A DNA stretch of 64,000 nucleotides from Tridacna crocea (lineage: Eukaryota > Mollusca > Bivalvia > Cardiida > Cardiidae), in NCBI GenBank assembly GCA_943736015.1, contig OX031071.1, positions 36,674,619 to 36,738,618 on the forward strand. Reading direction: 5' to 3'. The notes under the pieces were generated by a model. The model did not search any database. It worked only from the letters and a program-made list of their open reading frames with translations, and had not been told where the DNA came from. This document shows positions 1 through 64,000 of this stretch, piece by piece (within the stretch, counting starts at the first letter, position 1; each line of letters begins with the position of its first letter). Position numbers and translations under genes: made by a program.

Positions 1-50
1 TGTTGAAAACGGCGTAAACTGTGTACACACCATACAATCAATCAAGCAAT
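1..50 (+). repeat. LINE-type 3' tail fragment
   Basis: The first bases (GTTGAAAACGGCGTAAAC followed by CAATCAAT-type units) match the 3' tail of the LINE remnant at 53.74-53.79 kb (GTTGAAAACGGCGTTAAAC, CAATCAAT). Only the tail is inside the window, so the element body, if any, lies to the left. Confidence 0.35.
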
Positions 51-280
51 CTCATCTGTATCGATTTTGAATTTGTCCTCAGCAGATGTTTCAAATTTTG
101 ATGGTCCAAACTTGTTGGTTTGTAAACGGTTATGATATAGCATTTTATGGACACTATTTCTATGAGGCTTATGTGGTATTCTTGTTCTATTCTTTAATAC
201 ATCAGGCCACATGTAACGTTATCTTTAGACTAACGAAGTAACAAAGCCTGAAGTACCAAACAACCTGGGTACGAAATGAC

Positions 281-1070
281 TACCTTCAGTCTGAAGGTGT
301 CTGCTCCGATGCTATTTTTGTGACTGGTCTTCGCTAACACCTTCAGTCCAGCCATTCATTCAAGGCTTCTGGAAAATATATGATTTTACCCGCATCTTTT
401 CGAACGTCTCAATTCGACAAAAATTCCAATGACAGCTAATAAAATGGGTATGGATCGTTAGATAAATGATTAATCTTTAAGAGCACACAAAATATGCTGC
501 AAAATACTAATTAAATCAATGGGAATTTACCTTTTTCCAAACGTAAATAAATCCAGCATAATTTGTAAACAACTAACACGGCGACTTCCGTTAGTCAGGC
601 ATGCGCACTCAACGGAATTTGAAATTTGTACAGTCTGGTTCCCTAACCCTATACAGCCAAGTTCGATCAAGGTGCGTTTATCTACAGCAAAATTCGCAAC
701 TAAACCATTCTGTAGCGTGTCAGAGATACTGCGATTTCTGCCGAGACATGCGCATTGAAAAGATAACCATGTTTTGATTTCTGGTGAAGTAGGTCAACGA
801 TTATTTACGTTGAAAAGTACAGATTTGCACAAAGGTAAGAGTTGGATATTAACTAACATCAGTTTTTTTTGTAAAGATTAATCATTTATCTAACAATCCA
901 TGCCCATTTTAGTAGTTGTCATTTGAAATTCTGTCGCATAGAGCCGTTCGAAAAGATGCGGGTAAAATCGTATATTTTCCAGAAGCCTTGAATGAATGGC
1001 TGGACTGAAGGTGTTAGCGAAGACCTGTCACAAAAATAGCATCGGAGCAGACACCTTCAGACTGAAGGTA
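281..1070. mobile_element. Foldback MITE with about 200-bp inverted repeats and 9-bp TSD (Mutator-like)
   Basis: The arms 281-479 and 872-1070 are imperfect reverse complements over about 199 bp, starting with TACCTTCAGTCTGAAGGTGT, which itself holds a small palindrome. CGAAATGAC flanks the element at 272-280 and 1071-1079. Copy B at 49.88 kb carries the uninterrupted site with one CTAAATGAC. Long arms with a 9-bp duplication fit a non-autonomous Mutator-like (MULE) element. The short ORF at 519-758 covers the loop and looks like chance. Confidence 0.85.
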
Positions 1071-1446
1071 CGAAATGACCAGAAAATCATTGGCACTATC
1101 CCTTATGGATAAATAAATACCTTAGTTACATTTTAAGGCTCATTTTAGTGCATTATATATATCTTGTTCAGATAAAATATTGATGTAGAACTTATCTCTT
1201 TCCAATTTATCAGCAGAATATTTATTTCTTTCAATTTACTTCCGGGTTCGGAAAATCCAAAATCTATGCAGAACATTTCAAGGCAATATTCTATAGTTTA
1301 TGTCAAAATTACCTGATCACTTCCAATTTTGTTTATCGCAGACTATGTTGACAGGATAATGATGTAATAAAAAGCCGACTCGATTATGCCAAGACTCGTT
1401 TATTTCCTAGATCTTAATATTTGTGACGGTGGATAGTCATCTACGG

Positions 1447-1588
1447 CGTGAATCTAAAACTCCACAGCGTTTCAGTTGAATGCACTCTAAAGCGTTTGGG
1501 TTAAAGTAGTTCCGGCATAGATTGTGCCGGAATATCCCGGCTGTTTGTGGCTTGAAAAAGACTCAAACGCTTTGGAATTTTAGTTTCA
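1447..1588 (+). repeat. Dispersed repeat with an inverted partner at 28.6 kb
   Basis: About 140 bp, from GTGAATCTAAAACTCC to AAACGCTTTGGAATTTTAG, match the reverse complement of 28619-28757 with moderate divergence. The same segment is also present in direct orientation in copy B near 50257-50397. It includes the small palindromic core TTCCGGCATAGATTGTGCCGGAA. Confidence 0.7.
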
Positions 1589-3068
1589 ACTCACACGAAA
1601 ACGACAGACTTGTCCAAATCAAAGGGATTTGCAGACGACAATTTAATTCAGGCTAAAATGACAGAATCTGTGTTGCACGGTCGTTTCCTTCCCTTTAAAG
1701 TTAATATAGATGGGTTTTTAATTTTTGGGGAACTCCAGGAAAGTGACAACTACATTAACCCAATACCAAACGACAATATTTTAGACTGGTCAAAATTCAA
1801 AGCATTTGCAGATGACAAAATCACAGTATATAAACGAACTGTACCCGAACCGGATATTGTGAGTAAATTTCAATGATGTCCACTTTGCATTAGATACAGC
1901 CGAGATAAAAATTGTTGCGTCTTTCATACTGCTGAATGTAAACTATGTGAATCTTTATGTATAGTTTATGCAACACCTGAATTGTTAATATATAAACTGC
2001 TAGATAATCATTCTTAGCTTTAAAACATTGAAATTCTCAATACTCACCGCAGGCTACAGCGTCATTTGCAGTAGACCCGATCTTAAATCAGCTTTTATCA
2101 TGTTAAGGCTGGCTGAAACACGTTTTCTGAGTTTGAACCATTGCAATTAATTGATTAAAAAAGATATTTGCGGCATTGGGCATTTTAAAGTTCGATTTTG
2201 AACATAAAAAATAAGAATTAATGCCTCTATGTAAAGTAGGTCAACTGTACGTTTCTTGCTGGTGATTCGTACCCTTACTTGCGAGTTTACGAAATCTATC
2301 TGTACGATGTCTTGGGAGTTTTTTTCAGATATTCTGTACGGTTCTTGGGATAAAAAATCTGATGCCTGATGGTATAAATCTGTACATTTTCATGTATAAA
2401 ATGGAGTAATTCAGATGCCTTTACAGCAAACTGTCAACCACAAGCTTTGGTGATATAATAAATCATAATTTGGAAATCCATAACGGAAAAACCTCAAGAT
2501 CGAAATTTCAGAATTTGACTCACAAAGAAAAGAAACAATTTTGTATTAAAAGAAAACTTCAAAAGTATTCAAAAAGATTTGAAGCTATGTAACAGGCCTC
2601 TGCTACCTAATGATGATACTAAGACAGTGAGTTTCAAGGCTTGTTTATGTGTCACCATTTTAAAAAAGCCCCATAAAGAAAGACGCCAGTGAAGGATGTT
2701 CACAAGTTCCTTGAAGAACCTGAATGTTTTATGCGAAATACTGTTTTATAGTGGTTATTCCTATTCCTTATAGAAGTGAGTCATCAGTCAATCACTTAAG
2801 AAAATATTGTAAGAATTTGAGAAGAAATTACACTCAACGAACAATTTCTTCCTTTCTCGTAACATTTTCTATTCTTTTTCAAAATTATACTTTTATTAAG
2901 CAGATCTGTAAATTTTCGCCTAAATTCTCCCAAATTAGATGAGTCCAAGATGCTGTATCAGGAAAAGGTAATTCCTCTTTTTATCTATTAGCAGATGAAT
3001 CCCTCTTTTTATCTATTAGCAGATGAATACGAATTGTGAAATTTTATTGCATGAATTCGTTCTGTTCC

Positions 3069-3628
3069 TTAAAGGTGGGTATATAGGTTTTTCACATCAT
3101 ACAAAATTAAATAATATATATACATTGTATATATCACTGAAATTTGTATGAAAAAACAATACAAATTATCAATAATTAAGAATCATAATATTACAAAAAA
3201 AATGGGGGTGGTATTCCCTTAAAAGGCTACGTTGCCCATTAGGCTATTTTTAGATTTCGCTCCAAAAAAAAAAAAAAAAAGCATTGTGGGAATGTTAATT
3301 ATAAATACGTGACTGGCATGTGACTAATGACGCTTAAATTCCATAAGAAACATGTACATTTAGTTTCCATAATGTCTTCTTCGGACGCTATGTTTGAAGC
3401 TTCGTCTGTGTATTCCCAGTATGTAAATGAGCAAATTGTAAAAATAGACAGTGTGTCCCGTCGGTGTCGACCTGGGCTGTGGTAAATCTCTTATTTCTCT
3501 TGTTGTCGGATGATTTTCGACTACTGGGGTTTAATGAAAGAAAATTATACGGCTTTGGGAGTATAAAGATTTTTTTTTTTTGTATTTTTGTAAAATTTTT
3601 GTCCCAAAATCTGAAGGGCCACCTGTAA
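3069..3628. mobile_element. AAAGGTGG..CCACCTTT repeat, copy 1
   Basis: This is one of three related copies of about 550 bp (others at 37773-38320 and 59414-59910). It starts TTAAAGGTGGGTA and ends GGGCCACCTGTAA, giving short inverted ends. It contains an A-run, GGTATTCCCTTAAAAGGCTAC and a TTTCGACTACTGGGG stretch shared by all copies. Minus-strand ORFs over copies 1 and 2 share a short peptide pattern (PSSRK.SDN) but are otherwise not conserved. Confidence 0.75.
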
Positions 3629-4304
3629 CACATGAAAAGGAAGCAGAATAAAACCGAGTCTTTTTGTACTATTATGTAAGGCTGCTTTTCTCTCAAAAAC
3701 CCGATCTTGAGTGACTGTTTACAGCCACAAGAATAGATGTTCAATGACCTGTCGCAGCTGTTACATATCTCCCCGTGTTTCATATTTGATATTGTCTTGT
3801 ATTCTGGTCCGCCTTGATCACCGATTTCAACACTAACTTAAGGAAATAAAATACAGCTCCACCCATAAACTAAAGACGCAAATAAAATGTGACACATAGT
3901 CCTTGTTACACGTAATCCTTCAACAAAACATACAACGAACATACAGAAATGGCACTGATAATGACAAAAGAACAAAATCATTGTTCCACTTTTATAATAT
4001 AAAATAGCGTATTTCATATGTGGTGGTACGAGGATAAAGTTGTACACATGGTGGGTAGACGAGGGGTCGAATGGCTAGGTTAGAGATTATTCAGTGTCGA
4101 CCGATTACAGTGCTGACAGCTCCTTGATTTTTTTTTATACGATGGAAGGGTCGTATTATGTTATGGCCACGGTCGGTCACCGTTAGCATTTTTTGTATGC
4201 ACCCACAGTTTCCATCGGAATGATTTGAAACTTACTACAATGAATCTCTATGATGTGTGGTTTTGCATGTGACTTTTCAAATTTGGATCTCTGTAGGGTT
4301 CTAG

Positions 4305-4380
4305 ATTTTAACCCATTTCACTGACAAGCCCCTTTGGGCGTATATGCACTGCTGTGCGAAGCTCATGTTATTTTTTTGCC
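4305..4380 (-). repeat. Fragment of the 43-kb modular repeat (head end)
   Basis: ATTTCACTGACAAGCCCCTT and GCGTATATGC are the reverse complement of the head of the repeat at 43134 (GCGCATATACGCCCGAAGGG). The copy is truncated after about 75 bp. Confidence 0.55.
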
Positions 4381-4484
4381 AATGAGACAAAGTCGTATCA
4401 TTTTGAACGTATACTTAGAAATGATTCACATATAATCACAGCTAATATTTTTTAATTGTGATATGTATATTAGATTTTATACAG

Positions 4485-4575
4485 CATACAAAGTGTTGTG
4501 GCAAAGGGTGAAATTGCTTGTAACGAGGAGTTCACCTTTTTGCCACAAAAATTTCAAAGATTCTTCAGTACAACT
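4485..4575. mobile_element. Degraded TTAA MITE, subfamily B core
   Basis: GTTGTGGCAAAGGGTGAAATTGCTTGTAACGAGGAGTTCACC is a decayed version of the hairpin core seen at 7740-7800 and 54415-54480. The outer parts are not recognisable. Confidence 0.5.
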
Positions 4576-5365
4576 GCATTGAAATGACAATGTAAGGAAT
4601 AAATTGCGAAACAAAGTTTGTATTGAGCACTCTAGTAACGTACGTAATGGATGCTTCGCTCTTGTGTAGGTATAGAGCAATGGAAATCTCCGTATGGTAC
4701 TCGCAAGAATTCGTTTAGCCAACTCGCAAGTAATGTACAGATCATTTACTTGATATTTGCAAGAAGGGTACAGTATCAAACCGTTCGCCATGCAGAATTT
4801 CCATACATTTTTAGGTAATTATAACATGTCATATCGGCATATATTGGTGGTTTTGTGAAGAGCATACATTTAGAAACAAAACTTTCCAAATGGGTATCGG
4901 ATAAATAGACGGAATTATACATAAATTGCCTTGTGAAAACAGCATGTATAGTAGTGAGCAAAAGAAGTGAAGACGAGTATTGCACTTTATCAGCAATTAC
5001 ACGGCCAAAGATGGTAAATGGTGTATTTATTTGAAAGATACATTATTTCATTCAATGATGCAAATGTTTACAAGTTGCGTGAAAGTCACAACAACCTGTC
5101 AATCTCAATTATTCAAAGGCACCCATCTGTTTTCACCAATCGATTCATGGAATTTACTCGCAATATCCGGTTTGGGTACAGTTCGTTTATATACTGTGAA
5201 AATAAAAGTGACTGAACATTTGAAATTTGTTTTGTGAAGGGTAGAAAACATTGTGGGAAAAGGAGAAAATGCTGGTTACCAGCATTTTCTCCTTTTCCCT
5301 CAATGTTTTCTAAAGGCTTAATTCTTTCTCAGGGGCGTGAAAAGTAGGAATTGTGTGGTAATGGG

Positions 5366-5435
5366 TTAAAGTTTCTTTCAATCCTTTAATCACCTTACTT
5401 CAGAGTTCGAACATCTCTACCCTGAAAAGGTATGT
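5366..5435 (+). repeat. Long duplication, copy A, block 2
   Basis: TTAAAGTTTCTTTCAATCC through CATCTCTACCCTGAAAAGG matches copy B at about 50567-50637. In copy B it joins block 1 directly, while here it follows the MITE. Confidence 0.75.
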
Positions 5436-5527
5436 AAAAAACGACAGTAAATAAACAATGCAGCAAAAGTAAAATATAACAAAAGAATAATGAATGAGTA
5501 ACTTCAGTCACTTTTATGCAGTGTAGT

Positions 5528-5756
5528 TTAACCCATTACCACACGAGAAAATTTTGGACTGGTCCAAATTGAAAACATTTGCAGATGACAAAATAAACGT
5601 GACTGAAAAATAGAAATTTGTTCTGGAAAAGGTAGAAAACACTGTGGGAAAAGGAGAAAATGCTGGTTACCAGCATTTTCCCCTTTTCCCACAGTGTTTT
5701 CAAAAGGCTTCTTTCTCAGGGGTGTCAAAAGTAGGGATTTAGTGGTAATGGGTTAA
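5528..5756. mobile_element. TTAA palindromic MITE
   Basis: A full copy with TTAA at both ends and outer ends CCCATTACCACAC and GTGGTAATGGG (inverted). The central hairpin around GAAAATGCTGGTTACCAGCA lies at 5655-5690. It encodes nothing; the overlapping short ORFs are products of the palindrome. Confidence 0.9.
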
Positions 5757-5994
5757 GGCTGTAAAGGATTATCATGTCAGTTGCAGACATACAAATCTTT
5801 TACCCTTAGCTAAACAAACAAGCAAACAAATCAAGCAATACAAAACATTGTTTCGAATATAAAGTATACAAATAGTAAACAAAGCTCTTATGCTAACTAA
5901 TCTTATCACAAGGTAAGTTTAATCTAAGGAAAAATGAGAAATGTTAGAGAACTTCTAATTACAAAATAACAACAAGAACATGTTCTTACCATTA

Positions 5995-6085
5995 GGCTAG
6001 AAAACATAGTGGGAAAACGAGACATTGCTGTTAACTTGCATTTTCTCCTTTTCTACGCTGTTTTCAAGCAGAATTCCTCAGTTTG
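5995..6085. mobile_element. TTAA MITE, central remnant
   Basis: Only the core survives (GAAAACATAGTGGGAAAACG .. GCATTTTCTCCTTTTC). The ends are lost. Confidence 0.5.
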
Positions 6086-6185
6086 CTCAATGCTAAAACT
6101 CGAAATTTTCTGATAAAGAGTAAACACAAAAATAGACTAGATCTAGTAAAAATCCGAAATGTAGCAAGTGTCATTTTCTAAGTCT

Positions 6186-6431
6186 TTAGCTCACCTGAGC
6201 ACGAAGTGCTCAGAGTGAGCTATTGTGATCACTCACTGTCCGTCGGCGTCCGTCTTCCGTCTGTCCGTCCGTTCACATTTCTTTGTTTACACTGTAGATA
6301 GCATCTACAAATATCAACCAATCACCACCAAACTTGGTCAAAATATATATGACCATAAGATCTCAGATGAGTTCGATTATTGGTCTAATCGGACCAGAAC
6401 ATCTGAGTTATTTGTCCTGGAATTAGAAATA
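6186..6431 (-). repeat. Tail module of the AAGAGGGCC/GGTGAGCT repeat family
   Basis: AGCTCACCTGAGCACGAAGTGCTCAG is the reverse complement of the tail of the element ending at 19419. It is followed by a CCGTCCGTC-rich stretch as in other bivalve copies. It stops where a SINE begins. Confidence 0.6.
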
Positions 6432-6655
6432 TTTTGGGTGGGTCGGTGGCCTAGTGATTAACATGTTGGACTACCAATCCGAAGGTCTGGGGTTCGAATC
6501 TCGGTCTGGTAGGATGCTTTTCAGAAACACCTAGTGTCTCCCACCCAACAAGAGGTGAACTGGTTAGAAACCCAGAGGTAGCCTCGTATGTATCGGTGCT
6601 ATATACCTTTTTTGAAATGGTGCCGCACATCATGGCTTTCCTTGACACAATTTAG
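6432..6655 (+). mobile_element. tRNA-derived SINE
   Basis: The head resembles a tRNA gene, with an A box (GTGGCCTAGTGATTAAC) and a B box (GGTTCGAATCTCG) about 35 bases later, in the right order for an internal Pol III promoter. The non-tRNA body follows. It cannot be a functional tRNA: the stems do not close and the 3' end runs into SINE body. Confidence 0.7.
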
Positions 6656-7680
6656 AAAAATACTTTTGCTTATAATAGATTTTTCTAGATGTCAATTGCA
6701 GTGATTTAGTTCACATCCTTGTATGACGGGTCTGTTCTGCTTTGCCATTATCAAATTGTCCTAAATGGCACTACAGTATCTCACTGTCAGGTTCGCGTAT
6801 AGCATTTGCGATAAAAACATTGTATTACCATACTGATATAGTGTTAAAAGGGTATGTGTGTGGTAACGTATCTGGTTTTCTCAAAATGTACATGTCCTTT
6901 TCGAACCCAAAATGTGCAAAACTGACATGTTAGGAAAGGCCCCTTGTTTATTTACATGTCAAGTTGGTGTCAAACTATTATATAATCCCATATAAATGTT
7001 GATTCACCATCGTTCATTTTTCAACATTTATGCCTTGAAAAGTTTCCCCTACTGCGTAGAATCAATGTAAAGGAACCAAGGAAATCTATTCGAAAAAGAG
7101 CTAGGGTCTGGTATCCGGATTTCCTTGTATACGACTCTTTCTTTCTACTCCAATCTGCGCCTGTCAGATATGCGTATAATAGCATAGTACATGTACGAGT
7201 TGTACATATCTTAATGTCGAACCCTGTTGGGTACATACATGTAGATAACAAGAATGAGGACTCAAGAGATTAGGTATTTAGATAAATTTGATAAGGACTC
7301 TTAGATAAAGAGACAACATAAATGATGACTATAAAGAGATTAGGTACATAGACAACCATGATGAAGACTGTAAAGCGATTAGGTGCAGAGACAACAGAAA
7401 TGAGAACTCTAATGAGACCCATAATAGAATTTATCCGAAATCTTATGGTTGTATATATTTTGGCTCAGTTGAGTGCTGATTTGTTAAAAATTGTAGATGC
7501 TGGAGTGTAAATATATAGTCAAATATAGCAAATTTTCTAATTCAAATAATTCCAGTCTTTCTGGTCCGATTACACCCATAATCGAACTCATTGGCTTTTG
7601 AATGTTAGATTCTAGATATTCTTTATCGTAGCTGAGATTAAAATATTCGTCTGCACATTGTCTGTCACCTTCGCTCATCA
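6656..7680. other. No gene seen; decayed tandem repeat at 7260-7415
   Basis: No convincing coding sequence. Between about 7260 and 7415 an imperfect unit of roughly 40 bp recurs (GAGATTAGGTAYWTAGAYAA, GAGACAACATAAATGATGAC). A 27-bp segment at 7211-7237 is exactly reverse-complementary to 54839-54865. Confidence 0.5.
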
Positions 7681-7909
7681 TTAACCCTTTACTCCGCAGA
7701 TAGTCATTTCTACATATTGCTTGTAGGAGCCTTTGGAAAACATTGTGGCAAAAGGTGAAATTGCTCGTGACGAGCAATTTCACCTTTTGTCACAATGTTT
7801 TCTATGCTATAAAAAGGTGTCATTTACACATGATAAACGGCTTCATCCTTGCTGTTATTTAGCTTGAATTAGAGATGCCATAGAAACGCCTTATGGGGTA
7901 AAGGGTTAA
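7681..7909. mobile_element. TTAA palindromic MITE, subfamily B
   Basis: TTAA at both ends, with CCCTTTACTCC and GGGTAAAGGG outer ends. The core is different from the main family: GGTGAAATTGCTCG, a short turn, then CGAGCAATTTCACC. The ends and the GAAAACATTGTGGCAAAAGG arm tie it to the main family. Confidence 0.8.
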
Positions 7910-8242
7910 AAAAAAGCCGTTTAAAAACATGAATTTAACATAAGTCTCTGAAATTTGATTGAAAAAACACAGTTTAAATCGATGGCTGTGAAATCGGGAT
8001 TTTGCTGATAAATAATCGGAAAAAGAAATGTTATTACGTATGTTTGACGTCATATCTATTGAAATGAACGACATTCCTTACATTTGCAGCTGTTTCAGAG
8101 CCATCGTTTTAATGTTTGACTATTTATATTCTAAATCGGTGTTTTTTTAATATTTTCATTTGGGAAATGCAAAAGTCCTCCTTTTTATCAAGAGGAATTG
8201 TGAAAAAGGAATAAATATTATTTTAAGTATGTACTAGTAAAA

Positions 8243-8345
8243 TGTTGGAGTGGCACAGCCGGTAGTGTGGTAGTTCTATAAATCAGGGGTATGAGGATCG
8301 AATCCTGTCAAATCCCACCCCCTTTTTTTTGTCATTAAGTTTTTT
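8243..8345 (+). mobile_element. tRNA-derived SINE head
   Basis: GGAGTGGCACAGCCGGTAGTGTGGTAG and GGATCGAATCCTG fit Pol III A and B boxes in correct order. They are followed by CCCACCCCC and T-runs. It is a different SINE family from the one at 6432. Confidence 0.6.
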
Positions 8346-8397
8346 TTTTTTTTTGGATTAGTAAATATTAATTGTGTTGCAGTATATATTTCACAGA

Positions 8398-9709
8398 ATG
8401 CCTGGTGTAAAGGATAACTACTTTAAGTGTGTCCTATGCAACAAAAGGACAAAGAAGTTTTTGGGGAAAACATTTTTTGTTGATTGTGAGGAGGATTCAG
8501 TTTTGTGTAATAAATGTAGACATAAATATTACGACGCAGAAAAACACCAGTCAGCGAAAAGAAAACAGGATTCTGATTCCGATTCTGACTATGAACCTCC
8601 ACAAGAAAAGAGACCGAAAATAAGTAGCCCACCATCCATTAAAAACAACACTTAGGTCCCATGCCTATTGTTTTATTTGTAAAAAAGCCAGGCCCAAAGC
8701 TAGTGGTGGTTTCATCAAACAGCAGGATGTAAGTTTTAGTTAAAAAAATATTTTGGTACCTCTTGGATCTCGATGTTGCACTGCACATGTTGAAAATGGA
8801 GAACTGAAAGAGGAATGTTTGGAACATCTCAGTGTGTTGTCGGACCATTGTTGCATGAATAGAAGTACACTACTGGATATCCTTAATCGACTTCATGAGA
8901 TTTGTATCCAACAAAACAATATTAGACTGAACTTTGATAATGTAAACGCTCTCAGTGACAATGATTACAGTCAGCTGACTGGATTATCAAAAGCAAGCTT
9001 TAGCGATGTATTTGAGTGCATCCAACAGTGTATTAAAACTACACCAACCAGAAGCCGGAGGACAACAGTGGCTTTATTGTTATGTAAAATGAAAAATGGC
9101 ATGCCAAACAAGTTACTCGTTACATTGTTTAACATTAGTAAGTCCAGTGTAAGAAGGGCCATACACACTGTTCGGGCAGCATTGAAAGAATATTTCGTGC
9201 CAAACAACCTCGGATTTCACCACATATCAAGACAGACTCTCATTGAAAATCATACTCGACCCTTAGCACAGAGACTCTTTGGTAATCTTGAAAAGCCCAG
9301 CGCAATTTTAGTCTTAGATGGTACATACATTTATATAGAAAAGAGCAACAACTTTCTTTTCCAACGTAGATCATACAGTTTGCACAAAGGTAGGTAGACC
9401 TCTTGTTAAACCAATGGTTATAACATCAACATCTGGATATATTGTTTCCATACTAGGGCCATACTTTGTCGATTCTAAAAACAGTGATGCCTCTATTCTG
9501 AATCACATCTTAAAGTCAAATCTTGATGATATTAGACAATGGGTACAGGAGGACGATATATTTGTAGTAGATAGAGGATTCAGAGATTCATTGCCGCTCG
9601 TGGAAGACCTTGGTATAACAGCCCAAATGCCGAAATTCATGTCAAGGGGTGAAAAACAACTTGGTACAGAAGACGCAAACATGAGCAGACTAGTGACAAA
9701 AGTAAGTTA
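8398..9709 (+). pseudogene. DDE_Tnp_4-type transposase, broken
   Basis: The protein recalls the DDE_Tnp_4 (HARBI1/Kolobok-like) transposases common in molluscs. The N-terminal part from ATG 8398 has two CxxC pairs (CVLCNKR, CNKCRHKYY) and an acidic/basic linker. After a +1 shift near 8650 another CxxC segment (YCFICKK) runs to about 8729. The central part (8753-9397) has the helix-turn-helix region. The catalytic region has ILVLDGTYIYI and, after the next shift, VDRGFRD. At 9388-9396 GTAGGTAGACC carries a 4-base GTAG duplication that breaks the frame. The sequence ends at RLVTKV next to a possible donor GTAAGT (9704), and no C-terminal catalytic Glu region follows. Terminal repeats were not identified. 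Confidence 0.8.
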
Positions 9710-9809
9710 ATGTAGAAGTATGATTCACTTAGTTGATTTATGGATTGTATGGTGTTTAATACAGTTTTCAACATCATTTCAGTTATATCATGACGCCCAG
9801 TGCACCTAG

Positions 9810-9965
9810 CCATGTGATTCTGATGTTTCTTTTACCAGTACTTTGCATAAATTTCTTTCTAAGCCACTGGCTGCTTTCCCACATGATTGGAATTGTGGAA
9901 ACAGATTTACTTGGTCCTTTTTAATACAGGTGCTTTGATCCTGGATAGCATGGGACCGGATTAAT
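9810..9965 (-). mobile_element. Decayed SINE, same family as 31855-32129
   Basis: TTTCTTTCTAAGCCACTGGC and CCCACATGATTGG parallel TTTCTTTCCAAAGCCACCGAC and CTCACATGCTTCAG in the intact minus-strand SINE at 31.9 kb. The promoter boxes are no longer clear. Confidence 0.35.
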
Positions 9966-10032
9966 GTATGTGGGTGCACAGGAATTTGATATTCTATGAT
10001 AAAATTATATAAGATATGTAAAAAAAATATCC

Positions 10033-10034
<2 letters not shown>

Positions 10035-10086
<52 letters not shown>
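10035..10086. repeat. (AT)n microsatellite
   Basis: About 26 AT units end exactly at the left LTR of the Gypsy element. More AT-rich repeat follows the right LTR (17062-17080), so the retrotransposon seems to have landed in an AT tract. Confidence 0.95.
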
Positions 10087-10090
<4 letters not shown>

Positions 10091-10646
10091 ATGTACATAC
10101 CCAGTTATTCCTAGCTTTGTTCATGTGTGTATCTATTTTTGAATGGTTTTCCCCTGTTGCTATTTTTAGAACTGGATTCTCTCTTGTAGAATATTGTTCT
10201 GGAAGTTTCCGGGACTTTTTAAATCTGATTACTAGAAATTATGCAACTGATTTTAACATGAAATTCTGGAAGTTTCTCTGTTATTATAAAAGGAAAAGCT
10301 TTTTACATCTCAGTGTTCACTAGTTAATACGTTATTGCCAGACTAAAGTGGGGATTATCTTGTGTTTGTGTCATATAATTAGTGCTTGGATTACATTCAG
10401 TTTGGATTAGGATCAGACTAGACTAAGGTGAGGATTATTTCGTGTGCTTGGATTATATTCAGTTTGGATCAGGATCAGATTGGAATTAAGACTGGAATAA
10501 TTTGTCTTCTGTATTTAACATCTAAGGTATTGTTTTGTACTATTGTAATATTGTCACTGATTATTTGATATTTTTGTTAATAAATTCTGTTAATTGTTAT
10601 CGTTTGTTGCTGGCTTCTACTTTCTAGTTACGCCTGGTTCGTAACA
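10087..10646 (+). repeat. 5' LTR of the Gypsy element
   Basis: It begins TG and ends CA. A TATA-like TTATTATAAAAGG lies near 10280 and an AATAAA at about 10578, plausible promoter and polyadenylation signals. Nearly identical to 16500-17061. Confidence 0.95.
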
Positions 10647-10651
10647 GAAAT

Positions 10652-10669
10652 TGGGGGCTCGTCCGGGAT
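10652..10669 (+). promoter_or_regulatory. Primer binding site, tRNA-Pro type
   Basis: TGGGGGCTCGTCCGGGAT lies five bases after the 5' LTR. Such sequences pair with the 3' end of tRNA-Pro and prime minus-strand DNA synthesis. Confidence 0.85.
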
Positions 10670-10749
10670 TGGAAAATAAGACTAACGCATTCATCTACTA
10701 ATCAGTAATTATAATATAATTTTGTACTTGAATCCAGCAACAAACAAAC

Positions 10750-11909
10750 ATGTCTTTTGACTTAGATAAATTTACGGCTGAACCGTCTGTGGAGTTATTG
10801 AATGTAGGTAAAAAGACTGATTTGCTTAATCTTGCTAAGCACTATAAATTGTCTGAAATAAAATCTTCAATGCGTAAACATGAAATTAAGAACATTTTGG
10901 TACAATATTTTGTTGATGAGGAGATTTTTAATGAAAATGCTCTTTCCCTGATAGTTGACGTTCAGTCAGTTTCAAGTTCGAAAGAACTTGAATTAAAATT
11001 GCAGATCAGACAATTAGAAATTCAGGAAAGAGAGAAAGAAAGAGAATGGGAAGAGAGAGAGAAGGAAAGAGAAAGGGAAAGAGAAAGGGAGAGAGAAGAA
11101 AGAGAGAGGGAGAGCGAAGAAAGGGAAAGGGAAGAGAAAGAGAAGGAGAGAGAATTTCAATTAAGAATGAGGGAAATAGAAATGCAAGAATGAGCAAATC
11201 GGCCCAAGCAAAAGATTGAATACAACTTCGATGTTACAAAACATATTAGGCTTGTTCCTCCATTTCAAGAAAAAGAAGTTGATAAATACTTCCTTCACTT
11301 TGAAAAAGTTGCAGAAAACTTAAATTGGCCAAAAGAGCACTGGACTTTACTTCTGCAAAGTGTTTTGATCGGCAAAGCTCGTGAAATTTATACACAACTA
11401 GGTGTTGAACAAAGTCATCATTATGAGACTGTTAAAGAACTTATTCTCAAAGCTTATGAGCTGGTCCCAGAAGCATATAGACAAAAATTTAGAAATTGTA
11501 AAAAAAGATTCTAACCAGACTCATGTTGAATTTGCTAGAAACAAAGAACAATTAGAAAATAGACCAAAATTATGATAAACTAAGACAACTTATGTTAGTT
11601 GAAGAATTCAAACGTTGTATTCAATCTGATGTTAAGACATTCTAAGACGAAAAACAAGTTGAAACTTTAGAAGAAGCAGCTCGTCTGGCTGATAATTACT
11701 ACCTTACACATAAAGTTTCTTTTATTGCTAAACCAAAACCTACTTCCTCACATCCCCAAAATAAATCTATGTCTGGTAATTCATCTGGCATGCCCAGTCA
11801 ATCCAATACACCCAAACCCAATTCTACTAGTGAAACCAAAAGTCAATATCCCTTATCTCGACCCACTTGTAACTATTGTAAGAAACCTGGTCAACTTGTT
11901 TCTGAATGT
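10750..11909 (+). pseudogene. gag: Gypsy gag remains
   Basis: The reading frame opens at ATG 10750 with a helical N-terminal region, then a long Arg/Glu-rich coiled-coil stretch (about residues 85-140) and stops at TGA 11191-11193. Gag-like sequence continues in frame past that stop (FEKVAENLNWPKEHW region), then is broken near 11500 by a one-base excess in an A-run, with further stops up to about 11650. The nucleocapsid zinc knuckle follows at 11868-11909 in the frame of the pol ORF: C-x2-C-x4-Q-x4-C, with CAA (Gln) at 11892-11894 where the family has His. The knuckle is probably unable to bind zinc normally. Confidence 0.85.
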
Positions 11910-14664
11910 TTGAAATTAAAAAGGAAGTTAGAAAGTGATGAAGCCAAACCAACAGGGCTCACCACTCTTAGACCAAGGCCACAGTCTTCTATAAAAACCA
12001 ATACAATTGACATAGTCACAAAACCAAAGTCTGATTCTACTATGGAGATTTTTGAACCATTTATGTTGAATGGTTTTGTATCACTTTCAGGTGATAATTG
12101 CCCACCTACCCCTATTAAAATTCTAAGAGACACAGGAGCTTCTCAATCTCTTATTTTAGCAGATATACTGCCTTTTTCTGAGAAGACTTCTTCCGCTACT
12201 AGTGTCCTTATTCAGGGTGTAGAGTGTGGAACTGTTAATATCCCTCTCCATTACGTTAATTTGTCATCAGATTTGGTCACTGGGCTTGTGGCTATTGGTA
12301 TTAAACCTTCCTTACCATTTAAAGGTGTCCATTTACTGCTAGGCAATGACTTAGCTGGAGATAAGGTTGTGGTTAATCCACTTGTAACTGACACACCAAC
12401 TATAGGTCAAACAGATGACACTATCGAGCAGGAAATTCCTGACTTGTATCCTTCTTGTGCAGTTACCCGAGCTATGGCTAAAAAGGCCATTTTGAAAAAC
12501 TCAAACTCTGACATTGACTTGACAGATACTTTTATCGGTCAATATTTTAATAATGAGATTAAAAAGTCTCTTGATCCCATTTTGTCTGATACTCAGACAG
12601 ACTCGTCAATGTCTTGTCATTCATCACCACGGTCTATTGACCAAGGTCACGACACGCTGTCGAAGTCACAGCTTATCCAGGAACAGCAAACTGATCCTGA
12701 GATTTCAAAATTAATTTTTAGGGCTTTACCTGAAGATGAAATATCAGAGGTCCCAATGTGTTACTATATAAAGAATGGGATTCTTATGAGAAAATGGCGA
12801 CCATTGGATGTCCCAGCTGATGATGAATGGGCTGTTTACCACCAAATTGTGGTTCCAAAGTCATATCGTCATGAAATACTAAGTATAGCCCATGAAAGTC
12901 CTATGTCAGGTCATTTAGGTATAAACAAGACCTATCACAAAATTATTAATCATTTTTATTGGCCTGGTCTCAAATCAGATGTCTCTAAATATTGTAAAAC
13001 TTGCCATATATGTCAAATGGTAGGTAAACCCAACCAAACCATTCCCAGAGCTCGATTACAACCTATTCCTGCTTTCGATGAACCTTTCTGTAGGATACTT
13101 ATAGATTGTGTTGCTCCTTTACCGCGAACCAAGTCAGGAAATGAGTATCTCTTAACAATTATGTGTACTTCTACACGTTTTCCTGAAGCTATTCCTTTAA
13201 GGAACATCAAAACAAAGTCAATAGTCAAAGCTCTTATAAAGTTTTTCACATTTGTTGGTCTTCCAAAATCAGTTCAGTCTGATCAAGGGTCAAATTTTAT
13301 GTCTGGTATATTCCAACAGGTTATGCATGAATTAGGGATCAAGCAATACAGGTCATCCGCTTATCACCCTGAACGTCAAGGTGCTTTAGAAAGATTTCAC
13401 CAGACATTAAAAAATATGATAAGATCATATTGCTTTGACACTGAAAAAGATTGGGATGAGGGCATCCATTTGTTACTATTTGCAGTCAGAGAATCTGTAC
13501 AAGAATCTCTTGGTTTCAGCCCTTTTGAATTAGTTTTTGGCCATTCTGTTCGTGGACCTTTAAAACTTTTGAAAGAGAAATTTCTCTCAAATGACGAAAC
13601 ACCGTTGAATTTACTACAATATGTTTCTGACTTCAGAAATAGACTGTCTAGGGCATGTGAGGTTGCTAGGTCTAATCTTAACACGTCTCAGGGCAAAATG
13701 AAAGCAAGATATGACAACCATGTTATTGATAGAAAATTTAAACCAGGTGACAAAGTCCATGCTCTTTTGCCAATACCTGGCAGACCTCTACAGGCAAGAT
13801 ATTTTGGACCCTACACTATTGACAAGAAAACAAGTGATTTAAACTATATAATTAATACTCCAGGAAGGCGTAAAAACAAACAAATGTGTCATATAGATAT
13901 GTTAAAGGAATACTTTGACAGAGATAGCTCTATTTCAAAACCAATTACAGTTGTAAACACTGTCCCACAAGAATCTAATGTATTTGAACTTGAAGTAAAT
14001 TCGGACTTTATTGATAAAACTGATCCTGGTCCATCTAAACTTGAGAATTCTGATATTTTGAGAAACCTTGACAACAAACTTTCTCACTTGGAACCATCAC
14101 AACAGGAAGAGCTGAAACAGTTGATACATGAATATGAACATTTATTTCCTGATATCCCCATAAGAACTGATAAAATCTATCATGATGTCATTGTGGAAGA
14201 TTCTAAACCAATAAAGCAACATCCATATAGGATGAATCCTTTGAAACAGAAATACCTCCAAGATGAAATACAATACTTACTGGAAAATGACTTTATTGAA
14301 CCTAGCCAGAGTAATTACAGTTCACCATGTATATTAGTACCTAAATCAAATGGAACTTATAGAATGTGTACTGACTATCGTAAGGTGAACTCTGTGACAA
14401 AAGCAGACTCTTTTCCAATACCAAGAATTGATGACTGTATTGACAAAGTTGGAAATTCTAAATATGTCACCAAATTTGACCCGCTAAAAGGATTCTGGCA
14501 AGTTCCACTGACTGATAGAGCAAAAGAAGTATCAGCCTTTACTACTCCAAATGGTCGGTACTAATACAAAGTTATGCCGTTTGGGATGAAAAATTCTCCT
14601 GCAACGTTTCAGCGACTTATAAACAACGTTATATGTGGATTAGATGGCTGTGATGCATATATTG
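11910..14664 (+). pseudogene. pol: Gypsy pol, 5' part: protease, integrase, first half of reverse transcriptase
   Basis: Open from the gag tail to TAA 14562-14564. The protease has the aspartyl motif DTGAS (Asp at 12129-12131). The integrase has an HHCC zinc module (about 12890-13015) and catalytic D at 13104, D at 13281 and E at 13389, i.e. a D,D-35-E arrangement. A GPY-type module (RYFGPYTID, about 13797-13824) follows. Reverse transcriptase begins around 14150 (HDVIVEDSKPIKQHPYRM) and continues through CTDYRKVN and FDPLKGFWQVPL. The TAA falls inside the RT domain just before the MPFG motif. RT coding resemblance continues to 14664, where the YIDD catalytic box is cut by an insertion. Confidence 0.92.
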
Positions 14665-15490
14665 CAGGGTTTTCCCTCGGCCACAAAAATAGGGGGTCAT
14701 TGTGACCCCCTAGTCAAAAATAATGGGGGTCATTTTGGAATTTGTGGGGGTCACAACAAAATGTAATTCGCTAAATCGCTTAAACAAAAGCTAGTATTTG
14801 TGAAAGTACAGCATGTGTTTTTTATGTGTAGCCTCTCTGTATGGTTAAGGGTTATTTTGTTTTTATCACAGGAATCGACCATTTCGTTGGCGAAGAAAGC
14901 TTGTTGTCGGTTAAAATGGGAAGTCTGTTATTTTTCTTGATAAAGATTATCCGTTTCGGCCGAAAATAAACTATTTTCAACAATTAGATAAATGACCGAT
15001 TCTTGTGTTTTGACACACGGGTCGCGTTCATATCGCTGTTTTCAACGAATAACAAAGTGAATCTCTAGCTAATTTAAGTATACAGTAAATCCTCGAGACC
15101 TTGAAATGTTGTTCTGGGTGCTCTTACCACCTGCCGTTTCGTCTGATCTTTGTTTAAGGGCTCTTCTTCCTTGCAGACAGCAAGAATGACGTCGATTTTG
15201 ACAGGAGCCATATTGTTTTCATTCGAGATTGACTGGTTCAGTTTAGACCCGTTTAAAGACCGACGGTATTTTAGTAAAATCGATACACAGTCCAGTGTTT
15301 CGTCCCATTTTCCCATCATACTCCAGATTTTTCATCTGCTCACGATGTAACAGTGTCAGAAGTATATACGATCGTTATTACCTCTTGTTGTATTTGTGCG
15401 TCCACCATGACGCATTACTGAAAAAAATGCGGGTCATTTTCCATAAAAGTGCGTCAAAAGGCACAAAATCGTGCGTCAAGGAAAACCCTG
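14665..15490. mobile_element. 826-bp hAT-like non-autonomous element inside the RT catalytic box
   Basis: The ends are inverted (CAGGGTTTTCC .. GGAAAACCCTG) and ATATTG is duplicated on both sides (14659-14664, 15491-15496). CAGGG-type ends are typical of hAT elements; a 6-bp duplication is shorter than the usual 8 but is reported for some hAT groups. No transposase is encoded. The insertion splits the codons of the YxDD motif of the Gypsy reverse transcriptase. Confidence 0.82.
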
Positions 15491-16275
15491 ATATTGACGA
15501 CGTCATCATCTACTCAGACAGTTGGAGTGACCATCTTCAAAGAATCAGGAAGTTCTTCGACAGACTCAGTAAAGCGAAACTGCCTGTGAATCTTGCAAAA
15601 ACTGAATTTTGTAATGCTACTATAACATTTCTAGGACATCTTGTGGGACAGGGTCAAGTTAAACCTTTAGAAGCTAAGGTCAATGCTATCTCTGAGTTTC
15701 CTGTGCCTAAATGTAAAAGACAGCTGATGCGATTTCTTGGTATGGCTGGCTACTATAGGAAATTCTGTAAAAATTTCTCGGGTATTGCTGAACCTTTAAC
15801 AAATGTGCTTAAGAAAAGCACAAAGTTCAAATGGAATGACAAATGTCAAGATGCATTTGATCGTCTAAAAGCCATACTAAAGAGCGCACCAGTTCTCTTG
15901 GCACCTGATTTTGACAAATGTTTCAAATTAGCTGTTGATGCAAGTGATGTTGGTATTGGTGCTGTTCTTTTACAAGAAGATAAAAATGGTATTGATCACC
16001 CAGTTTGTTACTTTTCTAAGAAGTTTAACAAACATCAGAAAAATTACTCTACCATAGAAAAAGAGTGTCTTGCTTTAATTCTGGCAGTCCAGCAGTTCGA
16101 AGTTTATTTAACTTCTTCAACTTCACCAATCGTTGTATTCAGTGATCTACACAAACTTAAGAATAAGAATCAAAGATTACTGAGGTGGAGTTTATTGCTT
16201 CAAGAGTTTAATCTTGACATAAGACACATAAAAGGGAAAGATAACATTATACCAGATGCTCTTTCAAGAGTTTGA
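15491..16275 (+). pseudogene. pol: Gypsy pol, 3' part: end of reverse transcriptase and RNase H
   Basis: The frame resumes with the catalytic IDD residues and a typical RT thumb (FLGHLVGQGQVKP, FLGMAGYYRKFCKNF). RNase H follows with catalytic-type residues in LAVDAS, TIEKECLAL and VFSDLHKL, ending at IIPDALSRV and TGA 16273-16275. The open frame extends upstream into the inserted element from 15295, but that part is not pol. No integrase follows, which confirms the unusual order. This segment itself is uninterrupted. Confidence 0.92.
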
Positions 16276-16484
16276 AATTTCAATAGTCGTTTTTCCCTAA
16301 ATCAAGTTTAAACTGTTTTTTCTTTTAAATTGTAATTTCATTACCTTGACTATTTTCATTAGTCTGAAATAATTAATATTTGAGTTTGTCATTTCCTATG
16401 TATACTTCAGTTAAAGTGTCATATACATGTATGTAAATAATATTGCAAAAAAGAAAGATTTATTTCATAAACCTTTCTTTTTCT
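16276..16484 (+). other. Gypsy 3' untranslated spacer
   Basis: About 200 bp without an ORF between the pol stop and the polypurine tract. It contains GAAAGATTTATTTCATAAACCTTTC, a small imperfect palindrome. Confidence 0.6.
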
Positions 16485-16499
16485 TTTCAAGGGGGGTAG
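16485..16499 (+). promoter_or_regulatory. Polypurine tract
   Basis: AAGGGGGGTAG lies immediately before the 3' LTR, the expected primer site for plus-strand synthesis. Confidence 0.75.
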
Positions 16500-17061
16500 T
16501 GTTATGTACATACCCAGTTATTCCTAGCTTTGTTCATGTGTGTATCTATTTTTGAATGGTTTTCCCCTGTTGCTATTTTTAGAACTGGATTCTCTCTTGT
16601 AGAATATTGTTCTGGAAGTTTCCGGGACTTTTTACAATCTGATTACTAGAAATTATGCAACTGATTTTAACATGAAATTTCTGGAAGTTTCTCTGTTATT
16701 ATAAAAGGAAAAGCTTTTTACATCTCAGTGTTCACTAGTTAATACGTTATTGCCAGACTAAAGTGGGGATTATCTTGTGTTTGTGTCATATAATTAGTGC
16801 TTGGATTACATTCAGTTTCGATTAGGATCAGACTAGACTAAAGTGAGGATTATTTCGTGTGCTTGGATTATATTCAGTTTGGATCAGGATCAGATTGGAA
16901 TTAAGATTGGAATAAATTGTCTTCTGTATTTAACATCTAAGGTATTGTTTTGTACTATTGTAATATTGTCACTGATTATTTGATATTTTTGTTAATAAAT
17001 TCTGTTAATTGTTATCGTTTGTTGCTGGCTTCTACTTTCTAGTTACGCCTGGTTCGTAACA
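16500..17061 (+). repeat. 3' LTR of the Gypsy element
   Basis: TG..CA ends, two 1-bp indels and about four substitutions relative to the 5' LTR. Confidence 0.95.
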
Positions 17062-17235
17062 ATATTACATATATATAGATTACATGACGTTACTCCATAG
17101 TGACCACTGATACATGTTTGGTTGTATATACAGTTTATTAATCTAATACATACAAAGGCGTGTGACGTTTTATTAAATCCGTTTATCCACTTAACCTTGT
17201 GTCGGACCGGCATTTACCGATTTTTTTCGTTTCCG

Positions 17236-17266
<31 letters not shown>
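17236..17266. repeat. (CT)n(AT)n microsatellite beside the first Penelope element
   Basis: CT units run into AT units. This abuts the 3' side of the minus-strand Penelope element. A compound CT/TA/GA tract also abuts the 5' side of the second Penelope element (61438-61549). Confidence 0.9.
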
Positions 17267-17344
17267 CAACTGGTTCCGGCTCAAGGATATTACATAAAAA
17301 AGAAGAATAACATCACATGGGAGCATATATCAGTAACATTTATT

Positions 17345-17377
17345 GCCAACCGGTTTCGCTTGAAAGCTCATCAGGGC
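17345..17377 (-). ncRNA. Hammerhead ribozyme motif of a Penelope-like element
   Basis: On the minus strand: GCC, then CTGATGA, a stem GCTT-TC-AAGC, GAA, the self-complementary ACCGGT, T, and GGC. This has the conserved hammerhead core, with stem I GCC/GGC, stem II GCTT/AAGC and a loopless palindromic stem III. That is the minimal form known from Penelope elements, which is thought to act as a dimer. The predicted cut lies after the T before GGC. Confidence 0.7.
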
Positions 17378-17442
17378 AACAATAACAATAAATCACGTAG
17401 CAACGTTACGTTGCTACACACATAACGCAATAATTGATGACG

Positions 17443-18046
17443 TTATGACTTAATGTTCAATTTAGGCATAAATTTATTGATAAATGATTGTTCTTTAAGT
17501 AACCTAGCTGAAACATTGTCGTTATGCATTTTAAAGAAAGGAAAGATCGAGAATTTTGGAGAAGTTTTAGAACATTTGTCTAAATGCGAACTTAAAGGCA
17601 TTTGTCTTGTTAATGGGTCTCTGACTTGTTGATAATGTACTGTTTTTCTGTTTCTTAATTTGTCACCAGTCTGTCCGATGTAAAATTCCCTACACCCAAT
17701 ACAAATTAAAACATAAATAACATTTTTAACAGTGCAGTCCATACTTTCTTTAACAAAGAAAGTTTTATCATTTAATTTAATGTTGTTACCTTCAATGATA
17801 TAATCACACAGTCCACATCGTGGTTCTCCACACTTTTTCACGCAAGCGGCTGTGTTTTGATCGAACTCCGATCGTGTAATGAGGCGTTTAAGATTAGGGA
17901 GCTGTCTTTTACATTTAATGATTTTATTGTCTGTGATTATATTATTCATTTTTTCATCGCTGTTAAGGATAGTTAAATTAGATCTAAGTAATCCGAATAT
18001 TTCACGGTTTTTTGGGTTGTGGGTGGATACGAAAGGTAAAATAGGG
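17443..18046 (-). pseudogene. Penelope-like element, C-terminal GIY-YIG endonuclease part
   Basis: The open frame (ATG-initiated part 17443-17949, readable upstream to about 18046) has a Cys cluster (CVKKCGEPRCGLCDY) followed by a GIY-YIG nuclease core (VIYVLICIGCREFYIGQTGDKLRNR) and a C-terminal KEQSFINKFMPKLN. These features are diagnostic of Penelope-like retroelements, whose endonuclease sits after the reverse transcriptase. The reverse transcriptase is absent, so this is a 5'-truncated copy. A hammerhead motif lies about 65 bp past its stop, as expected. Confidence 0.85.
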
Positions 18047-18249
18047 AAGGTATATATATACCAAACTCACAACTAATCCTACAAAATCATATCACAAACA
18101 CTATTCGACCATTCAAATATATTCAAGATTAGTTTTCCCCATTGTGCAGTCTGATCTTGTTCTTCAAAGTCTATAGAATCATATAACACTGCACTGTATA
18201 GATAGAATTAAATCTTTACCAAACCATAAAATTTTGAACTTAATTTAAC

Positions 18250-18327
18250 TTGAACCCATTACCACACAATCCTTACTTTTAAAGATGCTGAGAAAGAAGA
18301 CTTTAGAAAACATTGTGGGAAAATGAA
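18250..18327. mobile_element. TTAA MITE, left half only
   Basis: AACCCATTACCACACAATCC to GAAAACATTGTGGGAAAATG, then cut off by the repeat element that starts at 18328. The right half is not found on the other side. Confidence 0.75.
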
Positions 18328-19419
18328 ACAAGAGGGCCAAAATGGCCCTGGATCGCTCACCTGAATTTTTGAGAGGACCATAGCCTTTTTTTTTGAAGGT
18401 ATTGAAACACTGGAAATAAAATCACCATTTTGACAAGCAATTTTTAAAAGGTCACCTGTAAAAGTCCTTTCAAAATCTGACCAGCAGTTTCAGAAAAGAA
18501 GAATTTTTAGGAGTTTCTTAATTTCCGTACAGTGCAAGTAGCCCCCATTCACCAGAGCCATGTTTCTTGACCTATCAAAATTTCGCGAACACATTTTGAA
18601 AATGGTCATTCAAGGAATATTTCTGTGAAACAATTTTCAAATCTGACCAGCCGTTTCAGAGGAGAAGAATTTTCAAGAATTTCTTCATTTCCATATAGTG
18701 CAAGTAGCCCCCATTCACCAGAGCAATGTTTCTCGACGAATCAAACTTTCACGAACAATTTTTGAAAAACGGTCACCCAAGGAATATCTCTGTGAAAATT
18801 TTCCAAAATCTGACCAGCCGTTTCAGAGAAGAAGAATTTTTGAGAATTTCTTCATTGCCCTATAGTGCAAGTAGCCCCCATTCACCAGAGCCATGCTTCT
18901 TGAGGAATCAAAATTTCACGAACAATTTTTGAAAAGGGTCACCCAAGGAACATCTCTGTGAAATTATTTCAAAATCTGACCAGCGGTTTCAGAGAAGAAG
19001 AATTTTTAAGAATTTCTTCATTTCCCTAAAGTGCAAGAAGCCCCCATTCACCAGAGCCATGTTTCTTGACGGATCAAAATTTCGCGTACAATTTTTGAAA
19101 AGGGTCACCCAAGGAACATCTCTGTGAAATTATTTTGAAATCTGGCCAGCGGTTTCAGAGAAGAAGAATTTTAAAGAATTTCCTTAAAAAATCCATTTCG
19201 TTGCCATGGCAACCAGAGTTTTAGACGGAATCAAATTCTGTGAACAATTTTTAAAGAGGACCTCCCCAGGAACATTCCAGCCAAGTTTGGTCCAAATTGG
19301 CCCAGCGGTTTAGGAGGAGTTGATGTTTAAAGAATTGTTGACGACGCACGACGGACGACGCACACCGGGTGAACCTAAAAGCTCCCCTTGAGCACGTTGT
19401 GCTCAGGTGAGCTAAAACA
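18328..19419 (+). repeat. AAGAGGGCC/GGTGAGCT modular repeat with about 165-bp internal units
   Basis: Head CAAGAGGGCC..TGGATCGCTCACCTGA and tail GAGCACGTTGTGCTCAGGTGAGCT. Inside, the GACCAGCSGTTTCAGAGAAG unit recurs at about 18478, 18640, 18813, 18978 and 19142 (spacing about 160-172), each with CCCCATTCACCAGAGCCATG. No protein. The same family occurs at 57725-58560, and relatives with the same head or tail but different inner units at 6186, 32204, 35992 and 40490. Confidence 0.8.
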
Positions 19420-19422
19420 AAA

Positions 19423-19838
19423 GAAAGCCTCTTGACAATTGTCGTCCTGGATTAAAAATAGTTTGTTGACCCTTCGTGTTTTTGGTGCTGCAGATTTCAA
19501 AACTTTAACTCTTTACCAAATGACAAAATTATAGACCTGTCCAAATTGAAAGCACTTGCAGACCAAGAATAAATATAACTCAAAAATTGAAATTTGTTTC
19601 CAGTGGGGTAGAAAGCATCTCAAATGGTAGCATTTAAAGGAATGGAAGTTATACTAAAGATAACAATCTGTTGTTATGTGATTTATTCAGATGTTAGTTT
19701 GCAGGAAGGGAAATGAATTATAAAACCTGGCAAAAAGTAAAAAAGAAAATGTTAAAGCCTCTTGACAAGTTTTGTCCTGGATTTACAATACTTTGTTTAT
19801 CCTTTGCATTTTTGGTGCTGCAAGTCTTAAGACTTTAA
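19423..19838 (+). repeat. Direct duplication of an 86-bp segment, each followed by a MITE
   Basis: AAAGCCTCTTGACAAxT..TTTTGGTGCTGCA occurs at 19423-19508 and 19753-19838. Both copies end in TTAA followed by a TTAA-family MITE, in opposite orientation. This is either a tandem duplication of one target with independent insertions, or one MITE that flipped. Confidence 0.7.
19505..19650. mobile_element. TTAA MITE, partial
   Basis: TTAACTCTTTACCAAATGAC then the GACCTGTCCAAATTGAAAGC half. The sequence decays after the GGTAGAAAGCAT position. Confidence 0.7.
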
Positions 19839-20184
19839 CCCTTCACCACACAATCACTGGTTTTTACAACAACGAGATAGAAGCCTTTTGAAAATATTGT
19901 GGGAAAACGAGAAAATGCTGGTTACCAGCATTTTCTCCTTTTCCCGCAATGTTTTCTACTCTGCTGGAAACAAAATTCAACTTTTGACTTATGTTTAGAC
20001 CCTGAGAAAGAAGCCGTTGGAAAACATTTTGGGAAAAGGAGAAATGCTGGTAAGCGGCATTTTCTCCTTTTTCCACAATGTTTTCTACCCTGCTGGAAAT
20101 AATTTTCGATTTTTGAGTTACGTTTAATTTGTTGTCTGCAAGTGCCTACGATTTGGACCAGTCTCAAATTTTATTGTTTGTTAA
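19835..20184. mobile_element. TTAA MITE, one and a half copies in tandem
   Basis: TTAA at both ends (19835, 20181). Two hairpin cores (19903-19955 and 20029-20085) occur in direct order, so the element holds an internal duplication from GACCCTGAGAAAGAAGCC through the CTGCTGGAAA position. Confidence 0.85.
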
Positions 20185-20695
20185 AAAGTTCATATTTTTT
20201 GCAGATAAAAGTCCACAGATGAATGAATTTATTCAACAGATCAAATCCAACTCGGACCTGACAGTTATGTTTGAAAATATCTAGAAAGACGCAGTAGCAA
20301 CATCCTCGGATACGAATATCATGGACACAAGTTGAACACAAAGTTAATCAATTTGTTACCCCGGCTATTTTTAGACATACCACAAGCTGCGAATTGTGCA
20401 GTCTGACTAGGGTCAACAGTTTTGGCTTTTATTATATTTTCTGCATGAAAAATGGTCATTCTACCTTGTTGTTAACATTTTTTAACTATCAACTTAAACT
20501 GACATTCGCTATTGTTGATCTGTTTTCATCTAATTGATGTATGGAATACCCAGATACTCCCTTTTTACATGATGGGTCACATATTTTATGAACAGAAAAA
20601 AATTGTCTTTCTTTTCAATGTTATAGAAAAACGTATCAGAAAAAAGCAATTGAAGGGTTCTTTTTTTTTTCTTAAAGGTGAACAGGTGATGAAAA
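20185..20695. other. No feature recognised
   Basis: AT-rich sequence between a MITE and duplication block 3. No coding or repeat structure that I can support. Confidence 0.5.
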
Positions 20696-21058
20696 TCAAA
20701 GCGTTGAAAACGCTGAAGTGGTATTTGTCAAGGAAATCCATGTGTGGAATTAATAGTTTGGAAGAAACAGAGACATATTGTTCAGATATTGGCTTAAAAG
20801 TCAACCCACTAAGCAAATGAATACCTTTTTGGTTGAAGGGAGAGTATTCATGACAAAGTTTGGTTTATTTTTGTATAAGTGGTCTCCTTTTGATCATGAG
20901 GAAGAAGCAGGAGTAATGCCCCTTGACAGTAGGATGCATGACGAATAGAGAGAAAAATCCTGTTGATATATCGAACAAAATTAAGTTTGTTCCTGAAAAC
21001 TATAATTATGAAATATCTCTAGCCTTTTACATTCATTTTCCAACATTACAATCAGTAG
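20696..21058 (+). repeat. Long duplication, copy A, blocks 3 and 4
   Basis: 20696-20852 (ATCAAAGCGTTGAAAACGC to GTTGAAGGGAGAGT) matches copy B 50636-50793. 20995-21058 (CTATAATTATGAAATATC to CATTACAATC) matches copy B 50802-50862. The roughly 140 bp between them is missing in B. An ORF crosses block 3 (20512-20820) but is broken in copy B and is not recognised. Confidence 0.75.
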
Positions 21059-21985
21059 ACGGTAAGCGATATTTCCATTTTATCGTAAGTGGCGCACCAG
21101 CATTATCACGTGACACCGGACAATCAAAGCATTATTTAAATAACAAATGCCGTATGTCCCGTTCGCAAATCCTTTAAATTTGGACAAATTCATAACTGAA
21201 AAGAAAATGACATAGCAAGAAATCTATGGAAATCAATTCTAACACAATTCAAGCATATTTCATGATATTGCCTTTGAAAAAGAAAATCACAAACAGACAA
21301 AATATGCATTTTATAAAATCGCATTTAAATAAAGAGCATTTAGAGACTAAGAACGGACTTAGCCTCTGAAACCTGTATAAGATTTATAATCCTGACCATA
21401 AATGATAACCAAAGGCGTAAATTAATATGAAACAAAAGATAAGAAGAGTCAATTTAATGTGACACGTGTGTGCTAATCTGTAAGAAGCAAGTACATTACA
21501 GCTGTTCTGAAGGTCACCCACTCTGCAGTGCGATACCGAGATCAAAGGAACACCGATTTAACCCTTCACCCAATTTTTGGTAAGACTTCATTAGATTCAT
21601 ATTTTTTATACTCAAAATGAAGCTTAAAAGAAGTTATGGAAGGTCTGAATTTTGATCTGAAGCCACGTTTCTTTTGTTCACGATCGATAACATAAGTTAT
21701 TCGTCAATATGTACATGCCTGAAAGTGCAACAAGGATGTTTGATAATAGTACTTTAAAATCACTAAATGGACTGTCCCTGTCTTTCTGATGACACTTAAG
21801 AGCTAATCAACCTTTTACCAAAGTATTTTGAGCGACCCGTGTAAAAAGGGGTCAGACGTGCTGATTTGTCCCACTGTCTCTTATTTGTCTCACTTTCTCA
21901 ACCTTAACACATTTCCCCCCCCCCACACACACACTTTCAAAGAACCGAAAACTGAAAGTAATCAATATGTAGTTCATAAACATTT
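21059..21985. other. No gene seen
   Basis: Absent from copy B. It has no convincing ORF; a C-run followed by (CA)n lies at about 21916-21935. Confidence 0.5.
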
Positions 21986-21989
21986 GTGA

Positions 21990-22110
21990 AAAAAAACGAA
22001 TTTTCAAAGTGTGAGCGAAACTATTTGAGGAAAAAAGGAAGGGCTTGCAACATGCATTTCCTCCTTTTTCAACCATACTTTGTTTTTTTTTTTTTACTTT
22101 TTCAAAGACA
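21990..22110. mobile_element. Possible MITE core remnant
   Basis: GGAAAAAAGGAAGGGCTTGCAACATGCATTTCCTCCTTTTTCAACC keeps the shape of the family hairpin with heavy divergence. Confidence 0.4.
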
Positions 22111-22211
22111 ATTACAACCATTTGACCCACGTTTATTCAATTGTCTCCATATGCTAAGTATCTGGACGAGTCTTAAGTGTTGTCGTCGGGTGAAAACATT
22201 CGCATTAACTA

Positions 22212-22437
22212 TTTAAAACCCTATGCCACATAACCCAAGTTTTTTACGACCCTTAGAAATATAGTTTTTTTTTTAAAATGTTGTTGAAAAGGGTTAAAGT
22301 TCTAGTAGCCAACCTTTTCTCCTTTTCCCTTGCTATCCTTCCTAAAGAAAATTTCATTTTTAAGCCACATTCAAATTGTTATCTGCAAAGACTTCCAATT
22401 TGGGCAAGTCTCAAATTTTTGTTTCGTAAAGAGTTGG
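22212..22437. mobile_element. TTAA MITE, old full-length copy
   Basis: CCCTATGCCACATAACCC at the left and TTTCGTAAAGAGTTGG at the right, with ACGACCCTTAGAAA and TTATCTGCAAAGACTTCCAATTTGG in family order. The core is strongly diverged. Confidence 0.7.
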
Positions 22438-23379
22438 TGAAAGATTCAGTGTTATAAAAAATGGGGTGTAGGGGGATAACATCAATATAACTGCAATAGA
22501 CCTTTCCTAATTTTATGTCTGATTATTCAACCAATGTTTGCGTAATTCTGTAGCTAAGTTTGTAACGTACAGGCTCGAAGTCCAGGAATCTGTGGTTTGA
22601 TTTATTTAAACTATTAATGTGATAATTTTTCCAAAAAATCGTTCCAGTATCTGCTAAAAGACAGAGACAGTCTACTAACAAAAAACTGGGACATCAAACA
22701 TTTTGAATTTATAGCAAAATTCTTAACTTTGAAATAACATTTTTAAAAATCTGTAAAGTTGCATGTTTGCCATGTTCCTGTTTGAACTACCTTATAAGTT
22801 GACTATCGTAATAACAAAGTTTAATTCAAATTTCAAACCTTCCATTCCCTCTAGAAGAAAAGATGTTACAGATTCATTTTCAGGAAGCGAATACGTGCTA
22901 TACTTATTTTCATTGAAAAGCTATTCAAGGGTTAGCTGGGTGTACGTTTGATCTCAGTGTTTCACCGTCAAAGTGGATGATCTATTTGAAAAGCTGTTGT
23001 GTTCTTTTTAGGCACCGACTTACTAGTTAACACACACATGTCATAATTAAGTGTTTATCCCGTTTAGTCTTACGTTGATCAATTGTAAAGGTTTGGAATT
23101 GTTAAAAGCTGTGACGGAGGGTAAGTCTGTTCTAATTACTGGCGCCAAAAGATGCATTTTTCTGCCTGAACATTTTTTTTTCAAATGAATTATGTAACCT
23201 TGGTTAACAGGTCCCACTTTAAACGGTATATTTGCACTAATTTCTTTAGGAATGGAGGGGGGTATTTGTTTAAGTTAAACCTTATCTTACTAAATATATT
23301 AAATGCCATTTTTAAAGCCAATAGTAAAACCTCAAAAGTTATTTCAAAGGAATATCTTAAGGAAAAATATCTCCGTATC
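22438..23379. other. No gene seen
   Basis: AT-rich sequence not present in copy B. The short ORFs at 22763 and 23185 have no recognisable features. Confidence 0.5.
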
Positions 23380-23482
23380 GGATAGTGTAGATCTAGGATC
23401 AGACTGCACGTTCTTCCTGGTGTGATCTGAATCTATATTGTCTGCAAAAGGTCATTGAGTCGCACTTGGTAGCCAAAGGGTT
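23380..23482. repeat. Short palindromic repeat, GATCAGACTGCAC type
   Basis: GTGTAGATCTAGGATCAGACTGCAC faces a decayed inverted arm (GGTGTGATCTGAATCTATATTG). Related copies are at 48629-48730 and 53905-53990, with fragments near 18140, 20390, 40140 and 44940. Confidence 0.6.
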
Positions 23483-23802
23483 AATGCAGTCTGCATATAA
23501 AAAGTTCTATCAACACGCCCGGCAGGAGACAGCGCTTATAAATGATACCGCTTTACTCTCTGAAATCTACCGAATAATTGATAAAACAACGGTACTTTTT
23601 TGTGCGTGTCTTCGAAAAAGATAATTGATGAAACTAACGGCACGGCCGTTTTAGGTTGTTTATTTATCGCGTTTAGTGTGTAATCCACTTAAAAAATATG
23701 ACACTTTCACTATTCGGGTATATACAGGATTGTGACAAATTGTCGGGTGGAAAGGGAAGTAACTCGTGGTGACGCGTCAGTAACGGTATTTGGCAAATGG
23801 TC

Positions 23803-23990
23803 TATTACCTCGATCTATAAATATTCATGAGCAATCAAATGGAGTAACGTGCAATCATAGGACCAACAAGCCATGGAACGAATTGGTTTTGGAACGAAAA
23901 AGCCCAAGGTCAGTTGGCAAATTTGTATCATTTCGCGAGAAGCTAGTTTCAATCAAAAATAATTATCTCAACGATCGATAGCCTCGCCCA
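23803..23990 (+). repeat. Long duplication, copy A, block 5
   Basis: TATTACCTCGATCTATAAATATTCATGAGC through GATAGCCTCGCCCAA matches copy B 50860-51053. The match ends at the TA that begins the next element. Confidence 0.82.
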
Positions 23991-23991
23991 A

Positions 23992-25661
23992 TACATGGAT
24001 CCGTGGAAATCGATATTTGACCAATCAGGACATCGCATTTATTCTACCCGATGTCCTACCTTGGTTTCTGCTATTTCGGCTCACAAATAAACTACTGTTA
24101 AGGTTGGAAGAATGCAATTCTCTTTATTTATGTTGTGTTTTTAACGTTTGAATTTTAAAAAAAAGCTTAAAAAATGTGCTTTGCGAACGTGTACCGATGA
24201 CGTGAGATCACGCAGAGGCTATAGACAAGTTTAAATTGTGATGATTACTGAAAATTTGAACTTATGCAAAGAGCTGATCAGCGCTGGATAATGGATTTAT
24301 TCAAAGTATTCTATATTTTTTCCTCTCTGAAAGAGAAAACTGAAAAAAAAGGTAAAAATAGACCTCTATGAAGTATTAATAAAAAAAAATACTTTTACTT
24401 GAATATTAACCTTGTTCAATAACCTATGCACATCCACTTAGTGGCCGCATAACTTGTCATCAATGTTTCAATTTGACATTAATCTTAACCCATGGTGCAT
24501 GAAGAACATGCTGAATGTGTTCTGGGATCGCATATACCATCTCTGATGTGTAGATATAGATCAGATTGCAAATTACATGATGATTAGTCTTGGATTTAAA
24601 GAACCTGCTGATTACAATAAGCACTTTGACTCACTAGGAGTATATTTCAATTTTTAAAAAAAAGTCTAACTTCTGATCTGGTGGAACTTGGAAATTTTTC
24701 TCTTGACTTGATGTTTTAACCGTTTACCACATAACACCGAGTTTTAACAACCCGTAGAAAGCTTTTAAAAGCATTGCGGAAAAAGGAGAAAATGTTTGTA
24801 ACATTCATTTTATCCTTTTCTCACTGTGTTTTGCGCTCTTTCAAAAACAAATTTCAATTTTTGAATCATTTATTTTGTTGTCTGCAAATAATTGAGTTTG
24901 GTTTGCTCAAAAAATTTTGTCATTTGGTGACAAGTTTAAATGGATTAGCACATCTGCACATTAGCACAAAGGGTGTGTTGGTAAACTGTTAATTTGATAG
25001 GAAGTGGGTTTGATTGCAAAGCAAATTACCGCTCTAATCAACTTGACCACCCGTTGTCATCAGTATATCATATGCTACCGTCAGTGATATTAACAATTTT
25101 CTTAATTGACAACACACTTGACACATTTTATAATCATCAAACAACCCTTTTCCCCCTAACATAATATTGAAATTTTTCATTAACTTAAACGTCTCTGTTT
25201 AATCAGACATTCTATAAACTTTTCGAAAGACTTGTAATTCAGTGTTATTTAATTTGGTATGATGCTGAGATGACTTTACTAGCCTAACGAAAGCAATAAG
25301 TATCGTTAATTCTATTAATTTGTGGCAAAACGGAGATTTGTTGATGTTTTTCATATGTTCAAATTTTTGTTTAAACATGTAAATCTGTTACATTGTACGT
25401 CGCCCCCGATATTCGCCCTTTGAATACATCTCCGTATGTAAATTAGTTAAGCATCTTTAAATTGCTTACTGAGAATTTATCATCGATAGAAATATATGAT
25501 TAAAGTACTTTTTCAGGAATTTTATTGAGAGAAACAGTCATGACAGCACGATTTAAGTGGCCTATCTGCTATACTGTATATGTATTGACTACGTTTGTTT
25601 GTGAGACCTTGGCAACAGTAACTAAGGTAGTCGGTTTATCTTATCGCCACGGATCCATGTA
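23992..25661. mobile_element. TA-flanked TIR element (Tc1/mariner-like, non-autonomous)
   Basis: TACATGGATCCGTGG at the left is the exact inverse of CCACGGATCCATGTA at the right, with TA at both boundaries. Copy B reads straight across this place (GCCCAATGTATCTTAATATG). No transposase is visible. A TTAA MITE (24716-24932) is nested within it. Confidence 0.72.
24716..24932. mobile_element. TTAA palindromic MITE
   Basis: TTAACCGTTTACCACATAAC at the left, hairpin core (AAAAAGGAGAAAATGTTTG) and TTTGTCATTTGGTGA at the right. It is nested inside the TA-flanked element. Confidence 0.8.
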
Positions 25662-25772
25662 TGCATTTTAATATGCCATTTCAAATTACATATTTGAGTG
25701 ACACCGTAAAAGTCATTTGCCTGAGAAAAAATGACTTTAACTGGGTTTATTTCCTTCGGTTTTGCACAAAAT
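25662..25772 (+). repeat. Long duplication, copy A, block 6
   Basis: TTAATATGCCATTTCAAATTAC to CTTCGGTTTTGCACAAAAT matches copy B 51056-51166. Confidence 0.8.
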
Positions 25773-26216
25773 GGTTGAACTAAAACTGTACAAAGTTTGG
25801 GTACGCTGTCTCGGTATAGACTCTAAAGAGTTTGGGTACGCTATGACAAAATGGATACGCTGGCATATGTAGAAATATGTATCATATAGAAGATCTGCAA
25901 ATCAAGATTGAAATTGAAATGTCGCCCTAGATAGCTGCAAATTATGAAGAAAATGGCAATATTCATGTATTTAAATTGAACTACTTTATGCCAAGTTTTA
26001 TATTCTTACCACCTAAAGCCCGGGACCTTTCGGAGGTTGATTAATTTATCAGTGTCATTGACGACTATGGAATGCCAAAGCAGAAAATATTCAAGATATA
26101 AAAACACTATCAAGATATTTGAAATATTCAATCAAGATAGTCGCAATTATACCTAAATGATATAAAAAATTGATATATGAAAGTAAAATTATCATATCAA
26201 AACATAGAACCACTTC

Positions 26217-26573
26217 AAGACAAATAAATATACTTCAAGATGTAAAAACAGCATCAACATTCTAAAAAACTACACTGGGCTAGACAAATAAATATGCTTC
26301 AAGGTGTAAAACAGCATCAACATTTTAAAAACCACACCAAGACAAATATATATACTTCAAGATGTAAAAACAGCATCAACATTTTAAAAACCACACCAAG
26401 ACAAATATATATACTTCAAGATGTAAAAACAGCATCAACATTTTAAAAACCACACCAAGACAAATAAATATACTTCAAGATGTAAAAACAGCATCAACAT
26501 TTTAAAAACCACACCAAGACAAATAAATATACTTCAAGATGTAAAAACAGCATCAAGATTTTAAAAACTACAC
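26217..26573 (+). repeat. 59-bp tandem repeat, left arm
   Basis: About six units of CAAGACAAATAAATATACTTCAAGATGTAAAAACAGCATCAACATTTTAAAAACCACAC-type sequence (shown here only by its start CAAGACAAATAAATATAC and end AAAAACCACAC). Inner units are nearly identical and the outer ones diverged. Confidence 0.9.
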
Positions 26574-26630
26574 CAAGACTCACGTGACCAATCAAGACTC
26601 ACGTGACCACAAAATCCATGACGTCATCAC

Positions 26631-26760
26631 TTGGCGAAAAGAACGTACACACACTGCTGCTGCTTGACTGTTGGCAGTCACACTGTCATTTTTATTCGGC
26701 GTATTCACTTTATTCATTGACCACCCCAAGATCTTAAAAACACCACAGTTTTGTAAAATT
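26631..26760. other. Start of the loop of the inverted-repeat element
   Basis: No feature beyond the boundary with the left arm. Confidence 0.3.
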
Positions 26761-26985
26761 TTAACGGTTCACTACACAATCTCGTCTTATAAGAACTCTG
26801 AAGAGCAGGCTTTTGAAAACACTGTGGAAAAAGGAGAAAATGATGGTAACCGGAAGAAATATTCCGCAATGTTTTCTAGCCCCTCACCGACAGAAATCGT
26901 TATTTCAGCACTGATTAATTTGTCGTCTAGAAATGCTTTGAAATTGATCAAATCCGAAAATTTGTCATTTAGTAAGGAGCTGACA
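26761..26985. mobile_element. TTAA MITE in the loop
   Basis: TTAACGGTTCACTACACAATC at the left, GAAAACACTGTGGAAAAAGG in the arm and TTTGTCATTTAGTAAGGAG at the right. The core palindrome is partly lost. Confidence 0.78.
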
Positions 26986-27034
26986 GAAATATGAGTGTAA
27001 GCCTTGACCACATGTATTATCCTTAGTTTTAAAC

Positions 27035-27140
27035 TTCCTGTTAGATCTAGTCTTTTGAAAACATTGTTTGAAAAGGAGAAAATCCTGGTAACCAGCATTT
27101 TCTCCTTTTTCCACAGTGTTTTCTATCCAACTGGAATGAG
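27035..27140. mobile_element. TTAA MITE, central part
   Basis: GAAAACATTGTTTGAAAAGG, the CCTGGTAACCAGC core, and CCACAGTGTTTTCTATCC. The ends are not recognisable. Confidence 0.7.
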
Positions 27141-27199
27141 AAATCATGATTCTTACATGATTAATGGCTTCTATACATGCTTTCAGTTTGATCATTAGA

Positions 27200-28005
27200 G
27201 TTGATATGAATGATTAACTTGATCTTAAATCTACTGGATTGCATTCGATGCATTGTTCCGGTAAACTGTGGAAAGGTCATGACCTTTTAGTTTCGCATTT
27301 GCAAATGGGCTTTATTTCATATTTTTCAATCATTCAGGGCACCAGTATCAATCCGAACCTTCAAATCTACAGTCAAATCTTGCCTTTTCTTAATGGCCAC
27401 CTCGAATATTTCACGTCTAACTAAATACGCTGACACCATGATGTAGCCTCGAGTGTCCGTATTCCTTGATGATAAGGAAACAACTTGATGACATTAAGAA
27501 ATGATACCAGAATATGAGCTAGAAATTACTTGCTTTCACAAAAAATCATTTCTGGTCACTTTCATATGAAAATAATAACTTAGATAACTATTTTCATGTT
27601 CACTGTGCATAAATAATGAACATACGGTCGGCCTTTGAATGTGCAAACATGGCATGACCCAATTCCGGTAGCTCGGTATTATTTACAGCAGAAAGTCGAC
27701 GATCTTTGTATTTTTTAAGAAGAAACACTAATCTAATGCTCTAACATCAAGAAAAAAGGAGTCGATTTCTTTAATATAAGTTTGTTTTTTTTCTTGTGTA
27801 TTTGTCTTGTATTTGTCTGAAATTCAAGGACAATGAGACATTGGAATATTACTAAGGGTTACCAGCAGAAATATCGTGTGATGTCATCAAAACATGCCCT
27901 GTACGAGATGTACACAAAAATCACCGGTTCAAGGACACTCACGGAATAAGGCCACTTGACGATACTAGGCCTACACACTACACTGGAGCATAATTATCGT
28001 GGTAC
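27200..28005. other. No gene seen in the loop of the inverted-repeat element
   Basis: No recognisable coding or repeat content other than AT-rich tracts. Confidence 0.45.
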
Positions 28006-28061
28006 GGCGAGTGATGTCATGGATTTTGTGGTCACGTGAGTCTTGATTGGTCACGTGAGTC

Positions 28062-28370
28062 TTGGTGTGGTTTTCAAAATGTTGATGCTATTTTTACATC
28101 TTGAAGTATATTTATTTGTCTTGGTGTGGTTTTCAAAATGTTGATGCTGTTTTTACATCTTGAAGTAGATCTATATTTATTTGTCTTGGTGTAGTTTTTA
28201 AAATGTTGATGCTGTTTTTACATCTTGAAGTATATTTATTTGTCTTGGTGTAGTTTTTAAAATGTGGATGTTGTTTTTACATCTTGAAGTATATTTATTT
28301 GTCTTGGTGTAGTTTTTAAAATGCTGATGATCAATTTTTACATCTTGAAGTATATTTATTTGTCTTGAAG
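28062..28370 (-). repeat. 59-bp tandem repeat, right arm (inverted)
   Basis: About five units in the inverse orientation to 26217-26573 (GTCTTGGTGTGGTTTTCAAAATG .. TTTTTACATCTTGAAG). One unit has a short insertion. The ORF on the minus strand here (28198-28632) is read through these repeats. Confidence 0.9.
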
Positions 28371-28618
28371 TGGTTTTATATATCATTTTGGTGTAATTGA
28401 GACTATCTTTATTGAATACTTTAAATATTTTGATAGTGTTTTTATGTCTTGAATATTTTCTGCTATGGCATTCCATAGACGACCGACTTTTTTTGAAAAG
28501 GGCTGAGTTATTACACTTTAAATTACGTTTTTCAGCCCGTCTGGCTTTTTTTTTTGCGATAAAAGAGCATGTAATCATTGCTTTGTCTGTTTGTATGTGG
28601 TTAGGAGAGAGAACGTAG

Positions 28619-28757
28619 TAATGATATTCCAAAGCGTTTGAAGCATTTTCAAGCTACAAACATGCGGGATATTCCGGCAAAATTTAAGCCGGAACTACTT
28701 GAACTCAATCTCTTTCTACTGCTGTGTACCTAAACGCGATGGAGTATTAGATTCACG
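28619..28757 (-). repeat. Inverted partner of 1447-1588
   Basis: The reverse complement matches 1447-1588 over about 140 bp, including AAGTAGTTCCGGC, TGCCGGAATATCCCG and CAAACGCTTTGGAAT. Confidence 0.7.
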
Positions 28758-28765
28758 GTACAGAA

Positions 28766-28800
28766 TAAGATACATGGTTATCAAAATTCAATCTTGAACT
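28766..28800 (+). repeat. Long duplication, copy A, block 7
   Basis: AATAAGATACATGGTTATCAAAATTCAATCTTGAACTCAT-type sequence (start AATAAGATACATGGTT) matches copy B 51164-51205, and is the last shared piece. Confidence 0.7.
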
Positions 28801-28924
28801 CATTGTGGTATTGTCTTCGACAAATACCACAAAAACCAAGTTGTTGTTATGAGCAATTAGTCGTTTTATTTACCAAATGAGTATTAGATCTTTTAAAATT
28901 TATAAAGAAACGAGATTCTCCATT

Positions 28925-29105
28925 ACAAACTTAGCTGAGCACCAGTAGCTCTGTTGGTAACGTGCAGGATTTGAGAACAGGAGGTTTGGGTTGATTCCTG
29001 GCTCGGCCAATTTCTTTTCAAGGATTGATGAGTCATTCTGACAGAATATAGAGGATATTTGGGGTTTTTTTTGTGAAAGATCGAAAATCATTTCAAACTT
29101 TCACT
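28925..29105 (+). mobile_element. tRNA-derived SINE
   Basis: Tentative A box in GTAGCTCTGTTGGTAACGTGC and B box in GGTTTGGGTTGATTCCTGG, then a body ending in A/T runs. Older than the SINE at 59111. Confidence 0.55.
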
Positions 29106-29514
29106 GAAAAAAAAAAACACAACAAATATTCTATTTATTTCATGCTTTAAACCCTTTCTCGGAGGAACTTTATCAAAATCTAGTATACCTACAGTTCTTT
29201 TCAGTTATTCCCTGAGGTGTATCCCCTCTGTATAGAAACGCATTAATATATTACGTCAATCGCGAGAAATGTAAGGTAAATGACGTCATATTTCCATCTG
29301 GTTGTGAAGTCACGCGCATTTTACCTTGGTAGTTTGAAGTTAAAAATCGGTATTTTCACTGGTCCTACCCATGGGATATTGCAAAATATCTTCACAGATA
29401 TTTCTCGATATCCTACCGGAAAACATGAAATAATACAAGTTGATACATAGTTACGATTAAGTTCGATTTTTTTATCACGTAAGAGGCATTCATCTGTCTT
29501 GTGTTTAATAAATT

Positions 29515-29640
29515 TACCTTACTTCCTTACCAGACAACAAATTTTAGACCAGTCCAAATTGAAAGCATTTATAGCTCATAAACATTTGTCTAGAAAGGGT
29601 AGAAAACAGTGGGGAAAAAGGAGAAAATGTAGGTCCAACA
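29515..29640. mobile_element. TTAA MITE, partial
   Basis: TTCCTTACCAGACAAC, AGACCAGTCCAAATTGAAAGC and GGTAGAAAACAGTGGGG are present. It stops in the hairpin core, just before a second MITE. Confidence 0.7.
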
Positions 29641-29656
29641 AAAGATCTTTGAAAGC

Positions 29657-29869
29657 TTAACACTTTACCACAGAAGGTGAGGAAGAAGCCTTTTGAAAAC
29701 ATTGTACGAAAAGGAGAAAATGCTGGCAACTAGCATTTTTCTCCTTTTCCCACAAAGTTGTATATCCTATCAAAGCAAAATTGCACCAATTGAGCCCCCA
29801 CAAAATGGTCGTCTGCAAACGCTTTTAATTTGGACAGTTCTAAAATTTTGCTATGGGGTAACGGGTTAA
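29657..29869. mobile_element. TTAA palindromic MITE
   Basis: TTAA at both ends. The core reads GAGAAAATGCTGGCAACTAGC, and the right end is GGGGTAACGGG. Confidence 0.85.
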
Positions 29870-30296
29870 CACAAGGGTTTTGGTTTATTTTTTACTGCAA
29901 GCTGGAAATTTTCGTTTCATATACATAGCAGTTTAAACACTTAGTCAGGCCCGCTAACAGATATGTAACAGAGGAAGAACAGACATAAATATGCAGAATT
30001 TGGGTTATCTGATGACAAAATTTATCTCCTCTGCCACTCGAGGCACACGTGATCGGTATTAGGACTGAAGAAGCCACACAATGTCCGCACGAGTACAGCA
30101 CATGTAATGAAAAAAACGGATGTTTACTGGGTATGTTTTGGATAACAAACGGGTCCATTAAAGGATATCACCGTACAAAAAATGGACTTGTACTGGATAA
30201 AACGGAAGTGCAATGCATAAGAACAGGACAAAACGTTCTTCCAACATATGTTGAACGGAAACAAAACAAGCACCAACACTCGAGGAACGTATCGGT

Positions 30297-30322
30297 CACG
30301 TGACATACCGAGGCTATAAATA
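30297..30322 (+). promoter_or_regulatory. E-box and TATA-like pair, function unknown
   Basis: TCACGTGA is followed 12 bases later by GGCTATAAATAG. The spacing resembles a core promoter, but no gene is recognised on either side. Confidence 0.25.
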
Positions 30323-30487
30323 GTCAGATGCACCCAAAGTATGTAATTTGCACATCTCTGTCCATTTTGTCCGGTGGAAATTTTGAACATTCTCAAAACT
30401 TCCCACAGGACGGAACGGACATCACCGGACATCGCTGGAAAAGTAGTGGAGTCATCGGATAAGAAACGGACATAAAACGGATAAGAA

Positions 30488-30693
30488 CGACAAAATTTTA
30501 GACTGGTCCAAATTGAAAGCATTAGTAGACTACAAAATAAACGTAATTGAAAAGTTGAAGTTTGTTTTGAGAAAGGTAGAAAACATTGTGAGAAAATGAG
30601 TAACTAGCATTTTTTCTTTTTCCCACAATGTTTTCTTTTTTTCTCTCTCTCTCTGGGTTGTTAAAAGTCGTAATTGTTTGGGGTAAATAGTTA
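30488..30693. mobile_element. TTAA MITE, internally deleted core
   Basis: GACAAAATTTTAGACTGGTCC at the left and GGGGTAAATAGTTAA at the right. A (CT)n tract interrupts the right arm. Confidence 0.78.
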
Positions 30694-30963
30694 AACTAAA
30701 TGTAAACTATATTTTCTTCTTTAACCGCTATGTTTAAGATATGTCTGGCAGTATAAAATAGAAACTTCCTTGATGCGGACAAGGTTAGATGTAGTTATGG
30801 AATCGCCTAAATTGTGACGAGTGCCCATTTAGTGTGGTTTCCGTTTTAAACTAGGCCGCCATTGGTTTTGTAAGAATAATGTGTGGAGTAAATAAAAAGA
30901 AACTCCAAGAAAGCATGGCGCACAGGCTGTCGTGATATAACTGAAATAGTGTTGAAAAAGGCA
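30694..30963. other. No gene seen
   Basis: Unassigned sequence between two MITEs. Confidence 0.4.
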
Positions 30964-31193
30964 TTAACTCTTTACCACACAGCAAAATTTTAGACCTATC
31001 CATATTGAAAACATTTTGTAGGCATCAATTTCATAGTGGCTAAAATGACTAAATTTTTCTTTGATAGGGTAGAAAACCTTGTGGGAAAAGGAGAAAATAC
31101 TAGTTACCAGAATGTTCTCCTTTATCCACAAGGTTTTCAAAAGGCTTATTCCTCAGGGTCATTAAAAGTCGTCATTGTGTGGTAAAGGGTTAA
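30964..31193. mobile_element. TTAA palindromic MITE
   Basis: TTAA at both ends, CTCTTTACCACAC against GTGTGGTAAAGGG, with the GAGAAAATACTAGTTACCAG core. Confidence 0.9.
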
Positions 31194-31436
31194 ACACTTT
31201 ACAGACTATCGATAAACCATTTTGAGCTACCAGTCACATGATCTTTAACATGGCGGTGCCCATGTAAATAGATTAGCAACGAGATGAACAACCACTTATT
31301 CACATCTATCAGTCTGTCGGTGAAAACTGACAATTAGTTGATAAATCACGTTGACAACTGAGTGTACAAACCGTTTGCCAACAGCACTATATTTACTAAG
31401 ATTTCGATAGAAACTTGTGACGCCTGTTTTCTTTTT

Positions 31437-31653
31437 TTAACCCATTACCAGACAGTTCCCTGCTTTTGACGACCCTGAGAAAGAACTTTGAAGTCGTTAG
31501 AAAAACATTGTGGGAAAAGGAGAAAATGCTTTTTCCCACAATGTTTTTTACCCTTCACAAAACAAATTTCAATTTTTCAGGGCATTTTATTTTGTTGTCT
31601 AAAAATGCTTTCAATTTGGACAAACCTAAAATATTGTTGTTTGATAAATGAGT
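31437..31653. mobile_element. TTAA palindromic MITE with shortened core
   Basis: TTAACCCATTACCAGACAG at the left. The hairpin lacks its GGTAACC turn: AGGAGAAAATGCTTTTTCCC. The right end TTGATAAATGAGTTGA is slightly decayed. Confidence 0.85.
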
Positions 31654-31854
31654 TGAGAGAAGGTTTATAAATTTCCGGTGAAGAAATATTCCATAAAGGT
31701 GTACAATTATCATGCTGCGTGATATTATCTTCTACTAGATGACAAACTTCAAATACAAATCTGATTTTGGCATTCTGGGTACGCAACCGGACTATTTTTC
31801 AAAACAAAAAGTGTTACATAAAGGTGGTCCTTAAGATTTTGGGACGACAATTTT

Positions 31855-32129
31855 TGGTTGGTTGGTTGTAGTGGGGTTTACCGGTAATGCCACTTTAACA
31901 GATAGAGTCATATCCTGGGGTCGGTGACGCAAATGTGTTTCCTTGCTTTTTTACACTGGCACTAACACAACTTTCTTTCCAAAGCCACCGACTACTTTTC
32001 TCACATGCTTCAGCAGAGGTGAGAGGCGAAAATACGCCTGAAAGAAAGGTCACCTCAACCGGATATCGAACTTACAACCACCAAGTCATGAGTCCGTCAC
32101 GCTCACCATTGAGGCACCCGGGCTGGCCT
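31855..32129 (-). mobile_element. tRNA-derived SINE with 12-bp TSD
   Basis: On the minus strand the tRNA-like head reads GGTGCCTCAATGGTGAGC and AAGTTCGATATCCGG (A and B boxes). GACGACAATTTT lies on both sides (31843-31854, 32130-32141), the target duplication expected from LINE-driven insertion. Same family as 59111-59367. Confidence 0.85.
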
Positions 32130-32203
32130 GACGACAATTTTACAACAATAAAAACAAGTATTTGTATTGTTATTGTTTATTGACGGCAATTTTACAATAC
32201 AAA

Positions 32204-35200
32204 CAAGAGGGCCATGGTGGCCCCTGGATAGCTCACCTGAGTCAATAAGCAACATTTCACTCCACGTGCATAATTCAATCGTCTGATCAACTAAGCTTAA
32301 AATGTGGCATCAAAAGGGTACTTTATCACCATAGGTGTTCCAATTTAGAACTCATGAAAAATTTATCAAGAAAAACATTCTGGACAATTTTCAAGTTAAT
32401 TGAGCAATAAATGTGTCATTTAAAGTACCCAATAGGTATTTCTTTAATTTGACCTGGTGACCTACAGTATGACCCCACGTTAAAAGTGGCCTTTACCACA
32501 CAATCGCGACGTTTAACGATCCAGAGAAAGAAGCCTTTTGAAAACATTGCGGGAAAGGAGAAAATGCTGGTTACCAAATTAATATTTTTCAGCCAGTTAT
32601 TTTGTTGTCTGCAAATGCTTACAATTTGGACCAGTCTATAACTTTGTCGTTTGGTAAAGGTATTTCTTTAATTTGACCACGTGATCTAAAATATGGCCCA
32701 AGGTCACCCATTTTTTTAACTAATTTCATATTTCATTAAGACAAATATTTCACTTAATTCTTAAATCAAATGAACAATAAATATGGCCCCAAGAGTACAC
32801 AGAGATATTTCTTTAAATTGACCTGCTAACTGTTTAATACTTCAGTTAACCCAAATTCAAACTCTTGTGAAATTTTATCAAGACCAATACTCTTACCAAT
32901 TTTCAATATTAATTGAGCAAACAATGTGGCCTCTAGAGTGCCCACAAGATATTTCTTTCATTTTACATAGTAACCTAGTTTATTACCCTAGTTGAGCCAA
33001 ATCCAAACTCATATCAGATTTCATCCAGACAAACATTCTGAACAAATATATGGTCATTTGAGCGAAAAATGTGGCATCTAAAGTGCCCGCAAGGTATTTA
33101 TTTAATTTGACTTTGTGACCTAGTTTATGACCGCAAGTGACCCAATTTTACATTTATTTTATAAAGACAAACATCCTGACCAATTTTCAAGTCAGTTGGG
33201 TGAGAAATGTGGCCACTAAAGTGCGAAAGGTATTTCTTTCATTTGACCTAGTGACCTATATTATGAACTCAGGAGACCAAATTTTGAACTCATGTTAGAT
33301 TACATCAAGACAAATATCTTAAGTCAAAAGAACATATTGTGGCCTCTAGAGTGCTCTAGATTTAAATTTCTTCAATTTGTCCTAGTGGCCCAGCTTATGG
33401 TCCCAGTTGACACAAATTCGGAATCCGGTGAGAGTCTATCAAGACAAATATTGAGACCAATTTTCAAGTTAATTGAGCAAAACATATGGCCCCTAGAGTG
33501 CCCAAAAGGTATTTCTTTTAACTAACCTGGTGACCTAGCTTCAGACCCAATTTTGAACTCACTAAACATGTGCTGATGTGGCCAATCAAATTTAGAAACT
33601 TCACAACATACCAATTATCAAAGCTATGCTTTCCAGCTTCAGAAAAAAAAAATAAAAGTTTTCCTCCTTTGTTTCTTTGATTGAATTTGTGACCCCCCCC
33701 CCCCGAGGCGGGGCCAGTTGTGGCTCAAGGTGCATCAAATGAACAAATGTGGTAGAGGTCCACCAGGAGATGCAACATACAAACTATCAAAGGTCTACGC
33801 CTTCTAGTTTCAGAAAAAAAAATTTAAAGTTTTCCTTTTTTGTTCCCATATTCAAATTGTGATCCCCGGGGCGGGGCCAGTTTAGATCCCAAGGCATCAT
33901 ATGAACAAACTAGGTAGAGGTCCACTGGGAGACATTACATACCAAATAGCACAGCTCTATGCCTTCTTGTTTCAGAGAAGAATTTTAAAGTTTTCCTTTT
34001 AAGTTCCTATGTTTCGAACTTGTGACCTCTGGTGCGGGGCCAGTATTGACCCCAGGAGCATCATATGAATACTACATACCAAATATCAAAGCTCTATGCC
34101 TTCTTGTTCCAGAGAAGAATTTTAAAGTTTTCCTTTTAAATTCCTATGTTTCGAACTTTTGACCTCTGATGCAGGGCCACTTTTGAACCCGGGAGCATCA
34201 TATAAACAAACTTGGTAAGGTCCACTAGGTGATGCAACATATAAAATACAAAGCTCTGTGCCTTTTAGTTTCAGAGAAGAAAAAATTCAAAGATTTCCTT
34301 CTTTGTTTCTATGTTTTGAACGTGTGACCCCTGGGGCAGGGCCAGTTTTGACCCCTGGGGCATCATATGAACAAACTTGGTAGAGGTCCACTAGGAGACA
34401 CTACATACCAAATATCAAAGCTCTATGCCTTCTTGTTTCAGGGAAGAATTTTAAAGTTTTCTTTTTAAGTTCCTGTGTTTCGAACTTGTGACCTCCGGGG
34501 CGGGGCCAGTTTTCACCCCAGGGGCATCATATGAGCAATCTCTGTATAGGTCCACTAGGAGATGCTTCATACCAAATTTTAAGGCTCTACGCGATCTAGT
34601 TTCAGAGAAGAAGAATTTCAAAGTTCTCCTTCTAAGTTCCTGTGTTTGAACTTGTGACCGCCCCAGAGTGGGGTGAGTTTTGACCCCAGGGGCATCTTAT
34701 CAATAAATTTGGGAAAAGTCAAGTAGGAGATCCTACATACTAAATGTCAAAGCTCTACACCATCTAGTTTCACAGAAGAAGAATTTTAAAAGTGTTCCTT
34801 TCTTGTTCCCATATTCAAATTTATGACTCCTGGGGTGGGGCCAGTTTAGACCCCAGGGGCATTGTATGAACGAACTTGGTAGAGGTATACTAGGAGATGC
34901 TAAATACCAAGTATGAAAAAATATAGGAGTAGTACTCGTTTTAGTTTCAGACAAGAAGATTTTGAGGTTTTTCTTTTTTGTTCCAATATTTAGAAATTAT
35001 GACCCCCGGGGCTGGACCAGTTCTGACCCCAGGGACATCATATAAACACATTTTGTAGAGGTCTACTAGGAGGTGCTACATACCAAATATGTTCCTATGT
35101 TCAAACTTGTGTCTCCCGGGACGGGGCCAGTTTGGATCCCAGGGGCATCGAATGAACAAACTTAGTAGAGGTCCTTTAGTAGATGCTACATACAAAATAT

Positions 35201-35640
35201 CAAAGCTCTAAGCCTTCCAGTTTCAGAGTATTTTTTTTTAGGTTTTCCATCTTTGTTCCTATGTTTCGAACTTGTGACTCCAGGGGCGGGGCCAGTTTTG
35301 ACCTCAGGGGCATCATATAAACAGTTTTGGTAGAGGTCCACTAGGATGCTTCATTCTAAATATCAAAGCTCTTCGCCTTCTAGCATTAGAAAATAAGATT
35401 TTTAAATATTTTGTTTTTTTTTTCCTTTTGGTTGCCATAGCAACCGGAGTTACGGGTTGAATTAAATCTATTGAACAACTTTAGAAGAGTTTCACCCATA
35501 GAACATCCGTGCCAAGTGTCATCAAGACTGGTCCAGCAGCTAAGGTGGAGAAGACGTTTAAAGAAATTGTGGGCGGTGTACAACGGACATTGGGCGATCT
35601 AAAAAGCTCACCTTGAGCAATTCGTGGTCAGGTAATGCAA
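32204..35640 (+). repeat. 3.4-kb modular tandem-repeat element
   Basis: Head AACAAGAGGGCCATGGTGG and tail AAAGCTCACCTTGAGC..GGTCAGGTAATGC. The first part (to about 33590) has about seven units built around ATTTCTTTAATTTGACCTRG and CAAGACAAAYATTCTGACC. The second part (33590-35400) has about ten units of roughly 190 bp with CAGTTTTGACCCCAGGGGCA and TCCACTAGGAGATGC. It ends in the TTGCCATAGCAACCGGAG segment found in sister elements. No protein is encoded. Confidence 0.8.
32488..32661. mobile_element. TTAA MITE, deleted core, nested in the modular element
   Basis: CTTTACCACACAATCGCGAC to TTTGTCGTTTGGTAAAGG. The right half of the hairpin is missing. Confidence 0.8.
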
Positions 35641-35714
35641 AACGATAATGCAAGTGTAATTAGATCAATATCTTACATGGATACTACATAATTGTATCGA
35701 TTTGTTTTGTTAAA

Positions 35715-35945
35715 TTAACTCTTTACTAAAAGACAAAATCTTAGCCTTGCTCACACTGAAAACATTTGCAGATGACAAATTAAAAGTTACATGTAGCCTG
35801 AATTTTGGAAATTCGTAAGGTAGAAAACATTAAGGAAAAAAGAGAAAATGCTGGTAACCAGCATTTTACTCCTTTTTGACGCACTTATCTTTTTTGCAAT
35901 TAACTCCAAAGTTGTCATTAAGACTTTTTTTTTAAAGTTTAATTT
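35715..35945. mobile_element. TTAA MITE, right end decayed
   Basis: TTAACTCTTTACTAAAAGAC at the left and the GAAAATGCTGGTAACCAGC core. The right end is only faintly recognisable. Confidence 0.78.
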
Positions 35946-35991
35946 CATAGATAGACATTTTTATTGAAAGAAATATATATTAGTAAAATAA

Positions 35992-37140
35992 CAAGAGGGC
36001 CACGATGGCCCTGTATCACTCCACTGGCTAATAAGTAATAACAAACAAAACATTACAATTTTTGACCAATTTGTTTCAAATTTGAAGACATACTGAAATT
36101 TTTCTATAAAATTTGAGAGAGTTATGACCCCCAGGCAAGCTATTTTTTACCATAAAACTATAGTTACTTGAATCCTGTCGGAGGTCCTCAGGATAAAGGT
36201 CCATATCAAATAATACAGGTCTAGAATGTCTAGTTATAAACAAGATCTTCAAAGGTTTCTCAATAAAAGGCCCTGCTGGCGGGACAAACTTGACCCCAAT
36301 ACTTTCATTTAGGCCCTCTTGGTAGAGGCCCACTAGCTAAAGCTACATGCAAAATTTGGTGGTCCTAGGACTTATGGATAGATACAAGGAGCTCTTTAAC
36401 TCTTTACCACACAATCCCGACGTTTAACGACCCTGAGAAAGAAGCCTTTTGAAAACATTGTGGAAAAAGGAGAAAATGCTGGTAACCAGCATTTTCTCCT
36501 CTTTCCACAATGTTTTCTACCCTTTCCAAAAGAAATTTCAATTTTTGAGCCAGACTTATTTTGCCGTCTGCAAATGCTTTCAATTTTGACATGTCTACAA
36601 ATTTGTCGTGTGGTAAAGAGTTAAAGTTTTCTCAATATAAGCCCATGTTAAACTTGTGACCCCCTGGGGTGGGGCCAAATTTGACCTCACCTGCTAGATA
36701 AAGCTACATGCCAGATTTGGTAGCTCTAGGCCTTATTGCTACGTAATAGAAGATTTTTAAAGTTTTTCCAATATAAGCCCATCTAAAACTTGTGACCCCC
36801 GGGGCCAGGCACAATTTGAGTTCAGAGCTATTACTTTGGGCATTCTTGGTAGATACCGACCTGATAAAAGATACATGCCATTTGGTGGCTCTAAGCCCTA
36901 TGGCTAGGTACCATAGGGATTTTTACCTATATAAGCCCATATAAAACTTGTGACTCCCAGGGTGATGCCAATTTTGACCCCAGGCCTATCATTTGAAGGA
37001 ACTTGGTAGAGGTCCACTAGATAAAGCTGCATGCTAAATTTGGTAGCCTTAGTACTTATCATTTCTGGCAAGAAGATTTTCAAAGATTCTCAATATTTTT
37101 CAGTTTTGTCGCCATGGCAACAAGAGTTTTTAAATTGTTT
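35992..37140 (+). repeat. Modular tandem-repeat element, related to 40490-41573
   Basis: Head AACAAGAGGGCCACGATGGCCCTGTATC and inner units with AACTTGTGACCCCCNGGG and GATAAAGCTACATGCCA (about 120-165 bp). It reaches GTCGCCATGGCAACAAGAG and is then lost. A MITE is nested at 36396-36624. Confidence 0.75.
36396..36624. mobile_element. TTAA palindromic MITE, near-consensus
   Basis: TTAA at both ends, CTCTTTACCACACAATCCC against TGTGGTAAAGAG, and a nearly perfect central hairpin. One of the best-preserved copies. Confidence 0.92.
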
Positions 37141-37171
37141 TTCCTTGACAGACACTATCACTATCATTACT

Positions 37172-37399
37172 TTTATCCCATTACCACACAAATGTTACTT
37201 TAACGACCCTTAAAAAGAAGCATCTAGAAAAATTTGTGAGAAAAGGACAAAATGCTGGTAACCAGCATTTTCTCCTTTTTCCACAATGTTTTCTACCCTT
37301 CACAAAACAAATTTCAAAGTTACAAAACTTTCATTTTGTCATCTGCAAATACTTTCAATTTGAACAAGCCTAAAACTTTGTTGTTTGATAATGAGTTAA
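37172..37399. mobile_element. TTAA palindromic MITE
   Basis: Left end TTATCCCATTACCACAC and right end GATAATGAGTTAA, with the GGTAACCAGC core. The left TTAA has become TTTA/TTAT. Confidence 0.85.
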
Positions 37400-37542
37400 G
37401 TCATATCTTCTCTTTCTAGTAACTGTAACTATACAAATTAAAGTCTTCTCTTATTTCTCTCTTGTGCTAAACGAAAAAACAAAAATACATAAATGGGTGT
37501 GGCTATTATTTATAAATAACACAGGTATATACACATGATTTG

Positions 37543-37776
37543 TTAACCATTTTTCCCACATGACAAAACTTTAGACCCATACAAGTTGAAAACATTTGCA
37601 GATGAAAATTTCTGTGGCTAAAATGAAGGACATTTTCTTTGCTTGAGAAGGAAAGATTGTGGACAAAAGGAGAAAATACTGTTATCAGCATGTTCTCTTC
37701 TTCTCACAATGTTCTTCTTCTCACAATGTTCTCGAAAGATGTGTTGAAACTCGGAATTGTGTGGAACAGAGGTTAA
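37543..37776. mobile_element. TTAA palindromic MITE
   Basis: TTAACCATTTTTCCCACATG at the left and GTGTGGAACAGAGGTTAA at the right. The core is decayed, with a small CTTCTTCTCACAATGTTC duplication. Its right TTAA is shared with the start of the next element. Confidence 0.82.
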
Positions 37777-38320
37777 AGGTGGGTACTTAGAATTTTCACA
37801 TCACACCAAATCAAAAAATATATATATCACTAAAATTTATATGACAAAACAATACAAATCATCAATAATTAAGAATCATAAAATTACCAAAAAAATTGTT
37901 TTTGATGGTATTCCCTTAAAAGGCTACATAGCCTCTTTAGCTATTTTTAGATTTCGCGCCAAAAAAAGAAAAATGCATTGTGGGAATGTTAAGTGACTAG
38001 CACGTGACTAATGACGCTTAAATTCCATTACATAACAAACATGTAATCATTTTTCATAATATCTTCTTCGGATGCTATGTTTGAAGCTTCATCTGTGTAT
38101 TTGTAGTATGTAAATAAGCGAGTTGTCCATGTAAAAACAGAACGTGTTTCCCGTCGATGTTGACCTTGGTCGTAGTAAATCTCTAATTCACTCGTGTTGT
38201 CGGATGTTTTTCGACTACTGGGGTAATATGAATGACGATAATAAGGCTTTGGGAGCTTAAACATGATATTTTTATATTTTTGTAAACTTTTCGTCCCTAA
38301 TTCTGAAGGGCCACCTTTAA
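37773..38320. mobile_element. AAAGGTGG..CCACCTTT repeat, copy 2
   Basis: The most complete copy: TTAAAGGTGGGTAC at the left and GGGCCACCTTTAA at the right, giving about 10-bp inverted ends beside TTAA. It abuts a TTAA MITE without a gap. Confidence 0.8.
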
Positions 38321-38680
38321 GCCCTTTTTTTCTTTTACAATCCTTATCTAACTCATCTGAAACATTTTTTCAATCTTTTTTTTTAAATTTAGATTAAATC
38401 AACAAATAAATAAAGTCCAACACAAAGATGTATCAGTAACTATTGTCCTGGAAAACATTTAAGGAAAAGTAAGCATCACTCATTATGAGCAACCGCTCCA
38501 TTACCGACGACACATTCTTCTCTGCGATTTAATATGACTATCATTTCTGTACATCTTTTCCGTCAGTGCTTTTAAAAATCAACAGATTAAATTCTAATAC
38601 AGCAGCACAATACACAGAAACTTTTCAAAAATAGTCTACAACTTTTACAAATTTAACAAGTTTACAAATTTAAAATAAAC
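38321..38680. other. No gene seen
   Basis: AT-rich sequence without recognised structure. Confidence 0.45.
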
Positions 38681-39990
38681 TAGAGCTATCCTTCAACGTG
38701 ATCATACCCCCACCAGCTCCTTGCCACCAAACAGGTCTTTGTCACAGAATGCAGAATGGTTGAGTACAAAAGTAAGAGTTGAACAAGAGCGGCAAATTGT
38801 TGCATGATACGCCCGTCTTACCCCATGCACCGGACAAAATTCAAGTATGAAACACGACAAAGGGCAACAACTCAAAAATAATCCAGCAAGAGTTATGATT
38901 CCTGTGCTCTGCACTCCCCCTAGATGAGATCTATCCATCCATGAAATTTCATAACCCTAGCTAGTATAGTTCTGGAGATACGCTCCGGACAAAATTCAAG
39001 TATGAAAAAAACAAACAAGGGCAATAACTCAAAAATTAGGGAAACAGAAGTTATGATTCCTATGCACTGCACTCCCCCTTGATGAGATCTATCCACCCAT
39101 GAAATTTCATAACCCTAGCTAGTATAGTTTTGGAGATATTCACCGGACAAAATTCAAGTATTAAAAACGACAAAGGGCAATAACTCAAAAGTTAAGCGAG
39201 CAAGAGTTATGATTCCTGTGCACTGCACTCCCCCTTGGTGAGATCTATCCACCCATGAAATTTCATAACCCTAGCTAGTATAGTTTTGGAGATACGCTCC
39301 GGACAAAATTCAAGTATGAAAAACGACAAAGGGCAATAACTCAAAAATTAAGCGAGCAAGAGTTATAATTCCTGTGCACTGCACTCCCCCTTGGTGAGAT
39401 CTATCCACCCAAGAAATTTCATAACCCTAGCTAGTATAGTTATGGAGATATGCTCCGGACAAAATTCAAGTATAAAAAACAAGAAAGGGCAATTATTCAG
39501 AAATTAAGCGAGCAAGAGTTATGATTTCTGTCCATTGCACTCCCCCTTGATGACATCTATCCACCCATGAAATTTCATAACCCTAGCTAGTATAGTTTTG
39601 GAGATATGCTCCGGACAAAATTCAAGTATGAAAAAGAGATTTGTCCAGAATCATCAAAGGGCCATAACTCCATGAAACCTAAATAAACCATAACCAAAAT
39701 ACGATATGCACATCTCTGCTTGATACTGAGTCTTTTTGTGTAGTTTGAACCAAATCTGTCCAATAGTTGATGAGAAAAAGAGCGGACAAGAAATTTCATG
39801 AAAGGGCCTAACTCAGTGAAAAATCAATGAACCATAACCAACATTTCATATGCACATCTCTGCTTAATACTGAGTTTACCTGTGAAGTTTGAATAAAATT
39901 CGTCCAGTAGTTTATGAGAAATAGAGCGGACGAAAAGCTACAGACTGACGGACGGACTGACCGACAAGCTGACTCCTATATATCCCCCAA
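38680..39990 (-). repeat. Modular element with 156-bp tandem units
   Basis: CCGGACAAAATTCAAGTATG recurs at about 38830, 38985, 39142, 39299, 39455 and 39611 (spacing 155-157). Each unit has GGGCAATAACTC and GCACTGCACTCCCCCTTG. It ends with a GACGGACGGACTGACCG tract and TTTTGGGGGGTATAAT. No protein is encoded. Confidence 0.85.
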
Positions 39991-40489
39991 ACAGAGTTTT
40001 GGGGGGTATAATTATTGTAACTCTTATCAAGTAGAGACCATTCAAAAAATGTTTGCAGTGGTGAAATCTCTCAAATTCAATATTTTGCGTTTTTAAGTAA
40101 CTAGCAGTGCTAGAGACCAGTTTTGGACACTTTAGCTGACTGTGTAGGTCAAGATCAGACTGCATAGAATATGCATTCTAATGCAGAATAATATGACTCT
40201 GATTTCATGATTTTGACATAATTGATATCAAGGTCTTGTTTCTTGATTGCTTGATAACTGTTTACAAATATGTATCAGATTTTTCCATATATTTGGAAAT
40301 GGTCAAGTGTACTACATAACATAATCACTTTGTAAATATCTGGCATATTTCTAGTCCCGAATCTGCATTCATTTTCATTTCAGAGTTGTATTAACTGATT
40401 TTATTCTGAATGTTTGACGAACATTGTTTATTACCTCATAATCATTAGGTTCAGGTTCAGTGTGTTGAAAAATGGCAATAGTGTTGAAA
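39991..40489. other. No gene seen
   Basis: Contains one arm of the GATCAGACTGCA motif near 40150; otherwise unassigned. Confidence 0.45.
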
Positions 40490-41573
40490 ACAAGAGGACC
40501 GTGATAGCCCTGTATCGCTCCACTGGTTAATAAGTAAAAACACTACTAGCCAAACATTACAATACTTGGTAAATTGGTTTCAAACTGAAAGACATAAAGC
40601 CCCTTTAGAAAGTTATGAACCCAGGGCAACGCTTTCTTTTACCACAAATCTATAATAACTTGAATCCTGGTGGACGTCCACAAGAGAAAACCCTAGCCCA
40701 AACAATACTGTTCTGGAATGTGTGGTTATAAACTTAAAGATTTTTAAATCTTCCTCAATAAAAGACCCTGTAAAACATAAGGGTCCTGATCAGGGCTAAT
40801 TTTGGTAGTCGTAGGCCTTATGGCTAGCAAGGTGAAGATTTATAACGTTTTCACAATGAATGCCATTGTAAAACTTCAGAACCCGGTGTATGAACAAACT
40901 TGACCCCATGGCCATAATCTGAGTCCTCCTGGTAGATGTCCACTAGACAAAGCTACATGCAAAATTTGGAAGCCCTAGGCTTCATGCAAATAAAATTGGA
41001 TTTTTGAAGTGTTTCCTGCACAAACCCATGTAAAACTTGTGACCTCTGGGATTGGGCCAAATTAGACCCAAGGGCTATAAATTGGGCCCCTTTGGTAGAC
41101 ATAAACTACATAAAGCTACATGCCAAGTTGATGGTTAGATACGAGAACCCATATAAAACTTCTGATCCCCCAGGGCGGGGCTAAATTTGACCCCAGGGCT
41201 ATAATTTGGGCAGTCTTTTTTAGATAAAGCTACAAGTCAAATTTGGTAACCCAGCGCCTTATGGCTAGACACCAGAAGGATTTTAAAGTTTTTTCTGTAT
41301 AAGCCCCCAGGGACTGGGTCAGTTTTGATCCCAGGGCCAATAATTGAATTAACTTGGAAGAGGTCTACCAGATAAAGCTACATGCCAAATTTAGTTGCTT
41401 AAAGCCTTATGGTTTCAAACCTGAAGAGCTCCAAAGATTTTCAATATTTTTTCAGCTGTGTTGCCATGACAGCCACAGGTTTTGAAGGAATGACATTCAA
41501 GAAATTCTGAAGACAACTATGCCAGGATCATTCCTATAAAGTTTCATCAAAATTCACACCAGATAATGAGTTA
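40490..41573 (+). repeat. Modular tandem-repeat element, sister of 35992-37140
   Basis: Head AACAAGAGGACCGTGATAGCCCTGTATC, units around GATAAAGCTACATGCCAAAT, then TTGCCATGACAGCCACAGG and a tail that runs into AGATAATGAGTTAAAC. Confidence 0.75.
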
Positions 41574-41732
41574 AACGAGAAATCGATCATAACGAATAAT
41601 ATCTCCTCAAATCCACGCTTCTTATAAACTCCCAGGAAGTGTGGACGTAGCTCTGGCAATTCAAATGCATTAGCTGATCTATGTCCACACTTACTGCAAA
41701 GGTGAGCTGTTGTCGTGGGTGACATGTTAAAA
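41574..41732 (-). other. Possible orphan exon, unknown protein
   Basis: On the minus strand an open frame reads through a Cys/His cluster (HLCSKCGHRSANAFELPE, then LRPHFLGVYKKRGFEEILF) with non-repetitive composition unlike the surrounding repeats. A possible acceptor (CTCACCTTTGCAG) falls at about 41699, inside the frame. I do not recognise the family. It could be an exon of a host gene extending off the repeats, a captured exon, or chance. Confidence 0.3.
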
Positions 41733-42200
41733 GTTGACAAAGTACACAGATTTTTTTAACAAATAAATAATCAAAGACAGTGCATAAATAAAGTGCATTC
41801 TGATCTAGAATAGAGTTAAAAATAAACAAAGATAATAAAAGAAAAAGCACAATTAATGATAATGGTGATTACAATAATAAGGTTTGGTGATGAACAAATT
41901 CAACATATACTATTTACAGCTATTCAAAATTTACATACTACACTGCATACAACAACAAACTTATACAATACACAATTCATGAGATCCGTATAACAGATAC
42001 TGTAGTTAATTTTCCATTGGGTACTGTGATATATTAAGGCTGATCAGGGACTTTCATGCGCTGCACGCTTTTGTTCTGGTTGCGTCAGTCAATGAAGACA
42101 TTCAATTCGTTTGTAAAAGAACAACCTGTAAAACATGTAAAGAAAACCTAACATGACCCATTTTCCAGCTAATCCTAGATATCATCAAGACATTCTGACC
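41733..42200. other. No gene seen
   Basis: AT-rich; nothing recognised. Confidence 0.45.
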
Positions 42201-42204
42201 CTCT

Positions 42205-42379
42205 TTAATTCTTTACCAAAGGATAAAATTTTAGACTAGTCCAAATTAGAAGCAGTTACAGACGACTCAATAATTGCTAAAATGCCAGTGACCAGCATTT
42301 TTTTTTCTTTTTCCACAATGTTTTTATAAGGTTTTTTCTCAGGGTCATTAAAAGTTGGAATTGTGTGGTAAAGGGTTAA
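42205..42379. mobile_element. TTAA MITE with deletion
   Basis: TTAATTCTTTACCAAAGG at the left and TGTGGTAAAGGGTTAA at the right. The left arm of the hairpin is deleted, leaving only the CCAGTGACCAGC turn. Confidence 0.82.
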
Positions 42380-42384
42380 AAGTT

Positions 42385-42690
42385 TTGGACTGAAAATGTG
42401 GCTTCTAGAGCATACACAAGGTTCTTTCAATATTTTGACATAGTGCCCTAGATTTTCACCGAACATAATCCACTTTCAAATTCGTCCAAGATATAATCAA
42501 GACTCACACTCTGACAAAGTTTCATAGGTATAGAAAGAAGATGTGGTCTCTAGAACGTACACAAAGTAAAAGTTGATGACGAAACACGCATGTTGCATGA
42601 CACACGCCGAAAACCCAACACTACACAATCACAAAATACAAAAAACTAAAGGTGCTTGAGTGCCTGTATCGCTCCAAAGTCCTGATTTTT
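42385..42690 (+). repeat. Modular repeat fragment (GTGGCTTCTAGAG type)
   Basis: GGACTGAAAATGTGGCTTCTAGAG, AAGATATAATCAAGACTCAC and an AAGTAAAAGTTGATGACG tail, related to 49080-49610. A head-like TGCCTGTATCGCTCC follows at about 42660. Confidence 0.6.
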
Positions 42691-42713
42691 CTGTAAAGGT
42701 GAAGAGAAGTTTT

Positions 42714-42945
42714 TAACAATTACCATTCATTCCTGCATTTTAGGTCACTATAGAAAAAAAGCTATGAAAGACATTGTAAGAAAAGAAGAAAATAATAGTA
42801 ACCTACATTTTCCTAGTTTTACACAATAATATCTACCCTTTTTGATAGAAGTTTTACTAATTTGAAGATTTATTATGTTCTCTGCAACATCTTTCAATTA
42901 TGACCAGTTATAAAAATTCTGTCTTCTGGTTATAGTTGAAGAGGG
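42714..42945. mobile_element. TTAA MITE, very old
   Basis: ACAATTACCATTCATTCC, AAAGACATTGTAAGAAAAG and TTCTCTGCAACATCTTTCAATTATGACC keep the family order with heavy divergence. Confidence 0.6.
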
Positions 42946-43133
42946 TCTTGTTACAAACCATTTTGGCTGGGGAAACATCAAAAGACAGAAAAAAATATGC
43001 ATTGTGGCAATCGTTTTATTGAAGTTGCAGGATCAGTTTGATTGGATAACAAAATGCCATATCACAACAGTAAAGCCCTGTCCCTCTTTGTACTAGGTCA
43101 CCAGTAGGTCATAAAACCTTTACCAGAACTAAC

Positions 43134-44247
43134 AAGAGCTTCGCAGAGCGGCGCATATACGCCCGAAGGGGCTTGTCAGTAAAATGAGTTGCATTGATGG
43201 ATGGGCCATGAATGAAGAGTAGTTATTCTCCATGATATGTGAAAAATATTAAAGGGCAATAACTAAAAATATAAGGGTGGCAAAGTTACAAATTTTGTGA
43301 ATTGCTCTATCTGTCTTTGAAGGTCCTAGATCATATCTTTTATATTTTAGAAATTATGGCCTAGACGAAAATTCAAAGTTAAAATGGCAATAACTCAGAA
43401 GGAAGGATGGCAGAGTTATGGTTCTTGTGCAATGCACTTCTTCATAATGTGTTCTATTAGTCTTTGAAGTTTCAAGATGATGGATTTTGAAGTTTGGAAG
43501 TTATGGTCTTCACAAAAATTCAAACTGAAAAATTAACTAAGGGCAATAACTCAAAAAAATAAAAGTGGCAGAGTTATGGTTCATGTGCAATGCACTTCTC
43601 CATAATAAGTTCTATCAGTGTATGAAGTTCCAAGTTAATAGCTTTTATAGTTTAGAAGTTATGGCCTGGACAAATATTCAAACTGAAAATTAACAAAGGG
43701 CAGTAACTCAAAAAAAATAATGGTGGCAGAGTTATGGTTCATGTGCACTGAACTTTTCCATAATGTGTTCTATCAGTGTATGTAGTTTCAAGTTGATACC
43801 TTTTACAGTTTGGAAGTTATGGCCTGAACAAAGATTCAAAGTGAAAATTAACAAAGGGCAATAACTCAAAAAATATAAGTGGCAGAGTTATGGTTTATGT
43901 GCACTGCACTTCTCCATTATGTGTTCTATCAGTGAATGCAGTTTCAAGTTGATACCTTTCATAGTATGGAAGTTATAGCCTGAACAAAAATTCAAAGTAA
44001 AAAGTTGGTTATTCCAGAAATCAGGGGCAGATAATTTTAGAATGCAAACAGCGATCCAAATTCTAAGACCAGGTGCACAACTGGGCATCATGGAGATTCA
44101 TTGTGGCAAGTTTCAAATAATTCTGATGGAAAATGTAGGAGGACTTGCACACACAAGAAATTGCTAACGGTCGGACGGACTGACGGACGGACGACGGAAA
44201 CCAAGCCGTGACATAAGCTCTGCTGGCTGAAAGCCAGTAGAGCTAAA
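43134..44247 (+). repeat. Modular element with about 157-bp tandem units
   Basis: Head AACAAGAGCTTCGCAGAGCGG..GCCCGAAGGGGCTTGTCA; five units with GGGCAATAACTC and GTGGCAGAGTTATGGTTC; tail with GACGGACTGACGGACGG and the palindrome CTCTGCTGGCTGAAAGCCAGTAGAG. A minus-strand copy lies at 58561-60590. Confidence 0.85.
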
Positions 44248-44310
44248 AATGTTGGTTACCATAATTTTCTCTTGTTCTCTCAATGGTTTCTATTTTCTTT
44301 AACAGCATCA
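44248..44310. mobile_element. TTAA MITE remnant
   Basis: ATGTTGGTTACCATAATTTTCTC and CTCAATGGTTTCTATTTTC are half of a family hairpin, directly after the modular element tail. Confidence 0.5.
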
Positions 44311-44548
44311 TAATAACTAGGGAACGCTTGGTAAGGACATACAGTAAATTATCTTAGAATGAATAATTAAGTACAATTAAATAAATTTCTGCTTTCACTA
44401 CATTGTTTTCAAAAGTAATCTGTTGTGGAACAAACAGAGGCCTTCAATGTGTTAGATTTGGTTAAACAAATGACGGCTAATACAAAAACAGACAATTGAA
44501 AGCCGTCTCTTTCAATTCTATTAAAATTCCAAATTGTAAAGCAAAGGG

Positions 44549-44783
44549 TTAACCATTTACAACACAACAACATTTTAGATCTTTCCAAATTGAAAGTATT
44601 TGCAGACAACACATTCATATTGACCCAAATGACACACATGTTCTTTAATCGGTCAGAAAACTTTGTGGGAAAAGGAAAGGAAAAAAAGCTTGTTACCAGC
44701 ATTTTCTCCTTTTTTCCACAATGTTTTCAAAAGACTTATTTCTCAGGGTCTTTAAAATTCAGGAATGTGTAGTAAAGGGTTAA
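44549..44783. mobile_element. TTAA palindromic MITE
   Basis: TTAA at both ends, CCATTTACAACAC against GTGTAGTAAAGGG. Half of the central hairpin is altered (GGAAAGGAAAAAAAGC). Confidence 0.85.
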
Positions 44784-45014
44784 ATATCATTCCTGCTACT
44801 ACTACAGTAAAAATTGATGATGAAAATAGACATATCCATACAACATGTCAACAGTATATGTTGTTTTCTACTGTAGTTGATTATTAAAAGACAAAACATT
44901 TCTATTTTATACAACTATTTATATCTAGGACCAAACTTTATGTTCTGTGCAGGCTGATCTTGATCTACACAATGTACAGTAATACATAAACGTTGCTGGG
45001 AGTTGAGGACACTC

Positions 45015-45118
45015 CTGTGAAAAAAAAAATTGGAGCCAGCAAGGCTCGAACCTGGCACCTCCAGGTCACGAGTCCTACACTTAACCACTGAGCCACACAC
45101 GACACTGCTGGAACTCGC
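45015..45118 (-). mobile_element. tRNA-derived SINE head
   Basis: The minus strand gives GTGTGTGGCTCAGTGGTTAAG and CCAGGTTCGAGCCTTG, good A and B boxes. It ends at an A/T run. The spacing between boxes is SINE-like, and the 5' stem continues into repeat sequence, so I do not call a true tRNA. Confidence 0.65.
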
Positions 45119-45189
45119 ACAAATCTAGTATTTTCACAATTTCTCCTATTAAATGTTGCTCAATTCACAAAATTTTTCATTGAATGGAG

Positions 45190-45312
45190 ATACAATATTG
45201 CGAGAGAAGGAGATATTGCTAGTTAGAACATTTTCTCCTTTTCCCACGGTATTTTCAAAATCTTTCTCTTTTAGGATAGTGAAAGGTCGGGATTGTGTGG
45301 TAAAGAGTTAAA
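45190..45312. mobile_element. TTAA MITE, right half
   Basis: GCGAGAGAAGGAGATATTGC to GGGATTGTGTGGTAAAGAGTTAA. The left end is missing. Confidence 0.75.
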
Positions 45313-45319
45313 CAAAGTT

Positions 45320-45471
45320 CAAATGATAAATTCTGTCTTTGATATTGTAGAAAACATTGTGGGAAAAGAAGAAAATGCTGGTAACCAGCATTTTCTTCTT
45401 TTTCCACAATGTTTCACACACAATTCTTCTTCATGGTCGTTAAAAGTCAAGTTGGTGTAGTAAAGGGTTAA
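45320..45471. mobile_element. TTAA MITE, right two thirds
   Basis: GATATTGTAGAAAACATTGTGG, a perfect GCTGGTAACCAGC core, and GTGTAGTAAAGGGTTAA. It lies about 70 bp past the end of the TRIM-like gene and could fall in its 3' untranslated region. Confidence 0.8.
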
Positions 45472-45542
45472 AAACACAAAACAGTGTGGTACAAGGTTAA
45501 ATAGACTTACCCTTACAGCAGGTCACCAGTATGTGTTGTTTT

Positions 45543-47297
45543 CTATTGTAGTTGATAAACTGACAAAACATTTCCTTCAGATTTACCCCACATATGGCTG
45601 ATATAAAGTTTGTTTTCTGTTTCACAATATGTCACTGACTGTTGAAATTTCATTCCTTGTGTTTGATCCAGTAATATTTGTATGGGTCTACACTGTGTAG
45701 ATATCTGGTGTATGTTGTGTGAGTCATATCCAGCTATATAAATATTATCATATCTATCTACAGTCAGACCATATGGATACTTCAGGTTAGTATCTCTGTA
45801 AACATTTTGAACTTTACCCTTGAAATCCACACTTGTCACAGTGTTTGTCTGATAGTCACTAACAAATAGTGTAGACTTGGAATTACTAAGACAAATATAG
45901 TCTGGACATTTAAACAGAGGTTGTCCATTTTGGTCTGTAGAAAATGTTTTCAATATTTCTCCATGTAGACTGATTAATTTAACAGCAGGTTCTGGTTTAT
46001 CAAATGACACAAATAATTGATTATCATTAAAAATAATTCCTCTACAGTCTCCATTAACTTGAAGTTCTTTGTTTACAGTCAAAGTCTGTCCAACATTTAC
46101 AAAAACTAATTTATTGTTACATGTAATGACAAGCTGACTTTTATCAATACAAGTAACATCCCATGGTTGTGTGGAAAGTTTTAGATAAGATAGAATACTG
46201 TTACTGTCAACATTTACAAGTTTTACACTGGAGTTGTGACAATCTGTTACAGCTATTCTGTATGGATCTATCATTACACTGCTTGTAATATAACAGACAT
46301 TTTTATCTTCTGAATGTTTAACATTGATTTGTCCTACATAACTGGCTCTAACAGATTTGGGATCTTTGTTGACCAGCTTTACATGTTTTTTCTCTTTTCT
46401 CTCCATCTCTGTTTTTCCTCCCTCCTTCTCTCTATCCAATAATGTACCAAGATTGAACATAGATTGAAGTAAATGTAGTATTTCCTCATTTTTGTGAAAT
46501 TGATAATTTCTAATTTTGTTTTGACTGGATATGTCCGCCATTTTGTGTTCTAAGTTAGAAATCAGGGTTTCAGCTTTCTTTGCAGAGATCACCAACTGTC
46601 GCTGTTGCTTGTATTGTTTATGTTTGTCTAAGTTAGAGACAATTTCATTGATGTCTGTGGTCATTGTATCACACGTTGTAGACACAGTTTGAGCAGCTTT
46701 CTTATCAAACTCCTTCACATCCTGGGCTTCTTTCAAAATGGTTGTTTCCATGGAATCTAGAAGTTTGTTGATTTCTGCACGAAATGATTTCACATCCGAT
46801 ATAAACTTGGTGTGCACTGTTTGTAAATCTTGGTTGTGTCTTGTGGAAGCTTTCTTTATATATTTTAACTGTTGTAGAAGACTTGTAATTTTCTCTGTTA
46901 AAAATATGTAATCTGGACTTGTGTCAAAGTCTTGCGCAATGTCTTCTATGTATTCTATAGAACAAGTTTTGTGTTCAACAGTCAAACAAACACCGCAAAA
47001 AAAGTTTTTATGCATCTTACAATAGTACTCCAATATTTTTCCTTTGTGTAACGAACAGACATTTTCTGCTGTTGAGACAAGCTTTTGTTGCGGCATTTCA
47101 TCTCCGTTCAAAGATTTGTGATTTCTTGATAACTTTGACATCTTATGTACCGAACAACAATTATTACAGAAAAATTCGTCACAGTCCACACAGTAATGTT
47201 TAGCATTTATAGTTTTGTTCAATAATAAACAGGGATCACATTGAACACCTGTTGTTGTGTTGGCACTCCCTGTCTGATTTCTGCCTGACACTTCCAT
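45543..47297 (-). CDS. RING-less TRIM-type protein: two B-boxes, coiled coil, beta-propeller
   Basis: This is an intact 584-residue single-exon ORF. A first B-box-like zinc module spans about residues 20-62 (CDPC, CVDC, FFCNNC, SVH), and a second about 80-113 (CSLH, YYCKMH, FFCGVC, EH). A long coiled coil follows (about 130-290), then an acidic/basic linker and a C-terminal region (about 325-584) of short repeated beta segments such as PYGLTVDRYDNIYIAG, typical of the NHL/six-bladed propeller of TRIM2/3/71-like proteins. There is no RING domain before the B-boxes, so ubiquitin ligase activity of its own is unlikely; it may act as a scaffold or oligomerise with RING-bearing relatives. Bivalves have large families of such intronless-coding TRIM genes, some induced by infection; a role in immunity is inference. 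The ATG at 47297 is the first in frame and follows a possible splice acceptor. No frame damage is seen. Confidence 0.92.
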   Translation of the reverse strand: MEVSGRNQTGSANTTTGVQCDPCLLLNKTINAKHYCVDCDEFFCNNCCSVHKMSKLSRNHKSLNGDEMPQQKLVSTAENVCSLHKGKILEYYCKMHKNFFCGVCLTVEHKTCSIEYIEDIAQDFDTSPDYIFLTEKITSLLQQLKYIKKASTRHNQDLQTVHTKFISDVKSFRAEINKLLDSMETTILKEAQDVKEFDKKAAQTVSTTCDTMTTDINEIVSNLDKHKQYKQQRQLVISAKKAETLISNLEHKMADISSQNKIRNYQFHKNEEILHLLQSMFNLGTLLDREKEGGKTEMERKEKKHVKLVNKDPKSVRASYVGQINVKHSEDKNVCYITSSVMIDPYRIAVTDCHNSSVKLVNVDSNSILSYLKLSTQPWDVTCIDKSQLVITCNNKLVFVNVGQTLTVNKELQVNGDCRGIIFNDNQLFVSFDKPEPAVKLISLHGEILKTFSTDQNGQPLFKCPDYICLSNSKSTLFVSDYQTNTVTSVDFKGKVQNVYRDTNLKYPYGLTVDRYDNIYIAGYDSHNIHQISTQCRPIQILLDQTQGMKFQQSVTYCETENKLYISHMWGKSEGNVLSVYQLQ

Positions 47298-47320
47298 TAT
47301 ACCAGGTGCAAGGTGTCACG

Positions 47321-47340
47321 TCTATAAATAGAAAAGAAAC
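47321..47340 (-). other. Possible 3' splice site upstream of the TRIM-like ATG
   Basis: On the minus strand TTTCTTTTCTATTTATAG precedes ACGTGACACC, 24 bases before the start codon. A pyrimidine-rich tract ending in AG suggests that the coding exon is preceded by an intron in the 5' untranslated region. The TATTTATAG could instead be read as a weak TATA element. Confidence 0.4.
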
Positions 47341-47344
47341 AAAC

Positions 47345-47569
47345 ATAAACCATTTACCACATAACCTTCAGATTTACCAATAACAAAAAAAAATTGAAAA
47401 CTTTGTGGGAAAAGTAGGAAATACAGGTACATGCAATTAGATTTTTTCCCTTTCTCACAATGTTTTCCATCATATCAAGGACAGTTCTATCATCCAAATT
47501 GAAAGTGCAGTCCTCAACTGCTTTGAATTTGGATCAGTCTAAAATTTTATATTTTGGTCAAGGGTTAAA
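47345..47569. mobile_element. TTAA MITE in the 5' flank or intron of the TRIM-like gene
   Basis: AACCATTTACCACATAACC at the left, AAAACTTTGTGGGAAAAG in the arm, and GGTCAAGGGTTAA at the right. The core is decayed. Confidence 0.78.
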
Positions 47570-47795
47570 CATACAAACTTTCTAATTACTTCATAAACAT
47601 GTTTTTTTATCCCACTGTTATAAAGGATGTTCCATTATGTAGAACAGAACATTTGCTTGCTGCCAAAAAAAAATCATTCTTTTCCCACAATGTTTCACTG
47701 TCACTAAACTATTATCTAGCATCCCTTGATACACATTGCTATATAGTTGATAATATTTTTAGGATAGTCTGAAAAAAGGTTGAAGGAGTAAGAAA
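47570..47795. other. Unassigned spacer
   Basis: Contains TTCTTTTCCCACAATGTTTC (47676-47696), one MITE arm without its partner. Confidence 0.4.
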
Positions 47796-48024
47796 TTAAC
47801 TCTTTACTATACAATCCTGTGTTCTCATAGTCCTAAAGAAAACAACTTTTGAAAACATTGCAGGAAAATGAGAAAATGCTCTTAACAATCAATTTCTTCT
47901 TTTCCTTCAACATTCTCTACCCGTATAGAGGCAAATTTTACAATGTTACCCAAATTCAAGTTATTTGTCACTAGTGCTTTCAAACTGGACAAGTCTAAAT
48001 TTTGTAATTTAGTACAATGTTAGC
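47796..48024. mobile_element. TTAA MITE, old
   Basis: TTAACTCTTTACTATACAATCC at the left and GTAATTTAGTACAATGTTAG at the right. The core has lost its symmetry. Confidence 0.75.
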
Positions 48025-48226
48025 TCTTTACCAATCAGTAAAATTTTAGACTTGTCCAAATTGAAAGCATTTGCAGACAACAAAATAAATGTGACTCAAA
48101 CATTGAAATTTAACTTTAGAAGAATATAAAACATTGCTGCCATTATTTTCTCCTTTTCTCACAGTGTTTCCAGAAGGCTTCTACTTATAGGTCGTAAAAA
48201 TGGAGGAATGTTTGGTGAAATGTTAA
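48022..48226. mobile_element. TTAA MITE
   Basis: TTAGCTCTTTACCAATCAG, GACTTGTCCAAATTGAAAGC, then half of the hairpin and GTTTGGTGAAATGTTAA. It abuts the previous copy head to tail. Confidence 0.78.
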
Positions 48227-48237
48227 GAAACATAAGC

Positions 48238-48483
48238 AGCGAAAGGGATGAGAACGCAACGAAGTATTGAAAAGTCTAATTTCAAAAGTTTACAACACAT
48301 CAATAATAATTTGAGGACTATCGTTCTCTCTGGTTTGTGTATCCCTCTAGAGAGTTTACAACGAAAGGGATGACAACACAACAAAGTATTGAAAAGTCTA
48401 AGTTAAAAAAAATTAGAACACATCAATGATAATTTGAGGGCTATCTTTCTTTCTGGTTTGTGTATCCCTCTAGGTAGTTTACG
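48238..48483 (+). repeat. Two-unit direct repeat, about 123 bp each
   Basis: AGCGAAAGGGATGAGAACGC to CCCTCTAGAGAGTTTACA is followed by ACGAAAGGGATGACAACAC to CCCTCTAGGTAGTTTAC. Confidence 0.85.
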
Positions 48484-48628
48484 GCTGACCCAAGTTTGCG
48501 TGAAATATCCTCATTAATTCTTAAAATGCCAAATTAATGAAATGGACCTTTTCTGGAAGTCAAAACTGCCCAAATATTGGTATTTCAAGATTCTTTGGGC
48601 CAGAGTACATGTATGTTACAAAGTAGAG

Positions 48629-48730
48629 GACAGTGTAGATCTAAGATCAGACTGTGAGTTATGTGCAGTTTGATCTTGATCTAAACTATCCACAAAAATA
48701 ACATTAGTGAGGTTCAGCACTTTAAGGGTT
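48629..48730. repeat. Short palindromic repeat, GATCAGACTG type
   Basis: AGTGTAGATCTAAGATCAGACTG faces GTGCAGTTTGATCTTGATCTA. It ends near AAGGGTTAAAG. Related to 23380 and 53905. Confidence 0.65.
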
Positions 48731-49079
48731 AAAGTCAGGGGTACATAATACATATATTAGAAAACAGAGGTACGTCGTATTAAAATGTATCAGGTTTTTC
48801 TTCAAGACATCAAGACATCAATGACAACTACATCAAGAGAGAGCAATGACATTAGCCTTGAATTCTCTTCTAAATTATCAAAGCTAAAACTTTTAATTGT
48901 TGCGGTTAAAATTGAAATTCAAAATTCTTATCCCCAGGATTTACAATGTAAAGATAGATATTAATTTTGAGCTTCGTATCTTGCTTCTTACATTGTAGAT
49001 TATAGCCTTATAACACTACACACTCAATCTCCCGTAAATGTGACAAAGTCAATGAAAAATAAATGATTTTTGAAGTTTC
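48731..49079. other. No gene seen
   Basis: AT-rich; nothing recognised. Confidence 0.4.
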
Positions 49080-49610
49080 GAACTATGAAGGTTTTTTTAA
49101 GATTTGACCAGGTGACATAGTTATATGACCCATTTTCAAAATCATTCAAAGTATCATCGAGACATATATTCTGATCAAGTTTCAAGAGTATCAAACTGAA
49201 AATGTGTCCTTAAGAGCAGAGCTTTGGACTGAAAATGTGGCCTTGAAAGAGTACAAAAGATTTTCCTAAGATTTGACCTAGTTTTAGACTCCACATGGCC
49301 CATTATCGAGCTCATCCGAGATATCATCAAGACAAACATCCTGACCGTCTTTCAAAAGTCTTGGACTGAAAATGTGGCCTCTAAAGCGTACACAAGGTTT
49401 TTCTAAGATTTGACCTGGTGGCCTAACTTTTTACCCTACTTGACCCATTTTGGTTTCATCCGAGATTTTATTGAGACAAACATTCTGACCAAATTTAATG
49501 AATATCAGATGGAAAATGTAGCCTCTAAGGCGTTACCGTACGCAAGGTAAAAGTTGACGACTGACAATGAAACGAAGGACACAGCACAATCACAAAAGCT
49601 CATGCTTAGG
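49080..49610 (+). repeat. Modular tandem-repeat fragment
   Basis: Units with AAGATTTGACCTGGTG, CATCAAGACAAACATCCTGACC and GGACTGAAAATGTGGCCT. The tail AAGGTAAAAGTTGACGACTG..CACAATCACAAAAGCTCA is typical of these bivalve repeats. Confidence 0.7.
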
Positions 49611-49614
49611 AATG

Positions 49615-49742
49615 CTAATAAATTAAAATGGTCTAACTTGAAAACGGCTACAGATGGCAAAATAATTCTCCGCTACAGCTTACAGACAGCATAATAAACC
49701 TAACTCAAAAATTAAAATGTTTCGGGCAGGGAAGAAAACATT
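49615..49742. mobile_element. TTAA MITE, left half, cut at copy B
   Basis: TCTAACTTGAAAACGGCTACAGATGGCAAAAT through GAAGAAAACATTGTGG (family order). The MITE stops where copy B of the duplication begins. Confidence 0.6.
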
Positions 49743-51220
49743 GTGGACACTATTTCTATGAGGCTTGTGTGGTATTCTTCAAATCTTGCTCCTATTCTTT
49801 AATAAATCAAGCCACATGTAACGTTATCTGTAGAGTAACGAAGTAACAAAACCTAAGGTACCAAACAACCTGGGTACTAAATGACCAGAAAATCATTAGC
49901 ATTATCCCTTATGGATAAATAAATACCTTAATTACCGTTTAAGGCTCATTTTAGTGCATTCTATATCTTGTTCAGATAAAAAATTGATTTAGAACTTATC
50001 ATTTTTTTCCAATTTATCAGCAGCATATTTATTTCATTCAATTTACTTCCGGGTTTGGAAAATCCATTATTTGTGCAGAACCTTTTAAGCCTATATTCTA
50101 TTGTTTATGTTAAAATTACCTGATCACTTCCAACTTTTGTTTATCGCAGACTGTGTTGGCAGGATAATCATCTAATAAAAAGCCGAATCGATTATGCCAA
50201 GACTCGTTTATTTCCTAGATCTTACTATTTTTGACAGGGATGTTATCTACAGCGTGAAAATAAAACTCCACAGCATTTGGGTTGAATGCACTCTAAAGCG
50301 TTTGGGTTAAAGTAGTTCCAGCATAGATTGTACCGGAATATCCCGGCTGTTTGCGGCTTGAAAAAGCACCTTCAAACGCTTTGGAATTTTAGTTTCAACT
50401 CACAGGAAAACGCTAGACTTGTGCAAATCCAAGGGATTTGCAGATGGCAATTTAATTCAGGCTAAAATGACAGAATTTGTGTTGCAGGGTCGTTTCCTTC
50501 CCTTTAAAGTTGATATGGGTGGGTTCTTTATTTTTGGGGAACTCCAGGAAAGTGATACATGTACATTAAAGTTTCTTTCTATCCCTTAATCATTTTACTT
50601 CAGAGTCCGAACATCTCTACCCTGAAAAGTTATGTAATCAAAGCGTTGAGAACTCTGAAGTGGTATTTGTCAAGGAAACCCATTGTGTGGAATTAACAGT
50701 TTGAAAGAAAGAGACATATTGTTCAAATATTGGCATAAAAGTCAACCCACTAAGTAAATGTATAACTTTTCGGTTGAAGGGAGAGTGCTCGTGTACCTTA
50801 AATCTATAATTTTGAAATATCTTTAGCCTTTTACATTTAATTTCCAACATTACAACCAATTACTTCGATCTATAAATATTCATGAGCAATCACATGGAGA
50901 AGCGCGCAATCATAGGACGAACAAGCCATGGAACGAATTGGTTTGGAACAAAAAAGTAGTCAAATTTGTATCATTGCGCCAATAAAAGGCTATGAGCGAT
51001 AGAAGCTATTTTCAATAAAAAATAAGTATCCCAACGATCGATGGCCTCGCCCAATGTATCTTAATATGCCATTTCAAATTGCATATCTGAGTGCTACCGA
51101 AAAACTCATTTGCCTGAGAAAAAAAGAGTTTATCACGGATTATTTCCTTCGGCTTTGCACAAAATAAGATACATGGTTGTCAAAATTCAATCTTGAACTC
51201 ATAATCATTTTGAACAAATT
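49743..51220 (+). repeat. Long duplication, copy B (compact mosaic)
   Basis: Seven pieces match copy A in the same order and orientation: 148-1758 (without the foldback insert), 5366-5435, 20696-20852, 20995-21058, 23803-23990, 25662-25772 and 28766-28800. They are joined directly here within about 1.5 kb. At three joins the missing copy A material is bounded by transposon ends with target duplications (9 bp, TTAA, TA). Copy B therefore keeps the pre-insertion sequence there. The other joins could be insertions in A or deletions in B. Confidence 0.85.
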
Positions 51221-51309
51221 TTGAATTGTATCTTTACACTTCTGATTTGTGGATATTTCCCTGTTCCTCTCCATACTATGTCTTCTAGACAGGCTACTGA
51301 GAGAAATCT

Positions 51310-51480
51310 TTTGTTTTTACAACCCTTGTAAAGATAGAAATAACTTTCGAAAACATTGTAGGTAAAAGAGAAATGTTGCTGACCAGCATTGTCTCCTTTT
51401 TCTACAATCTTTTTTATCCATCAAAAACAAGTCCAAACATGCAAGTTAAATTTGATTTGTTGACTCTAATTGCTTTCAAT
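51310..51480. mobile_element. TTAA MITE, decayed
   Basis: ACAACCCTTGTAAAGATAG, GAAAACATTGTAGGTAAAAG, GCTGACCAGCATTGTCTCC and TTGCTTTCAATTC in family order. Confidence 0.7.
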
Positions 51481-51507
51481 TCAATAAATTTGATGTTTGG
51501 TTACAAT

Positions 51508-51736
51508 TTAACCCTTTCCCAAACGGCAAATTTCGGACCAGACCAAATTCAAAGCATTGTGCCGATGACAAATTAACAGTTGCTTAAAAGATGATTTTTC
51601 TATATGATAGGGTAGAAAGCATTGTGGGAAAAGGAGAAATTGCTTGTTACCAGCATTTTCTCCTTTTCCCACAATGTTTCCAAAAGGCTTCTATTCCTTT
51701 CCCGTAAAAACCAGGGATTGTTTGGGAAAGGGTTAA
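51508..51736. mobile_element. TTAA palindromic MITE, well preserved
   Basis: CCCTTTCCCAAAC against GTTTGGGAAAGGG are perfect inverted ends, with TTAA on both sides. The hairpin core differs slightly (GAAATTGCTTGTTACCAGC). Confidence 0.9.
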
Positions 51737-51849
51737 ACATGTATTTTACATCTCTTGAGGAACAAGTCCATACAACTCGTACTAATCTCTTCGGATACTG
51801 CTCCCTGTGAACTTAACCAGAACTTGTGCCCAATGTGTGGGATTTATAT

Positions 51850-52097
51850 TTAACCCTTTACCAATCAATCCGTAATTTTTACGACCCCGAAGACAGAAGA
51901 CTTTTAAAAACATTGTAAGAAAGTAACCAGCTACCTAGTAGAAAGTAACCTAGTAACCAGCATATTCTCCTGTTAACACAGTGTTTTACTCTGCTGGAAA
52001 AAAATTTCAATTTTTGAAATATATAACTTTATTTTGTCGTCAGCAAGCTATTTCAGTTTTTACCTGTTTAATATTTTGTCGTATGGTAAAGAGTTAA
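51850..52097. mobile_element. TTAA MITE with internal duplication
   Basis: TTAACCCTTTACCAATC at the left and GTATGGTAAAGAGTTAA at the right. GAAAGTAACC is repeated in the core. Confidence 0.85.
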
Positions 52098-53049
52098 AAG
52101 TAGAAAATATTGTGGATAAAGGATCAATTGATACAAATGTGGTTACCCAGAATATAAATAGTTTGATGATTGTCTTAATGATCTCGGAACATATTATTTT
52201 CTCAAATTTCACGCTCGTTAACAGCATTTCAAACTATTCTTATTCTCATGAAAATCGCGATTTATTGTGTAACCCTTCACCCATGAGAGAACAAATTTTG
52301 TACCTGTCAATGTTTACAGAATTCTTTACAAGGTACAAATAGAGGATCCACCAACAAATAGTTAGAACTAACATCTCACGATTATCAATCGTAAAAGTCA
52401 AGAAATCGGTTATTTGACAGGAAATTAAAGTGTAGGAGAAATGTCTTTAAAAGTGTAGGGGAACTGTGCAGTCGTGGAACTGTCTTGAAACCGTCTTTTT
52501 TATTATTATTATTATTAATTCCACCCGTAAATCTACTGAAAATACTTCAAGTGAAACAAAGCTTATGCCGTACATTTAATTTTATCATGTATCGAATAAT
52601 ATTTCTGTAAGCGACGTTCGCCCCGTAGCCTAATACATGTAGGCGTGATACTCATCACGCTGTTCAAAAGTCCGGCATAACATCGTTATTTTCGCCATTG
52701 GTGTGCGAAATTTTACTTTAATCCTCATCATCAGAAACTATTAAGTTTCATTGAAAACTTGGTGGTACATGTACGGCCTTACCGGCCTAGAATCGTGTAT
52801 TCCTTCGTCTTAAATATCGCTCATTTCACTATCTGAAACAAGGCCTATATTGAAACAAACGCTCCTATGACGTCACAGATCAAGGTGCGCTACAATAAGT
52901 AAGGGAGGTAAGCGATGCAAGAAAAACTAATAAGCAAAAATATAAATTGAAAAAAAGTACTTTTTCTATTTTTTTTTTTCAAATTACAATATTACCAGGT
53001 TGCCATTTGATAGATGTAGATTTCAAAATTAATCATATCAGAAACTTGT
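52098..53049. other. No gene seen
   Basis: AT-rich with a short (TTA)n at about 52500-52515. The ORF at 52034-52342 starts in the MITE and is not convincing. Confidence 0.45.
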
Positions 53050-53790
53050 TGATTTGCCCTTTAAGTATTGGTTAAAATTACTTCACACTGATAATGTCAT
53101 CTTGAAAAGAATTTATCAAAACTCTCTTGAAAGATGTAAATCAGGTTAAAAAAATAATTGGGCAAACAAGGTCAAGACTTTATTAGATACCTTTGGTTTT
53201 TCTGACTACTGGCTTTACCAAAATAACATTGATGAAACTAAGTTTATTTCTATATTTAAAACAAGACTTTTAGATTGCTTTAAACAGACATGGTCATCGG
53301 ATATAAAAAATAATCGGGTTCTCAAGTCTCTTTATCAGTATATCAAGCCAAATTGGGGATTAGAAAATTATATTAGAATTTTGAACACTAAACAAAACAG
53401 GAGCGCGCTTACAAAAATTCGAATTTCCTCTCACAATTTACGTATTGAATCAGGCAGGTATGGTAGACAAAGAATTGAAAGGTCTGATAGAGTTTGTACA
53501 GTATGTAATTCTGGAGAGATTGAAGATGAGTACCATTTTATTTTAATTTGTCCAGCATATAGTGACCTTCGCAAAAACCTACACAAGGAAATATTTCCGC
53601 GTTCGACCGAATATGTTTAAGCTGTTACAGCTACTTAATTCAAGTAATGTAAGAATCTTATTAAACCTTTCCCGTTTTATTACCTTTGCTACAAAACAGA
53701 GATTGTCATTGTTGAATACATATGTGTAATAACTGAAATAATGTTGAAAACGGCGTTAAACACGTTCAATCAATTATTTCCCGTTTACAT
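53050..53790 (+). pseudogene. LINE ORF2, C-terminal tail and 3' end
   Basis: A readable frame runs from about 53150 to TAA 53618-53620, interrupted upstream by a one-base excess in an A-run near 53150. It carries TLLDTFGFSDYW, LTKIRISSHNLRIESGRYG and a zinc knuckle-like RVCTVCNSGEIEDEYHFILICP. This C-terminal pattern is typical of non-LTR retrotransposon reverse transcriptase polyproteins in molluscs. The reverse transcriptase itself is absent, so it is a 5'-truncated copy. The 3' tail ends GTTGAAAACGGCGTTAAAC and CAATCAAT. Confidence 0.75.
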
Positions 53791-53904
53791 ACTGTAAGCC
53801 TTGGCCTGCAAAAGAAATAAGTGAAATCAACGTGTCAAGACCATAGTAACAATCCCACTTTTTTTTTTTTTTCAAAGATATTCTAATCGGGAAACATTTT
53901 ATCT

Positions 53905-53990
53905 GGCAATGTGGATCCTAGATCAGACTGCACATTTTGTGCTGTCTGGTCTTGATCTACAGTGTCCCCAAGGTCCTGAAGTCACGCATA
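53905..53990. repeat. Short palindromic repeat, GATCAGACTGCAC type
   Basis: GTGGATCCTAGATCAGACTGCAC faces GTGCTGTCTGGTCTTGATCTAC, forming a clear hairpin of about 22-bp arms with mismatches. Confidence 0.7.
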
Positions 53991-54306
53991 GCAGCCCAGG
54001 GGTTAAGTATTATTTGTAAGTTTTAGTATCTCTAAACTAGCAACGGATCGTTGCAAGATGTCAAATATTACGCATTTTATTCGTCCTGCCCCACACTGTT
54101 TTAAATTACGTACCTTTCTAAGTTGTATGTTTCATTGCGAAACTTTTAAAAATGCATTGTTCCAAATTGAGTAATTTGACTAGTGCCTATAAGCTAGCAA
54201 CGGAATGTTGTAAGTCGTTTTATATTATGCATTGTATTTGTCTTGCTGAGCACTATTTTCGAGCAATTTTATGTCTCGTTCTCCATCCTATCCTTATTCT
54301 GTTCCA

Positions 54307-54544
54307 TTATCCCTTTATCCCATAAGGCATTTCTATGGTGTCTCTACATGACCCATAATAGTAGCAGGGATGTGGCCGCTTCTTGTGTGTGTGTGACACC
54401 TTTAGACAGAATAGAAAACATTGTGACAGAAGGTGAGATTGCTCGTCACGAGCAATTTCGCATTTTGCCACCATGTTTTCCAAGGGCTCCCACAAGCAAT
54501 GCGTAGAAATGAGTATCTATGGAGTAAAGGGCTATTTCAGATAT
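54307..54544. mobile_element. TTAA MITE, subfamily B
   Basis: ATCCCTTTATCCCATAAGGC at the left and GGAGTAAAGGGCTA at the right. The core is GAGATTGCTCGTCACGAGCAATTTC, and the terminal TTAA is mutated on both sides. Confidence 0.75.
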
Positions 54545-55610
54545 TTTCTATGGTAAAGCTCAAAATGAAAATTATAGTGTCCATTTCACGCTCAGCGACC
54601 ACCCCCTCAAGGTTTGCTCTCTATGTACTATACAAGTTTGGGTTACTCATTAATTATCGTATAAGTACTATCTCCTTTTTTTCTTAGTATTTTTGTAAAA
54701 CGGTAGAACTTGGCTTTTGTTATATTCTATGGGGTTGTTATTGTACACATCACATGACCACAGGTATGGTAAAATCATATATAATATTACAAGATACATG
54801 TATATGTATACGTAATAAAGTATGTCTATGTCTATGTCTATGTACCCAACAGGGTTCGACATTAAGGCACGTCCGAACGACATTGTCTAGCAAAGAATTG
54901 GTTCTAGCTAACTAGTAGAGACTGCGTCCAGCTAGCCCGAATGGTCTAGTGCAAAAATCGAGACAATAAGTTGAGTGTCAGTTCGAATGCTCGGCATAAG
55001 TGACAAAGATCGGCCAAAAATGCTGTTCCTCGAAAAAGATCGCGTACATAATTTGTGATTCTGTCGAAAAAGCGACAATTTAGAGACAATTTCTACAGGA
55101 AGCCCATCGCGCATGCGCGGTAGTCAATATTTTCAGTGGAAAAACCAACTCGAACCAAAAATAAATTTAGTAGACCGGTGTCTACGGCCTATTTTTTCGT
55201 CAAGAATATTTCCTAGAATTAACGTGCTTTCTATCAAGCAAGAATTACCTATGTCTAGCTCTTTTACTTGGAATACCGTAGTTTCATTTTCACGACAACC
55301 GAAAATGAGTCGCCAAGATGTTTACATAGACAGCGGAGCATGTGGAAAACCTGTCCATATTAACACACATAAAAAAATGCTCGATGCAAAAAGCACGTAA
55401 ACCCATGACACAACGCAATCCTTTTGACATTGTCCTATAAGAGTCACTTCAGACGGTCTTTTCAGCTTTTTAATGACTTTAAACAGTAAATTTCCACAGA
55501 TATCTTAATACGATATACCTTTGTGGTGCAAAACATCATTTAATTGATTACTTTACTTCTAGTTTGAAAACAATATTGTCATACCCCCTAATTTCGAAAT
55601 CTTAACCCAA
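54545..55610. other. No gene seen
   Basis: A short TATGTC tandem lies at 54820-54845. A 27-bp segment at 54839-54865 is the exact inverse of 7211-7237. The ORF at 55113-55400 is not recognised. Confidence 0.45.
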
Positions 55611-55612
55611 TA

Positions 55613-57223
55613 TACACTGAGCGCAAGTTCTAACCGATCACTTTCTGAAATTGTATTTTTCAAAAACTACATGGTGTATGAAAGTTTAAATTTGTAAGAA
55701 AGATTTCAAGGTAAATGTCTATCAAATCTCGCCTTTTAAAATTCGAAGTGAATTGCACGTGAGGTAAGATCCAACCACGTGACCGTTTCTGATTTTCCGC
55801 CCGTGAAACACCCGTGCACTAAAGCTCTTGCGTGTACACTATCAGACTTACTGTCTATTAAAAACTGATACAGAAAAACAGAAAACATGGCAAGAATGAC
55901 ACTCGAACAACGAGAGAGGGCCATAGGAATGTTGACGGCAGGAGCCTCCATAAGACAGGAACGTCATCATAGCCAATATATTTTACAAAATCGATGAAAG
56001 AAAAATTTAAACTGAGTGCAGTAGAATTATCAAATTATGCAACCGTAATTTCGTTTAATTTCAGGTTGCTAGAACATTAAACAGGGCATTTTCAACAATT
56101 CACGCACTGTGGAGAAAATTTACTGTGACCGGAAGTGTCCGGGATCTTGTTCGTCGGCCACGGCGAAATATTACAACACGACGCCAGGACAGATTCATCG
56201 TCGTGTCCCACCCGCGTAACCGTTTTACGTTCTCTGCACTTACTGCTCGGAACATTATCGGCCTTCACAACCGCCCAGTATCACCGTCAACGGTACTCAA
56301 TCGTCTAAAAGACGCTGGATTGAAAGCATACAGGCCGTGTAAGGTACCTAAATTATTGAATCGACACAGACATAACCGCCTTACTTGAGCACGTCAACAT
56401 TTACGTTTTACAAGGGCAGACTGGGCCAATGTTTAATTCACAGATGAAACCAGAATACGTCTTCTTGATGCCGACGGCCGTCAACGTGTGTATCGCCGTA
56501 GGGGAGAGCGTCACGCAGAAAACTGTGTCAGGGAAACAGAACTGTTCGCTGGAGGATCTGTTATGGTCTTGGGAGGTGTATCATAACATACAAAAACACC
56601 ACCTGTCATCATTAGAGGAAATCTTACAGCTAGAAAATACCAGGACGATGTAATTGTTCCAGCAATCATACCACATATCAGAGCAAACCGTTTTATGTCA
56701 CTGGCTCAAGACAATGCACCATGTCACAACGCAAGAGCTACTCAGGCTTTGCTGGTAGCGCATCATGTCCGACTTGTCCCTTTTCCAGCACGAAGTCCGG
56801 ACCTAAACCCTATTGAACACATCTGGGACTTGTTGAAAAGAAGAGTTCGGGCTCTTCCTCAGCCAGTAAATTTGGGCACCCTTGAGCAGTTAATTATCAA
56901 TGTTTGGAATGGGATACGTCAACAAGAAATCCAGCCATTCATTGCATCAATGAGAAGCAGGTATCGAGCTGTCATAAATGCTAACGGTGGACACACGAAC
57001 TACTAGTTTTTTGAATGCAGACGAGTTTGACTTTTACTTTTGAGATGGGTCTACCTTTTTATGTGCTATTTTTGTATATTTCGGATTTCTGTCGTTACAT
57101 TTTGAAGATAAACCTCTCAATGAATTATGTTAATTTTGAAATAAAATGTCTCTCGTGATATTACATTTTTTTCCAATTATATGTTAAAGAAACACTGATC
57201 GGTTAGAACTTTTGCTCAGTGTA
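55613..57223 (+). mobile_element. Tc1-like transposon, near complete but inactive
   Basis: Inverted ends TACACTGAGCGCAAGTTC and (inverse) TACACTGAGCAAAAGTTC, about 30 bp with few mismatches up to TAACCGATCA. TA lies on both sides (55611-55612, 57224-57225). Length 1611 bp, and it contains one broken transposase gene. Confidence 0.88.
55887..57006 (+). pseudogene. Tc1-type transposase, broken
   Basis: From ATG 55887 the N-terminal helix-turn-helix begins (MTLEQRERAIGMLTAGASIRQ), is interrupted by about 106 bp (55959-56064), and resumes with VARTLNRAFSTIHALWRKF and the second DNA-binding helices. Stops follow at 56386-56388 (TGA) and near 56432. The catalytic residues are recognisable: FTDET (first Asp), LAQDNAPCHNA (second Asp), and PDLNPIEHIWD (Glu). 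This is the DD34E pattern of Tc1 elements. The frame is shifted again near 56570. The 106-bp interruption ends TTTAATTTCAG and could be a small intron, but the 5' junction does not keep the frame. The last part, 56695-57006, is open to TAG. Confidence 0.88.
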
Positions 57224-57225
57224 TA

Positions 57226-57724
57226 TAGCTCAGGGGGTAAATGTACCTTCAAATATAAGGCCATTGGGAACACTGAGATAAGATAACACAAAAAATATCA
57301 TTTTAGACCTTGAGTGAACGCTGGATTCGCGCTGTTGGTTTCTGTTTGATCCGGAGGAAAATGTCATGTTTTCTCTGACAGTTTAATAAACTGAAGATAT
57401 ATAAAAGGATCTGATAACATATTATATCACAATGGTTTTGCCCTTGTAAACTCATATTCTGGTATTATTCTGAGCCTAAGTTAGACTAGAATGTGTGTCT
57501 GATCCTGCTTTCAAAATGGGTAAAATCGTAATTGAAATAATCTAACGGAGAGACATTCATTGATCATTACTAAACATGACATGGTCCTTTTTTCACAATT
57601 GTTGTATATTAACAAGGAATTTCGATCTATTTCATACTTTTCTTCATTCTACAAAACTGGTCTAGTAGAAATCTGTAGTGGTCTAGTAAAAATTTCAAAT
57701 TACTGGTCCACTGGTCTAGTTGAA
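57226..57724. other. No gene seen
   Basis: A few TGGTCTAGT repeats at about 57655-57720 precede the next repeat element. Confidence 0.4.
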
Positions 57725-58560
57725 AACAAGAGGGCCAAGATGGCCCTGGATCGCTCACCTGAATTTCTGGGAGAACTATAGCCATTTCTTTCAAAATGTA
57801 ATCAGCCATTTCAGAGAAGAAGAATTTATGAGAATTTCTTCATGTCTGTATAGTTTAAATAGCTTACAGCCATCAGAGCCATGTCTCTTGATGGATCAAA
57901 ATTTCTAGAGCAATTTTTGAGAAGGGTTAGCCAAGAAACATTTCTGTGAAAAAAATTCAAAATCTGATCAGCCGTCTCAGAGAAAAATAATTTCTTCATG
58001 GCCAAATTGTGCAAGTAGCCCCCATTCACCAGAGCCATGTGTCTAGATAAATCAGCATTTTGCGAACAATTTTTGAAAAGGGTTACCAAAGGAACATTTC
58101 TGTGAGATTATTTCAAAATCTGATCAGCCGTTTCAGAGAAAAAGAATTTTTAAGAATTTCTTTATGGCCAAATAGTGCAAGAAGTCCCCATTCACCAGAG
58201 CCATGTTTTTTGATGCATCAAAATTACATAAACAATTTTTAAAAAGGGTCATTGAAGGAACATTTCTGTGAAATTATTTCAAAATATGACTAACGGTTTC
58301 AAATGAGAAGAATTTTTAAGAATTTATTTATTTCCCTATAGTGCAAGTAGCCCCCATTCACCAGAACCGTGTTTCTTGACTGATCAAAATTTCGCGAACA
58401 CCTTTTGGAAAGGCCGGGTTATCCAAGGAACATCTACGTGAAATTATTTCAAATTCTGACCAGCGGTTTCAGAGAAGAAGAATTTTTAAGAATTTCTTAA
58501 TTTCCGTATAGTGCAAGAAGCCCCCATTCACCAGAGCCATGTTTCTTGACGGATCAAAAT
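57725..58560 (+). repeat. AAGAGGGCC modular repeat, sister of 18328-19419
   Basis: Head AACAAGAGGGCCAAGATGGCCC and five units with CAGCCGTTTCAGAGAAGAAG and CCCCATTCACCAGAGCCATG. It breaks off at GGATCAAAATTTGATTTC, where an unrelated modular repeat starts on the other strand. Confidence 0.8.
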
Positions 58561-59110
58561 TTGATTTCTGAAATAACTAACTTTTCACTTTGAATTTTTG
58601 TTCAGGCCATAACTTCCATACCATAAAAGGCATCAACTGACATACACTGATAGAACACATTATGGAGAAGTGCAGTGCACATGAACCGTAACTCTGCCAC
58701 CGTTATTTTTGAGTTATTGCCTTTTAATAATTTTCAGTTTGAATTTCTGTCCAGACAATTACTTCCAAACTATAAAAGCTATTAACTTGGAACTACATAC
58801 ACTGATAGAACACATTATGGAGAGGTGCAGAGCGCATAAACCATAACTCTGCCACCTTCATTTTCTGAGTTATAGCCCTTTATTAATTTACATTTTGAAT
58901 TTTTGTACAGTCTATAACTTTCAAACTATAAAAGCTATTAACTTGGAACTTCATACACTGATACAACACATTATGGAGAAGTGCAGTGCACATGAATCAT
59001 AACTCTGCCACCTTTATTTTTTGACTTATTGCCCTTTGTTAATTTTCTGTTTGAATTTTTGTAAAGACCATGAGTTATTGCCATTTGTTAATTTTCATTT
59101 TGAATTTTTG

Positions 59111-59367
59111 TGCCCTTCCGGGTGAGCATGTCGGACTCATGACCTGGTGGTAGTGAGTTCGATACCCAGTTGAGGCGAACTTTCTTTCAGCGTATTCTCG
59201 CGTCTCACCTCTGCTGAAGCGTGTGAGAAAAAGTTGTCGGTGGCTTTGGAAAGAAAGTTGTGTTAGTACCGGTATGAGAAAGCCAGGAAACACATGTGCG
59301 TTACCGACCGCCATGATATGATCTTAGCCGTTAAAGTGGCGTTAAACCCCAATACAACCAACCAACA
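59111..59367 (+). mobile_element. tRNA-derived SINE with 14-bp TSD
   Basis: A box-like GGGTGAGCATGTCGG and B box GAGTTCGATACCC near the 5' end, and an AACCAACCAAC 3' end. ATTTTGAATTTTTG lies on both sides (59097-59110, 59368-59381). Same family as the minus-strand copy at 31855-32129. Confidence 0.88.
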
Positions 59368-59413
59368 ATTTTGAATTTTTGTAAAGACCATAATTTCCAA
59401 ACTATAAAAGCTA

Positions 59414-59910
59414 TTAATGGTGGGTATTTAGAATTTTCACATCACAAAAAAATAAAAAATATATATATATGATTGAAATTTATATGAAAAAAAAAAAAAA
59501 AAACAATACAAATCATTAATAATTAAGAATCATAAAATTACGAAAACAAAATTTTTTTATTGTATTCCCTTAAAAGGCTACGTAGCCTCTTAAGCTATTT
59601 TTAGATTTTGCGCCAAAAATCAATAAAGCATTGTGGGAATGTCAAGTGACTGGCACGTGACTAATAACGCTTAAATTCCATTTCATAACAAACATGTAAT
59701 AATTATTTTCCATAATGTCTCCTTCGGACGGATTTTTGAAACTTCGTCTGTGTTTTCCTGTATTTAAATGAGAGAATTGATAATCTAAAAATAGAACGTG
59801 TCTCCTGCTGGTGTCAACCTGGTCTGTAATAAGTCTCTAATTCCTCGTGTTGTCGGATGGTTTTCGACTACTGGGGTTTTATGAACGCAAATTAAAAGGC
59901 TTTGGGAGTA
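59414..59910. mobile_element. AAAGGTGG repeat, copy 3 (right end lost)
   Basis: Starts TTAATGGTGGGTATTTAG and follows copies 1 and 2 to GGCTTTGGGAG. It is inserted in the 58561-60590 array, which resumes with AACTTCATACACTGATAG. Confidence 0.75.
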
Positions 59911-60590
59911 GAACTTCATACACTGATAGAACACATTATGGAGAAAAGCAGTACACAACAATCATAACTCTACTGCTCTTATTTTTTTAGTTGTTGCCCT
60001 TTGTTAATTTTCAATTTGAATTTTTGTCCAGGCCATAACTTCCAAACTACAAAAGCTATTAACTTGGGACTTCTTACACTGATTGAATACATTATGGAGA
60101 AGTGCAGTGCACATGAACCATAACTCTGCCGCCTTTATTTTTTGACTTATTGCCCTTTGTTAATTTTCTGTTTGAATTTTTGTAAAGACCATAACCTCCA
60201 AACTTTAAAATCCATCATCTTGAAACTTCAAAGACTAATAGAGCACATTATGAAGAAGTGCATTGCACAAGAACCATACCTCTGCCACCCTTCTTTTTCA
60301 GTTATTGCCCTTTGTTAGTTTTCACTTTGAATTTTCGTCTGGGCCATAATTTCTAAAATGTAAAAGCTATGATCTTGAACCTTCAAAGACTGACAGAACA
60401 CCTTTGGATAAGAGCAATTCAGAAAATTTTAACTGTGCCACCCTTATTTGTTTAGTTATTACCCTTTAATATTTTTCATATATCATGGACAATAACTACT
60501 TTCCATTCATGGCCAATCCGTCATTCCAACTCATTTCACTGACAAGCCCCTCAGCATGATGATGTGCTATTTTGGATTTTCTCCCCAAAT

Positions 60591-61437
60591 TATGTGTTGT
60601 TTGGAGTTTCAATTCAGCTTGGCATTTTCAGGCTAACTTCTTGGGTTTGGATTTTGTGAATTTTTGAATATAGGCTGAAATGGTTATTTTCATCAGTTTT
60701 TTTTTTTCGATAATGTCACTTGCTTATATTGATCATTGATATCACTATTTCACAAGTTGAACATGATTTATTGATAAAATCTGAAGAATTATCATTTTGC
60801 TGTTGCATTTAAGTGCTCCTTATAATTTCTGGCTGACCGTGTAGACCTTTGTTTGAGGAAGTTCAGTTCGGCGTATGGTTGACCGAGACGAGTTTAGCCG
60901 ACAACCGTGTACTGCTACCTATATTCCTAAACGCTTTAAAAGGGCTGAAACTGCTTTACTTTGAATGCTGGAGAAATCGTCCCCTGGAGATATCGTTCCC
61001 AAACTGCTTGGGGACGATTTCAATCAAATCTTCCCTCAATCAAATTTTGGAGAAATCATCCCTGTATTAAAAATTCACATACAATTTTGCATTTTAAGTT
61101 CTGCTTGAAAAGATTTTTGAAGGTTTTCTTAACTTTAATATTTACTTTGTGTTGCAGTTTCTTGATTCAAAACGGCTTTTTGATAACACTGTCATTGTTT
61201 ATACAAAAAATTTCTAACTGATAGGTTGTCTTTCATCCCTCTGACGGGTAGCTAACACCTTTAAGATTTTGTTGTTGTTGTTTGAATTTGATTTCAAACC
61301 AATAATGAAATATGTTTTTAGCAGTCATTCGGCCATTCTACGTGATTTTAGCACAAAGATGATGAAGCCACATCTCTCCCTTTCATCTATCTATCTCAAC
61401 GTAGGTTCTTGTTTCGTCTATAATGGTTTTTCGTTCT
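60591..61437. other. No gene seen
   Basis: Unassigned. The ORFs at 60849, 60961 and 61269 have no recognisable domain. Repeats of GAAATCGTCCC and GGGACGATTTC at 60970-61060 form a small palindromic cluster. Confidence 0.45.
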
Positions 61438-61460
61438 CTCTGTCTCTCTCCCTCCCTCTC

Positions 61461-61549
<89 letters not shown>
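61438..61549. repeat. Compound (CT)n(TA)n(GA)n microsatellite, self-complementary
   Basis: A CT/GTCT tract, then TA units, then GA units. CT and GA arms pair across the TA centre, so the tract can fold into a hairpin. The Penelope element begins right after it. Confidence 0.92.
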
Positions 61550-61569
61550 CTTTACTCTCGAAAGGCCTA

Positions 61570-63763
61570 AACTTTTATCCTAAAACACCACATTTCGATC
61601 GCGGCCGACTTATAAAAGACAACAAATCTTTTAGCAGACGCCTCAGATTAAAGTCACACTTTTCAAAAGCAGAACCTATTTATGACAATAGCTCTGCACC
61701 ACTTGATGAATCGACAAACAGCCCACCGTCAAATCTCAGTTCCAAGGAAAGCCCATATCATTCCCAGTCTGAGGATACGAAATATCCAAAATTCAGAAAC
61801 AAGAGCACATGGGAGCCACCAAAACAGTCCGTTGCTCTAGAGACCTTCATTCACAACGTTAAGTCCGATGTTGCTTCTTCAATCTCGCAGACTAGATCCC
61901 GGGAAAATATGACCAAAAAAGAAAAAGTAGCGCTTCGAACCTTGAAAAGCAAGACGGACATAGTCATAAAACCCGCAGACAAAGGTTCAGCAGTCGTGGT
62001 CCTAGACAAAGAACACTATATTTCTGAAGCATAACGTCAATTAGGAGACCGACAGTTTTATAAGCCATTGGACTATGATCCAACATTAGAATTTCAATCA
62101 AAAGTCACCAAAACTCTCAATAAAGTGCTTAATTTGGGTTACATAAGTGAAGAAAATTTTGACTATCTCTGTGTACCACAACCAAAGGCAGGAAGGTTCT
62201 ACCTTCTCCCCAAAATACACAAGACTGGTAATCCAGGTCGTCCCATTGTATCCGCGAATGGTCATCCAACTGAACGGATTTCGGAATTTGTGGACCATCA
62301 TCTGAGACCTTTTGTAGAAGAGCTACCATCATATGTACAAGACACGACGGATTACCTAAAAAAAGTGGAGTCTAATCCACTCCCAAACGAAACAATTCTA
62401 GTGTCACTTGATGTAACGTCTCTATATACAAATATTCCCCATGAAGACGGAGTAGCAGCCTGCAAAGAGGTCTGGGATAGCAGGGAAACTAAAGTTCCTC
62501 CAACAGAAATACTTATTGAACTTCTCCTCCTTGTATTGAAGTGTAACAATTTTGAATTCAATGAAAAACACTATCTCCAAATACAAGGCACAGCAATGGG
62601 CACAAAAATGGCCCCATCATACGCCAATGTCTTCATGGGACACCTGGAGAAACGGTTACTAATGTCTGTACCACTTACATATATCTCTGGCTGCGTTTCA
62701 TTGACAACATTGACATGCAATGGTGTCATGGGCAACAAAACTTACAAACTTTTTTAGAAATAGCCAATAATTTCCACCCTACTATCAAGTTTACTAGTGA
62801 TATATCAAATGAACAGCATATTTTTCTTGACACTGTTTCGAGGATCGAGTCTGGCAAGCTGATTGTAGATTTATACTCAAAACCAACAGACAAACATCAA
62901 TATCTTTTACCCTCTAGTTGTCATCCAAAACATTGTATCCAAAACATACCCTATAGTATGGCTCTACGGATAAGAAGAATATGTTCTAGAGACTGTGATT
63001 TCCAAGTCCGCGCCAACGAATTGTCAAAACAGCTCCAGAGTAGAGGATCACATCTATCACCAGTGCCATTTCAAAGGCAAACGCTACCCAAAGGAAAGAA
63101 CTTCTCAAGTATAAAACAAAACCAAGTCAAAGTGACAGAATTCCCTTTGTTGTCACTTACCATCCTGACATGCCAAAAATACACAAAATACTTGAACAAC
63201 ACTGGCCAAAAATTGAATCCTCGAGTAAATTAAAAAGAATTTTCCCAGAAAAACCATTGGTGGCTTACAGGAGACCAAAAAGCCAGAAGGACATTCTTGT
63301 GCGTGCAAAACTAAACTCCCAAGCCAATCCAAACACGCTTGGGTATTCAGGTCCGTGCAATACATCGCGCTGTCAGACTTGCAAAATTATGCGTTCTTTG
63401 CAAACATTCAAATCTATGCTTGGGGCTACGTCTTCTATCAAAGGCACTTTCAGTTGCAAAACAATGAATGCTGTTTACCTAATCACCTGCAAGGCATGTA
63501 AAAAGCAGTATGTAGGTGAAACTAAACAGGCATTGAATAAGCGAATGAATCTGCACCGCTCAGACTGGAAGACCCGCAAATTTAACAGATCTCCTGTTGC
63601 AGAACACTTTAGCGCAGCAGGACACTCTTTTGAGGATGTAGAACTATGCGTAATTGAGGCCAAAGAGACATGGTCTGACTCACAGCGAAAGGAACGTGAA
63701 ACCTATTGGATAAGGAGACTATGTACAGTTCAACCGTCGGGAATCAACAAAAACGATGTTTAA
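61570..63763 (+). pseudogene. Penelope-like element, reverse transcriptase plus GIY-YIG endonuclease, broken
   Basis: The N-terminal part is readable from about 61575 and has the Penelope signature DIVIKPADKGSAVVVLDKE just before TAA 62032-62034. The frame from 62068 carries [28 protein letters not shown] (motif A) and [18 protein letters not shown] (motif B). A shift near 62670 moves the reading to the frame with motif C, which reads FIDN: the second catalytic Asp is Asn (AAC 62706-62708). A second shift near 63135 leads into the endonuclease part: a Cys cluster (CNTSRCQTCK) and the GIY-YIG core (AVYLITCKACKKQYVGETKQALNKR), ending at TAA 63761. The order is right for the family. At least one stop, two frameshifts and a catalytic substitution make it inactive. 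Confidence 0.9.
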
Positions 63764-63921
63764 TACAATAAATATTAGATCCCTATCATAACATCAACAA
63801 ATTTTCGAAATCTATGAAGGAATACTTTTTCTGGCAAAACGCTACACTTTCAGAACACTGTAGCGTATCCGATAAATACGCTTACATGCTAACACCATTT
63901 TGGTTTATCAGTAAATTCAAA

Positions 63922-63958
63922 ACCCCTGATGAAGGCAGTATGCCGAAAGCGCTCGGGT
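63922..63958 (+). ncRNA. Hammerhead ribozyme motif of the second Penelope element
   Basis: ACCC, CTGATGA, then A and a GGC-AGTAT-GCC stem, GAA, the self-complementary AGCGCT, C, and GGGT. The core, stem I (ACCC/GGGT) and the palindromic stem III fit the Penelope type. One extra A before stem II departs from the ideal. It lies about 160 bp after the endonuclease stop, as in the first element. Confidence 0.62.
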
Positions 63959-64000
63959 AAAATTATTATTTCAACTGTTGAAGCATATTATATTTCTCAC

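Follow-up and report, generated by a model that had tools for sequence, protein, structure and literature searches.

The two collinear copies in this window (the whole 64-kb stretch of DNA that we analyzed, C16:36674619-36738618 in a genome of 1.05 Gb and 31 contigs) are best explained, with a probability of roughly 0.95, as two lineages, A and B, of one duplicated segment with lineage-specific inserts, joined in appearance by a separately landed transposon, a non-autonomous Helentron (HINE), that mimics the remainder of one expanded segment. An initial annotation had read copy A as a compact segment expanded by inserts, and this reading stands up to position 5437 and falls from 20694 on. The 28-kb, almost twenty-fold expansion that it proposed is unsupported: the segment itself went from ~0.9 kb to 5.3 kb, and an element of ~0.6 kb, separate from it, reached 8.1 kb.

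The ordered, co-oriented blocks on which that annotation relied are real. Using blastn and block alignment within the window, we recovered eight blocks of copy A (145-280, 1067-1758, 5366-5437, 20694-20845, 20988-21054, 23804-23992, 25661-25772, and 28760-28803) that match copy B (49741-51202) at 77-92% identity for the first seven and 95% for the short final one; because the E-values range from 0 to 5e-14 (blastn of B against the window), a chance match is excluded. The match first described as a single block at 148-1758 was confirmed, but it comprises two blocks, since A carries a further insert at 281-1070, bounded by a 9-bp target duplication. Transposon ends or target duplications are likewise present, as had been claimed, at several of the joins in A: a 9-bp duplication at 280/1071, a TTAA duplication at 1758/5366, inverted ends (ACATGGATCCGTGG) at 23993/25660 and an imperfect 7-bp duplication (ACAAAAT/ACAGAAT) at 25772/28767. 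Inspection of the joins 20845/20988 and 21054/23804 gave no convincing target duplication.

The two halves of B differ in their distribution across the genome, the first 893 bp belonging to a local array and the last 568 bp to a dispersed repeat. The features of the first half and of its counterpart in A are as follows:

148-280, plus strand: copy A segment, piece 1 (11 of 133 sites differ from B)
281-1070, plus strand: 790-bp insert, a dispersed repeat with ~199-bp inverted ends and the 9-bp target duplication CGAAATGAC
1071-1758, plus strand: copy A segment, piece 2 (62 of 680 sites differ from B)
1759-5365, no strand assigned: TTAA-flanked MITE with a nested insert (225-269 bp in seven other A-type copies read)
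~1826-5199, no strand assigned: 3.4-kb insert nested in the TTAA MITE, with inverted ends CACAGTATATAAACG and a probable AAAAT duplication
5366-5531, plus strand: copy A segment, piece 3, extending beyond 5437/5438, the site of the HINE in B-type copies
5532-5751, no strand assigned: second TTAA MITE, of the same kind as the first (224-bp gap in the window's A and in L014)
49741-50637, plus strand: copy B of the paralogous segment (from blastn, the genome search and the tree)

All 57 listed matches of the segment (49743-50635, 893 bp; best 40 of 648 candidates scored) fall within 1.65 Mb of C16 (36.676-38.327 Mb), and copies occur there in both orientations. In having many copies of one segment within this interval and in either orientation, the array resembles other local segmental duplication arrays. 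As each genome search scored the best 40 candidates, the copy counts given here are lower bounds, and further places beyond the 1.65-Mb array are possible. Sorted by identity and gap pattern, ten copies are B-type (94-100% identical to B) and 13 are A-type (86-91% to B, with the TTAA gap, or contiguous in two of them); L018a (90%, with a B-like left flank) and other more divergent or partial matches were left unsorted. We read ten of the 13 A-type copies (the window's A and L009-L017) and, whole or in part, all ten B-type copies (L001-L008, L018b, and L019, some of which were re-extracted as L020-L026). A and B are paralogues: in the segment tree the A copies form a clade with a support of 1.000, and distances, with L018a left out, are 5.8-9.2% from A to B, 0.5-5.6% within A and 1.6-4.6% within B, the divergence between the A and B segments being 8.3%. 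L018a fits neither lineage well; it differs by 7.5-12.1% from the other copies and, over a small overlap, by 20.1% from L018b. Part of the segment also recurs, inverted, at 28626-28757 (132 bp; 81% identical to A, 77% to B), at the right end of a 3.0-kb insert described below.

For the blocks up to 5437, B does represent the insert-free state of the segment. The 790-bp insert is found in one of the ten A-type copies read, that of the window, being absent from the nine others and from all eight B-type copies that are readable at this site (L004 and L018b are not). Elsewhere the element is dispersed, and its 40 scored places (best 40 of 1878 candidates) are 98-100% identical with their ~199-bp ends inverted; at C15:10806332-10807918 and C8:12615182-12616761 it occurs as pairs in the same orientation exactly 9 bp apart, in line with a 9-bp duplication. 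Its long inverted ends and 9-bp duplication liken it to the long-TIR MITEs with duplications of this length, which we take to be Mutator-like. Of the ten A-type copies read, eight carry the TTAA MITE, five with 225 bp, two with 265-269 bp and the window's with 3607 bp; three further A-type copies, for which coordinates only are available, have gaps of 221-225 bp, so that 11 of 13 carry a TTAA insert. All ten B-type copies have a single TTAA and no insert. L009 and L010 lack the MITE, their site reading TTGA, yet the tree groups them with L012 within the A clade (support 0.742); the MITE may have been lost there, or the tree or the timing may be wrong. With its TTAA duplication and short inverted ends (CCCATTACC/GGTAATGGG), the element resembles TTAA MITEs, presumably piggyBac-like or of another TTAA superfamily. 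The 790-bp long-TIR element and the TTAA MITE with its nested 3.4-kb insert together make up an approximately six-fold expansion of the A segment. At the place of the second TTAA MITE, six of the ten A-type copies read have none, and L009 and L010 have larger, other inserts, their intervals between the equivalents of A 5525 and 5757 holding 765 and 2339 bp, respectively, beyond the empty state, at or near the second-MITE place.

The last 568 bp of B (50636-51203) are matched over 566-568 bases, at 93-100% identity, in all 40 scored places on 15 contigs (best 40 of 4665 candidates), and this second half is therefore a dispersed repeat. The blocks from 20694 on thus turn out to be what the initial annotation had named as evidence against itself, high-copy repeats found elsewhere, near full length in 40 of 40 scored places; they are not part of the same segment, but a second copy of this dispersed transposon at its own site and with its own empty sites. 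The two copies and the inserts in A's copy are as follows:

20694-28830, minus strand: A's separate HINE copy, ~0.6 kb, interrupted four times
20846-20987, no strand assigned: 142-bp insert in A's HINE, no clear duplication, common to L052-L055
21055-23803, no strand assigned: 2.75-kb insert in A's HINE, no clear duplication, first 46 bp common to L052-L055
23993-25660, no strand assigned: 1.67-kb insert in A's HINE, with the inverted ends given above and a probable TA duplication
25773-28766, no strand assigned: 3.0-kb insert in A's HINE, imperfect 7-bp duplication, with 59-bp tandem repeats in opposite orientation
50636-51203, minus strand: B's own HINE, without the terminal 26 bp kept in five other B-type copies

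Judged by its sequence features, the ~0.6-kb repeat is built like a non-autonomous Helentron. Read on the minus strand, it runs from a T-run through a subterminal inverted repeat (subTIR; GTGGTATTTGTC) with a complementary repeat and a second subTIR (GACAAATACCAC) to a palindrome and the end GATT. The subTIRs are 12 bp long, within the 11-15 bp expected, and each is exact in 18 of 24 dispersed copies; the complementary repeat beside the 5' subTIR would form a hairpin in the 43-base end (-11.8 to -12.1 kcal/mol with RNA parameters and without a shuffle control); and the palindrome near the 3' end (AGCGTT-CTC-AACGCT, minus strand) has a 6-bp stem. An A-rich run adjoins the HINE end in 22 of the 24 copies examined, the end in the other two not being located by the script, and the empty sites described below fit insertion into such an A-run without target duplication, the exact base being ambiguous. 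Features of HINE/DINE-1 elements (non-autonomous Helentrons) are listed in excerpts of PMC4067079, and those of the oyster Cg_HINE in excerpts of PMC7492417; for placing a family, PMC4067079 uses as its criterion a match of at least 80% across the terminal 60 bp. As far as these excerpts go, the repeat shares with HINE/DINE-1 elements, including Cg_HINE and Pearl, the 12-bp subTIRs, the complementary repeat beside the first of them, the palindrome near the other end, the T-run (an A-run on the plus strand), the lack of a clear duplication and the many copies; it differs in that no central tandem repeats were seen in this ~0.6-kb family. Tandem arrays with units of 156-166 bp do occur in the window (18468-19182, 38825-39635, 43408-44003, 57874-58562, 58582-59068, and 59912-60478), a size like that of the ~160-bp central repeats of bivalve Pearl elements (PMC7492417, in excerpt).

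The site of B's HINE lies at A 5437/5438. Eight of the ten A-type copies read (the window's A, L009-L012, L014, L016, and L017) are empty of the HINE and pass from 5437 directly into A 5438+ (AAAACGACA...), and L011 and L013-L016 are collinear with A, apart from inserts, to ~10,040-10,086 at 91-99% identity. The HINE start is present in all ten B-type copies, and in six of these (L003, L004, L005, L008, L018b, and L019) A 5438+ resumes at the HINE distance. The full HINE end and junction were read in five of the six (L018b, L019, L008 as L020, L003 as L024, and L004 as L023), where the HINE end GTGGTATTGTCTTCGACAAATACCAC gives way to AAAAAACGACAC or a close variant of it, the sequence of A 5438+; in L005 the spacing of anchors agrees with the same arrangement. 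In the window's B and in L002 the terminal 26 bp of the HINE are lost along with the sequence beyond, and L006 and L007 gave no reading past it. Because A 5438+ continues directly in A-type copies and after the HINE in B-type copies, the HINE is an insertion into the B-type copies at this point. Conversely, 5438-20693 is not an insertion into the segment, as had been supposed, since A 5438+ is the native continuation in both lineages; at the join 5437/20694, where a single expanded segment would have only inserted DNA between neighboring blocks, both flanks have other native continuations.

A's HINE occupies a different site, which is also found empty. A search of the genome with its left flank (20200-20693) gave 41 matches (best 40 of 3267 candidates), from which 12 loci were extracted, the window's included. 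Five of the 12 are filled (L051, which is the window, and L052-L055), each with the HINE start, the 142-bp insert and the first 46 bp of the 2.75-kb insert; the remaining seven (L056-L062), i.e. seven of the 11 other paralogues, are empty, the left flank GGTGAAC...GATAAAA or GATGAAA being joined straight to CCAAGTTG, A's right flank. The duplicated field of this flank is far larger than the 1.65-Mb array: 31 of the 41 matches spread over ~14 Mb of C16 (29.2-43.3 Mb), a few of them being two parts of one copy, and the other ten are ~200-bp pieces, nine on other contigs.

The two HINEs share no substitutions. Compared with a consensus of 24 dispersed copies, which were the best matches to B's copy so that the consensus leans towards B, the window's A HINE and the consensus of six B copies have 33 A-only, 19 B-only, and no shared substitutions (indels left out). 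The A and B HINEs differ by 9.8%, with a divergence of 2.7-13.4% across the individual blocks. Given that this value is close to the 8.3% between the segments, a HINE that entered just ahead of the A/B split could also have left no substitutions in common. What decides is the empty sites rather than the substitution count, and at the two sites seen here they exclude a pre-split insertion. The HINEs of A and B landed independently.

These observations bear on three other ways of reading the window. The strict order and orientation of all blocks, together with the real target duplications at several joins, invite the original interpretation of a compact segment of less than 2 kb that nested transposons enlarged to 28 kb in A, with B as the ancestral state. 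We consider this very improbable and reject it for everything after 5437, as A 5438+ is what follows the HINE site in A-type and B-type copies alike, A's HINE has empty sites of its own, and the HINEs have no substitutions in common. The exon-like sizes of the ordered blocks could equally suggest that B is a processed retrocopy, with exons joined, of a gene in A whose introns correspond to the gaps; we likewise reject this reading, the least probable of all, because splice-type (GT-AG) ends are absent at the joins, transposon inverted ends and duplications occur at several of them, and the longest open frame across B is 75 aa, inside the segment, with none convincing.

A third possibility is that a HINE entered A 5437/5438 before the A/B split and was then cleanly lost from the A-type copies, A's second HINE being unrelated. 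Two closely related A-type copies of the ten, L013 and L015, carry in this A-run, and in the orientation of B's HINE, another Helentron-like element, 2.1-2.3 kb long (~1569-3705 in L013 and ~1817-4126 in L015, on the reverse complement of the extracted stretch), so that the site may have a longer history. Like B's HINE, this element has the outer letters AATCAAAG with a palindrome after them; near its other end, a search for a 15-base terminal inverted repeat found none (best 9 of 15). However, the A-run has no footprint in eight of the ten A-type copies read, and clean loss is not expected of rolling-circle elements, which leaves an earlier insertion with subsequent loss distinctly improbable. 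We also regard it as rather doubtful, if less so, that Helentron-type elements prefer the A-run at 5437/5438 as a landing site or have reused it repeatedly; if they did, its reuse could reflect the end-directed replacement of one Helentron by another instead of two blind hits.

We therefore return to two lineages and two separate HINE landings, for which the following history can be proposed, the modes of transposition being those suggested by the element ends. A non-coding 893-bp segment would have multiplied in a 1.65-Mb duplicated array, with A and B as two of its lineages. After their split, the TTAA MITE would have entered A-type copies, and the window's A copy would have gained the 790-bp long-TIR element and the 3.4-kb insert inside the MITE. 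B-type copies would have received a ~0.6-kb rolling-circle HINE; a second member of this dispersed family would have landed at a separate position 15 kb downstream, within an A-type unit, where four inserts later broke it up. A's HINE follows the segment in a matching orientation, so its pieces line up, in the right order, after the blocks that are truly paralogous, and the whole looks like a single long expanded segment. The case is well resolved but ordinary, a local duplication plus nested transposons. It illustrates that a high-copy element which inserts twice, downstream and with matching orientation, can pass for an ancestral segment that transposons have torn apart, and that such cases are resolved by paralogous empty sites. 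The array, in which 20 segment copies were read and insertions differ in how widely they are spread, usefully documents transposon layering in nature, if of a familiar kind.

The types of repeat in the window would suit a bivalve mollusc. An Rfam scan of the window gave no match at gathering scores. A Pfam scan of 18 ORFs (the ORF at 17446 included in two lengths, and the short frames of the blocks themselves outside the set) found no family in eight of them, a weak HTH_Tnp_4 match below the cut-off, one B-box protein and the transposon domains of Ty3-type (integrase, reverse transcriptase, and RNase H), GIY-YIG (with a weak reverse transcriptase match) and Tc1/mariner-type (helix-turn-helix and DDE) pieces. 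At 11769-16272, a Ty3-type integrase lies upstream of a reverse transcriptase in one frame (11769-14561), with reverse transcriptase and RNase H continuing in the next ORF, an order that we take to recall Gmr1-like elements. A weak reverse transcriptase match below the family cut-off is followed by GIY-YIG at 62068-63760, presumably the domain order of Penelope-like elements, and an uninterrupted frame of 584 aa with the B-box match, which we assume to be TRIM-like, extends over 45546-47297.
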